From Pseudomaricurvus alkylphenolicus (lineage in GTDB: Bacteria > Pseudomonadota > Gammaproteobacteria > Pseudomonadales > Cellvibrionaceae): a stretch of DNA of 42,188 nt. A program made the translations under genes and the position numbers. Each line of letters starts with the position of its first letter. Positions within the stretch are counted from its first letter, which is position 1. Positions 1-42,188 of the stretch are shown here, in pieces. The notes beneath the pieces are model-generated. The model worked only from the letters and a program-made list of their open reading frames with translations, had not been told where the DNA came from and ran no database searches. Where the stretch lies: NCBI RefSeq assembly GCF_011683955.1, contig NZ_JAAQPI010000030.1:1-42188 (forward strand), written 5' to 3'.

Positions 1-809
1 GGCGCCACCTGGGGCGGGCAGACGTGCAGCATATCAAAGCGGCGCTCGATCCGGGTTTTCTGGCCCTGCTCATCGGTGACCTCAAAGCAGGCGGTTTGTG
101 CCGGTCCGTCCACCGCAACCAGGTTTTGATTAAAACACAACTCGGCATTGTATTTGTTCATATACTCCATCAATGCCGGGACATAATCGGCCACGCCAAA
201 CAGTGCGCCACCGGCATTGTGAAACGCCACCTTGATATTGGAGAGCCGCCCCAGCTTTAACCATTGTGAGCAAGACAGATACAGGGCTTTTTGCGGGGCA
301 CCCGCACATTTGATGGGCATGGGGGGCTGGCTAAAGAGCGCGGTACCCTGACGCAGTTCCTGCACCAGCTTCCAGGTATAGGGCGCCAAATCAAAGCGGT
401 AATTGGAGGTAACGCCGTTTTTACCCAGGGTGTCTGTCAAACCCTCCACCCGGTCCCAGTCCAGTTTAATACCGGGCGCGGCAATCAGTACCTGGTAGCC
501 AATGCGCTCACCGTTTTCCAGTGCCAGCTGATTGTCCTGCGGAAAGAACTCGGCCACCGCCGCTCGAATCCAAAGCGCCCCGGCGGGTATCACCTCAGCC
601 ATGGCGCGACGGGTTTGCGAGGGGTCAAAAACCCCGCCGCCAATCATGGTCCAACCGGGCTGGTAATAGTGAACGTCCTTGGGCTCGATAATGGCCACAT
701 CCAGAGTGGGATCTCGCTTCAAAAGACTGGCGGCGGTGGCGATGCCCCCGGCTCCGCCGCCAACAATCACAATCTGGTGATTGGTGGTGGTTGCTGTTGG
801 TTTATTCAT
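1..809 (-). CDS. sqr: Type II sulfide:quinone oxidoreductase, C-terminus beyond window
   Basis: FAD-dependent membrane-associated flavoprotein that oxidises sulfide and passes electrons to the quinone pool. About 269 residues are visible before the gene leaves the left edge. The N-terminus has a dinucleotide-binding Rossmann motif (IVIVGGGAGG, G17-G22). C168 lies in PIKCAGAPQK, which matches the first redox-active Cys region of the mitochondrial SQRDL-type (type II) enzymes. The second redox Cys would lie outside the window. HVCPPQ near the visible end fits the HVTPP-like family segment. The ATG at 809 has a good GAGGAGC ribosome site. It follows the persulfide dioxygenase gene by 32 bp, so the two probably form one operon in which SQR makes persulfide for the dioxygenase. 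Family assignment is firm; the subtype comes from motif recall. Confidence 0.88.
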   Translation of the reverse strand, partial: MNKPTATTTNHQIVIVGGGAGGIATAASLLKRDPTLDVAIIEPKDVHYYQPGWTMIGGGVFDPSQTRRAMAEVIPAGALWIRAAVAEFFPQDNQLALENGERIGYQVLIAAPGIKLDWDRVEGLTDTLGKNGVTSNYRFDLAPYTWKLVQELRQGTALFSQPPMPIKCAGAPQKALYLSCSQWLKLGRLSNIKVAFHNAGGALFGVADYVPALMEYMNKYNAELCFNQNLVAVDGPAQTACFEVTDEQGQKTRIERRFDMLHVCPPQVA

Positions 810-841
810 GTGCACAGCTCCTCATAATCGTTATTTTTGCG

Positions 842-1699
842 TTAAAAAAGGTCCAGGGGGATTTTTAAGTAACGTTGGCCATTGGCTTCCGGCGCGGGCA
901 ACTGCCCCGCCCGAATGTTGACCTGCACAGATGGCAGGATTAAACGCGGCAGAGTCAGCTGGGCGTCGCGGGCCTTGCGCATGGCAACAAACGCCTGCTT
1001 GCTGATACCCCTGCCAACATGGATGTTGCTGCGCTTCTGCTCCCCCACCGTGGTTTGCCATTGATACTCATCGCGACCGGGCGCCTTGTAGTCATGACAC
1101 ATAAACAACCGGGTTTCATCGTCCAGCTGGAAGATTTTTTGCACCGAGTCATACAAGGTGCCGGCATCACCACCGGGAAAATCACAGCGGGCGCTGCCAA
1201 AGTCCGGCATAAACAGTGTGTCCCCCACAAAGCCGGCATCGCCTATCACATAGGTCATACAGGCTGGTGTATGGCCAGGGGTATGCATGGCCCGCGCCTG
1301 TAAATTGCCCAGGGTAAAACATTCGTCGTCGGCGAACAGGTGATCGAACTGGCAGGTTACGTCATCGGGGATATTAAACGCTTTGCCGAAGCCTTCCTGT
1401 ACCTGACCAATGCCGTTGCCAATGGCAATTTTGCCACCCAGCTGCTGTTTAACATACACAGCCGCTGACAGGTGATCGGCGTGCACATGGCTCTCCAGAA
1501 TCCATTCCAGTTTGAGTTGATGATCCACAATATAGGTAATGATCTCGTCAATGGCGACCGTGGCAGTGCGCCCCGAGTCCGGCTCATAGTCCAGCACCGG
1601 ATCGATGAGTGCGCAGCTACTGGTATGCGCGTCCACCACCAGGTGACTGATGGTGTAAGTCGGCGCATGAAAAAACGAAATAACGTCGGGTTTACTCAT
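842..1699 (-). CDS. Persulfide dioxygenase, metallo-beta-lactamase fold (ETHE1/Blh-like)
   Basis: Mononuclear iron enzyme of the ETHE1/Blh group, expected to oxidise glutathione persulfide to sulfite. About 285 residues. The metal motif HVHADH (H71, H73, D75, H76) is present, followed by HTPGH, VGDTLF and MCHDY, which supply the remaining His/Asp ligands. DFPGG after the VGDTLF strand is typical of persulfide dioxygenases rather than glyoxalase II. The open frame extends six codons upstream to a TTG at 1717, but I chose the ATG at 1699 (MSKPDV) because it starts where family members start; neither site has a strong ribosome-binding sequence. It is the first gene of a two-gene operon with the sulfide:quinone oxidoreductase, a common sulfide-detoxification pairing. 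The repeated 58-bp element lies about 260 bp upstream. Confidence 0.87.
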   Translation of the reverse strand: MSKPDVISFFHAPTYTISHLVVDAHTSSCALIDPVLDYEPDSGRTATVAIDEIITYIVDHQLKLEWILESHVHADHLSAAVYVKQQLGGKIAIGNGIGQVQEGFGKAFNIPDDVTCQFDHLFADDECFTLGNLQARAMHTPGHTPACMTYVIGDAGFVGDTLFMPDFGSARCDFPGGDAGTLYDSVQKIFQLDDETRLFMCHDYKAPGRDEYQWQTTVGEQKRSNIHVGRGISKQAFVAMRKARDAQLTLPRLILPSVQVNIRAGQLPAPEANGQRYLKIPLDLF

Positions 1700-2230
1700 A
1701 GACACTGTCTTGTTCAAAGATACTGGCAGGGCCCGCTATAGGACTTGCCTGCCAGGCTCCAAATGTTATCGATTTTCTGCAACGCAAAGTAATCCCGCAC
1801 CGCTGTAGGGTTACCGACGGTGACTGAAACAATTTCCGAAGAGCCGCAGACCTAAGCCGCAGACCTAACCAGCGAAACTCATTATTCGGGCGACAGTCAG
1901 TGGTGTATTCATCATTAAGCCTTGTGTGGAAGTTCCTCAAAACACATTGCTGCTATCCTAGGGCAAAGCCTCACTGGCAATTGTACAAATTTGGTCACAA
2001 TTGGGCATAAGCTGGTGTCTGGATAGGCCGCAGTAGTTTCCCGAGTAGTCGGAACACCAAAATCAGGGTACTACTGTAGCAGCAGACCCTGAACACGTTT
2101 CGCGGCCTGTTTTTCAGGTTTAGTCTCAATCATGTCTGTTTCACCCAGACTGAATCAAAACTAACTGACAGAGCTACTGATATATTTACTAGGGATATCA
2201 ATGAAATGATCACCAAGAAAGGAGCGTAAA
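1700..2230. other. Intergenic region with repeat element and small hairpins
   Basis: About 530 bp without a convincing gene. It holds the leftmost copy of a 58-bp element also found at 15526-15583. It also contains a small hairpin at 2063-2092 (TCAGGGT / ACCCTGA arms) whose loop includes CTGTAGCAGC, the same word that forms the ends of the repeat at 8939-9037. An 82-codon minus-strand frame here (1692-1940) has no recognisable protein character. The promoter of the sulfide operon should lie on the minus strand within this stretch. Confidence 0.6.
1955..2012. promoter_or_regulatory. 58-bp element, copy 1, putative operator upstream of the sulfide operon
   Basis: This segment is closely similar to 15526-15583. 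The inner ~30 bases are identical in both copies and include TGTACAAATTTGGTCA, which has imperfect dyad symmetry TG-NN-CAAATTTG-NN-CA. Outside this core the flanks still match (ATCCTA-GGCAAAGC on one side, TTGGG-ATAAGC on the other). Conservation of a palindromic core in two intergenic regions suggests a transcription-factor site, possibly GntR-like, but the regulator is unknown. A mobile or duplicated promoter fragment is the alternative. Confidence 0.55.
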
Positions 2231-3784
2231 TCATCGCAGATAATGTGCTGCCAATGCAACGCAGGGGGCTGCAGTTGGGCTTCCGCTTTGCCAATCGCCG
2301 CCTTCAATACCACTGCCCGCTATATCAATATGCATATAAGGTAACGGCTGCTCGGACTTCGCGCCATGCTTATCCAGGCCCGATGCAACAGCGAGAAAAG
2401 CCATGGGAAACTGATGGCCGCGAGCTACGCTGACGGAAGTCCCATTGTTAGATGAGAGCACGTCATCTGCCGCAGTACGCGGCCTGATAAAGTGCCAATC
2501 TTCACGGCGAGAGAGGCTAATCTCCATACAATCCCCCCATTGCTCCCCGACTTCAGCCAGCTGTCGGGCCATCTGCTTATCCCTGGCAAAACCGTTCTCT
2601 ACCAACAGAGTATAGGGCCCTACCGTCAAGGCCGCATGACCAGTCAAGGTAGCGACCGTCATTAATTCAGGCGCAACGGCCTCTTTGGCCTGCTCTCGGC
2701 AGCGGGATAAAAGATCCGCCATGGCGAGGCGGCCTTCCGCGTCGGTATTACCAATGCGAACCCGAACACCGGCACGGCTGGTGATAATTTCATCCGGAAC
2801 AAAGGCATCCGAACCGATGCTATTCCGTACCGCAGCCAGTGAAGCAACAACTTTCAGGCCTTTTGGCTTCAGTTCTGCAACCGTCTTCACAAAGCCTGCT
2901 ACCGCGGAAGCACCGCCTTTATCACGGCTCATACCTGCCAGGTGGCCGCCAACCTTGATGTCCACACCACCCACATCAAAGGTTACCGCCTTACCGACCA
3001 GATAGAGCGTCTTCTCAATGGGGCCTTCGCCTTCGTAGGTAAGGTTAATCACACGGGCATGGTGACGAGGCACTGGCAGTGAGGCACGGCCCACCGCTGC
3101 CAATAACGGGTATTCACGGGTAATCAGGTCTTGATCGTCAATTACTTCAACAGAGACAGAGCTTCCTGCCAGTGCCTCAACACAATAATCGGCAAACTTG
3201 GGTGGCGCCATGCGCTCGGGTTCAGTGCCACATAGGTCACGGGCCAAACGGCGACCGGCTTCTACGGCAGCCAGATAATCCACATCCAGGCTCTTCTCAA
3301 TATCGACCAGTGTGATGCTCTCAACCGGCTCAAGTTGGCTCGTATCCTGCGCTTCGCGCGCTTCCAGAGGCTGCCACAATCGATGACAGGCCGCCAGATA
3401 ACTCACCTCTACAGCCTGAGAAAATTCGGTATCTGCGGGCACTCCCTCTACCAGCAGAATGGGGTTTTTAGCACCGGCACCTTTTGCCATTGCCATCGCA
3501 CTGGCGGCGGCATCCGCAAAGCGACGAACATCATCGTAGTCACGGTCCAGTGGCCCGGTAGGCGCATGAATCAAGCGGCCACCGGCCAACTCCGAGGCAT
3601 GGATCAGAACCGTTTCCTTACCCAGTCGTTGATCCACCTGAGCTGCGCCAGCCAGTACAGCATTCACCTGCTCACAGCTATCACAGCCGGTATTGGACGT
3701 AATCAGAATCACCGCATCATTGGCGGTATTACCCGTCAATAGAGTGTTTAGATCGTTGCTTTGCTTGGGTGTTGGAAATGCCAT
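2231..3784 (-). CDS. M17 family leucyl aminopeptidase
   Basis: Cytoplasmic two-metal aminopeptidase of peptidase family M17 (PepA-like), 517 residues, with no signal peptide. The metal and catalytic residues align with those of PepA: K265 and D270 (GKAVTFD), K277, D288 (MSRDKGGA), then D348 and E350 with R352 in NTDAEGRL. The usual DMGGAA is changed to DKGGAS, so it is a divergent subfamily. The N-terminal ~170 residues are poorly conserved, as is normal for M17. It starts at an ATG (MAFPTPK) just downstream of the large palindrome at 3809-3861. It is the last gene of the leftward catabolic run. Together with the M29 peptidase it suggests release of amino acids or cleavage of an aminoacyl amide inside the cell. 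Confidence 0.88.
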   Translation of the reverse strand: MAFPTPKQSNDLNTLLTGNTANDAVILITSNTGCDSCEQVNAVLAGAAQVDQRLGKETVLIHASELAGGRLIHAPTGPLDRDYDDVRRFADAAASAMAMAKGAGAKNPILLVEGVPADTEFSQAVEVSYLAACHRLWQPLEAREAQDTSQLEPVESITLVDIEKSLDVDYLAAVEAGRRLARDLCGTEPERMAPPKFADYCVEALAGSSVSVEVIDDQDLITREYPLLAAVGRASLPVPRHHARVINLTYEGEGPIEKTLYLVGKAVTFDVGGVDIKVGGHLAGMSRDKGGASAVAGFVKTVAELKPKGLKVVASLAAVRNSIGSDAFVPDEIITSRAGVRVRIGNTDAEGRLAMADLLSRCREQAKEAVAPELMTVATLTGHAALTVGPYTLLVENGFARDKQMARQLAEVGEQWGDCMEISLSRREDWHFIRPRTAADDVLSSNNGTSVSVARGHQFPMAFLAVASGLDKHGAKSEQPLPYMHIDIAGSGIEGGDWQSGSPTAAPCVALAAHYLR

Positions 3785-3808
3785 GCTGTTCCCCGTCTAA
3801 TTCCTATG

Positions 3809-3861
3809 GAGCCTTAAGGGCACTTCCAAAAATAAGAATTTTTAGAAGTGCCCTTAAGCTC
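3809..3861. repeat. 53-bp near-perfect palindrome (hairpin or MITE-like element)
   Basis: The arms CCTTAAGGGCACTTC and GAAGTGCCCTTAAG are inverted complements and extend to GAGC / GCTC with one extra base. The loop itself contains AAAAAT-AAG-ATTTTT, so almost the whole segment can fold as one hairpin. It lies between the alpha/beta hydrolase and the M17 aminopeptidase. No T-run follows on either strand, so a simple intrinsic terminator is not obvious. The form resembles paired insertion-sequence ends left without an interior (a MITE or solo end pair); the family is not identified. Confidence 0.7.
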
Positions 3862-3973
3862 TCTTAAAAAAAACGAAGGATTCTACTTGCAGCTACCAAG
3901 AATAAATAGCCCCATATCACAGAAAACGAATGGGGCTAATAGCAGATAGCAGATTTTATTGAGATGAGAGAGT

Positions 3974-4741
3974 CTAGAGAGCCCAGACCTTTAGGGCCTG
4001 ATTGATCATTGCCTCAACCTGCTCACGGGCCTCCAGGTGAATATAGTGGCCTGATGCCACCACCTGACCAATCAGCGCATCGGCTTTATGCTCCAGCAAT
4101 ACATCCGGCTCAGCATTACGTCCACCCCAGAATCCAGCGACTGGCGCTTTCACCTTAGCCAGAGCTTCGGCACCATTCCACTGCAGCATACTGCTAAAGG
4201 ATTGAATCAGCGCTTCAGGTGCCACTTTTTCGAAAACGTCCGCTCGCGATACAACCGCTTGCTTGTTGTCGTAAGGCCCTGCCTGACCATCAATTATCAT
4301 CGCCTTGGCATCCTGATAGCCCTCACCAGAAAGCATCTCGTACAAACCGCTCCAGCCCTGGCGGGTGGCATCGTCAAAAACGATTGGCGCAGGGTCCAGC
4401 AGAATTACCCCGGCTACAGATTCAGGCACTTGCGCAGCCACTTCCAGTGCGACCAAGCCACCCATGCTGTGACCAATTACAATCGGATCTTGCAGACCCT
4501 GTTGTTTAATTAATGCCACAACTTGCTTAGCGCTGTCACTGATTGAAATTGGCTCCAATGGCATAGGACTTTCACCGTGACCTGGCAAATCAACTGCCAA
4601 GGTAGCCCCATGTTCTTGTCGCCAGAACTGTCCTATGGAATCCATAAACCCACGGTTACCCATCAGTGCGTGAATCAGTACTGCTGGGCGGCCTTCAGCT
4701 TCAACCAGATCATAGGCCAATGATATATTGGCAGATGTCAT
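3974..4741 (-). CDS. Alpha/beta hydrolase
   Basis: Alpha/beta-fold serine hydrolase of 255 residues, cytoplasmic (no signal peptide). The nucleophile elbow is GHSMGG (S92) and the probable catalytic His is in ASGHYIHLE (H232). The oxyanion region is LIHALMGN, and DLPGHGES is the typical strand-4 segment. The acid residue cannot be placed confidently. The family covers esterases, lactonases, C-C hydrolases and amidases, so the substrate is not predictable from sequence. It is downstream of the NTF2-like gene by about 50 bp and in the same orientation, so it probably belongs to the same catabolic transcript. Confidence 0.85.
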   Translation of the reverse strand: MTSANISLAYDLVEAEGRPAVLIHALMGNRGFMDSIGQFWRQEHGATLAVDLPGHGESPMPLEPISISDSAKQVVALIKQQGLQDPIVIGHSMGGLVALEVAAQVPESVAGVILLDPAPIVFDDATRQGWSGLYEMLSGEGYQDAKAMIIDGQAGPYDNKQAVVSRADVFEKVAPEALIQSFSSMLQWNGAEALAKVKAPVAGFWGGRNAEPDVLLEHKADALIGQVVASGHYIHLEAREQVEAMINQALKVWAL

Positions 4742-4790
4742 TAACTCGTTACTCCAAAAGTTGTTACTAAATACTTATTCAAGGACAATC

Positions 4791-5159
4791 TCAGGGCCCA
4801 CTAAAGGACTTGCCGACCACGCTCCAGGTGCCATCGGTTTTCTGCAACACAAAATAGTCGGTAAACGCCAAGCCGTGGTAGCTATTAATGGCAACTTTAA
4901 CCGCTGCCGAGTTATCAAAGATATCCAACACTTCAATATCTCCGGTCATATTCGTTTCGCGCCCGGGCGGATTGGAATCACAGAAAGCGGCTAGCGCTAC
5001 GGCATCGCCTATCCAGACCTCGCCTTGAACATGACCGTGAATGGCTGCCGTTTCGTGAAAAACACCGGCCATCAATTGACTGTTGGCTTCGGAGAAGGCA
5101 TCCACGTATTTTTGGCAGAGCTGTACAATAGTGGCTTCTTCCTGATTGCTATCAGACAT
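4791..5159 (-). CDS. NTF2-like / putative lumazine-binding family small protein
   Basis: 122-residue protein with a cone-shaped NTF2-like fold. The start (VQLCQKYVDAFSEAN), the middle (HGHVQGEVWIG) and the end (DYFVLQKTDGTWSVVGKSF) match the Lumazine_bd_2/SnoaL-like pattern. Such proteins bind small ligands or act as isomerases, dehydratases or folding aids, and they often accompany oxidoreductase genes. There is no signal peptide. It lies directly downstream of the Tat-exported FAD oxidoreductase, separated by about 126 bp that contain a short degenerate repeat. The role in this pathway is unknown. Confidence 0.75.
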   Translation of the reverse strand: MSDSNQEEATIVQLCQKYVDAFSEANSQLMAGVFHETAAIHGHVQGEVWIGDAVALAAFCDSNPPGRETNMTGDIEVLDIFDNSAAVKVAINSYHGLAFTDYFVLQKTDGTWSVVGKSFSGP

Positions 5160-5194
5160 AATTTTCCTGTTGGTGGTTTAAAGGGTGTAAAGTA

Positions 5195-5252
5195 GCTTTG
5201 AAGCGGCAAGCTGTGAGCTGTAAGCTGTAAGCCGCAAGTTAAAAGCTGCTTG
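5195..5252. repeat. Short degenerate tandem repeat (AGCTGTRAG / AAGC words)
   Basis: The intergenic stretch between the FAD oxidoreductase and the NTF2-like gene repeats AGCTGTGAGCTGTAAGCTG-type units with GCCGCAAG and AAAGCTGCTTG variants. It is low-complexity DNA of a kind often seen in intergenic regions. I see no coding or clear terminator function. Confidence 0.5.
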
Positions 5253-5285
5253 TTGGAGAATACGTGCCATTAGCTGAAACAAGTA

Positions 5286-7316
5286 TTAGATGATTTCCAG
5301 CACCTGGCGTGCGGCGCGCTGACCTTCGCTGTGGGCGCCCAGGGTTCCCTGTAGACCGCGCAATTCGCCATTGGCAAAAAAGATGCGGTCGTAGCCCTGG
5401 CGCAAGGTATCGGAGTTGGAGGTTCCGCCACCGGCCGGGTGGAAAAAACCGGGACCGGGAACGGCAAACGCGTGCCCCCAGCGATTGAGGGTGATGCCGG
5501 CAATATCCCGGCTTGGATCAAAACCGGTGCGTCCAAACATCGCCACCATCTGGCGACGAATTTTCAATTCAATGTCCCGATAGGGTGTCGAAAAAAGTTC
5601 CCAGCGTTTACTGGAACCCTGTTGTTTGGCGCTTAAGGACGGTTCGATCAGCGGTGCGTAGAACGTCATGACAATGGGTTTGTCGGGGTCAAACGGCGGT
5701 CGATAACCACCGACATCCAGAGGCTGGCGAATATTGCACATAAAACCAAATTCACCGCCCTGATACATCACCGAGGTAACACCCAGCTTCTCCATAAAAC
5801 GCCAGTTGGTCAGTGCCACATTGGCCACCACTACCGGGCCGTATTCAAAGGAGTCCATAGCGCTACGGATATCGGCGGGTGCATCTCCCAGGATATTGCG
5901 ATTCACCCAACTGGCGCTGCCGAGGATAACCGACTTGGTGTAAGCCGCATAAAGCTGGCCGCCTTTTTCGTAGACTACGCGCACTTTTTTCTGAGCACTA
6001 CCGGGAACATGCCGAACATCCACGACAGTGGCGCCCAGGCGAATTCGAATGGGGTGCTTGTCGGTATCCAGCTGATCGAAGCGGATATCCCCATCCAACA
6101 CATCCCTTGGGGTTTTGGCACCCTTTAAACAGTCGGGCCAGATATATTTGAGAAAATAGCGATAGGGAAAGCTGTTGCCACCGGGGAAGCAGTGCACATT
6201 AAAACCTTTCCAGGTGTCTACCAGACCACGGTTCTTGGGGTCATTCATGATCGCCGTATGGGGATCGCCGACCAGGCGAGCACCGGGCATTTCCATATTG
6301 TAGGTGGCTGCCAGCGCCGAGCAGGTGGAGCTGCCCAGGCCAATACCGGTGGCCAGCATGGGGTCGGCAAAGCGAGCTACTTCCGGAGAAAGGCCATGCA
6401 CATCCACCAGCAGTTGTTCGTAACTCATGCTGTCGAGCCACTGGTCCAGCCCTTCCGCAGGGCGGTCCAGTGTCAAGCCCCACTGCCACTTCATCAGGTC
6501 CTGCTCAACCTCGGCGGAAAAGCCGAGTCCGCCAAAGCCATTAATCCAGGGGTTTTTAACCAGCTTGGGTTCGGGGTTGGCCTTGGTGGCTTTACCAAAA
6601 TAACCAATGCTGTCCGACACAGGCCCCAGCCACATATACATATAGTTGGAGACGTCCGCTTCCAGCGGTTTGTCAGTTCCGGTGAGAGCAACGGGATCAA
6701 AGTGGAGCGGCATACCGATATCGGTAAACTCCTCGTACAGCAGGTCCTCGCCCAGAGCCACCTGGCCGGGCTCGGTGGGCAGAATCACCAGGTTGGCACC
6801 CTGGGGGCCAAAAATGGTGTGGCCGTCCACTTCAAATTCATTCTGTCGCGCCTTGCCGCCAAGGACTTGATGATTCTCCAGAATCAGGCCTTTAAGGGAG
6901 TCACCCTTTTCTTTGATCAGGCGATAACTGGCGCCGATGGTCGAAGGCCCGCCGCCGATCATAATCACATCGTAATCGTCACCGCCGTCCAGGTATGCGG
7001 TGGAACTCAGATCACCATAGTGCCCATCGCGAATCAGGTGAGCCCGAGAGAGTACCTCCCAAGTGTTGCCGTTGGAATTGCGGTAATCCCCCACCCCACC
7101 CGGGCCGTTGAAGCGGGCGGCTTGGTGTTTGTCGATGGGAGGGACAGAAACATCAGGGCCGGATTTTTCAGCTGCCAGTAACTCTCTTGGGGAGAGGCCG
7201 CCCAGCAGCCCGGCACCACCAACGGCCAGCCCCCCGAGAAAATCCCGACGGGTGATTGATGAACTTGCTCCCAGCTCTGCAAGCTCTTTATCAACGGTAG
7301 AATTTTTCCAGCCCAT
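5286..7316 (-). CDS. Tat-exported FAD-dependent oxidoreductase, spermidine dehydrogenase-like
   Basis: 676-residue flavoprotein with a twin-arginine signal (ITRRDFLGG, R23-R24, followed by a Gly/Ala/Leu-rich stretch), so it is probably folded in the cytoplasm and exported to the periplasm. The FAD-binding Rossmann motif is DVIMIGGGPSTIGAS (about 116-130). The C-terminal HAFAVPGPGFFHPAG and FFANGELRG look like an amine-oxidase-type FAD-closing region. The N-terminal layout (DKEL, then RRDFLGG, then a ~90-residue spacer before the FAD motif) matches my memory of the proteobacterial spermidine dehydrogenase SpdH. An amine or polyamine substrate is therefore inferred, not shown. The start has AGGAG seven bases upstream. 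Its neighbours (gamma-glutamyl-amine ligase, PuuD-like hydrolase) fit amine catabolism. Confidence 0.75.
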   Translation of the reverse strand: MGWKNSTVDKELAELGASSSITRRDFLGGLAVGGAGLLGGLSPRELLAAEKSGPDVSVPPIDKHQAARFNGPGGVGDYRNSNGNTWEVLSRAHLIRDGHYGDLSSTAYLDGGDDYDVIMIGGGPSTIGASYRLIKEKGDSLKGLILENHQVLGGKARQNEFEVDGHTIFGPQGANLVILPTEPGQVALGEDLLYEEFTDIGMPLHFDPVALTGTDKPLEADVSNYMYMWLGPVSDSIGYFGKATKANPEPKLVKNPWINGFGGLGFSAEVEQDLMKWQWGLTLDRPAEGLDQWLDSMSYEQLLVDVHGLSPEVARFADPMLATGIGLGSSTCSALAATYNMEMPGARLVGDPHTAIMNDPKNRGLVDTWKGFNVHCFPGGNSFPYRYFLKYIWPDCLKGAKTPRDVLDGDIRFDQLDTDKHPIRIRLGATVVDVRHVPGSAQKKVRVVYEKGGQLYAAYTKSVILGSASWVNRNILGDAPADIRSAMDSFEYGPVVVANVALTNWRFMEKLGVTSVMYQGGEFGFMCNIRQPLDVGGYRPPFDPDKPIVMTFYAPLIEPSLSAKQQGSSKRWELFSTPYRDIELKIRRQMVAMFGRTGFDPSRDIAGITLNRWGHAFAVPGPGFFHPAGGGTSNSDTLRQGYDRIFFANGELRGLQGTLGAHSEGQRAARQVLEII

Positions 7317-7356
7317 TAATTTCTCCTAAACCCACCCAAACACGCATTTATTAACA

Positions 7357-7440
7357 AGTAATTCTACTTTTTCTCGATACAAATCGACCGCATACGTAGG
7401 GTGGGTTAGTTGACAACGCCGCGACAAAGTAGAACTAATT
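7357..7440. repeat. Inverted repeat in intergenic region
   Basis: TTCTACTTT (7362-7370) and AAAGTAGAA (7426-7434) form a perfect 9-bp inverted repeat flanking a segment with GTAGGGTGGGTTAG. It lies between the amidohydrolase stop and the FAD oxidoreductase start. It may be a small repeat element or part of a transcript-end structure; there is no T-tract. Confidence 0.4.
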
Positions 7441-8878
7441 AGTGACTGGCAGCTTGCATGGCCTTAAACATTTCAAGGTCTACTTTGTACTCTTCCTGAA
7501 TCGCCGCCAGTTCCGCGTTAATCTTGGCCTTGGGCCAATACTGTCCCCGCATCATCACGCCGCTGATTGCCTTGGCATTAGCGATGTCAGCCAACGGGTT
7601 TTTATCCAGCAATACCAGTTCGGCACTGGCGCCTTCTACAATGGTGCCAAACTCCCCTTCTTTATCGAAATAGCGGGCCGGTTCAACGGTGGCAGCCTTG
7701 AGAATTTGGTAGGGGGTCAAACCCGCTTCGGCAAACAGCGCCATCTCCTGGTGTACATTAAAACCGGATGCGGTGGTATCGGTACCAATCAGCAGTGGCA
7801 CACCAGCATCACTGAGGCCTTTTATCAGTGCCAGGCGAACTTCTCGGGAGCCCTTTAAACCATTTCTTGGGCGCGGGTGAAAAATCTCAAACATATACTC
7901 TGAGAACAGGGTCGCTTGAGCATTGCGATACTGAGCGGCGACATCTTGTTTGCTATAGCGTTCATACTCGGTCACCATTTCTTCCACCACGGTCAACGTG
8001 GGATCAACCCAGACCGGGTATTTTTGGGTAATTTCCGCCAGTTGTTGGATTTTTTGCGGCGTGCAGTAGGCCCAACCCTGATAGACATCATCCATGGTTG
8101 GCAGCAAACCCGCATCCGGCCCGGCGCAGGCCACATCATAACCTGAGAGGTGTTCAATAGAGCGCATGCCTTTCTTGATGGCGTACTCAAAATCGATCTG
8201 CATGGGCAAGTGACCCATCACAGGGATACCGACTTCTTTACCGGTATCCAAAATCGCATCAAAGGTCTCTTTATTCAAGGTCGAATAGATTTTTACCATA
8301 TCAAAACCCATGGCAGCGGTTTTGCGCACGAAATCCGCCGCCGTCTTGGGGTTGGAAAATGGCGTCGTCAACGAGTGCAACTGTGGGTCACCATCCATGG
8401 GTACATACGAGGTATAAAGTCTCGGCCCAGCCATTTCACCACGGTTAATCTTGTCACGGGTTTCCAGGTTCAGCTCACCGCCAGCCACATCGCGAAGGGT
8501 GGTTACACCGAACATCAGATACTGGCGCAATTGCTGGCTCTGTACACGCTTTGCCATAGCCACTTGCTCGGCAGTTGCACTCCCTTTCAAGGGAGCGAGT
8601 CCATCCACATGGACGTGCATATCACTGAGACCGGGAATCAGGAACTTTCCCGATCCATCAATTCGCTGCGCCTCACCATCCAGACACTGGCGTGCCTGCT
8701 TGCAGATTTTTGCAATCTTGCCGCCCTTAATCAGCACCGAGTGATTGGCCATCACCTGATCAGAGGTCATGGGGATCAGGTTGACGTTTTTGATCAGGTA
8801 ATCCTGAGCAAAAGAAAAATTGGAACCTAAAAATAGAACAGTAAAAGCGATTATTGAGTTAAATAAAGTTCTCATCAT
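7439..8878 (-). CDS. Exported metal-dependent amidohydrolase (paralogue 1)
   Basis: Amidohydrolase-superfamily enzyme of about 479 residues with an N-terminal signal peptide (MMRTLFNS... ending near FSFAQ), so it is periplasmic or outer-membrane associated. Metal and catalytic motifs occur in order: DMHVH (H88, H90), MVKIYST (candidate bridging Lys), VMGHLP, SIEHLSG, and LLIGTDT for the catalytic Asp. The set is typical of imidazolonepropionase-like and prolidase-like members that cleave amide or peptide bonds. The frame extends upstream to a TTG at 8902, but the ATG pair at 8878/8875, preceded by GAGAGAG, starts a sensible signal peptide and is preferred. It has a tandem paralogue at 9061-10488. 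Substrate unknown; an amide-linked compound is likely from context. Confidence 0.87.
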   Translation of the reverse strand: MMRTLFNSIIAFTVLFLGSNFSFAQDYLIKNVNLIPMTSDQVMANHSVLIKGGKIAKICKQARQCLDGEAQRIDGSGKFLIPGLSDMHVHVDGLAPLKGSATAEQVAMAKRVQSQQLRQYLMFGVTTLRDVAGGELNLETRDKINRGEMAGPRLYTSYVPMDGDPQLHSLTTPFSNPKTAADFVRKTAAMGFDMVKIYSTLNKETFDAILDTGKEVGIPVMGHLPMQIDFEYAIKKGMRSIEHLSGYDVACAGPDAGLLPTMDDVYQGWAYCTPQKIQQLAEITQKYPVWVDPTLTVVEEMVTEYERYSKQDVAAQYRNAQATLFSEYMFEIFHPRPRNGLKGSREVRLALIKGLSDAGVPLLIGTDTTASGFNVHQEMALFAEAGLTPYQILKAATVEPARYFDKEGEFGTIVEGASAELVLLDKNPLADIANAKAISGVMMRGQYWPKAKINAELAAIQEEYKVDLEMFKAMQAASH

Positions 8879-8938
8879 CTCTCTCAAAAAATTCCTAGCC
8901 AACTAAAAAGACAGCACCAACACACAATGCTTTAACTC

Positions 8939-9037
8939 ACTGTAGCAGCGGGCTCTTTATAGCTGAAGGCTCTGACCGCGACAAAGACTGAAATATGACT
9001 GCCAAAGCCTGTCGCCCTCAGAGCGGGCTGCTACAGT
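8939..9037. repeat. REPIN-like nested inverted repeat
   Basis: The outer arms ACTGTAGCAGC (8939-8949) and GCTGCTACAGT (9027-9037) are perfect inverted complements and continue imperfectly into GGGCTCT / AGAGCGGG. An inner pair GCTCTGACCGCGACA (8969-8983) and TGTCGCCCTCAGAGC (9010-9024) matches at 13 of 15 positions. Two REP-like hairpins in mirrored orientation about 100 bp long between two genes are the shape of a REPIN. The CTGTAGCAGC word recurs at 2074-2083. Confidence 0.6.
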
Positions 9038-9060
9038 AAAATAATGCTGAATTAGCCTAA

Positions 9061-10488
9061 TCAGTGACTCGCGGCCTGCATAGCCTTAACCATTTCAAAA
9101 TCCGCTTTGTATTCAGCTTGAATAGCAGCCAGTTCAGCATCAATCTTCGCTTTGGGCCACCACTGCCCCTGCATCATTACGCCGCGAATGGCCTTGGCAT
9201 TTTCAATATCGGACAACGGGTTTTTATCCAGCAGTACAATATCCGCATTTGCACCTTCAACGATGGTGCCAAATTCACCCTCTTTATCGAAGTAACGAGC
9301 TGGCTCAGATGTTGCGGCAACTAATGCTTGGTAAGGGGTAAGGCCGGCTTCTACTAATAATGCCAACTCCTGATGAACGTTGTAACCAGTTGCCATAGTG
9401 TCAGTACCAACAAGAAGAGGTACTCCGGCATCATTTAACGCTTTTACTATTGCCTTTCTCACAGGTTTTGACGCTTTCAGTCCTGCACGGGGACGCGGGT
9501 GAAAGATTTCAAAAAGCCACTCTTGAAATACTTGTAGCATCGGCGGTGTAAAACTGGCTTCTTCCTTGTTATACCTTGTATGCCGATCCCACTCAGTTTT
9601 TACGTTATCCTGTACGATCAATGTTGGATCCACCCAAACAGGATATTTTGCTGTCATTTCTGCAACAGACTTTACCTTTTCAGGAGTACAGTAATTTAAT
9701 CCTTGGTAGACATCATCCATAACAGGCTTAAGCCCTGCATCATAACCCGCACAAAACATGCCAAATCCTGACAAATGTTCAATAGAGCGCAGCCCTTTTT
9801 GCAAGACATACTCCATGTCTATCTGCATAGGTACATGACCAATCACAGGTGTATTCGACTCTTTAGCAGCATCTATAATTGCATCGAATACAGGCTTTGT
9901 TAATGTAGAATAGATCTTAATAAGATCATACCCTTCTGCTACGGACTGCCGGACATAATCAGCTGCAACTTTGGGATCATCAAACGGCAATGTAGCATTG
10001 TGCAACGTCGGATTTCCGTCCATTGCCCCCTTAGAAGTATAAATACGAGGGCCAGTAGCTTTGCCCTGCTCAATCTTTTTACGTGCTTCCAGATTAAGTT
10101 CGCCGCCACCCGTATCCCGGATTGTAGTCACACCAAACATGGCGTACTGTCTCAACTGTTGGCTCTGAATACGCTCAAACATCCCCCTCTGAACAGGATT
10201 CTTCTTCGCCAACTCAGGAATATGGCTAGTGTGGGCATGCATATCAGCCAAGCCAGGGATCAGGTATTTTCCCGATCCATCAATCCGCTGCGCCCCGCCA
10301 TCCAGGCACTGGCGTGCCTGCTTGCAGATTTTTGCAATCTTGCCACTCTTAACCAGCACTGAATGGTTTTTCTTCACAACCTCCTCTGTCATCGGAACCA
10401 GGTTGACGTTCTCGATTACATAATCATTTGCCATCGCCCCACTCATGGAAAGCAAAGAAGCAATGACTAACAAGTAACGAATTGGCAT
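9061..10488 (-). CDS. Exported metal-dependent amidohydrolase (paralogue 2)
   Basis: About 475 residues from the ATG at 10488 (MPIRYLLV), which has CAGGAGATAAAC in front of it. The longer open frame to 10551 reads through this ribosome site and is rejected. A signal peptide ends around SGAMAND. The motifs parallel the neighbouring paralogue: DMHAH (H84, H86), LIKIYST, VIGHVP, SIEHLSG and LLVGTDT. The two proteins are alike along their full length, so this is a tandem duplication followed by divergence. The DNA of this copy looks less GC-rich in its middle, while short blocks near the 5' end are almost identical to paralogue 1. It lies directly downstream of the TonB-dependent receptor, so it probably acts on the imported compound in the periplasm. 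Confidence 0.87.
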   Translation of the reverse strand: MPIRYLLVIASLLSMSGAMANDYVIENVNLVPMTEEVVKKNHSVLVKSGKIAKICKQARQCLDGGAQRIDGSGKYLIPGLADMHAHTSHIPELAKKNPVQRGMFERIQSQQLRQYAMFGVTTIRDTGGGELNLEARKKIEQGKATGPRIYTSKGAMDGNPTLHNATLPFDDPKVAADYVRQSVAEGYDLIKIYSTLTKPVFDAIIDAAKESNTPVIGHVPMQIDMEYVLQKGLRSIEHLSGFGMFCAGYDAGLKPVMDDVYQGLNYCTPEKVKSVAEMTAKYPVWVDPTLIVQDNVKTEWDRHTRYNKEEASFTPPMLQVFQEWLFEIFHPRPRAGLKASKPVRKAIVKALNDAGVPLLVGTDTMATGYNVHQELALLVEAGLTPYQALVAATSEPARYFDKEGEFGTIVEGANADIVLLDKNPLSDIENAKAIRGVMMQGQWWPKAKIDAELAAIQAEYKADFEMVKAMQAASH

Positions 10489-10509
10489 GTTTATCTCCTG
10501 TGTTATCCC

Positions 10510-10535
10510 ATTGGCGGTGATACAACACCGCCAAT
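10510..10535. terminator. Strong hairpin just upstream of amidohydrolase paralogue 2
   Basis: ATTGGCGGTG and CACCGCCAAT form a perfect 10-bp stem with a 6-base loop. It sits about 20 bases before the start codon, between the TonB-dependent receptor and the amidohydrolase. No T-run follows on the minus strand, so it may be a processing or attenuation structure that lowers read-through rather than a full terminator. Confidence 0.5.
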
Positions 10536-10561
10536 ATCTACTGCTGTACACTAATTATAGA

Positions 10562-10596
10562 AGTACCTGTTCACTGCAACTGAATGAACAGGCACT
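10562..10596. terminator. Hairpin at the 3' end of the TonB-dependent receptor gene
   Basis: CCTGTTCA (10566-10573) and TGAACAGG (10585-10592) pair over 8 bp with an 11-base loop. AGT / ACT extend the stem beyond one mismatch. It begins 8 bases after the receptor stop codon on the minus strand. The position suggests a transcript end or mRNA-stabilising structure; there is no clear U-tract. Confidence 0.5.
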
Positions 10597-10603
10597 GAGC
10601 GCT

Positions 10604-12811
10604 TTAAAAGTTCATTTTCACATTGACACCCAGGGTTCTTGGCTGCGGCCGGCTGTTCAAGGTGAAGCCCAATGACGCGGCTTCAATACCGGCTGGATAC
10701 ATCGCATCGGACTCATCGGTCAGGTTCCGGCCAAACAGGTAGATGCCATAATTCTCCCTCTCCATACCAATGCGCGCATTCACAAAGGTATTTTTTCCTG
10801 CCGTGAAGTCACTGGTCGGCTCTTCCCTTTCGCTGTTGTATTGCACCTCTAACATGGCAAAACCCTGTGCTTCCAGGCTGGTTAACTCGAACTCATAATT
10901 GGCCGATGCGGAAAAGGTAAACTTGGGCACGTTGACAATACGATCGCCATCGCTCACATCGGCGGGCGCCACAATGCCATTAACATCCAGGAAGCTGGCA
11001 TCACTGGTGTATTCCGAAACATTGACATTACCGGTGGTGGACAGCGTCAGGCCTTCCAGCGCAGTGGCGTAACTGAACGCCCAATCCAGGCCATACGCCT
11101 GGGCCGTGGGGCCGTTAAATACAAACCCGATTCCCACACCGGGGGCTGCGCCAAATATCTGAATATCTTCCCAGTCGTTATAATAAAGCGCAGTGTCATA
11201 ACTCAAACGACCATCCAATAGCGTACCCTTGGCACCCACTTCATAACTCCAGACACTTTCCTCTGCCACTTCCTCCTGGGGAGTGAAACCACCCAGGGCG
11301 ATATTCATGGCCATAACACCACCCGGTTGAACCAGCCCACTGCGGAAGCCCCGTGCCGCGTTGAAAAACAGCAGGGAATCGTCACTGGGGCGCCAGGAAA
11401 TATTGAGTTTCGGCTGTACGGTATCAAAGGTGGCATCGCGTTTCACCGCCACCCCCACGGCTTCCATTCCGGGAAATACCAACCCCGGCGCAATAGGGAA
11501 ACCGGTGACCGCCAGGGAGCTTGGCAATTCTGTATCCGTGCGCTTATCCTCGAAATAGCGCAGACCCAAGGTCAGGTCCACAGAGTTATCAAAAAAGCTC
11601 CAGGTGCCCTCACCAAACACGGCCCAGGACTTGGATTCAACCAATTCGTCCACTGCACCGGGAAAACCGGGGGCCAGGGTAAACAAAAAGGTGGTCTCAT
11701 TGTCATTGTAGAGGCCACCCAGGGTCCAACTGAAATCCGAGTCAGACTTTGAAACCAGGCGAATTTCCTGAGACAGGTTTTCAATAGTGCGATTGTCATA
11801 ACCCACACCCACGGACAAACCCGAGGCGTCAAAAATCGCCTCTTCAAATTCAAGGTAGGAGGTGGCGCTGTATATACGGAAGGCGTCAAACTCGTACTCC
11901 ACCGCCATATTGTAAACATCGTAATCAAAAGCGGAGTATTCGCTGTCGATGCCAGTAACCGGCGCAAGCGCTGTCGTGGGTGCGCCCATAGGACGGTCCA
12001 GGTTTTCGTCGGCAATATTAAAACCGTCCGCTTCCAGATCCTGGAACCAGGCGCCCAGACGAATTTCCAGGTTATCATTGGGGGTGTAGGTCAACTTCGC
12101 CCGGAAGTTTTCCAGGGTAGTGTCGTTGACATTCTTTTTGCCCACCGAGGAGTCATCAATATAACCGCCAGTCTCATTGACTCCGGCAACCAATCGCAAG
12201 CCGAGTACATCTTCCACCAGCAGCAGGTTGATAGCGCCGTTAATGGAGTAGGACGCCTCCCCATTGTGGATGGAGGCGCCGGTCACATCCAGCTTGCCTT
12301 CAAACTCAGTGGTACTGGCATCCTGGGTTTTGACAATCACTGTACCACCCTGGGAACTGGCACCGTACAGGGTGCCCTGGGGACCGCGCAGGACTTCGAC
12401 ACCCGCCAAATCAAAGCTGGGAATAGAAGGAAACTCCAGGTTCACCGCCGTGGCAAAAGGTACATCGTCGAGATAAAGCCCGACCGTGGGGTCACCCACC
12501 AACGCTGAGATACCTCGTATTTGAATCACCTGGTTGCCAGGGTTAACGGAGGTCAGTGTCAGGCCCGGGGTTTTGTTGATAAAGTCTTCCAGGTTTGCAG
12601 CTCCCTGTCGTTCCAGGTCATCGCCGGAAAATGCGGTAATCGGCAAGGCCACATCCATCAGGTTCTGCTCACCACGCTTGGAAGCCGTGACGGTGATTTC
12701 CTCCAGAAAGAATTCATCTGCTTTGTTATCAGTTGATTCCTCGGCAACTACAACTGGCGACATAGCCATTGAAACTGCCATCGACAATAGTGTTTTATTG
12801 ATTTTCATCAT
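10604..12811 (-). CDS. TonB-dependent outer-membrane receptor 1
   Basis: 735-residue outer-membrane transporter. The signal peptide covers roughly residues 1-23 (ending near SPVVVAEE). LEEITVTASKRG is the TonB-box-like segment leading into the plug. The plug shows PGLTLTSV, QIRGIS and GLYLDDVPF, then EVLRGPQGTLYGASSQGG, a hallmark of the family. The 22-strand barrel ends in the obligatory terminal Phe (VNVKMNF). It starts at a double ATG after GAGGAGATAT. The type is common in marine and sphingomonad-like degraders of organic compounds rather than a classical siderophore receptor, but the substrate is not determined. It lies between the P450/ferredoxin genes and the exported amidohydrolases, so it is the likely uptake port for the compound this island degrades. 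Confidence 0.93.
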   Translation of the reverse strand: MMKINKTLLSMAVSMAMSPVVVAEESTDNKADEFFLEEITVTASKRGEQNLMDVALPITAFSGDDLERQGAANLEDFINKTPGLTLTSVNPGNQVIQIRGISALVGDPTVGLYLDDVPFATAVNLEFPSIPSFDLAGVEVLRGPQGTLYGASSQGGTVIVKTQDASTTEFEGKLDVTGASIHNGEASYSINGAINLLLVEDVLGLRLVAGVNETGGYIDDSSVGKKNVNDTTLENFRAKLTYTPNDNLEIRLGAWFQDLEADGFNIADENLDRPMGAPTTALAPVTGIDSEYSAFDYDVYNMAVEYEFDAFRIYSATSYLEFEEAIFDASGLSVGVGYDNRTIENLSQEIRLVSKSDSDFSWTLGGLYNDNETTFLFTLAPGFPGAVDELVESKSWAVFGEGTWSFFDNSVDLTLGLRYFEDKRTDTELPSSLAVTGFPIAPGLVFPGMEAVGVAVKRDATFDTVQPKLNISWRPSDDSLLFFNAARGFRSGLVQPGGVMAMNIALGGFTPQEEVAEESVWSYEVGAKGTLLDGRLSYDTALYYNDWEDIQIFGAAPGVGIGFVFNGPTAQAYGLDWAFSYATALEGLTLSTTGNVNVSEYTSDASFLDVNGIVAPADVSDGDRIVNVPKFTFSASANYEFELTSLEAQGFAMLEVQYNSEREEPTSDFTAGKNTFVNARIGMERENYGIYLFGRNLTDESDAMYPAGIEAASLGFTLNSRPQPRTLGVNVKMNF

Positions 12812-12927
12812 ATATCTCCTCTCGGATTATTTATTGGTATTTACAAACTCGGCACTATGAATCGGTCAAGACCTCTAACCTGTTAACACTTCCTATCAAC
12901 ATTTCCTATTGATGCGTCCCTGCACAA

Positions 12928-13125
12928 TTACTCCTGCAACAAAAGCGCCCTTTCGGGGCAACTTCGACAAGCCCGTTGTGCCAACGATTTTTGCGCTTCG
13001 CTAATATCACTGACAATGACCGTTGGTTTGTCTTCTCCTTCCTTAAAGTCAAAAAACTCCGGGGCCACCATGACGCAACGCCCGTGCCCCTGACAGATAT
13101 CCCAATCGACTGTTAGCTTCATCAC
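12928..13125 (-). CDS. Small [3Fe-4S]-type ferredoxin, P450 partner
   Basis: 65-residue ferredoxin. Cluster residues are C11-x2-H14-x2-C17 (CQGHGRC) and C53-x2-C56-P. The His in place of the second Cys of a CxxCxxC motif is the usual signature of P450-associated single-cluster ferredoxins, most of which carry [3Fe-4S]. It follows the P450 gene by only 9 bp, so translational coupling and a role as its electron donor are likely. C53 is an additional Cys, so a [4Fe-4S] form cannot be excluded. No ferredoxin reductase gene is in the window. Confidence 0.88.
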   Translation of the reverse strand: MMKLTVDWDICQGHGRCVMVAPEFFDFKEGEDKPTVIVSDISEAQKSLAQRACRSCPERALLLQE

Positions 13126-13134
13126 TATGGCTCC

Positions 13135-14328
13135 TTACGCTGTCGCTGTAGATTCAGCCGTGGCTGACAAGGCAATGGGCAGCGGACCCATGGTGTTCCA
13201 ATCGACGTCCCCGACCACCTGGTAGTCCGGGAAGAGCTGGAGAAATTCCTCCACGGCAACCTTGATTTCCAGACGCGCCAGGTGTGAACCGAGACAACGG
13301 TGAGCACCCATGCCAAAGGCCATATGGCGGTTGGGTGTACGCCCCAATACAAATTTGTCAGGCTCCGGGAATTCCTCTTCATCGCGATCGGCCGAGGCAA
13401 ACAGCATCATCACCTTGTCACCGGCCGCAATGGCTTGACCATTGATTTCCGTGTCTTTGGTGGCCGTGCGAGCAATACCCCACACCGGTGAATAGAGGCG
13501 CAGCACCTCTTCAATGGCATCGGAGATTTTGTCAGGGTCGGCAATCAGCTCCTGGCGCAACTCCTCACTGTTGCTGATTTGCAACAACAGGTTGCGAATG
13601 GTGAAAGCGGTATTATCGAGACCGGCGATCAACAGGAACCAACAAAAGTCCATAATGTCCTGATCACTCAGCGGCTGGCCATTGACTTCGGCTTTCAGTA
13701 GGGTACTGATAAAATCATCGCCCAGGTTTTCACGGCGCTGCGGAATCAACTCGTTAAAGAAAGCGACAATATTGTCTGACGCCTGGCGAGCTGAATTGTG
13801 GTCTTTGCGCTCGTAAACAATTTCTTCCGTCCACTCCTGCAGTTCCTGCAGCTGTGCTTCGTCGCCCTCAATGTCCAGCAGTTGGCATATGACGGTGGTG
13901 GGCAGCAGTTTGGCGTACTCTTCCGAGATATCCACTTCGTCCTTATCGGCAATTTTTGCCAACAATTTTTGGGCAGAAACTCGCAGCATTTCTTCCCGTG
14001 CCATCACCGCGCGCGGCGTCAATTCATGGGCCAATATCTGGCGCAGACCAAAATGCTCCGGGGCATCGGCCTCCATGGGCAGCGCACGGCCGTCATATTC
14101 CATGGGCGGAATGGCGATGCCCTGACCGGAACAAAAGGTTTCGGCATCACGGGCCACTTCAAATACATCTTCGTAGCGTGATACCGCCCAAAAACCATCG
14201 TGTGCCTCTACACGGCCCACCGGGCACTGCTGGCGAAATTCTTTATAGGTCGGAAACGGGTCCTTGCGAAACTCCGGGTCGTATGGTTGCCAGCCGTGGG
14301 TTATTGGGCATTTTTTCTTTTCACTCAT
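13135..14328 (-). CDS. Cytochrome P450, class I bacterial type
   Basis: 397-residue soluble monooxygenase. Heme-binding motif FGMGAHRCLG with thiolate C345; K-helix E274-x-x-R277 (EEVLR); I-helix AGLDNT (236-240). Alignment by eye to P450cam places N239 at the conserved alcohol position T252, next to acid D238, as in the cineole hydroxylase P450cin. That substitution changes the proton-delivery arrangement and is uncommon. No signal peptide or membrane anchor. It is transcribed with the small ferredoxin gene (9 bp gap) and lies downstream of the M29-type peptidase gene (57 bp gap). With the divergent glutamine-synthetase-like and [2Fe-2S] ferredoxin genes it probably hydroxylates an amine or its gamma-glutamyl derivative; that is inference. 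CYP family not assigned. Confidence 0.93.
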   Translation of the reverse strand: MSEKKKCPITHGWQPYDPEFRKDPFPTYKEFRQQCPVGRVEAHDGFWAVSRYEDVFEVARDAETFCSGQGIAIPPMEYDGRALPMEADAPEHFGLRQILAHELTPRAVMAREEMLRVSAQKLLAKIADKDEVDISEEYAKLLPTTVICQLLDIEGDEAQLQELQEWTEEIVYERKDHNSARQASDNIVAFFNELIPQRRENLGDDFISTLLKAEVNGQPLSDQDIMDFCWFLLIAGLDNTAFTIRNLLLQISNSEELRQELIADPDKISDAIEEVLRLYSPVWGIARTATKDTEINGQAIAAGDKVMMLFASADRDEEEFPEPDKFVLGRTPNRHMAFGMGAHRCLGSHLARLEIKVAVEEFLQLFPDYQVVGDVDWNTMGPLPIALSATAESTATA

Positions 14329-14385
14329 TGCAAATACCTTTTGGTTATATCTTTTTTAACAGAGAGCACTGAATAGCAACGCGAG

Positions 14386-15486
14386 TCACACCAGATATTC
14401 GCCGTTTTCCAGCACTTTGATACGCTCGCCGCTCTCGGTGATCAGTTCCGCAGAGGCGGTAATTTGGCAAGCTTTGGCATAGGGGTTGTCGTAGTGGAGC
14501 ACCGTGGTTTCATCGATAAATTGATCCACCCCCACGGTGCCACCGAGAAAATCGCTGCGTCCAAAACCCCAGTGGAAACCGGCTTTTTCATCTTCGATAT
14601 AGAGACCGGACACCCGCGCATCGGGATTACAGCCAAAAGCAATTTCTCCCACATTGCGGCGCATGGGGTCTAACTCAAACAGTGACTCATAGAAATCGCG
14701 GGCCGTGCCCTCTCCCCCCACCGCCACAATGCGGTTGGCTTCGATAGTCAACAAGGCCACGGAACCATCTTCTGCCGCGACCGGTATGGTGCCTCGGGTT
14801 TTGGAAACATCCCCCTCAATCTCTCCTTCGTAGGGGGTAATCCATACTTCTCCGCTGGGCATATTGATCAGGGCCACGCCTTCTTTGTCGCGGTGCAGGT
14901 AACCGTTATCAACACCACATTGACGGTGACGCAGGTCAAAGAAACAAGAATGCCCGGTAGAAAAAGTCACTTCGGCGGCAATGGCTTGATCGAAGGCCTG
15001 CTTTAATTTCTGGCAGCGTTGCTGCAGCAGGGCATAATCGATGTCGTAACAGGCGTTCTGCATCTCGACACAGGCCAGCGGCATACTGGCAGCGCGAAAG
15101 TTCTCCGCGCCCGGACGGCGCATGGCCGCCTGCACCAGACCGGCGGTCATGGAGATCTCCGTCATGGCGATGGCCAGGCTCACCTGATCGAGCTGCTCGT
15201 CAATAGTGACAATGTCGTCCCCCAAGCGCCCCTCTTTGGGAAAGGGAGCGTGGTGATCGGCAACCGCCGGGAACCTTAGCAGCGGCAGCACCTCAAACCC
15301 GCGCTCTTTACCCAGGGCGGCAAACTGGCTGTGCCACTGCTGCGCCATCTCAAAGCGCTGCTGCCAGGCCTTATTGGCAGGTACGGTGGCGGTAGGCTCA
15401 TCCACCAGAATCAGCACCCGCTCCCCGGTTTCGGGGGCAAATACTTGATCGGCAAATCTTCTAAACTCAAACGAACGGTGGGTCAT
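14386..15486 (-). CDS. M29-family-like aminopeptidase (aminopeptidase T / NicX-like fold)
   Basis: 366-residue protein. INMPSGEVWITPYEGEIEG and NVGEIAFGCNPDA, followed by FHWGFGRSDFLGG, are the pattern of the M29 thermophilic-aminopeptidase superfamily; their Glu and His residues are the expected metal ligands. The same fold includes NicX-type 2,5-dihydroxypyridine dioxygenases, so a ring-opening or deaminating role cannot be ruled out. No signal peptide. It is the first gene of the leftward operon, with its start 169 bp from the divergent glutamine-synthetase-like gene and the 58-bp element between them. AAGG in the leader serves as a weak ribosome site. Family placement is moderate; substrate unknown. 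Confidence 0.7.
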   Translation of the reverse strand: MTHRSFEFRRFADQVFAPETGERVLILVDEPTATVPANKAWQQRFEMAQQWHSQFAALGKERGFEVLPLLRFPAVADHHAPFPKEGRLGDDIVTIDEQLDQVSLAIAMTEISMTAGLVQAAMRRPGAENFRAASMPLACVEMQNACYDIDYALLQQRCQKLKQAFDQAIAAEVTFSTGHSCFFDLRHRQCGVDNGYLHRDKEGVALINMPSGEVWITPYEGEIEGDVSKTRGTIPVAAEDGSVALLTIEANRIVAVGGEGTARDFYESLFELDPMRRNVGEIAFGCNPDARVSGLYIEDEKAGFHWGFGRSDFLGGTVGVDQFIDETTVLHYDNPYAKACQITASAELITESGERIKVLENGEYLV

Positions 15487-15525
15487 CTGTCACTGCCTTA
15501 GGCTGTTGGATTTTGTGATGAATCC

Positions 15526-15583
15526 ATCCTATGGCAAAGCTCTGCGGGCAATTGTACAAATTTGGTCACAATTGGGTATAAGC
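15526..15583. promoter_or_regulatory. 58-bp element, copy 2, in the divergent promoter region
   Basis: This copy lies in the 169-bp gap between the divergent M29-peptidase and glutamine-synthetase-like genes. About 30 inner bases are identical to copy 1 at 1955-2012, including TGTACAAATTTGGTCA with the dyad TG-NN-CAAATTTG-NN-CA. TATAAGC at its right edge could belong to a -10 region for the plus-strand operon, but spacing to a good -35 is not ideal. The central position suggests that one regulator controls both directions. Confidence 0.6.
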
Positions 15584-15593
15584 CCGGGTCCAG

Positions 15594-15613
15594 GCCTCCC
15601 CAACAGGGGGGGC
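15594..15613 (+). promoter_or_regulatory. GC-rich leader hairpin before the glutamine-synthetase-like gene
   Basis: GCCTCCCC and GGGGGGGC pair over 8 bp (one U-G wobble) with an AACA loop, ending 42 bases before the ATG. Seven consecutive G bases are unusual for a leader. It could act in attenuation or translation control, or it may be incidental. Confidence 0.4.
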
Positions 15614-15655
15614 AGGCGTGTAACCTGAGCCCACGAATGACACGGGAAGCGAGCG

Positions 15656-17056
15656 ATGAAGCAAAACAGCAATGAATTAACGAAGCTGATTGAGGAACAC
15701 AACCTGGACACCGTCTCGGTAGTGGCCTCGGACTTGCACGGGATAGCACGAGGCAAGAAAGTACCGGCCAAGCGACTGTTGCAGAGCAGCAGCTCGCCCA
15801 TGCGCATGTCTAACCTGATGGCGATGCTGGACTACGCCGGCGTTCCCTTCCCTCCTCCTGAGGGGGACGAGCGCTGGTGGCCTTCCTGGAGCGAGGGTTA
15901 CACCGATACCCGTGCCGTTATCGACCCCAACAGCGCCCGCCTGGTGCCCTGGCAACCCGGCACCGGCCTGGTGGTCTGTGACTTTGAGCATGTGGATGGT
16001 CGCGGCGAGCTGAATTATATGCCCCGCGCCACCCTGAAGCGGCTGACCCAACGCCTGGCCGATAGGGGTTACGACACCAAGGCGGCCATCGAAATGGAAT
16101 TTATGCTGTTTGATGAAACCGACCGCAGCGCGGCGGAAAAACACTATAAAGACCTGACTCCGCTCTGGCCTACGCCCCAGGCCTACTGTTTAACCACCCT
16201 GGGCCGCCACGATGAGGTCATTACCGGCATTCGCGACCAGCTGGCCGGCTTCGGCCTGCCCATCGAGACCTGGAATGTCGAAGCCGGTCCCGGGCAGGTG
16301 GAGATGAACCTCCCCCCCAGCGAAGCACTGGCCTCGGCCGATCAGGGGTTTCTGTTCAAACACGCCCTGAAAGAAGTGGCCGCCCAAAAGGGCCTTTACG
16401 CCTCGTTTATTTCCAAACTCTCCAGCGCCGGTTTTGGCAACGGCACCCACCTTAACTTCTCTTTGTGGAAAGATGGCCAGAACGCCTTTCATAGTGGCGA
16501 TGCTGAAAACCCACAATCGGAAACCCTAAAGTATTTCACTGGCGGTCTGGTGAAAACATTGCGGGAGTTTACCCTGATGTATGCCCCCACCGTGAATGCC
16601 TACCGTCGCTTTGTGCCCTACTACTCCACCGGCATGATGGTTTCCTGGGGCTACGACAACAAGTCCAATACCGTGCGCACGGTAACTGAAAGCCCATCCC
16701 TGTGCCGGGTAGAGCAGCGCACCGCCGGCGGCGACGTCAACCCCTATCTGTTGATGGCGGCGTGTATTGCCGCAGGCCTGTACGGCATAGACAACCAGAT
16801 CGAACCGCCGGCACCCACCCTGGGGGATGCCTATGCCGACCCGAACCTGCAGACCGTACCCACCACACTTGAAGAGGCTATCGAGCTCTTCGAGCAGAGT
16901 GAAGTGACCAACCAATACCTGGGCGAAGATTTCGTCCGTTTTTACGCCCACAGCCGCCGACAGGAAGCGCTGGCCTTTGCCGACGCCACCCAAGGCATGC
17001 CAGACACCAGCGAAGTGACTGACTGGGAACTGGCCCGTTACCTGGAGATTGTATGA
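15656..17056 (+). CDS. Glutamine-synthetase-like gamma-glutamyl-amine (polyamine) ligase
   Basis: 466-residue GS-fold ATP-dependent ligase, likely joining glutamate to an amine (PuuA / GlnA3 / PauA type), not housekeeping GlnA. Metal and nucleotide residues are recognisable: E146 and E148 (IEMEFML), E209 and E216 (VEAGPGQVEMN), H265 (GNGTHLNFSLW), R317-R318 (NAYRRF) and E353/R355 (VEQRTAG). SASDLHG-like and RGKKVP near the N-terminus match amine-ligase members. It overlaps the next gene, a PuuD-like hydrolase, by 4 bp. Related GS homologues act in putrescine, isopropylamine, aniline and cyclic-amine catabolism. The divergent P450 and two flanking ferredoxins make an oxidative amine pathway the best guess. 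The substrate amine is not known. The 58-bp element and a leader hairpin lie upstream. Confidence 0.88.
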   Translation: MKQNSNELTKLIEEHNLDTVSVVASDLHGIARGKKVPAKRLLQSSSSPMRMSNLMAMLDYAGVPFPPPEGDERWWPSWSEGYTDTRAVIDPNSARLVPWQPGTGLVVCDFEHVDGRGELNYMPRATLKRLTQRLADRGYDTKAAIEMEFMLFDETDRSAAEKHYKDLTPLWPTPQAYCLTTLGRHDEVITGIRDQLAGFGLPIETWNVEAGPGQVEMNLPPSEALASADQGFLFKHALKEVAAQKGLYASFISKLSSAGFGNGTHLNFSLWKDGQNAFHSGDAENPQSETLKYFTGGLVKTLREFTLMYAPTVNAYRRFVPYYSTGMMVSWGYDNKSNTVRTVTESPSLCRVEQRTAGGDVNPYLLMAACIAAGLYGIDNQIEPPAPTLGDAYADPNLQTVPTTLEEAIELFEQSEVTNQYLGEDFVRFYAHSRRQEALAFADATQGMPDTSEVTDWELARYLEIV

Positions 17057-17811
17057 CCCGCGACAAGACACACCCGAAACCCATCATCGGCATTATCGCC
17101 TGGCGCCAGAACATCGAGGTCTGGAGCAGTCAAATGGACCTCTACATACTGGATGCACCCTACGTTAACCGGGTCCAGGCCGCTGGCGGCATGCCGGTGC
17201 TGATTCCCCATGTGGAGCCCGCCGACGCTGAAGCGCAGATAGCAGTCGTAGACGCACTGTTGATTACCGGCGGCGACGACCTGGACCCCAGCTCCTACGG
17301 TGCGACGGACGAAGGCCATTGCCTGGGCACCAATATTGCCGCCGATCGCAGTGAAATCGCGCTGGTGCAAGCGGCCGCCAAGCGGGGCATTCCGGTGCTG
17401 GGCACCTGCCGTGGCATTCAAATTATCAATGCCGCCTTCGGCGGTAACCTGCACCAGGAAATGCTTGGCGAGGGCGGTATCTGCCACGGCCCCAGGCCCG
17501 AAGTGTTGGATGAGATACTGGCCATTCGCCACGACCTGGAAATCGCCCCCGACTCCCTGCTGGCCCGCGCGCTAGGTACCGAGCGGCGCCAGATTAACAG
17601 CACCCACCACCAGGCCGTTAAGGAGGTTGCCCCCGGATTTCGCGCTGTCGGCTGGGCACCGGACGGTACGGTGGAGGCCATTGAATCCACCCAACACGAC
17701 CACATTCTGGGGGTACAGTGGCACCCGGAAAAATTGCCGGCCCCGGACAATCAAGAGCTGTTTGAACAATTGATTGGCGCCGCCATTGAGCGCAAAACCG
17801 CGTTTAATTGA
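17053..17811 (+). CDS. Class I glutamine-amidotransferase-type gamma-glutamyl hydrolase (PuuD-like, C26)
   Basis: 252-residue peptidase C26 / class I GATase domain protein. The catalytic triad is C119 in LGTCRGIQ, with H224 and E226 in VQWHPE. ITGGDDLDPSSYG and STHHQAVK are characteristic of gamma-glutamyl-GABA hydrolases. It should release glutamate from a gamma-glutamylated product after oxidation. The ATG overlaps the stop of the ligase gene (ATGA), implying translational coupling. This ligase-hydrolase pair is the core of the Puu pathway and of the aniline AtdA1/AtdA2 pair, so the substrate class (amine) is well supported while the exact compound is not. Confidence 0.9.
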   Translation: MTRDKTHPKPIIGIIAWRQNIEVWSSQMDLYILDAPYVNRVQAAGGMPVLIPHVEPADAEAQIAVVDALLITGGDDLDPSSYGATDEGHCLGTNIAADRSEIALVQAAAKRGIPVLGTCRGIQIINAAFGGNLHQEMLGEGGICHGPRPEVLDEILAIRHDLEIAPDSLLARALGTERRQINSTHHQAVKEVAPGFRAVGWAPDGTVEAIESTQHDHILGVQWHPEKLPAPDNQELFEQLIGAAIERKTAFN

Positions 17812-17847
17812 TTCCCCACTTCAACAAGGTTTATGCAGGAAAAGGTT

Positions 17848-18519
17848 ATGCCTATGATTCAACTCACTGCCGCTGACGGTTTCACTCTGGATGCCTATCA
17901 GGTTTTACCGCAAGGCACACCTAAAGGCGCCGTGGTTGTGATTCAGGAAATTTTTGGTGTTAACGGTCATATCCGCCAGGTAACCGACAGCTATGCCGCC
18001 GCCGGTTACGTGGCCATTGCCCCGGCACTGTTTGATCGCCAGGAAAAAGACGTACAGCTCGGTTATGATCAGGAAGCGCACTGGAACAAAGGCATGCAGT
18101 TGGCTTTTGAAGGTTATGATCGCGACGCGGGCATGAAAGATATTCAGGCCGCCGTGGATGCCGTCGCCCAGTACGGCAAGGTGGCTATTGTTGGCTACTG
18201 TTTCGGCGGCCTGCTGGCCTGGCTGGCGGCCAACCAGGTAACGGGGTTGAGCGCCGTGTCTTCCTACTACGGCGGATTTATTGGCCAGGAAGCCCATCGC
18301 AAACCGCAATGCCCGGTGATCCTGCACTTCGGCAAAAAAGACCTGCATATACCTGAAAGTGAAATCAATATGGTGCGCGAAGCCAATCCAGAGGTCACTA
18401 TCCATATGTACGATGCCGACCACGGCTTCAACTGTGACCACCGTGAAAGCTATCACGCGGAAAGCTCCGCCCTGGCCAAAGAACACACCTTGGCTTTTTT
18501 TAACGCACAGCTCAGCTAA
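17848..18519 (+). CDS. Dienelactone hydrolase family protein
   Basis: Alpha/beta hydrolase of about 223 residues, dienelactone-hydrolase type. The triad is complete: C118 in GYCFGG, D165 in KKDLHIP and H192 in DADHGF. The regulatory Glu is in IQEIFG (E34). The open frame begins at 17833, but AGGA at 17837 is seven bases before the ATG at 17848 (MPMIQL), so that start is preferred. It is cytoplasmic and follows the gamma-glutamyl hydrolase gene by about 36 bp. A lactone or enol-lactone formed after oxidation of the substrate is a possible target; many DLH proteins instead hydrolyse other esters, so function is open. Confidence 0.87.
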   Translation: MPMIQLTAADGFTLDAYQVLPQGTPKGAVVVIQEIFGVNGHIRQVTDSYAAAGYVAIAPALFDRQEKDVQLGYDQEAHWNKGMQLAFEGYDRDAGMKDIQAAVDAVAQYGKVAIVGYCFGGLLAWLAANQVTGLSAVSSYYGGFIGQEAHRKPQCPVILHFGKKDLHIPESEINMVREANPEVTIHMYDADHGFNCDHRESYHAESSALAKEHTLAFFNAQLS

Positions 18520-18545
18520 ACCGATTCAAAGAGATACCGATTACT

Positions 18546-18866
18546 ATGCCACTGATTACCTATATCGAAGCCGATGGCACCGAACACAAAGTAGACGTTG
18601 CCACCGACACCACCCTGATGCAGGGTGCGGTTAACCATATGATTGACGCCATCGCCGCCGAGTGCGGCGGTGCCGGCACCTGCGCCACCTGTCACTGTTA
18701 TGTGGATGAAAACTGGCGCGAAAAAATCACCGCCCCCAGTGATATGGAGGCACAAATGCTGGAACTGGTGATGGAGCCCAGGGACAACAGTCGCCTGAGC
18801 TGCCAGATTAAGGTCGACGCGGATATGGAGGGCATGGTGGTGCGTTTGCCGGAGGCGCAGTACTAA
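18546..18866 (+). CDS. [2Fe-2S] ferredoxin, putidaredoxin/adrenodoxin type
   Basis: 106-residue ferredoxin with C40-x5-C46-x2-C49 (CGGAGTCATC) and C86 (LSCQI), the spacing of vertebrate-type [2Fe-2S] ferredoxins that feed class I P450s. PRDNSRLSCQI is the conserved C-terminal block. It is the last gene of the plus-strand operon, 26 bp behind the dienelactone hydrolase gene. Together with the [3Fe-4S] ferredoxin across the divergent promoter it gives the single P450 two candidate electron donors. No reductase is nearby. Downstream lies a carboxylase pseudogene on the opposite strand. Confidence 0.92.
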   Translation: MPLITYIEADGTEHKVDVATDTTLMQGAVNHMIDAIAAECGGAGTCATCHCYVDENWREKITAPSDMEAQMLELVMEPRDNSRLSCQIKVDADMEGMVVRLPEAQY

Positions 18867-18889
18867 GCCTCGACTGCCGTGAACCCAGG

Positions 18890-19645
18890 CTGATATTTCT
18901 TCTCTGTGAGTTTGACCGTATGACTAAACAATAAGGGTTTCGCATAAAGATAGTGACAATCGGTGCTTTCATCTTGGCACCGGCTGTAAACATTGCCGCC
19001 ATTTTCCTGGCAGCCCCCTGAGCTTCGCTTTCCGGGCCAACCATAAACCCTGGGGTATCACACAAAGACACCAAAGGCAGGTTAAAGCTGCTACACAGAT
19101 TTATAAAGTTGGCGGCTTTTTCCGCAGCCTCGGCATCAATAGCTCCACCCAAAACCTTACAATCATTACAGATAACACCAAACGGTTTACCTTCGAGGCG
19201 CATAAAACCGGTAATAATGCCCCCACATAAGCCTGCCCCGATTCAGTAAACGACTGCGTATCTGCCAAAGTGGTAATGATCTTTCGAACATCGTAAGTAT
19301 ACCGGCGGTCTTCCGGCATCAGGCTCCAGATTGGTGATTGTTCCGCACAATGCCACTGCTTCAGTGTTCCTTGAAAATAAGACAACAGATCTTTGACCAA
19401 ACGGGTAGCATGAGCTTCGTCATCGGCAACAATATCCAGCGTTTGGCGGATGCGTTGGCGAAAATCATTCAGGGTGCCATAATGAGCAGAGTTTGTATTA
19501 TCTATATCCAGCTCAGCAATCGACTCACTACTCGATTCAGTTTTAGACTTCGCAATCAGATCCATAATCACGGCGCCTTTTTGCAGCGTCTGGCCTTCAC
19601 TGGTGAACATCTGTCCCACCAGGCCGGATATCGGCGCCTTAAGAT
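18890..19645 (-). pseudogene. Broken acyl-CoA carboxylase remnant (biotinyl segment plus carboxyltransferase)
   Basis: Reading leftward on the minus strand there is a biotinyl-domain-like segment (LKAPISGLVGQMF...LQKGAVIMDLIA), then a carboxyltransferase N-terminal part (DFRQRIRQTL...TYDVRKIITTLAD). After a one-base frameshift near 19205 the characteristic GFMRLEGKPFGVI, LGGAIDAEAA and LVSLCDTPGFMVGPE follow. The biotin-attachment AMKM motif is absent and the frame fails after PIVTIFMR, about 150 residues short of a normal end. Both ends are missing: the 5' side runs into the 3' end of the DsbB-like gene and the 3' side into the ferredoxin gene's end. It is therefore a decayed, deletion-flanked gene, not an active enzyme. 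Boundaries are approximate. Confidence 0.8.
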
Positions 19646-20049
19646 GTCTCAAGGCTCTTCGTGTATTTTCTTTCAACGCCATCCACCAAGATTAACCACA
19701 ACTGAGCAACGATAATAAACAACGCTGCACCTGAAAGAATAAAGGGATCAACAAATATATCTTCATGGAAAGCAAACTCACCACTGGATATTTTTTTCCA
19801 GTGCATAAAGTTCTGATTTACCGCGACAATTATCCCCATCAAGCCGACCACTGAAGCCAGATACTTGAACACCCACTGTCTCGCCACTGGAAATAAGAGA
19901 AACAGCCCCAGCAATGCGATAACCGTTCTCTGCACCCGGCAGTAGGGACAGACATACACCAGACCAGAAAGCTCAAGGGCCCATGCTCCAATGCCGATAA
20001 ACACAGTAACAATACCAAGAATACGCTGATGCTTCTTAAGAAATTCCAA
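19639..20049 (-). CDS. DsbB-like membrane protein with a single CxxC pair
   Basis: 136-residue membrane protein with about four hydrophobic segments. CPYCRVQR (C34, C37, Q40, R41) follows the first segment, matching the CxxCxxQR pattern of DsbB disulfide oxidoreductases. The second periplasmic Cys pair of DsbB is missing: the later loop (NFMHWKKISSGEF) has no Cys. The frame opens at TTG (20049), yet the only good ribosome site, GAGGAGG (20072-20078), is over 20 bases upstream and no in-frame ATG lies between, so the true start may be a rare codon or the gene may have decayed. Its 3' end abuts the carboxylase remnant. Function uncertain. Confidence 0.6.
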   Translation of the reverse strand: MEFLKKHQRILGIVTVFIGIGAWALELSGLVYVCPYCRVQRTVIALLGLFLLFPVARQWVFKYLASVVGLMGIIVAVNQNFMHWKKISSGEFAFHEDIFVDPFILSGAALFIIVAQLWLILVDGVERKYTKSLETS

Positions 20050-20157
20050 TTCGAATATGTTGATAAATTTTCCTCCTCAGTTGAAATAGGTTCGCTATGA
20101 TTTGTACATCATGGGGTAATCACAGAGTAACTGGGGTGACCATTTAATTGTCACAGC

Positions 20158-20919
20158 CTAGTTTTGAATATTGAGAAAATTCTTGAATGCTTTTTGTGCT
20201 GCATCTGAATTCAAGCAGTCACCCAGGGCTCGAAACTCCGCAATCACTCGGTCTTCTAGGGGCTCTGGAGCTCTATTAAAAAGCCGTTTCGTGGCCCGCA
20301 GCGCGGATAGTGGTTTCTCTGCCAATCTCTCTGCGTAAGATAAGCTAAGCATTCCCAGAACATCTTCACCAACGACCTCAGAAAATATTCCAAGAGATAG
20401 CGCTTGATCCGCTAAGATGGATTTTGCTTCATAGAAAATTCGTAAAGCCTTGGCATGTCCGACCAATCGCTCCATGAGAGCGGTTGCTCCCGCCTCAGGA
20501 ACCAGGCCAAGGTCGACGAAAGGATACCGGACTGACGCACTCTCTGATGCGATTACCGCATCACAGTGAAGCAGCATAGTGGCACCGAATCCAATTGCTC
20601 TCCCTTTAACAGAGGCTATCAATGGCTTATCCAGCTCAATTAACGCAAATACAATATCCGTAGATGGAGTAGCCTTGTCAGCAAGTTTGTCAGCGCTCCA
20701 CATTTGTCCGACAAACTCTTTGATGTCGTTACCCGCACTAAAATCTGTCCCGTTGGCTGACAACAGGAGCACATGAACACGGTCATCATGCTGCGCTTTG
20801 CGCAGTGCAATTGCCAGTTCAGAATACACGTCTTGAGTAAAGGTATTTAACCTATTTGGGCGATTCAACGTGATTCGAGCTACCCTGTTCTCTACCTGGT
20901 ATAGAATATTACTCACCAC
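20158..20919 (-). CDS. Enoyl-CoA hydratase/isomerase (crotonase family)
   Basis: 253-residue crotonase-fold enzyme. The two oxyanion-hole segments are FSAGNDIKEF and GRAIGFGATMLLHCD. The active-site helix reads FVDLGLVPEAGA, with E142 at the PEG-type position used by peroxisomal enoyl-CoA isomerases; the hydratase Glu position (FGQPE) is not kept. A delta3-delta2 isomerase role is therefore a little more likely than hydratase. The start is GTG at 20919 with AGGAG in front. It is the last gene of the rightmost minus-strand catabolic run, 198 bp downstream of the acyl-CoA dehydrogenase gene. The role would be processing an unsaturated acyl-CoA. Confidence 0.88.
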   Translation of the reverse strand: MVSNILYQVENRVARITLNRPNRLNTFTQDVYSELAIALRKAQHDDRVHVLLLSANGTDFSAGNDIKEFVGQMWSADKLADKATPSTDIVFALIELDKPLIASVKGRAIGFGATMLLHCDAVIASESASVRYPFVDLGLVPEAGATALMERLVGHAKALRIFYEAKSILADQALSLGIFSEVVGEDVLGMLSLSYAERLAEKPLSALRATKRLFNRAPEPLEDRVIAEFRALGDCLNSDAAQKAFKNFLNIQN

Positions 20920-21117
20920 AATACTCCTTAGATCCCGACCACCTCAACACTATTCCGATGCCTATTCTCCGTAGCCGTTTCGAATCAGACGGCCAAGACC
21001 TATAACCACCTGCATCCATTCCGGTTTCTGGAAGATCCGAGCACGCTTCTGGGATCTTAGTCTTGCACCTTCCTGTTTTAGCATTATCAATGCACATATT
21101 TTTAGGCATCTTTATGG

Positions 21118-22293
21118 TCAGAAGTTACGAATATTGAACGGTTCGTATTCGTCAGATAAGGAGTTTCGACTGATTATCAATTTCATTATCTCAGAGGCTC
21201 CGCCAAATATTCGGGCTATACGCGCATCGGTATACTGTCGAGAAATTGGGTACTCATCCATGTATCCGGCACCACCGTGAATCTGTACACCAATATCCGC
21301 CGCTTTGCATTGCAGTTCACTGGTCAACAGTTTAGCTTTCGCTGCATCAACCGCTGTCAACTCACTGGCATTGTGCAAGGCTACACACTGGTCTATATAT
21401 GCTTGCGCCACATCCAGCTCAGTACGCAGTTCAGCGAGCGTAAACTGGGTATTCTGAAATGCTGACAAGGGCTTACCAAACATCGTTCGCTCAATAGCGA
21501 AGTCCCGAGCCAAATCAAACGATAACTGAGCTGCACTCAATGCTGCGCAGGAGCCGATTAGTCGTTCTTCAGCCAATCCCTCCATAAGGTAATGAAATCC
21601 TTTTGTGGGATCGCCGAGAAGGTTCCTCTTTGGGACCTTCACATTATTAAAAAACAGCTCTGCAGTATCCTGCGCCTTCATGCCCATTTTTTTGAGGTTA
21701 CGCCCGCGGTCAAAACCCTCCATATCGCGTTCTACCACGAATAAACCCATCGCATGAGGATTGTTTTCCGGGTCCGTCTTAGCCGCTACTACAACAAGGT
21801 CTGCATTGATACCGTTAGATATATAAGTTTTGGACCCATTGAGAAGGTAATAATCTCCCATATCCTTGGCATGGCTTCTAATTCCCGCCAGATCGCTGCC
21901 AGCATCCGGCTCTGTCATGGCGATAGCCAGAATGTGTTCACCAGTCACACATTTAGGCAAGAAACGCAACTGTTGCTCTTTGGTTCCGTAACGTATGAAA
22001 TAGGGTCCAACCAGGCGGCTATGCAATGTGGAATACCAATCGTAGGTTCTGGCATAGGCGTTTTCTTCGATAATAATCTGTTCATAGCGGAAATCATCAT
22101 CGCCTACACCACCGAATGCTTCTTCTGGCCATACCATCAGAAATCCTTGATCGCCCGCACGTTTAAACGCACTGCGATCTACAATTCCCTGCTCCCGCCA
22201 CTGCTCCATATACGGAACAATTTCCTCCCGCAAGAACTTTCGATAGGCTTCACGGAACATATTCTGCTCTTCGCTAAAAATTCTCTTTAACAT
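21118..22293 (-). CDS. Acyl-CoA dehydrogenase
   Basis: 391-residue FAD-dependent acyl-CoA dehydrogenase. Signature segments are AIAMTEPDAGSDLAG, QIHGGAGYMDEYPISR and ARIFGGASEIMK. The last lacks the Glu of medium-chain enzymes (EGT replaced by GGA). The catalytic base is probably the Glu in LAEERL (around residue 243), as in long-chain and isovaleryl-type enzymes. ERTMFGKPL fits the helix after that base. The ATG at 22293 is chosen; a TTG one codon earlier is also open. It sits 57 bp behind the BAAT-type gene. It oxidises an acyl-CoA made by the upstream ligase, passing electrons to an electron-transfer flavoprotein encoded elsewhere. Confidence 0.92.
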   Translation of the reverse strand: MLKRIFSEEQNMFREAYRKFLREEIVPYMEQWREQGIVDRSAFKRAGDQGFLMVWPEEAFGGVGDDDFRYEQIIIEENAYARTYDWYSTLHSRLVGPYFIRYGTKEQQLRFLPKCVTGEHILAIAMTEPDAGSDLAGIRSHAKDMGDYYLLNGSKTYISNGINADLVVVAAKTDPENNPHAMGLFVVERDMEGFDRGRNLKKMGMKAQDTAELFFNNVKVPKRNLLGDPTKGFHYLMEGLAEERLIGSCAALSAAQLSFDLARDFAIERTMFGKPLSAFQNTQFTLAELRTELDVAQAYIDQCVALHNASELTAVDAAKAKLLTSELQCKAADIGVQIHGGAGYMDEYPISRQYTDARIARIFGGASEIMKLIISRNSLSDEYEPFNIRNF

Positions 22294-22350
22294 CAAAAAT
22301 TGCCCTGCTATTTACAAATGTCGTCACTCCAGCGAGAAATGTTTGACCAC

Positions 22351-23715
22351 CTAGGCCAGATGGCTCCGGAAAAAGTCGATCATTTTTCGCCAGCCTTCCC
22401 GTTGCAATCGTGCTATCCCTGCCGGTGTGCCCCCCATAGTCATATTGATCGGCAACAAGGGATGAAGAATGCTGTCAGAGAGCATGGTTGGCAAACCGGG
22501 AAAAGTGAACATATGGCCTGATTCCGGAACGGTAAAACTTTCGACATCAAATGCATAGTTACATGCTTTCAGTCTTTCTGTAGCTCTTTCCACCGCCAAC
22601 TTGGATGGCCAGGCTTCATCGTCTTCACCCCAGATAATCAACACCGGGCACTGCATTCTTTCAATGGGAATCGCGGCTCTTTCGTAAATATCCGACGCCG
22701 CATAAAAGGGTTCAAGATTCATGCGCGCATTAAACAATTTGCCATCCGTGGGAACCTTAAGCTCAGGCGGTACTCGCTCCCAGTCCTCGAGAGTGCCCGC
22801 CCAGGGCAGAGGCTCGCCTTCCAAAGTCCATGCTGCATGGGGGGTGCCAGTTTCATCAACAGCACAGAGCTGGAGGTCACCCGGTACCACCGGAACCACC
22901 GCCTTGATCATATCCGGCAGGTATGAGGCCACGATAAAACTGCCCTCTCCACCTTTTGAGGGGCCTGTAATACCGATACGGTCGTGACCAAGATGCTGGC
23001 GAAACCAATCAATGGCTTCGCGAAAATACTCCACGGGTACCCCTAACTGATACTGGGATAAATCCTCGTAGTTGAAGTACGCCAACGCCAACACTGAAAA
23101 CCCGTGAGAGGCCAGGATGGCCGCATCTTGTCGATAGATGCCCCCTCCCGAACCGGAAATCAGGATGACACCGGGATAACCTCGATCGGGTCTATTTACA
23201 GCTTGTGGTTCAAACAGCATACCTCGTAATCTGCCTTCGCGAAGCTCGGTCTCCACCACTGAAGCGGGATAAAACTCGCGAATCAACTCTGCCTCCGCAA
23301 GCAGTTCGCCACTGACTCTGGCTTGGAACTGAATGCTATGAGGGTCATCAGACTGGACTTCAGGCAGTCCTAGGCGATGCCCCCGTTTTACACCGGTTTC
23401 TGTAGGTGCCGCACCCTGCTGTTTGAAAGCGGCATGCCCTTCAGGTGCGTCAGGCGTCATTGACCAGAATAAGCCATCCACTCCGGGCTCTGCATAGCTG
23501 CCGGCCACCGGTGTCGCCTGGGACAGATCACAGGAACCCTGTTCATCGGTGATAAATGACGCCGTTGAAGTCCAGGCCACGTTAACATCATCAACCCAGA
23601 TGGCCTTGATATCAACTTTTGACTTTGCGGGAAAGTGAATCAATTTAGGGGCAATGGAGCGATCCATAACAATGCGATCAGTCCCCAGGTCTAGTACGGG
23701 TTTGTTTGCGCTCAT
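22351..23715 (-). CDS. BAAT-type acyl-CoA thioesterase / acyl-CoA:amino acid N-acyltransferase
   Basis: 454-residue protein with an N-terminal beta-sandwich bile-acid-hydrolase domain (about 1-165) and a C-terminal BAAT alpha/beta hydrolase domain. The nucleophile is S253 in GITGPSKGGEGS, the acid is D365 or D366 in WGEDDEAWP, and the His is H401 in ESGHMFTFPG. Amino-acid N-acyltransferases of this family use Cys at the nucleophile; Ser favours a thioesterase or plain hydrolase. Its ATG overlaps the stop of the VOC gene (4 bp), so they are co-translated. It may release the free acid from an acyl-CoA or hydrolyse an N-acyl-amino-acid-like bond. Substrate unknown. Confidence 0.85.
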   Translation of the reverse strand: MSANKPVLDLGTDRIVMDRSIAPKLIHFPAKSKVDIKAIWVDDVNVAWTSTASFITDEQGSCDLSQATPVAGSYAEPGVDGLFWSMTPDAPEGHAAFKQQGAAPTETGVKRGHRLGLPEVQSDDPHSIQFQARVSGELLAEAELIREFYPASVVETELREGRLRGMLFEPQAVNRPDRGYPGVILISGSGGGIYRQDAAILASHGFSVLALAYFNYEDLSQYQLGVPVEYFREAIDWFRQHLGHDRIGITGPSKGGEGSFIVASYLPDMIKAVVPVVPGDLQLCAVDETGTPHAAWTLEGEPLPWAGTLEDWERVPPELKVPTDGKLFNARMNLEPFYAASDIYERAAIPIERMQCPVLIIWGEDDEAWPSKLAVERATERLKACNYAFDVESFTVPESGHMFTFPGLPTMLSDSILHPLLPINMTMGGTPAGIARLQREGWRKMIDFFRSHLA

Positions 23716-24575
23716 TCAAAACTCCTGTCATTTCGGGTTTCCGCTTGCCGAAATAGTAAATTTATTCCACAGGCGTGCGAAGCACTCACCTCTAGTTCAT
23801 TTTCGCCCTTTTGAAAGCTCACCCCATTGTTTTTGAAGAGCTGTTCACACTTCGCTATGTCCGACACCAGGATAACAGCCCGTCGTATTCGCGGGCCTTG
23901 ATCCTTCGCCTCGATGTTTCTTTTCGTAATTTGATATTCAGATGACTGGCCTCGAACCGAGCAGACATCGCCTTCCATGACACAACTGCCGGATAAACTA
24001 CTCTCGGAGAAAAGCAATTGCAGTCGAGTCGTCAAAGTATCCAAGTCATCGCTATCCGCCAGAACCAATGGCATATGCACGGCACCATTCTTATGTTGCC
24101 GCCACTCCTGGGCAAACGCCGCCTCCGGTACATGCTGGATGGAAAATCCTTCACAATAGGTGGGAGTGAGCCCATTAGTCAGCGCAAAGCTGCTGAAGCA
24201 GGCTTCCTGCTGAGTACCGTCTGGGTGGGTGACTGAGCGAGTTAAGCGAGACTGCAGTGCACTTGGCGCCAAACCGAGTTCTTCGCACTGGTTGTGTATG
24301 GCTTTCATATCCGAGCACTGCCAGATAATCGACCAGGCCACATCACCACCAGCGGCTTCTATTGCTTGCGGTACAACCACATAGTTACCCAGTTTATCGA
24401 CATCATCCACCGCCAGCAGCTCGATAAAATTTTCGCCAAATACCACTAACCGATTGGCGGTACCAAAAGGATGAACCGATTTAGCGGTTAAGGTAAACCC
24501 CATCTTCTCATACAGCGCAGAAGCTTTATCGAGATCTGCCACTACCAGGATCAAATGATCAATATCAAAAACCAT
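23712..24575 (-). CDS. VOC superfamily (glyoxalase-like) protein
   Basis: 287-residue protein with a vicinal-oxygen-chelate beta-alpha-beta start (FDIDHLILVVADLDKA, then a GENFIELLAV metal-ligand-type strand) and a second copy near the C-terminus (RIRRAVILVSDIAKCEQLF). It most resembles the Glyoxalase_3-type single-chain two-module group. Such proteins act as dioxygenases, isomerases or epimerases on CoA esters or enols. It overlaps the BAAT-type gene by 4 bp and lies 58 bp after the S9 peptidase gene. The metal ligands cannot be assigned reliably, so the reaction is not predicted. Confidence 0.75.
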   Translation of the reverse strand: MVFDIDHLILVVADLDKASALYEKMGFTLTAKSVHPFGTANRLVVFGENFIELLAVDDVDKLGNYVVVPQAIEAAGGDVAWSIIWQCSDMKAIHNQCEELGLAPSALQSRLTRSVTHPDGTQQEACFSSFALTNGLTPTYCEGFSIQHVPEAAFAQEWRQHKNGAVHMPLVLADSDDLDTLTTRLQLLFSESSLSGSCVMEGDVCSVRGQSSEYQITKRNIEAKDQGPRIRRAVILVSDIAKCEQLFKNNGVSFQKGENELEVSASHACGINLLFRQAETRNDRSFE

Positions 24576-24633
24576 ATCTCTCTACACATGTTTAACGTAT
24601 TTATCGGATAAGTGATTGGGTCCGTGCACACCA

Positions 24634-27066
24634 CTAAATTAGCGGTCGATTCCCTACCGGCACATCGATGGGATAATGGAGCAGGGGCTTGCGATGCTGA
24701 AGGTGCTCAATAAAGTAGTCCAGCAAACGCTTATGAAAATACGGCTCGGCGAACAGTGCATGGGAGCGTCCGGACAAATATAGAAGATCATGAGCTTTTT
24801 GCTCGGCCGTTAGCGATGCGGAAAAACGCAACAAACTACAAGGCAGTGCATTTTCATCCAGATCTCCATAGGCCAACAACAAATGCCCCTGCAACTGATT
24901 TCCATAGGTGGACGGTGACATCCGCACATAATTTTCAGGCTGTTCCTCTGGGCGATTGCGCTGTTGACGACCATCTCCATAGTCTGCCGAACCAAGGTAT
25001 TTTTCACTGGAATCGGTAAAAAAGGCCGCCGGATCATAGATTCCAGCGCTGGAAACACCTACTGTGTAAGTAGAAGCTTGTAAAAGCATAGCCATTGCTG
25101 ACGCATGGCCGCCCCAGGAGTGTCCATTGACCCCTACATGATCCAGATCCATCCAAGGCCGTTCCGCCGCCAGTTTTTCAATCACCTGGGCGTGATAACC
25201 AACCCCCAAACGGTCCTCTTTACCATAGGGCAAATCCTGAAATTGTTTTGACCGCAAGGGTGTGCCCGGCCCATCCATCACAACAACCACAAAGCCCATT
25301 TCAGCAAGGGTATAGACGCCATACATAAAAGCGCCATTGAGTGCCTCGTGAATGTTACGAGGTTGCGCAATAATTTGCGGACCGGCGTATATCCGTTCTA
25401 CGATCGGATACGAATGTTCCGGGTCAAAATTCCGGGGTTTAATCAGAACGCCACAAATGGGTTCGTCGGTATCTTTCAGGTTGATTGAGAATGGTTCCGG
25501 CGCACGCCAGCCTGCAGTTTCCAAAGCAACTATATCTGCCTCTTCCAGGTCGGCGATCAATTCGCCATCGCGGTTACGGATCACCGTTTTGGTTGGTTCC
25601 CCCAGCGTAGCGCTGTTATCGACGAAGTATTCGAAACTTGGAGAGAGCATTAACGCCGCGGAACTGCCACTCAAAAGGGCCATCAACGCCAAGCCTTTAC
25701 CCGGGATTGCATGGTCCTGACCGTCGGCCGTCAACTGAGTCAAATTGTAGTTGGGTTTATCACCACCGAGATCCACCCGCATTAACTGTCGAAAATAGGG
25801 GTTAACTCCGGGTTTTGTTGAACCTGCGGTAAAGAACAGCTGCTGACGACCCTCGTCAACACCGATCAAATCCAGTACTGACCAATTTCCCTCTGTAATT
25901 GCCCGTTTAGCAAATGCAGGTTTTCTGCCATCCCCCAGATCAATGAGATAAAGGTGGCCGTAACCGCTGGACTGCGAATACCAAACCGCGCAATTTTGCT
26001 CAAATAACAGCGTTACATTGGGGCTGTGATACTCAAAAGAGCCGAATTCAGAGAACGTACTACACTGCTCCTCGTAAACCACACGCAGGCTCGCCGCTGC
26101 AGTATCAACACATACCAGGGCCGACCGGCGACCATCGGGAGTTTGTGCCAATAAAAAGACTTCACTGCCATCCGGGCGCCAAAATACGGCCTCGGTGGAC
26201 ACGGCATTGATAACTAACTCCCCCCAGTTGGCCGGAAGTTTTAATTGTCGGCAGCCGCCAGTGGAACTGTTAAGGTCAAACAGCACAAATTCTACCGCTA
26301 AACGATGCTCGTCCCCCGGCATGGGTAGCCGCACTGGGTGTATCAGTGGTCGACAACTGCCGTCCTGGGGGACAGATTCTACAAACGGATAGGATTCCAA
26401 TTTGCGGCTATCCGCACGAAAACAAAGTATCTTGCTGGAATCCGGCGACCAGAAGGTGCCAACGGGAGGCAGAGGTGGGAGTACCCCTCGGGCTCGAAAC
26501 ACCGCCATGCGGTCGTGATCCGGCATGGTTCCATAGGCGCAAAGGGCTTCGCCGTCATTACTCAGTTGACGATGAGAGCGACTGTCACTCGCCCCCTCTC
26601 TATCTTCCAACCAGAGGTTATGATCTTTGATGTAGGCTGAATACCGACCGTTTGGAGATATTTTTGAAGGTCGCTTTACGGGCAGCTCTGTGCATTGTCC
26701 GCTGTTGAGGTCACATTGATAGTGCTGCCCGGAAACCATCACCGACAGGCAATTGGCGTTACAATCCAGCTCGAAGTGTGTAAAGGGCAATTTATTTGCC
26801 TCCACAGAAATTTGGGTAATAGCCCTCAAGCCCTCGGCTACCAAATGATGATCAAAAGCTGGCTGCTGAGACCCAGTTTCGGCGTCTACCATAATAAACC
26901 GGTGGCCGTTTCTTTCCTGTTTCAAATACCAAAAGTAGCTCGAATCAGCCCCCAGCCAGTGGGGCTCTATCAGGGTATTTAGCGCCTTTTTAGAGAGTTC
27001 CGTTGGCCAGAGCTCAAACGCCCGGTCATAGTCTTGCGGAGTGAGTGTTTTACTCAGTGTTGTCAT
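24634..27066 (-). CDS. S9 family prolyl oligopeptidase / dipeptidyl peptidase IV-like
   Basis: 810-residue serine peptidase. The N-terminal part is a beta-propeller (DPP IV N-terminal type, repeated blade strands such as SPNGRYSAYIKDHNLW and WSPDSSKILCFR). The C-terminal hydrolase domain has S650 in GHSWGGHAS, D737 in GDLDEN and H769 in GRSHALF. The usual GWSYGG elbow is GHSWGG here. No signal peptide or anchor is visible, so it appears cytoplasmic, unlike most gram-negative DPP IV enzymes. It should trim oligopeptides or peptide-like compounds, often after Pro or Ala. It lies in the operon between the hydrolase/remnant region and the VOC gene. Confidence 0.9.
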   Translation of the reverse strand: MTTLSKTLTPQDYDRAFELWPTELSKKALNTLIEPHWLGADSSYFWYLKQERNGHRFIMVDAETGSQQPAFDHHLVAEGLRAITQISVEANKLPFTHFELDCNANCLSVMVSGQHYQCDLNSGQCTELPVKRPSKISPNGRYSAYIKDHNLWLEDREGASDSRSHRQLSNDGEALCAYGTMPDHDRMAVFRARGVLPPLPPVGTFWSPDSSKILCFRADSRKLESYPFVESVPQDGSCRPLIHPVRLPMPGDEHRLAVEFVLFDLNSSTGGCRQLKLPANWGELVINAVSTEAVFWRPDGSEVFLLAQTPDGRRSALVCVDTAAASLRVVYEEQCSTFSEFGSFEYHSPNVTLLFEQNCAVWYSQSSGYGHLYLIDLGDGRKPAFAKRAITEGNWSVLDLIGVDEGRQQLFFTAGSTKPGVNPYFRQLMRVDLGGDKPNYNLTQLTADGQDHAIPGKGLALMALLSGSSAALMLSPSFEYFVDNSATLGEPTKTVIRNRDGELIADLEEADIVALETAGWRAPEPFSINLKDTDEPICGVLIKPRNFDPEHSYPIVERIYAGPQIIAQPRNIHEALNGAFMYGVYTLAEMGFVVVVMDGPGTPLRSKQFQDLPYGKEDRLGVGYHAQVIEKLAAERPWMDLDHVGVNGHSWGGHASAMAMLLQASTYTVGVSSAGIYDPAAFFTDSSEKYLGSADYGDGRQQRNRPEEQPENYVRMSPSTYGNQLQGHLLLAYGDLDENALPCSLLRFSASLTAEQKAHDLLYLSGRSHALFAEPYFHKRLLDYFIEHLQHRKPLLHYPIDVPVGNRPLI

Positions 27067-27077
27067 TCCAAGCTCCC

Positions 27078-27321
27078 TTATAGGTCTCTGGTTTTGTCTG
27101 TATTTGGCAGGATCACATCCAGCATCAGATCTGCACCTCCGGACAACCCATCACCTGAAAAATTGGCAGTTTGCACCACAACAAGTTCTAACGCGGGAAT
27201 CACAAACGCATACTGACCACCGGAGCCAGCCAGAGATATCACAGCGTATTCGCCTAGATTCATGGTGCCCATATGCAAACCGTAACCGGACAATCCCCGT
27301 ACTAGAGGAATTTCATAGTGC
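27078..27321 (-). pseudogene. C-terminal remnant of a serine beta-lactamase-fold hydrolase
   Basis: About 80 residues are readable (YGLHMGTMNLGEYAVISLAG, then SGGQYAFVIPALELVVVQTANF). This corresponds to the last strands and helix of class C beta-lactamase / penicillin-binding-like esterases (GGQ-x-F-V-x-P-x-L-x-L-V-V-V). The SxxK and YxN catalytic motifs are absent because the rest of the gene is missing; the frame merges with the 3' end of the neighbouring hydrolase gene. It is best read as a decayed fragment within the operon. Confidence 0.65.
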
Positions 27322-28242
27322 CTATCGATCTTCAACTTTTTGGACTTGTTCCCGAATCGCTGCCACAATCGCATCAGGGCGGTCCAACGTCATCATGTGA
27401 CTGCCATTGGCAACCGGACGAAACTCTCCTTGACTGGACATCGCCGCCATTTCCTTATGGGCCATTATCATATTTTCGGTCACTTTGGGTTTATTGGCGG
27501 AATTGATTGAGGCGCTGAGTACAATCAATGGTATATCTGGCAATCCATTTGACAGCTTGGTTTTGGCAATTTGACAGGAGCGTTTCATCGCTCTTAACTC
27601 ACCCGCCGCCGGAGATCTTGGAATCGAAATCATAGACTCCAGATACGCCTCAAGCACTGTTTCGTCGACGATCGTTCCAGTATGACGTAGAAGAAATTGT
27701 TTAATCCCTGAACGCCCCCAAAAACGGCCATAACCCAAATGACTCAACCACCTCTGTACCAGAACCTGGCGATCAAGATCAGGCCCGCGTCCCTCTTTGG
27801 AGGTGTCGTCATAAAGCGTGTGCGGGGTTGGGTCGACCAAAACCAACGCAGCAATATCGGCAGGGTAATCAATAGCGTGGCAGAGTGCACTGAGCCCGCT
27901 CAGCGACCACCCAACCAACACGACCGGCTTCTTAACGTCCATTTTCTCCAGTAATGCATGACAATCCGCCGCCATAAGGTCGACGGTTGCATCCACATCT
28001 GCTGCATCGCTCTTCCCTACCCCCGCTCGATCATAGGTCAATACCGAAGCGAAACCCGCTACCTGCTCAACCACATGGCCCCAAGTCCCACCGCCGGAGG
28101 CCCCGGGTTCCAGAACCACCAATGGGCCCTCACCACGCATGGTGGCGAACAGGCGACGCCCTCCAATATCAACCATCGCAGCAAAGTGAGGTTCGGGCTT
28201 GTAAGAACCGGTGGTGAATGGTTTGATCGTGGAAGCGAGCAT
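27322..28242 (-). CDS. Alpha/beta hydrolase
   Basis: 306-residue serine hydrolase. The nucleophile elbow is GWSLSGLSA, the pre-nucleophile strand is LTYDRAGVGKSD, the oxyanion segment is LEPGASGGG, and the likely catalytic His is in NGSHMMTLDRPD. No signal peptide, so cytoplasmic. Its ATG overlaps the stop of the M14 carboxypeptidase gene by one base (TAATG), a sign of translational coupling. It may hydrolyse an ester, lactone or amide of the same compound the peptidase trims. A fragment of a beta-lactamase-like gene lies at its 3' end. Confidence 0.87.
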   Translation of the reverse strand: MLASTIKPFTTGSYKPEPHFAAMVDIGGRRLFATMRGEGPLVVLEPGASGGGTWGHVVEQVAGFASVLTYDRAGVGKSDAADVDATVDLMAADCHALLEKMDVKKPVVLVGWSLSGLSALCHAIDYPADIAALVLVDPTPHTLYDDTSKEGRGPDLDRQVLVQRWLSHLGYGRFWGRSGIKQFLLRHTGTIVDETVLEAYLESMISIPRSPAAGELRAMKRSCQIAKTKLSNGLPDIPLIVLSASINSANKPKVTENMIMAHKEMAAMSSQGEFRPVANGSHMMTLDRPDAIVAAIREQVQKVEDR

Positions 28243-29936
28243 TATTTAATTTCAACCTTATGGCTAACCGTGCCAGCACGGTCGTGAGACACTTTGATAG
28301 TAACGTGATCGCCTTTTTTTGCACTGACCACCCATTCCCCGACAGCGCGGTCATCGGTATGATCCGCAATGAATGCAGTAATAGCCGAGGAGGGCCGAAA
28401 TGCGCGACCCGCCAGCTCGCCGAGCTCCCTGCGAGAGGATTCATCGATAAGTCTGGTGCCAGCGGGGAGTTCCACTTCAGCGACTACACCGCGTACGGAT
28501 TTGCTTGCCAAGGTCTTGGCACTGCAGTATGTCGGCAGATAACCCTGATTTTCTATCACCGCACGTACTTTCCATAAACCCGGTGCAATTTCATTGACTT
28601 GAGTGCTGCGAATCGCCAGGAGAGGCGACATCAGCAGTTGCCAGGTAAACCATTCCGGAAACGGTGCAATAACCTCTGCCAGCATGTGCTCAGGCGGGTT
28701 ATAGAGTGTCTTGATCAAGTCCCAGCCACCTATTTCAACCTCCCCAAGCTGTGGGTGTTCGTAACGATACCAGTCAACAAAGCCCTGATCTCCCAGGGTC
28801 TCATCACCCCAGCGCACCATCTTCAGATCATCTTCGCCAGGATGGCTAAAGAACCAACCGGCAAAATTATCGATCTCAACCCCGGCCATGGTATGGGGAG
28901 CCCAATACTCCACAATCCAAGTATAGATCCCAAAATTCTCGTAGCCCCATTCAATAGAGCCGTGAATCTCCTCACCGTGGTTAATACGAAACCCCTCAAA
29001 GGCGCTCTTGGCCGGATATCCCGTCAAAGCGGTGCCCCGCTCTCCCACCGCTTGGTAATGTGTCAGGTCTATATGTGGCATTTGCTGATCGGGTTTAGAA
29101 AATCCAGACCTCAACATCACGCCACTGAAAGTATGCCCGGCGACCCAGGTTGAAAGGTTGGGATGATCAGCGATAAAAGCTGCCATTGCCTGGGTTTCCG
29201 GCTCGGACAGTGAGTAGCGCCCTGCCCCCTGCTGTACACCTTCACCAACCCAATTGGCCGGCCAGTTGCGATTAAAGTCCACTCCTTCTCGTGGGCACAC
29301 TTTTGGAATCAGATCTGGTTCCGGGTGTTCAACGCGCCCTTCTGGTAAGAGTCGAAAATATTCTCCGCCATCCTCTGTGGGCTCCCTGGGCACCATCACC
29401 CGTGGGTCCTCCGGGTGTTTTTTCCAGCGCCCATTGGGGTCGCGAACCCGCATATTCAGCAAGCGGCCATCACCATCGATGTCCTCTGCAAACAATCGTG
29501 AGAATTCACCTTCATTGTGAAAATAAGGGCGTGTGCCCGAGCGCAAGAACCTGGGGCGTTCTGCCAGTGCCGCCTCGGCGCCGTCGGGATTTACCCGTGG
29601 GATCACATAAAACGCTCGAGTGTCCAGGCACCGTGTGATCTCTTCGTTATTGCCGTAGCCTTCAATCATCGCTTCAATATGGTATAGCGCAGCCGCTGAA
29701 GCGGTCAGTTCCACCGCGTGGATATTGCCATCGACCAGCATGGCCGGTTTTTCGTTAGCAGGGCCGGTTTCCCAGTTGGTCACCGCGGCAACCCATATGT
29801 CTCGCCCTTCAAAACTTTTACCAATACTCGACAGCCTGATCAAGTGAGGGTGCGCAGTTTCAAGCTGCTGCAGATAGTTCGTCAGTTCATCGTAACGCAA
29901 GTAGCAGTTTGAGCGTTTTTCCATTGTTGAGTTCAT
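28242..29936 (-). CDS. M14 family zinc carboxypeptidase
   Basis: 564-residue metallocarboxypeptidase. Zinc ligands are H73 and E76 (GNIHAVE) and H268 (AGHTFSG); the substrate-binding Arg is R223 (DFNRNWP) and the catalytic Glu is E343 (WIVEYWAP). NPDGAE is the usual segment after the first ligand pair. An extra C-terminal domain of about 150 residues (from LLAIRSTQV on) looks beta-rich. There is no signal peptide, which is odd because M14 enzymes in gram-negatives are mostly exported. It lies 18 bp after the acyl-CoA ligase gene and is coupled to the next hydrolase. It may release a C-terminal amino acid from an imported peptide-like substrate. Confidence 0.92.
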   Translation of the reverse strand: MNSTMEKRSNCYLRYDELTNYLQQLETAHPHLIRLSSIGKSFEGRDIWVAAVTNWETGPANEKPAMLVDGNIHAVELTASAAALYHIEAMIEGYGNNEEITRCLDTRAFYVIPRVNPDGAEAALAERPRFLRSGTRPYFHNEGEFSRLFAEDIDGDGRLLNMRVRDPNGRWKKHPEDPRVMVPREPTEDGGEYFRLLPEGRVEHPEPDLIPKVCPREGVDFNRNWPANWVGEGVQQGAGRYSLSEPETQAMAAFIADHPNLSTWVAGHTFSGVMLRSGFSKPDQQMPHIDLTHYQAVGERGTALTGYPAKSAFEGFRINHGEEIHGSIEWGYENFGIYTWIVEYWAPHTMAGVEIDNFAGWFFSHPGEDDLKMVRWGDETLGDQGFVDWYRYEHPQLGEVEIGGWDLIKTLYNPPEHMLAEVIAPFPEWFTWQLLMSPLLAIRSTQVNEIAPGLWKVRAVIENQGYLPTYCSAKTLASKSVRGVVAEVELPAGTRLIDESSRRELGELAGRAFRPSSAITAFIADHTDDRAVGEWVVSAKKGDHVTIKVSHDRAGTVSHKVEIK

Positions 29937-29954
29937 ACTACATTCTCTTGAATA

Positions 29955-31529
29955 TTATTGGTCAGGAGCTCGGTACAGGGACCGTAATTCATTTTTGAGT
30001 ACCTTCCCCAGGGTATTGCGCGGAAAGTCACTGAGGAACAATACGATATCGCTGAGGCGCTGAAACTTACTCAAACGATCATTGGCCCATTCCAAAAGCT
30101 CTTGCTTATCAAGGTTGCTATTGCCGTTGCAGCGCACGTAGGCGACGGGGGTTTCGCCCCACTTTTGATGAGGTACACCAATGACAGTTGCATCTTGCAG
30201 CGCCGGGTGATTCCGTAGGACATTCTCGATATCGACAGGAAATACGTTAATGCCGCCGGAGATAATCATGTCTTTAACCCGACCACGAATATATAAAAAA
30301 CCTTGCTCATCGATTTCGCCGATATCGCCGGTACGCATAAAGGTGCTGCCATCGTCTGCGGTCCACTGAATGTCTGCATTTTGTTCGGCACGATTCCAGT
30401 AACCCATCATCTGGTAAGCGGAACGGGCCACAATCTCGCCGGTCCCCGGCAAGTTCACTTCCCTGTCATCTTCGCCGATCAGGCGGATCTCAGACAGGGG
30501 CAAGGCTCGTCCGACCGAATCAGCTTTTTCTTGCATTTGCTCAGGTGTTATTACCGTGGCGACCACCTCGGTTAACCCCCAAAGCTCATAGAGTCGACCG
30601 GGCGCATCAGCCATGACCTGTTGTTTTAACGTCGGCGGCATAGGTGCACCCGCCGTAATCATGCATTCAAAACTGTCAAACAGAGAGGGGGTATATTCTG
30701 GATATTCGACAATCATCTGAAATTGCGTGGGTACAATAAAAGCATGGGTGGGTTTATGTCTCTCGGTCAACGCGAAGAAATTCGACAAATCAAAGTTCTT
30801 CATCAATACCACCGTAGAGCCCGTCACAAGTGCAGGCAACACCATCATCCAGCTGCCATTGGTGTAGGGAGGTGTCGACAGAAGACTCACGGATTCAGCA
30901 CCGTAGCGAAAGCCAGTCGCAGACATGAGACCAGCGCAGATGCGAGCGCTATGGCTGTGAACCGCACCCTTGGGCAAACCGGTAGTGCCCGATGAATAGA
31001 TGATACTGCAGATTCCCTGATTGGCATCTGCAGGGTCAGTGGCTACAGCCAATACCGGCTCAGCCTCACTATCCAGTGCTAACAACGACGGGCGCCGCTC
31101 CCTGTTCAAGTTGCCCAGCGCCTGATCGGCCAAGGGCATCAGCTCTGGACCGACATATATTGCCCGACAAGTAGCATCATCGATTAAGGTCGCGATATCC
31201 TTATCGGCCAGCATGGTGGAAAAGGGGACTATAACTGCGCCAGCTCGCATCGCTCCAAAAATGGCGCAATAGGCCTGAATTGAATTGGACACAAGAAAAC
31301 CAACCCGATCCCCCCTATTCAGGCCTGCTGCCTGTAGTCTTTCGGCGATCACTTTGACCTGCAGCTCAAGCTGCAACCAATTAACACTACCCTCGGCATC
31401 GATAAACGCCACCGCCGAGGGGCGTTGCCTGGCATTATCGGTGATCAAGTCATCAAGGTTTCGATGAAATGCAGGTAAAGAGTTTTCCAGTGGTAATTGA
31501 CTGGGAGTTTCAATAACGTGTGTCGTCAT
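29955..31529 (-). CDS. AMP-forming acyl-CoA ligase (ANL superfamily)
   Basis: 524-residue adenylate-forming enzyme that activates a carboxylic acid to its CoA ester. The P-loop-like A3 motif is YSSGTTGLPKG (178-188), TGDIGEIDEQG is the A7 segment, and the catalytic Lys of the C-terminal subdomain is K509 in RNTLGKVLKN. YELWGLTE corresponds to A5. No membrane or export signal. It follows the thiolase gene after 4 bp and precedes the M14 peptidase gene by 18 bp. The chain type accepted is not predictable; context suggests a medium or long acyl or aryl acid that enters beta-oxidation through the dehydrogenase and isomerase of this operon. Confidence 0.93.
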   Translation of the reverse strand: MTTHVIETPSQLPLENSLPAFHRNLDDLITDNARQRPSAVAFIDAEGSVNWLQLELQVKVIAERLQAAGLNRGDRVGFLVSNSIQAYCAIFGAMRAGAVIVPFSTMLADKDIATLIDDATCRAIYVGPELMPLADQALGNLNRERRPSLLALDSEAEPVLAVATDPADANQGICSIIYSSGTTGLPKGAVHSHSARICAGLMSATGFRYGAESVSLLSTPPYTNGSWMMVLPALVTGSTVVLMKNFDLSNFFALTERHKPTHAFIVPTQFQMIVEYPEYTPSLFDSFECMITAGAPMPPTLKQQVMADAPGRLYELWGLTEVVATVITPEQMQEKADSVGRALPLSEIRLIGEDDREVNLPGTGEIVARSAYQMMGYWNRAEQNADIQWTADDGSTFMRTGDIGEIDEQGFLYIRGRVKDMIISGGINVFPVDIENVLRNHPALQDATVIGVPHQKWGETPVAYVRCNGNSNLDKQELLEWANDRLSKFQRLSDIVLFLSDFPRNTLGKVLKNELRSLYRAPDQ

Positions 31530-31533
31530 ATCG

Positions 31534-32787
31534 TCAGGACCTTTCCAAAATTGTCACAAAGGCAACCGCTTCGTCAAAACCAATAACACCGCCACCGTTT
31601 TCGGCAAGCGCCAAGCGAGCGCCTTCTACCTGTCGGGTACCGGCTTCACCGCGCAACTGTTCTACCAGTTCACACAACATGGATACACCGGTAGCTCCCA
31701 CTGGATGTCCTTTTGACACCAGTCCCCCCGAGGTATTAAGCGGAAGATCCCCCCCCAGGTGGGCACGACCTTCTTCAATAAATCGACCGCCTTGCCCCTC
31801 CGGACAAAAGCCCAACATTTCTAGCTGGTAAATTTCGGAGAAGGAACTGGCGTCGTGTACTTCAGCCACATCGATGTCTGCCGGCGTCACACCTGCACGG
31901 GTAAATGCTCGCTGCGCCGCATAACGCGTCAAACCTGGTTCATCCAAAGCCCGGTATTTACCACCACTCATTTCACAAGCACCAATCCGTACCGCCCGCT
32001 CTTGTACCGAAGGGGGGCAATGTCTCAGGTATTCACCAGAAGCAACCAGAAGCGCTGCTGCACCATCTCCCAAGGGTGCGCACATGGCACGAGTCAGGGG
32101 GAAGGACACTTCACGATCTTCCAGCACCTGCTCCGGTGTTAACGTAAATCGATATTGAGCGCGCTCATTCTCCGCAGCAAAATTGTGCGATTTGGCTGCG
32201 GCAATCGCCAATTGGTGTTGGGTAGTGCCATAGCGGTGCATATGCCAGGCGGCCTGCATGGCGTAGGTATCCATGAACATGGAACGATCTTTGGGCACAA
32301 CAAAGGGCTTTTGTGCTTGCTCTCCAGCGGCACGGTAATAGACCTGCCACTCTTCGGGATCAAATCGATCGATGCCCCCCATAAACATTTCTGCCGTTTC
32401 TTCAGCGGAACGATTGGCATCGAGCATCTTCTCCACGCCAATGGCGAGAGATAAAGGCGCCTGACCCGACAACACATCCAGGTAAGCGCCCCGAAAAGCG
32501 GAGCTGCCACTGCCACAACCATTGTGGACATTGATCATGCCAACATGTTCAGGAAATAACCCTTCACGTACCAGCGGCGTAAACATCACCTGGCCGCCGA
32601 TGGAGGCCTGACCATTACGATAAAGCGTGTTATTGGAAAACCAGGAGCACGCGATATCCTGACCATCCGACATTTCTGCATCCCTCAGAACACCCGCGTA
32701 AGCCTCCCGCGTCAAGGCCTTGTAACTCTGGTCCATTTTCTTGCCAAAGGTGGTCGAAAATGCACCGATGATATATGCCTCTGCCAT
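31534..32787 (-). CDS. Thiolase family protein, SCP2/SCPx type
   Basis: 417-residue thiolase-fold protein. The nucleophilic Cys is C91 in HNGCGSGSSA, VHDASSFSE carries a conserved His, and the GHP motif is SKGHPVGATG (H361). The terminal CxG motif of classical degradative thiolases is replaced by ENGGG, as in SCP2-type thiolases. These cleave branched-chain or sterol-side-chain 3-ketoacyl-CoA, or act as aldolase partners with a DUF35 protein, but no DUF35 gene is visible here. The start has GAGGT upstream. It is the first gene of the operon, separated by 108 bp from the TonB-dependent receptor gene. Confidence 0.9.
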   Translation of the reverse strand: MAEAYIIGAFSTTFGKKMDQSYKALTREAYAGVLRDAEMSDGQDIACSWFSNNTLYRNGQASIGGQVMFTPLVREGLFPEHVGMINVHNGCGSGSSAFRGAYLDVLSGQAPLSLAIGVEKMLDANRSAEETAEMFMGGIDRFDPEEWQVYYRAAGEQAQKPFVVPKDRSMFMDTYAMQAAWHMHRYGTTQHQLAIAAAKSHNFAAENERAQYRFTLTPEQVLEDREVSFPLTRAMCAPLGDGAAALLVASGEYLRHCPPSVQERAVRIGACEMSGGKYRALDEPGLTRYAAQRAFTRAGVTPADIDVAEVHDASSFSEIYQLEMLGFCPEGQGGRFIEEGRAHLGGDLPLNTSGGLVSKGHPVGATGVSMLCELVEQLRGEAGTRQVEGARLALAENGGGVIGFDEAVAFVTILERS

Positions 32788-32835
32788 AAAACTATTTACC
32801 TCGAAGATCGGTGAGTACCGATATTTTGCGCAAGG

Positions 32836-32857
32836 CGGGCCCCTCGTTTAGGGCCCG
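32836..32857. terminator. GC-rich hairpin between the receptor and the thiolase operon
   Basis: CGGGCCC and GGGCCCG form a 7-bp perfect stem with an 8-base loop, about 40 bases beyond the receptor stop codon on the minus strand. No T-run follows. It probably marks partial termination or an mRNA boundary between the receptor gene and the catabolic operon. Confidence 0.5.
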
Positions 32858-32895
32858 TAAGTAACACATGGGTTATAGGACTATTAAGATTTTGT

Positions 32896-35094
32896 TTAGA
32901 AGTTAAAGCTGGCTTCCACACCGACTGTGCGGGGGCGGGTGCGATTGGCGGGCAAGCCAAACGGCGCGTTGGATGCAATATTGCTCACCTCACCATCCTC
33001 ATCCAGCAGATTCTCGCCAGTGAGAAACACCGACCAAGTCTCTGCTTCCACCCCAATACGGACGTTAAGCAACCCCATGTCATCCGACTCTGTCGGTGCA
33101 AATCCCAAGGTATAGTCTGGGCGACTGTCCGCGTACTGGTAGGCCATATAGAAATAGCCATCCAGACCTGAATTGCCCAATGACCACTGGTAAGCAGCCG
33201 ACGCCGTGTAGGTAGATTCAGGCACCTGGCTCACCGTGTCGCCATCCTGGATATTGGCAGAGGGCAAGTCTTCACCGTATTCGGTGCTGTTAAAGTTGGC
33301 GCTCAACTGTAGGGTTAAGCCCGGAACACCTCGATACAACAAACTCAGGTCCAAGCCCAAACCGTCAGCCTCACCCACATTATCGACAAAATTCACACTG
33401 CCGAACGTGGGATGAGGGACACTTAAGATCGTGAGAATATCCTCCCACTGAAGATAGTAAAGCGCCGCCTCCACTGCCAGGGCATCGTCCATAAAGCTAA
33501 GTTTGGCACCCAGCTCATAACTGATAAGATCTTCCTCTTTGGCAAATAGCGGTGGCTCTGCACCGGTACCGGCTGTCAGCATCAAACCAAAACCCTGTTG
33601 AGCGGAACCGCTGCGAAATCCCTGGGCAATATTGAGATAGTAGAGCGAGTCGTTATCAGGCGTATATGACAGGTTAATTCGCCCGGTTAGCTTGTCAAAC
33701 TCTTCACTGCGACTGGCGCCAACACCAACAAAGTCCAGAAACGCCGCCGTACCCGGCTCCAGATCTTTTTCCTCACGCTCGTCTTCAAAGTACCTGGCAC
33801 CCAGAGTGATTTCCCAGGCATCACTGATCTGGTAATGGGCTTCTCCAAACACGGCCCATTGTTCGGTGGTCGCTTCACGTTCTTGTACCGTACTCAATAA
33901 TGGGTTGGTCAAGCTTGGGTCAAAACCCTGCAGAATCGCAAAGGAAGTTTCGTCAAGGAAGGTTCCGGAAATAATTCCCTGCTCCTGTTGTGCATCCATA
34001 TAAAACAGACCCGCGGTCCAGGACAGAGCCTCTTGCCCTGTAGAAGCAATACGCAACTCCTGATTAAGCGTCCGATTCTCCAATGGCAACTGAAATTGCC
34101 CTATTCCCAGGTAGTTGCTCTGGTAGTCCTGGTCCACTTCGATCAATGAGGTGGTACTGTAAAGCGAAATGGCATCAAACTCGTATTCAACGGTGACGTT
34201 GTAAAGATCAAACTCACTGTTATCCACCAGGTCCTTTGCCGCCACCGGTGCGACGCCAACCGGCAAACCCGTTAGGCCGTCAAAGATAGGATAAATGGGC
34301 GAAAACTCGTAGTTTTCATCACCGAAGGGTAAAGAACTTTCGGTTTCAACGTGCCAAGCAGACAGGCGCAGAGTCAATGCATCGCTCGGGGTATATAGCA
34401 GCTTGGCACGGTAGCTTTCATCTTTGCTGTTGTTGTAATTTTCTTCGCCAGTTAGGGGTAAATCTATATAACCATCATTATCAATGCTTGAGAGCACTAC
34501 ACGAGCACTGAGCGTGTCCTCTACCAGAGGGATATTCACTGCTGCCTGGGCCTTCCAATTATCGGCGGCGCCCTCGGTCGTGGATAACCCAAGATTGGCC
34601 TTCAATGCAAATTCATTGTGCTCGGGGTTGTGTGTGAGAATACGTACGGTCCCCCCTTGGGAGCTAGCGCCATACAGCGTACCCTGGGGACCGCGCAGCA
34701 CCTCCATACGTTCCAGGTCGTAAGGGTTAAGGTCAGGTACAAAACCCTGCCCTACTTGTGTATAGGGCAAGTCATCCAGATAGTAACCAACAGTGGCATC
34801 TCCGGCTAAAGAAGACACTCCGCGTATCTGCACCGTATTTGAGGACCCCAGTAGTTTGATAACAGAGACACCCGGATTAACCGCCAGCGCGTCAGCCATA
34901 GACACAATACCCTGAGTTTCCAGGTCCTCGCCCTTTATCGCAGTCACTGAAAAAGCGGTATCCATAACGCTTTTGGCGCCAATTTTTTCAGCGGTTACTG
35001 TTATTTCCTCCAATACGAAATTATTTTCGCTGGAACTCGCATAACTAGATACGGCTAGCGCCAAAGCAGAGACTAAATTGAGCTGCGTCTTCAT
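32896..35094 (-). CDS. TonB-dependent outer-membrane receptor 2
   Basis: 732 residues from the ATG at 35094, which is preceded by GAGGAGAAACGA; the open frame to 35112 runs through this ribosome site and is rejected. A signal peptide ends near SSYASSSEN. FVLEEITVTAEKIG is the TonB-box-like segment. The plug has QIRGVSSLAGDATVGYYLDD and MEVLRGPQGTLYGASSQGG, almost the same as in receptor 1, and the barrel ends in Phe (GVEASFNF). The two receptors clearly belong to one subfamily. It lies between an AraC regulator gene and the thiolase/ligase/peptidase operon, so it should import the substrate of that operon. Confidence 0.93.
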   Translation of the reverse strand: MKTQLNLVSALALAVSSYASSSENNFVLEEITVTAEKIGAKSVMDTAFSVTAIKGEDLETQGIVSMADALAVNPGVSVIKLLGSSNTVQIRGVSSLAGDATVGYYLDDLPYTQVGQGFVPDLNPYDLERMEVLRGPQGTLYGASSQGGTVRILTHNPEHNEFALKANLGLSTTEGAADNWKAQAAVNIPLVEDTLSARVVLSSIDNDGYIDLPLTGEENYNNSKDESYRAKLLYTPSDALTLRLSAWHVETESSLPFGDENYEFSPIYPIFDGLTGLPVGVAPVAAKDLVDNSEFDLYNVTVEYEFDAISLYSTTSLIEVDQDYQSNYLGIGQFQLPLENRTLNQELRIASTGQEALSWTAGLFYMDAQQEQGIISGTFLDETSFAILQGFDPSLTNPLLSTVQEREATTEQWAVFGEAHYQISDAWEITLGARYFEDEREEKDLEPGTAAFLDFVGVGASRSEEFDKLTGRINLSYTPDNDSLYYLNIAQGFRSGSAQQGFGLMLTAGTGAEPPLFAKEEDLISYELGAKLSFMDDALAVEAALYYLQWEDILTILSVPHPTFGSVNFVDNVGEADGLGLDLSLLYRGVPGLTLQLSANFNSTEYGEDLPSANIQDGDTVSQVPESTYTASAAYQWSLGNSGLDGYFYMAYQYADSRPDYTLGFAPTESDDMGLLNVRIGVEAETWSVFLTGENLLDEDGEVSNIASNAPFGLPANRTRPRTVGVEASFNF

Positions 35095-35449
35095 TCGTTT
35101 CTCCTCATACATTCTTATTGGTTTATATCACCTTGGGTTGATTTTCCAGGGAATCCCATCAGTTTCAATGGAGCCGGGATAGGGTGATATTAGCGGATGC
35201 AAAAATACCTGCTTCCCGAAATGCACCGCCTATGCCGCAAAATCACAAAGAGCATTTTATTGGCGAATTCAGCACTTAGCGGAGTCGTACCCCCGCACCA
35301 CCAACGGTGAGAACTATATCTAAGCCATTGATTTTATTGGACTTTCCAAATAAACACAGAAAAAGAGAAGAGTTTATCCTTACATCGGAGGGTTTAGGGG
35401 AAAGAGCCACCAAGAATAAGGCTTTTTTAGGCGAAAAGCCCTAGCAACC
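35095..35449. other. Intergenic promoter region of receptor 2
   Basis: About 355 bp between the AraC gene and the receptor gene, no convincing ORF. It should contain the receptor promoter and probably the AraC-protein site. I could not pick out a credible -35/-10 pair or operator repeats with confidence. Confidence 0.45.
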
Positions 35450-36589
35450 CTATTTTTCAGGTTCTTCTGCTGTATCCCCCGCAAATCCGTGACCGGCGCT
35501 TTGACGGCACATGGAGGGGGATATGCCAAAATGCTGGCGAAATGCATCAGTGAAACTCCCCGGTTTATCGTAACCAATGTTAAAGGAAATCTCAGTAATG
35601 GGCAGAGAGGTCTGGGTCAGGAGTTTCTCAGCGTATGCCATACGTACCTGCTGGCTGTATTGGCCAATTGTGAGTCCGTATTCGGCCTTGAAACACTTCA
35701 TCAATCTGTTGCGACTCACACCAATATCCCTGGATAATTCTTCGCCACTGACTGGCCGAGACAGATCCATATCGATACGTGCATGCACCAGCTGAGCAAT
35801 CGTCCGGCTATCCAACGTGGTCTCACATGAAAACTGACCGACACTATCCGCAACAACACGACTGGATATGATGTGACAGACAAGTTCTCGGGTTTTACCC
35901 GAGAAAAACAGCTTTCTTAACGCGCCTTGAAATTTGCAGTCAATAATTTCCTTACCCGCCCGCAGAGCATCAGCAGTCGGCTCACAGAACATCTGTGCGT
36001 TACTGTTCTTTGATAGTTGCGAAAAGAATTCTGTGGAAACACGTGACGGGGGCAATCCAAAGCTGGAGAGAGCTTTTACATCCCGAAACAATAGAGATAC
36101 CAAATGAATATCTACACCTGCGGCCACTTCTGAATACATCATGATACGACTGGGACTGAAACCACACATTGCGGCGGGTGCCCACACCCACCCACCCCCT
36201 TGTCCATAAGTGGCCATACGCAGACCACCACTGAGTGCCAGTGTGAAAATCACATCCCCTTCGTGGCGGCTCCAGACGGCGAACGGTGCTGGATGAATCG
36301 ATTTCCTTAAACGCAGAAATACCCCGCTGCCCAGATCAACCACCTCGGAAAAGCCTTCCCCGAACTCAGGCCGAAAATCAAAACGAACGCCGGCGCCATC
36401 GCAACTCTGCCGCCATACCCACCCTGGAGCCTCACCCTGAGGCCTGGCCTGGGCCTGGCGGACCTTTAGCGCCAGATCATCGATAAAATTCAGAGGTAGT
36501 TCTGGCGGCCTGGACTCATCTGGCAGCAGAGGAGGACTGGGGTCCAAGCCCGCATTAAAGGGGGAAACCTTGTCCTCTGTATTGGCCAT
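35450..36589 (-). CDS. AraC family transcriptional regulator
   Basis: 379-residue regulator. The C-terminal ~100 residues form the two helix-turn-helix motifs: SGEELSRDIGVSRNRLMKCF, then ITEISFNIGYDKPGSFTDAFRQHFGISP. The N-terminal ~260 residues are a ligand-sensing region of a type common in TonB-receptor-linked catabolic loci (contains RFDFRPEFGEGFSEV and WAPAAMCGFSPSRIMMYSE). It lies upstream of TonB-dependent receptor 2 in the same orientation, 355 bp away, so it probably controls the receptor and the following operon. The inducer is unknown. Confidence 0.9.
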   Translation of the reverse strand: MANTEDKVSPFNAGLDPSPPLLPDESRPPELPLNFIDDLALKVRQAQARPQGEAPGWVWRQSCDGAGVRFDFRPEFGEGFSEVVDLGSGVFLRLRKSIHPAPFAVWSRHEGDVIFTLALSGGLRMATYGQGGGWVWAPAAMCGFSPSRIMMYSEVAAGVDIHLVSLLFRDVKALSSFGLPPSRVSTEFFSQLSKNSNAQMFCEPTADALRAGKEIIDCKFQGALRKLFFSGKTRELVCHIISSRVVADSVGQFSCETTLDSRTIAQLVHARIDMDLSRPVSGEELSRDIGVSRNRLMKCFKAEYGLTIGQYSQQVRMAYAEKLLTQTSLPITEISFNIGYDKPGSFTDAFRQHFGISPSMCRQSAGHGFAGDTAEEPEK

Positions 36590-36658
36590 CTATTACCCTC
36601 GCACGCCAACAAGTAAACTCTTCAGTGGTGTAAAGATAGCCTAAAGCGTGCTCATTCG

Positions 36659-37303
36659 CTATTGTTGATAAGTTAGTAGATGATAACCAAACCACAGCAT
36701 GATGGAGCCCGTTGAGCCTTGTATTACCCTTCTAAACTTAGTAGAAGTTACCGCCCCGGAAACAGCCCCCAGCGCAACAATGATAAATGAAAACCATGCG
36801 ATCACGACCACTGAATGAATCAAAACCATAACCAGCGACTCAGTAACCGGGCTGCCCTCCGGTGAAATAAACTGGGGGAAAGCCGCCAGATAAAACATCG
36901 ACACCTTAGGATTCAAAAGATTTGTCAAAAAGCCCTCCAGAAAGAGCCTTCTGCTTCCAGATACGCTATTTCTGCCCTGAACCGGCTCACCGCTCGGTAC
37001 GGGAACCTGCGCCCTGGAGAACGCCTGCCAAAGTGAACTCCCCCCCAGATACAACAAATAGAGCGCCCCGAGTAGTTTTACAATCAAGAACGCTTTTGAT
37101 GAACTGAGAATGAGTGCTGATATACCCAGCACTGAAATAGCCCCATGAGCGGCGAACGCTGATATAATACCAGTTAGATTTAAAAAACCCGCCGGTCGAC
37201 CAAATTGAGGAACCGTTTTTAACAATAGCGCCCCGTTGGGGCCTGGCATAATCGTCAACAGAACGACCATTGCGGCAAAGCCACCCAAGTCTTGGATATC
37301 CAT
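36659..37303 (-). CDS. LysE/RhtB family amino-acid exporter
   Basis: About 214-residue inner-membrane protein with five or six hydrophobic segments. IMPGPNGALLL near the N-terminus and GALYLLYLGGSSLWQAF are the LysE/RhtB family landmarks, and NLLNPKVSMFYLAAFPQFI is the central signature. The ATG at 37303 with AGGT five bases upstream is preferred over a GTG at 37309. Family members export amino acids or their derivatives; beside a peptidase-rich operon it could remove surplus amino acids. It is separated by about 70 bp from the AraC gene. Confidence 0.9.
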   Translation of the reverse strand: MDIQDLGGFAAMVVLLTIMPGPNGALLLKTVPQFGRPAGFLNLTGIISAFAAHGAISVLGISALILSSSKAFLIVKLLGALYLLYLGGSSLWQAFSRAQVPVPSGEPVQGRNSVSGSRRLFLEGFLTNLLNPKVSMFYLAAFPQFISPEGSPVTESLVMVLIHSVVVIAWFSFIIVALGAVSGAVTSTKFRRVIQGSTGSIMLWFGYHLLTYQQ

Positions 37304-37620
37304 GTTCACCTCTTGAATATTACTGTTCAGGGTTTGTGCACTTCGTTTGTGCTTAAAACCTTTTAAGGAACTATTCGGTAAGCCGGTATTTTAGAGGGAT
37401 GAGACTTCTGCACTTCCTGATCTGCACAGCTGGCACGGAAAAGTCACTTGTCATCCTTTCCGTTAAAGGAATTCACTCCCCTCTTTATCTAAAAGCGCAT
37501 CACTTCATACCCAGGTACAGGGTACTGCTTCAGACGCAAAGCGTTTTTCTTCCTTTACATCTACTTTGTCTGGTATAGCCACATTAGTAGCAGTTCTCAA
37601 CCCCCCTGTGTCAGGATGGT
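37304..37620. other. Intergenic region with probable depolymerase tail
   Basis: Roughly 317 bp left of the IS3-family element. On the minus strand, 37505-37620 reads RTATNVAIPDKVDVKEEKR and stops at CTWV, which resembles the post-nucleophile region of LpqC-type depolymerases (compare TPVTTRLPD). It connects in frame to the part right of the element only if one G is added in a six-G run (37601-37606). The rest holds no clear gene. Confidence 0.4.
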
Positions 37621-37675
37621 TGTCGCCTCTTTTAACCCATAGAAATATCCACACCGGGGCGGAAAGAAGGTATGA

Positions 37676-38173
37676 GTGAGCGGTTATCCAGAAGAGCGCA
37701 AGCAGTCGATTATCAAGAAAATGATGGGGCCAGATCCGGTTCCGGTATCGAGATTGGTTGAGGAGGAAGGCATTTCGGATGCCACCCTGTATACTTGGCG
37801 AAAGCAAGCTCGTATTGATGAAGGATTGGTTGTGCCCGGTAACGGTAATTCAGATAAATGGTCGGCAGAGGCAAAATTCGCCTGTATTGTCGAGACTGCC
37901 AGCCTGACTGAAGCTGAGGTCAGTCAATATTGTCGTGAGCGGGGACTGTACCCAGATCAGCTATCGGAGTGGAAGAAGGAGTTTATCCGGGGGCAACAAT
38001 CCGACAAACAGCGCCAGAGATCTGAGCAACAGCAGGTTAAAAAAGAACAAAAGAAGGTCAAACAGCTCGAAAAGGAACTAAAGCGCAAAGAAAAAGCACT
38101 GGCAGAGACGGCTGCCCTCCTGGTTTTACAAAAAAAGTTAGACGCCCTCTGGGAGGAAAGCGAGGACGATTGA
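37676..38173 (+). CDS. IS3-family transposase OrfA
   Basis: 165 residues. The N-terminal helix-turn-helix is visible (PVSRLVEEEGISDATLYTWRK) with a second HTH-like unit (SLTEAEVSQYCRERGLYPDQL) and a long Lys/Glu/Gln-rich coiled coil (100-150). The start is GTG at 37676, after AAGG, because a TGA lies one codon upstream in frame. The gene ends in TGA overlapping the OrfB start by 4 bases. OrfA binds the element ends and, by frameshifting, gives the fused OrfAB transposase. Confidence 0.9.
   Translation: MSGYPEERKQSIIKKMMGPDPVPVSRLVEEEGISDATLYTWRKQARIDEGLVVPGNGNSDKWSAEAKFACIVETASLTEAEVSQYCRERGLYPDQLSEWKKEFIRGQQSDKQRQRSEQQQVKKEQKKVKQLEKELKRKEKALAETAALLVLQKKLDALWEESEDD
38131..38137 (+). promoter_or_regulatory. 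Programmed -1 frameshift heptamer A-AAA-AAG
   Basis: In the OrfA frame the codons are CAA AAA AAG, so A-AAA-AAG is correctly phased for -1 slippage. After slipping, the frame (GTT AGA CGC CCT ...) stays open for 11 codons and enters OrfB at 38170. This is the classical route to the OrfAB fusion in IS3-family elements. Confidence 0.75.
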
Positions 38174-39228
38174 TCCCGCACTCAGAGCGGCAAAAGGTAA
38201 AGCGCTGGGTGGATGAGGCGTGTGATGCTGGGGCCCGTAGAAAGCGCGCGTGCGATCTTTTAGGTATATCGATCCGTACGCTTCAACGCTGGGAAGTTGG
38301 CTGTTCAGTGAGACCCGACGGCAGACCAGGAGCGAAGCGCGAAGAACCCAGAAATAAACTCACTCCTGAGGAGCGTGCGGCCATCATTGAGGTATGCAAC
38401 CAGACCGAGTATGCCAGTTTATCACCAGTGCAAATTGTACCGAAACTGGCTGACCAAGGCGTTTTCATTGCCTCTGAATCGTGCTTCTATCGGGTACTTA
38501 GAGAGGAAGGCCAGTTAACTCATAGAGGCCGGAGCCGGGCACCAAGAAAGGTGACAATGCCAACGACACACCTTGCTACGGGGCCGAATCAAGTCTGGTC
38601 GTGGGATATCACATACGTGCCGACACACGTACGTGGGCAATTCTTCTATCTGTACATGATTATCGACATCTATAGCCGCAAGATAGTTGGATGGGAGGTT
38701 CATACTGAAGAATCCGGCGAGTTAGCGGCAGCGTTGATTCAGAGAACGGTATTCAAAGAACAATGCTTCCACAAACCTCTGGTGTTACACGCAGATAATG
38801 GCGCGCCTATGAAATCGATAACACTGCGACAGAAACTGTACGAGTTGAACATTACGCCGTCGCACAGCAGGCCAATGGTGAGTAATGATAACCCATATTC
38901 GGAATCGTTGTTCAGAACGTTGAAATACTGCCCACAGTGGCCCAGAAACGGTTTCGCGGACGTTGATGACTCCAGGGCTTGGGTTACAGACTTCGTTAGC
39001 GGGTACAACAATGAACACCGTCACAGCCGAATAAAGTATGTCACTCCCGCCCAGCGCCATCGTGGTGAAGACAGCGAGATATTGGCCCGACGCAATCGTG
39101 TTTATGCTGCGGCGAAATCCAAGACACCAGAGCGCTGGTCCGGAGAAACCAGAAACTGGGAGCCCATCAGCACCGTAGCGCTGAACCCAGAGAAGTTGGA
39201 AAACTTGGAGCCCCAAAAGGCCTCATAA
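38170..39228 (+). CDS. IS3-family transposase OrfB (DDE integrase core)
   Basis: 352 residues. The DDE triad is D146 (SWDITYV), D209 (LHADNGAP) and E245 (NPYSESLF) with the canonical 35-residue D-E gap. A helix-turn-helix-like start (RRKRACDLLGISIRTLQRW) and HTH_21-type segment precede the core. It opens with TTG overlapping the OrfA stop (TTGA), so it is probably made mainly as an OrfAB fusion. Uninterrupted and apparently intact. Confidence 0.93.
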   Translation: MIPHSERQKVKRWVDEACDAGARRKRACDLLGISIRTLQRWEVGCSVRPDGRPGAKREEPRNKLTPEERAAIIEVCNQTEYASLSPVQIVPKLADQGVFIASESCFYRVLREEGQLTHRGRSRAPRKVTMPTTHLATGPNQVWSWDITYVPTHVRGQFFYLYMIIDIYSRKIVGWEVHTEESGELAAALIQRTVFKEQCFHKPLVLHADNGAPMKSITLRQKLYELNITPSHSRPMVSNDNPYSESLFRTLKYCPQWPRNGFADVDDSRAWVTDFVSGYNNEHRHSRIKYVTPAQRHRGEDSEILARRNRVYAAAKSKTPERWSGETRNWEPISTVALNPEKLENLEPQKAS

Positions 39229-39242
39229 AGATAGAGGCGACA

Positions 39243-39950
39243 AGTCGCTTGAAAAACGCCATTTGCTTTCGCCCAAAAATTGAGTGATTCAGAGTAAGAG
39301 AGAAGCTTATTTTGTGGGCCTCCTAATTCGCCACCCTTAAAAGGCACACTCTTGTCTTCTGTTCCCATAGTGAGCAGAACAGGGAGTGGTTTGGACGGCT
39401 GACAGCTTTCGGCTACCTCTACCAGCATGGACGCAACAACTGGAGCAATGGCGGTTAGCTTATCGGTGCGATGGCAGCTGAGATAAAAACTCATATAGCC
39501 GCCCATGGAATTTCCAGTAGCAAATACCTTGTCTGGGTTAAGCAGCCCTTTGCTATTGAGGTCTTCCAGCATGTTGTCGAAATAACTTAGGTCATCGATC
39601 TTCTCTAGGTCGGGAGCCATTTTTGGGAGTTTAAGCCCCACATTCCACATATTGTTAATACCTTGCGGATAGACAATGCGAAAGCCATACAGATCAGCCA
39701 GTGATTCGTAGCCATAAAAGCGGGAAAGGTTGGCATTGCCTCCACCACCGTGAAAAACCAGCAAGGTTTTTGATGGGCCTTCGACACCTTTTGGGGTGTA
39801 TAGGTAGTAGCTTCGATTAACGCCGTCAATGGTCAGGTCTTTTTGCTGAAAGCTTCCTTCACCGTAAAAGGATTCGATCGTGGCTGCCTGCAATGGGTTA
39901 ACCAGAACTGTGGCTATGAGTAGCAATTTGGAAAGTTGGCTTCGAATCAT
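39243..39950 (-). pseudogene. Secreted polyhydroxybutyrate-depolymerase-like esterase, truncated by an IS
   Basis: 236 genuine residues from ATG 39950: signal peptide (MIRSQLSKLLLIATVLV... to LQA), LVFHGGGGNA oxyanion region, IVYPQGINN, nucleophile S148 in TGNSMGGY and acid D199 in GTEDKSVPF. This is the LpqC / PHB depolymerase family. The protein then breaks at NFWAKANGVFQAT because the IS3-family element begins; the remaining frame to 39102 is read from the transposon. The catalytic His and C-terminus are lost, so it should be inactive. The longer frame to 40034 lies inside the IS256-type element and is not the original start. The likely distal remnant is at 37505-37620. Confidence 0.82.
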
Positions 39951-39986
39951 GGTTCTGTTTTTTTCGTGTTGAGTCAATTGATGATT

Positions 39987-39994
39987 TGTTGGTT
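39987..39994. repeat. Left 8-bp target duplication of the IS256-family element
   Basis: TGTTGGTT here is repeated exactly at 41303-41310, directly flanking the element. It lies about 40 bp upstream of the depolymerase start codon. Confidence 0.85.
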
Positions 39995-41302
39995 GAGGGT
40001 GTTCGAAACTTTGTGTCAATCCTATAATGCCCAAAAAAGGAACGACACATGTCCGAGGATTTCGACTTCGATAAGGCTCTGAAGGCCATTCAGTCTGGTC
40101 AGGCCATCACTGGTAAAGATGGTGTCCTGGCCCCACTGATCAAGCAACTTACTGAGGCTGCTCTCAACGCTGAGCTGGAGGCGCACCTGGAGGCTGAAAC
40201 CGAGCCTAACCGTAAGAACGGTAAGAGCGCTAAAACCCTGAGAACTACGGCTGGAAACATCCGTATTGACACTCCCAGAGACCGTAGCGGGACGTTCGAA
40301 CCACAGCTGGTGAGGAAGAATGAGACCAGCCTGAGCACTGAAATTGAAAACAAGATTCTGTCGCTGTATGGGCTAGGGATGAGCTACAGCGACATCAATG
40401 AATATGTCGAGGAGATGTATGGTATCAGCGTCTCCCACGCCACCATCACCGCTGTGACAGACAAGATCATTGATGAGGTCAAACAGTGGCAACAGAGACC
40501 GCTGGAGAGCCACTACCCCTTTGTCTGGCTCGATGCGATCCACTACAAGGTCAAGGAGAACGGCCGTTACACCAGCAAGGCTATTTACACCGTTCTGGCC
40601 TTGAAAATGGATGGCAAAAAAGAGGTTTTAGGCCTGTATTTATCAGAATCTGAGGGAGCTAACTTTTGGCTGTCGGTACTCACAGATCTGCAAAATCGTG
40701 GGGTAAAGGATATTCTGATAGCCTCCGTGGATGGCCTCACGGGCTTCCCAGAAGCCATCAGAGCGATCTTTCCGCAGACCGAAGTGCAGTTGTGCATCGT
40801 GCACCAAATACGCAACAACATTCGCTACGTGGGCTGGAAGAACCAGCGGAAGTTCCTGGCGGACCTAAAACCCGTTTACCGCGCTGTTTCCAAGCAGGCT
40901 GCTGAGGACGCACTAGATGCTCTTGAAGAGAAATGGGGTGAGCAATACCCAATCGTGATCAAATCGTGGCGCAGTAAATGGGATGATCTCTCAGCCTATT
41001 TCAAATATCCTGAGGAGATCCGAAGGGTTATCTACACCACCAACGCAGTTGAGTCCGTACACAGGCAATTTAGGAAGTTGACCAAAACCAAAGGCGCTTT
41101 TCCTAATGAAAACAGTCTGTTAAAGCTACTGTATCTTGGTGTGGAGAACGCCAGTAAGAAGTGGAGGATGTCGTTCCGCAACTGGGGTCAAACCCTGTCG
41201 CAGCTCGCCATCTTCTTTGAAGGTCGGCTGGATGAGGTCATAGATCTATAACCTCATCTGGCCTGAACAAACCAAAATTGACACAAAATTTTGAACAATC
41301 CC
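39995..41302 (+). mobile_element. IS256-family insertion sequence, 1308 bp
   Basis: Terminal inverted repeats of about 26 bp: the left end starts GAGGGTGTTCGAAACTTTGT and the right end, reversed, starts GGGATTGTTCAAAATTTTGT, with six mismatches. Both continue GTCAAT. The element is bounded by a perfect 8-bp target duplication (TGTTGGTT), the size expected for this family, and carries one full-length transposase gene. The perfect duplication indicates a fairly recent insertion. It separates the DUF819 gene from the depolymerase gene, which were about 90 bp apart before insertion. Confidence 0.92.
40049..41251 (+). CDS. IS256-family (Mutator-type) transposase
   Basis: 400 residues, the usual length. 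The DDE residues are D162 (WLDAIHYKV), D228 (ASVDGLTGF) and E335 (TTNAVESVHRQ), with the family C-x2-H pair in QLCIVHQIRNNI (C249, H252). The N-terminal region (LIKQLTEAALNAELEAHL) is the conserved DNA-binding start. GGA eight bases before the ATG serves as ribosome site. Open from start to stop with no disruption, so it is probably active. Confidence 0.95.
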   Translation: MSEDFDFDKALKAIQSGQAITGKDGVLAPLIKQLTEAALNAELEAHLEAETEPNRKNGKSAKTLRTTAGNIRIDTPRDRSGTFEPQLVRKNETSLSTEIENKILSLYGLGMSYSDINEYVEEMYGISVSHATITAVTDKIIDEVKQWQQRPLESHYPFVWLDAIHYKVKENGRYTSKAIYTVLALKMDGKKEVLGLYLSESEGANFWLSVLTDLQNRGVKDILIASVDGLTGFPEAIRAIFPQTEVQLCIVHQIRNNIRYVGWKNQRKFLADLKPVYRAVSKQAAEDALDALEEKWGEQYPIVIKSWRSKWDDLSAYFKYPEEIRRVIYTTNAVESVHRQFRKLTKTKGAFPNENSLLKLLYLGVENASKKWRMSFRNWGQTLSQLAIFFEGRLDEVIDL

Positions 41303-41310
41303 TGTTGGTT
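41303..41310. repeat. Right 8-bp target duplication of the IS256-family element
   Basis: TGTTGGTT, identical to 39987-39994. It is followed by the palindrome AGATTAGTAATCT (41311-41323) in the leader between the DUF819 gene and the old depolymerase promoter region. Confidence 0.85.
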
Positions 41311-41360
41311 AGATTAGTAATCTGGGGTATCGAATGTCCTGTCATTATCTCTACGCGTCC

Positions 41361-42188
41361 CTATAACAGTGCAGACAAAGAAATCCCTATAAAATTAGCC
41401 AGTGCATAACCAAAAACACCACACAGCAGAGCTGGTGTAGTGAGGTTATGCCAGCCCTTGGAAACCGCCATCGCTGCCGCCGTAGGAGCGCCGAGTATAC
41501 AGGCATTGGAAGCTACGGCCAGCTCTGCTCCGGATAACTTAAACAGTCGCCCACCCAGAGACAACAGCAGCAGATGGACAACCATCACTACGACACTGAA
41601 TAGCACAAGCTGGCTACCGGATTCCCAGGCAAGGGTAAAATTAAGCATCGCACCGATCACGGCAAAGAAACAGTAAATCAAGATCTGCCCCAGCTCGTAA
41701 TGGCCGTGCAACTGCTCTGCCCGTTTGGGCATAAGCGTGGCAAAACCGACACTGAGCAGGGTAATCAATACGTACTTCAGCGGAGGTATGGCACAGATCT
41801 CTGCCAGCCCTATACTCAATGCACAGATACAAGCACTTAAGGCCAGCGCGCCAATCAGGCTAAACGCGGTAATTTGCTGACGCTCAGCCACCATCACCTG
41901 CTCGGGCATCGACACATCAGCCTCAACAACCGGACTAAACAGCTGCCACAGCCAGCGAATGCCAGGCATAACCAGCAAGAACGCCAAAAAAGGAATTCCC
42001 ACAGTAAAGGCAGTCGCAACTATCAACGCCATGATGGGATCATTGAGCTTGCCCATGGCATCCGCAACAGCTGCCGTGTTGGCACTGCCGCCAATATAAC
42101 CTGCAGTCATGATACCGGCCAAAACACCTTCATCCGGCCCCAGATCAACCATCCGAACCGCCACAAAAGCACCTACTACCGTTGCGAA
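41361..42188 (-). CDS. DUF819 family integral membrane protein, N-terminus beyond window
   Basis: About 275 residues are visible; the gene enters from the right edge. Many hydrophobic segments and the motifs TAGYIGGSANTAAVADAMG and ASNACILGAPTAAAMAVSKGW, then CGVFGYALANFIGI, match the DUF819 (YjcL-like) family of predicted transporters. The symmetric glycine-rich repeats suggest an inverted-repeat transporter fold. Substrate unknown. The depolymerase-like gene lay about 90 bp downstream before the IS256-type insertion. Confidence 0.85.
   Translation of the reverse strand, partial: FATVVGAFVAVRMVDLGPDEGVLAGIMTAGYIGGSANTAAVADAMGKLNDPIMALIVATAFTVGIPFLAFLLVMPGIRWLWQLFSPVVEADVSMPEQVMVAERQQITAFSLIGALALSACICALSIGLAEICAIPPLKYVLITLLSVGFATLMPKRAEQLHGHYELGQILIYCFFAVIGAMLNFTLAWESGSQLVLFSVVVMVVHLLLLSLGGRLFKLSGAELAVASNACILGAPTAAAMAVSKGWHNLTTPALLCGVFGYALANFIGISLSALL

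Follow-up and report, generated by a model that had tools for sequence, protein, structure and literature searches.

A conserved gene island of Pseudomaricurvus alkylphenolicus predicted to follow a variant of the γ-glutamylation/P450 route of amine breakdown

In the isopropylamine (Ipu) route, as set out in the accessible portion of the source, a ligase, a P450 system and a postulated amidotransferase work in that order, and P450 oxidation of the glutamate-capped amine is described there for an atrazine-degrading bacterium acting on herbicide side chains (PMC6776027). Ipu systems are found on pTC1 and pTC2 of Paenarthrobacter aurescens TC1, where genes are annotated ipuC, and Ipu-like plasmid clusters in Microbacterium sp. 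YJN-G, Aminobacter SR38 (pSR5) and Agrobacterium leguminum AT13 (p2). The aniline/chloroaniline route (AtdA1-AtdA2, DcaQ/TdnQ) combines a GS-like ligase with a GAT-like hydrolase, which the available excerpt describes as a level-keeping enzyme (PMC11335346). For piperidine, morpholine and azepane, the P450 is, according to the available text, believed to attack the ring amine in its free form, glutamine synthetase being assigned to nitrogen assimilation; in Gulosibacter, a glutamine synthetase has a gene number adjoining those of two out of four P450 genes under discussion, and the word 'amidotransferase' is missing from the main text of that source (PMC9477822).

The window analysed here is a stretch of 42,188 nucleotides from Pseudomaricurvus alkylphenolicus (contig NZ_JAAQPI010000030.1), and its features are compiled in Table 1. 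The six genes named by an earlier note on this DNA between 12928 and 18866 (ferredoxin, P450, ligase, C26, DLH protein and Fer2) were all confirmed as intact ORFs of the families given. The same note had taken P450 and ligase for a divergent pair, thereby overlooking the M29-like gene between them, which is the actual divergent partner of the ligase gene. The start of the C26 ORF overlaps the ligase stop by 4 bases. A scan of positions 12750-19000 revealed 4 sigma-70-like sites versus 3.8 expected and 11 terminator-like sites versus 6.8 expected. With sigma-70 matches at chance level, the divergent promoter that had been suggested was not borne out and was rejected as unproven. One weak terminator-like site separates the M29-like gene from the P450 gene, because of which an operon of the two is unproven.

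Table 1. Features of the island and its surroundings in the window.
Feature	Position	Strand	Evidence or remark
SpdH-like flavin amine oxidase/dehydrogenase, Tat signal	5286..7316	-	outside 12928-18866
Amidohydrolase copy a, Xaa-Pro dipeptidase-like	7439..8902	-	signal peptide read by eye
Amidohydrolase copy b, Xaa-Pro dipeptidase-like	9061..10551	-	signal peptide read by eye
TonB-dependent receptor	10604..12811	-	family search
Small P450-type ferredoxin	12928..13125	-	Fer4_15, Fer4_13; CxxHxxC...CP; [3Fe-4S] or single-cluster type
Cytochrome P450	13135..14328	-	family search and intact motifs
M29-peptidase-like metalloprotein, 366 aa	14386..15486	-	PF02073, intact ORF
Divergent intergenic region, 169 bp, M29-like/ligase	15487..15655		
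GS-like γ-glutamyl-amine ligase, GoaS type (predicted)	15656..17056	+	Gln-synt_C
PuuD-like (C26) γ-glutamyl hydrolase (predicted)	17053..17811	+	Peptidase_C26
Dienelactone-hydrolase-family (DLH) protein	17833..18519	+	GYCFGG motif
[2Fe-2S] ferredoxin	18546..18866	+	Fer2; C-x5-C-x2-C...C

As judged from sequence, the island is probably a variant of the γ-glutamylation/P450 route of the Ipu kind, of which the core is known and the extra gene set is unusual. Like the Ipu clusters, the window holds a GS-like ligase, a P450, a small ferredoxin and an amidotransferase/C26-type hydrolase together, the other island genomes being without the ferredoxin. For this core, the earlier statement that no pathway of this composition was known does not hold, since ligase, P450, ferredoxin and hydrolase make up the Ipu pathway as given in the accessible part of PMC6776027. 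Identity between window and Ipu clusters is 32-41% for ligase, P450 and small ferredoxin, and for C26 also in pTC1, pTC2 and YJN-G; in these three, the values are 34-37% for P450, 34-37% for C26 and 35-41% for the small ferredoxin. On the alphaproteobacterial plasmids pSR5 and AT13 p2, the same core is accompanied by two different ferredoxins, as in the window, but their second ferredoxin shows a 4Fe-4S-type cysteine pattern in place of the [2Fe-2S] type, and their amidotransferase aligns with 41-50% of the window C26 protein at only 25-29% likeness. The Ipu clusters also include a reductase gene and genes for a permease or dehydrogenase; in their place, the window has genes for the M29-like and SpdH-like proteins, TonB receptor and amidohydrolase.

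Among plasmid sequences, 8 of the best 10 ligase matches (180 in all) and all of the best nine P450 matches (294 in all) were located in ligase-P450-amidotransferase clusters, with seven plasmid records common to both lists; the GS-linked P450 of YJN-G was absent from the best 30 of the 294 P450 matches. This independent convergence, together with the linkage of ligase, M29-like, P450 and C26 genes in the window and in four out of four other genomes, favours the reading of the locus as a catabolic island that handles an organic amine in the manner of the Ipu pathway, which we consider reasonably probable. In both trees, the island proteins (ligase and P450) form clades of their own outside the Ipu clades, the nearest outside row by path being an Ipu or GS-linked row. 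Speaking against the Ipu-like reading, a sister relation to the Ipu clade is resolved in neither tree, and the Ipu clusters share only some 35% identity with the island. The P450 tree included 11 of 13 further P450 matches in the host, as well as nine P450s from plasmids, out of the 294 records, for which no GS neighbour was listed, and excluded the P450 of genome G510, which is split over two contigs.

The ligase is best read as a γ-glutamyl-amine ligase of the GoaS (glutamyl-organic-amine synthetase) type, a prediction for which its residues and its position in the tree were considered. It scored 217.7 bits against the GlnA family (cut-off 429) and 222.7 bits against the PuuA family (cut-off 650), and was likewise below the NCBIfam cut-off for GS-III. 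The island clade received 100/100 support, and a 100/98 branch separates it from the GlnA proteins of E. coli and of the host itself, so that, by family cut-offs and tree, the identity of the ligase as GlnA, GS-III or PuuA was ruled out and the expectation that it would not group with glutamine-forming GlnA was confirmed. Residues E129, E131, E212, E220, H269 and E357, which we take to be the metal-binding Glu/His of GS, are kept in the window ligase and its four orthologues. The GS fold is accompanied by loss of ammonium-site residues, as in GoaS. The flap residue Glu327 is replaced by Ser, Asn264 by Phe and Arg339 by Lys in five out of five orthologues. The Asp50 column, which aligns poorly, does not hold Asp (Pro in one alignment, Ser in the other).

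The ligase is 69-71% identical to its orthologues in the four island genomes, other relatives reaching at most 37% by best segment. For the tree, 25 of 33 relative loci were used under their locus number and L032 was included as a named orthologue, while L053, L056, L057, L059, L060, L061 and L063 were excluded as partial or distant. Of a further set of loci, L031 was omitted because it duplicates L006, and L007 and L008 are the window itself. L062 was the only one of 32 relatives (L032 aside) with a window-like P450 and C26 near the ligase, its flanks differing where compared, and two plasmid relatives inspected were without P450; the pairing of GS-like ligase and P450 is therefore not general.

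Conservation was assessed in the window and the four other genomes found with ligase and M29-like genes (G510, G513, G517 and G573). The divergent M29-like/ligase pair was kept in 5/5 genomes, and ligase, M29-like, P450 and C26 genes were linked in all five, the linkage in G510 spanning two of its short contigs. The co-occurrence proposed for ligase, C26 and P450 is hence a conserved one, and both arms of the island, far from being unrelated, stay together in 4/4 other genomes. The SpdH-like gene adjoins the ligase gene in G513, G517 and G573 (61-62% identity), which with the window are the four genomes in which it was sought. Since ligase, M29-like, P450, C26 and SpdH-like genes are linked in other genomes, chance linkage is very unlikely for these. 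TonB receptor and amidohydrolase genes were linked in the window and one other genome, G573. The earlier note was right in including SpdH-like oxidase, TonB receptor and amidohydrolase, linked in three, one and one other genomes, respectively. Its two ferredoxins and the DLH protein fell out of the conserved set, as no match to any of them was found beside the island in the other four genomes, and the ferredoxin pair was for that reason rejected as a defining feature; all three may stand beside the island by chance. The best genome-wide matches of the small ferredoxin were 30-36%, in two of the four other island genomes. Further observations against the Ipu-like reading are that the scan of window proteins turned up no ferredoxin reductase gene, that the other genomes have no linked ferredoxin, that C26 is there convergent with P450 and forms no operon with the ligase, and that GS-like ligase plus P450 is not a general pairing. 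The gene cluster is rare and common to several bacteria, which differ widely in GC content, and we infer that the island has spread horizontally as a block.

Regarding other known systems, the window resembles the aniline route (here pTB30) in its GS-like ligase and GAT-like hydrolase, but pTB30 has a ring-hydroxylating dioxygenase where the window has a P450, no such dioxygenase being linked in the window, and the aniline-route ligase forms a distant branch from the island ligase and is itself long. The mycobacterial piperidine/morpholine and Gulosibacter azepane loci (PipA, MorA) share with the window a P450 with ferredoxin. The E. coli Puu system has a γ-glutamyl amine ligase and a C26 enzyme as the window does, but lacks a P450, has an oxidase (PuuB) and an aldehyde dehydrogenase (PuuC), and its PuuA is on another branch.

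The SpdH-like protein matched solved SpdH at 1.1e-40 and carries a Tat signal of 23.9 bits (cut-off 16.7), as would an exported SpdH; no Pfam family reached 0.001. This match to spermidine dehydrogenase and the 31% identity of the window C26 to PuuD would suit an ordinary polyamine detoxification or utilisation module of the Puu/GlnA3 type, with the P450 belonging to another reaction and linked by chance. We regard this as unlikely, given that the P450 is linked in 5/5 genomes, that PuuA groups with the host paralogues L005 and L003 rather than with the island (PuuA and L005 being flagged as long branches), and that no PuuC/PuuE-type aldehyde dehydrogenase or aminotransferase was found among the window proteins scanned.

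In the Ipu-like reading, the island probably breaks down an organic amine by glutamate capping first and oxidation afterwards. Through the TonB receptor, an amine compound resembling a peptide or amide would reach the periplasm, where it would be trimmed by the exported amidohydrolase and the SpdH-like oxidase. In the cytoplasm, the ligase would join the amine to glutamate at the expense of ATP, the P450, fed by a small ferredoxin, would hydroxylate the protected amine, and the C26 enzyme would then remove glutamate, while the M29-like protein would most likely serve to cleave an amide or peptide bond. The earlier proposal of amine oxidation via a γ-glutamyl intermediate thus stands as the best reading, the ligase not being GlnA and the arms being linked, but the inclusion of ferredoxins and DLH protein in the set is not supported. 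That the same logic recurs, in bacteria of widely differing GC content, in a cluster with additional exported enzymes and a conserved metalloprotein suggests a natural substrate, for the finding of which the island provides a short, testable gene list.

GS-like ligases and P450s are also found in biosynthesis, and the island could in principle make or modify a γ-glutamyl-amine metabolite; this is highly improbable, since the receptor, the Tat-signal oxidase and an amidohydrolase that apparently has a signal peptide suggest uptake and breakdown, and since catabolic Ipu clusters are among the close plasmid relatives. Amidohydrolase copies a and b are 56% and 62% identical, respectively, to the single copy in G573, where the receptor counterpart (60% over 741 aa) lies beside amidohydrolase and SpdH-like genes; best receptor matches in G510, G513 and G517 did not exceed 39%. 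The uptake argument is weakened by receptor and amidohydrolase being linked in G573 as the only other genome.

The M29-like protein, 64-66% identical in 4/4 island genomes, scored 29.9 bits against PF02073 (cut-off 27), covering part of the domain only. Its profile matched NicX, a 2,5-dihydroxypyridine 5,6-dioxygenase, best in the PDB (1.5e-16), followed by PepS (2e-7), AmpS (4e-6) and AmpT, whereas a single-sequence PDB search retrieved nothing relevant (best 0.68), NicX and PepS not being found. Metal ligands of M29 aminopeptidases are presumably E, E, H and H-x-D, and those of NicX, we assume, include His265 and H-x-D. E213 and E281 of the M29-like protein align with PepS and AmpS, and H305 with AmpS; at the H-x-D column the sequence is F-[IL]-[DN], and eight residues further on, H331-x-D333 is invariant in 5/5 sequences. 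Glu281 occupies the position of NicX His265. The window protein has the peptidase-type Glu, Glu, His where NicX has other residues. An AlphaFold model from two sequences had a mean pLDDT of 44, and none of 55 pattern matches in viral contigs was confirmed as a relative.

The proximity to ring-cleaving NicX would be compatible with aromatic-amine degradation, in which the P450 hydroxylates the ring of the γ-glutamyl derivative prior to ring cleavage. Beside C26, G513 has HpaB-like, BphC-like extradiol dioxygenase and FAH-hydrolase genes, and G517 has genes of the same beginnings plus an HpaE-like dehydrogenase, all below NCBIfam cut-offs. G513 and G517 ligases are near-identical in the tree, and the two genomes therefore count as one observation; G573 and the window are without a ring-cleavage module beside the island, the G510 contigs are short, and NicX is without the peptidase-type residues retained by the M29-like protein, leaving this explanation improbable. 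The most likely role of the M29-like protein is hydrolysis of an amide or peptide bond within the Ipu-like route. A more speculative and rather doubtful idea is that it represents a new enzyme of γ-glutamylation routes, either a metallohydrolase acting on the oxidised γ-glutamyl amide or a NicX-related oxygenase opening it, and would form with TonB receptor, exported amidohydrolase and SpdH-like oxidase a hitherto undescribed pathway that leads from the cell surface to the cytoplasm and handles a natural product, a peptide-like amine; in a limited literature collection, no cluster of M29-like, GS, P450 and TonB genes was found.

Other proteins of the island have intact motifs, namely FGMGAHRCLG and AGLDNT in the P450, CQGHGRC...CP in the small ferredoxin, and the Cys and His-Glu motifs GTCRG and WHPE in C26. 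The P450 is 70-71% identical to its counterparts in G513, G517 and G573 and 70-74% to two pieces in G510. C26 is 55-56% identical to its counterparts in the four island genomes and, by analogy with the aniline route, could be a level-keeping enzyme, which would count against the Ipu-like reading.

The window is one whole contig of the 8.9-Mb host genome. All six genes named in the earlier note for its ligase-P450 region were found intact, the inventory being incomplete by one: a seventh intact gene had been overlooked, which encodes a 366-aa M29-peptidase-like protein (M29-like) and is the divergent partner of the GS-like ligase gene, with 169 bp between both ORFs. The ligase gene shares 4 bases with the gene of the PuuD-like hydrolase (C26). 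Left of the seven genes, the contig encodes a TonB-dependent receptor, two copies of an amidohydrolase whose apparent signal peptides were read by eye, and an SpdH-like flavoprotein with a Tat signal.

Positions of features in the window and in two loci of other organisms; the seven intact genes are those within 12928-18866
Feature	Sequence	Position	Strand
Metallo-beta-lactamase-fold protein	Window	842-1717	-
Small ferredoxin	Window	within 12928-18866	-
P450	Window	within 12928-18866	-
M29-like	Window	14386-15486	-
GS-like ligase	Window	15656-17056	+
C26 hydrolase	Window	17053-17811	+
DLH-family protein	Window	within 12928-18866	+
[2Fe-2S] ferredoxin	Window	within 12928-18866	+
Two overlapping ORFs, successive parts of Carboxyl_trans domain	Window	18808-19682	-
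Second degradation-like block (enoyl-CoA hydratase, acyl-CoA dehydrogenase, BAAT-like, glyoxalase-like, S9 peptidase, M14 carboxypeptidase, AMP-ligase, thiolase, second TonB receptor)	Window	20158-35112	-
IS3-family and IS256-family transposase genes, right contig end	Window	38170-41251	
P450, GS-like, C26	L062	9003-12766	
M29-like 'aminopeptidase' and neighbours	L087	620-2244	

The ligase carries a Gln-synt_C domain (299.9 bits). Assignment as GlnA, GS-III or PuuA was rejected, as the scores were far under all three cut-offs. An IQ-TREE analysis of 66 sequences placed the five island ligases in one clade (support 100/100) on the same side as PuuA, IpuC, which is the ligase of the isopropylamine (Ipu) pathway, and the ligase of the aniline-type carrier pTB30, and a 100/98 branch parted them from the GlnA proteins of E. 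coli and of the host itself (L001). The nearest outside sequence by path was IpuC of pTC1, at 3.45 changes per column versus approximately 0.55 inside the island clade. The metal-binding residues of GS are retained, and the Glu327 position is occupied by Ser in the island ligase, Trp in IpuC and Tyr in PuuA. In GS numbering, the exchanges Glu327 to Ser, Asn264 to Phe and Arg339 to Lys were present in all five island orthologues. Such ligases are named GoaS in PMC11335346, which describes them as having lost the ammonia reaction.

A scan with six ligase peptides across genomes of 84,980 species yielded 33 confirmed ligase relatives, one of them 70% identical to the window's ligase and the other 32 at most 37%. 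The close relative lies on a 3-kb contig (L032) of Gammaproteobacteria bacterium isolate SB0661_bin_54, presumably of sponge origin, where ligase, divergent M29-like and P450 start follow in the same order as in the window. Searching the genome to which this contig belongs (G510) and its relatives, 195 genomes together, revealed M29-like matches in five, four at 64-66% and one weak at 29%. Likewise, the ligase was matched at E ≤1e-100 in four of the 244 genomes around G573, and these (G510, G513, G517 and G573) were the same four. Ligase (69-71% identity to the window), M29-like (64-66%), P450 (70-74%) and C26 (55-56%) adjoin in all four, the linkage in G510 being drawn from two contigs, each with part of the P450. 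In G513, G517 and G573, the ligase is next to the SpdH-like gene (61-62%); in G510, the contig stops at that point. Only in G573 do TonB receptor (60% over 741 aa) and amidohydrolase (62%) genes lie beside the island; receptor matches did not exceed 39% in G510, G513 and G517. The exact gene set proposed in the earlier note differs from the conserved one, as small ferredoxin, [2Fe-2S] ferredoxin and DLH protein had no match in the four island regions; across these whole genomes, the small ferredoxin was matched in G517 and G573 only (30-36%), away from the island.

Among 145 genomes around the host (host included), a ligase match above 35% at ≤1e-60 was obtained in the host alone, as was a match at 1e-80 among 369 genomes of its class. 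M29-like was confined to the host both among 97 relatives at 1e-10 and in a search of 398 phylum members at 1e-40; neither protein was matched in five genus mates (G001-G005). SpdH-like paralogues of the host are 39-40% identical; the counterparts in the other island genomes (61-62%) are closer. From these comparisons we infer that the gene set is scattered and would be inherited as a block. The GC content gives no sign of recent arrival in the host, because the value of the window (0.517) is close to that of six other host loci (0.51-0.556); the island regions of the other genomes are at 0.66-0.69. The host is rich in the same enzyme types, with 7 Gln-synt_C proteins, 14 P450 matches and 4 SpdH-like matches (those of the window counted), and its genome is large compared with the 4.0-5.7 Mb of the five genus mates searched.

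The statement that no described pathway has this gene set fails for the core, since the Ipu route, as described in PMC6776027, comprises IpuC linking isopropylamine with glutamate, a multicomponent P450 system oxidising the gamma-glutamyl amide and a postulated product release by an amidotransferase. Thus, the core logic of the island is already known and a variant of Ipu logic. Of the best 10 of 180 plasmid records for the ligase, all but H8 were inspected for neighbours: a P450 and an amidotransferase gene accompanied the ligase in 8 (both ipuC genes of Paenarthrobacter aurescens TC1, that of YJN-G and another five records), whereas H9 was without this set. The lower-ranked H17 had no P450. 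The best 9 of 294 P450 records all fell in ligase-P450-amidotransferase clusters, seven being shared with the ligase list at a ligase-P450 gap of <1.6 kb and two having the genes side by side. Nine lower-ranked P450 records showed no GS-like gene in 4 to 6 kb either side, as read from an incomplete gene table, and the GS-linked P450 of YJN-G was absent from the best 30 of the 294. When 29 P450s were placed in a tree, the five GS-linked ones formed one clade (100/100), with those of the Ipu-type carriers SR38 and AT13 nearest outside the island P450s by path; the tree does not settle how this clade and the island P450s join. The Ipu-type clusters examined list no M29-like, SpdH-like, receptor or amidohydrolase gene, whereas all four kinds are present in the window. 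Overall, the interpretation in the earlier note is borne out in part: the gamma-glutamylation/P450 amine route stands as the likely function, while the exact gene set does not.

Besides L032, the surroundings of the other 32 ligase relatives, 4 to 21 kb of DNA each, were compared with the P450 and C26 of the window, and L062 alone had matches to them; therefore, most such ligases serve elsewhere. L062, from an uncultured actinobacterium MAG, holds P450 (23%), GS-like (28%) and C26 (40%) genes inside 4 kb and may be a further, independent cluster of the same type.

For M29-like, a profile search of PDB returned NicX first (1.5e-16), followed by PepS, AmpS and AmpT, none of which was matched by the window sequence alone. 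The profile combined three island proteins with three distant archaeal or unnamed relatives, and the latter may pull toward NicX. Aligned Glu213 and Glu281 are the residues of PepS and AmpS, and His305 is that of AmpS; NicX has different residues at all three positions. A hydrolase is favoured as the predicted function because these residues are peptidase-type; the placement of the H-x-D motif in the alignment is uncertain. On a haloarchaeal plasmid (L087), an M29-like 'aminopeptidase' adjoins DUF1177, AroM and Asp/Glu racemase-family genes, which suggests that some M29-like proteins act in catabolism.

Peptidase genes occur near the island: S15 X-Pro dipeptidyl-peptidase-like and prolyl-oligopeptidase-like ones in G573 and an S15 one in G510. 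In the window, the M17, M14 and S9 peptidase families are represented, and the amidohydrolases are related to an Xaa-Pro dipeptidase model, with scores under its cut-off. In place of peptidase genes, a module of HpaB-like, extradiol-dioxygenase-like and FAH-hydrolase genes stands beside C26 in G513, and its near-twin G517 has proteins with the same beginnings there, plus an HpaE-like dehydrogenase. Read from the neighbour lists as they stand, the peptidase-type genes suggest that the source compound may be peptide- or amide-like, and the module that it may be aromatic.

Next to the 3' end of the gene for the [2Fe-2S] ferredoxin, a gene of acyl-CoA carboxylase type seems to be broken, because two overlapping ORFs match successive Carboxyl_trans parts. 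The second degradation-like block had weak matches alone in the other island regions (S9 28% and receptor 33% in G573; enoyl-CoA hydratase 33% in G513 and G517). With 370.5 bits against the model of Blh (cut-off 625), a fused sulfur transferase/dioxygenase, the metallo-beta-lactamase-fold protein closely resembles the second part of that enzyme.
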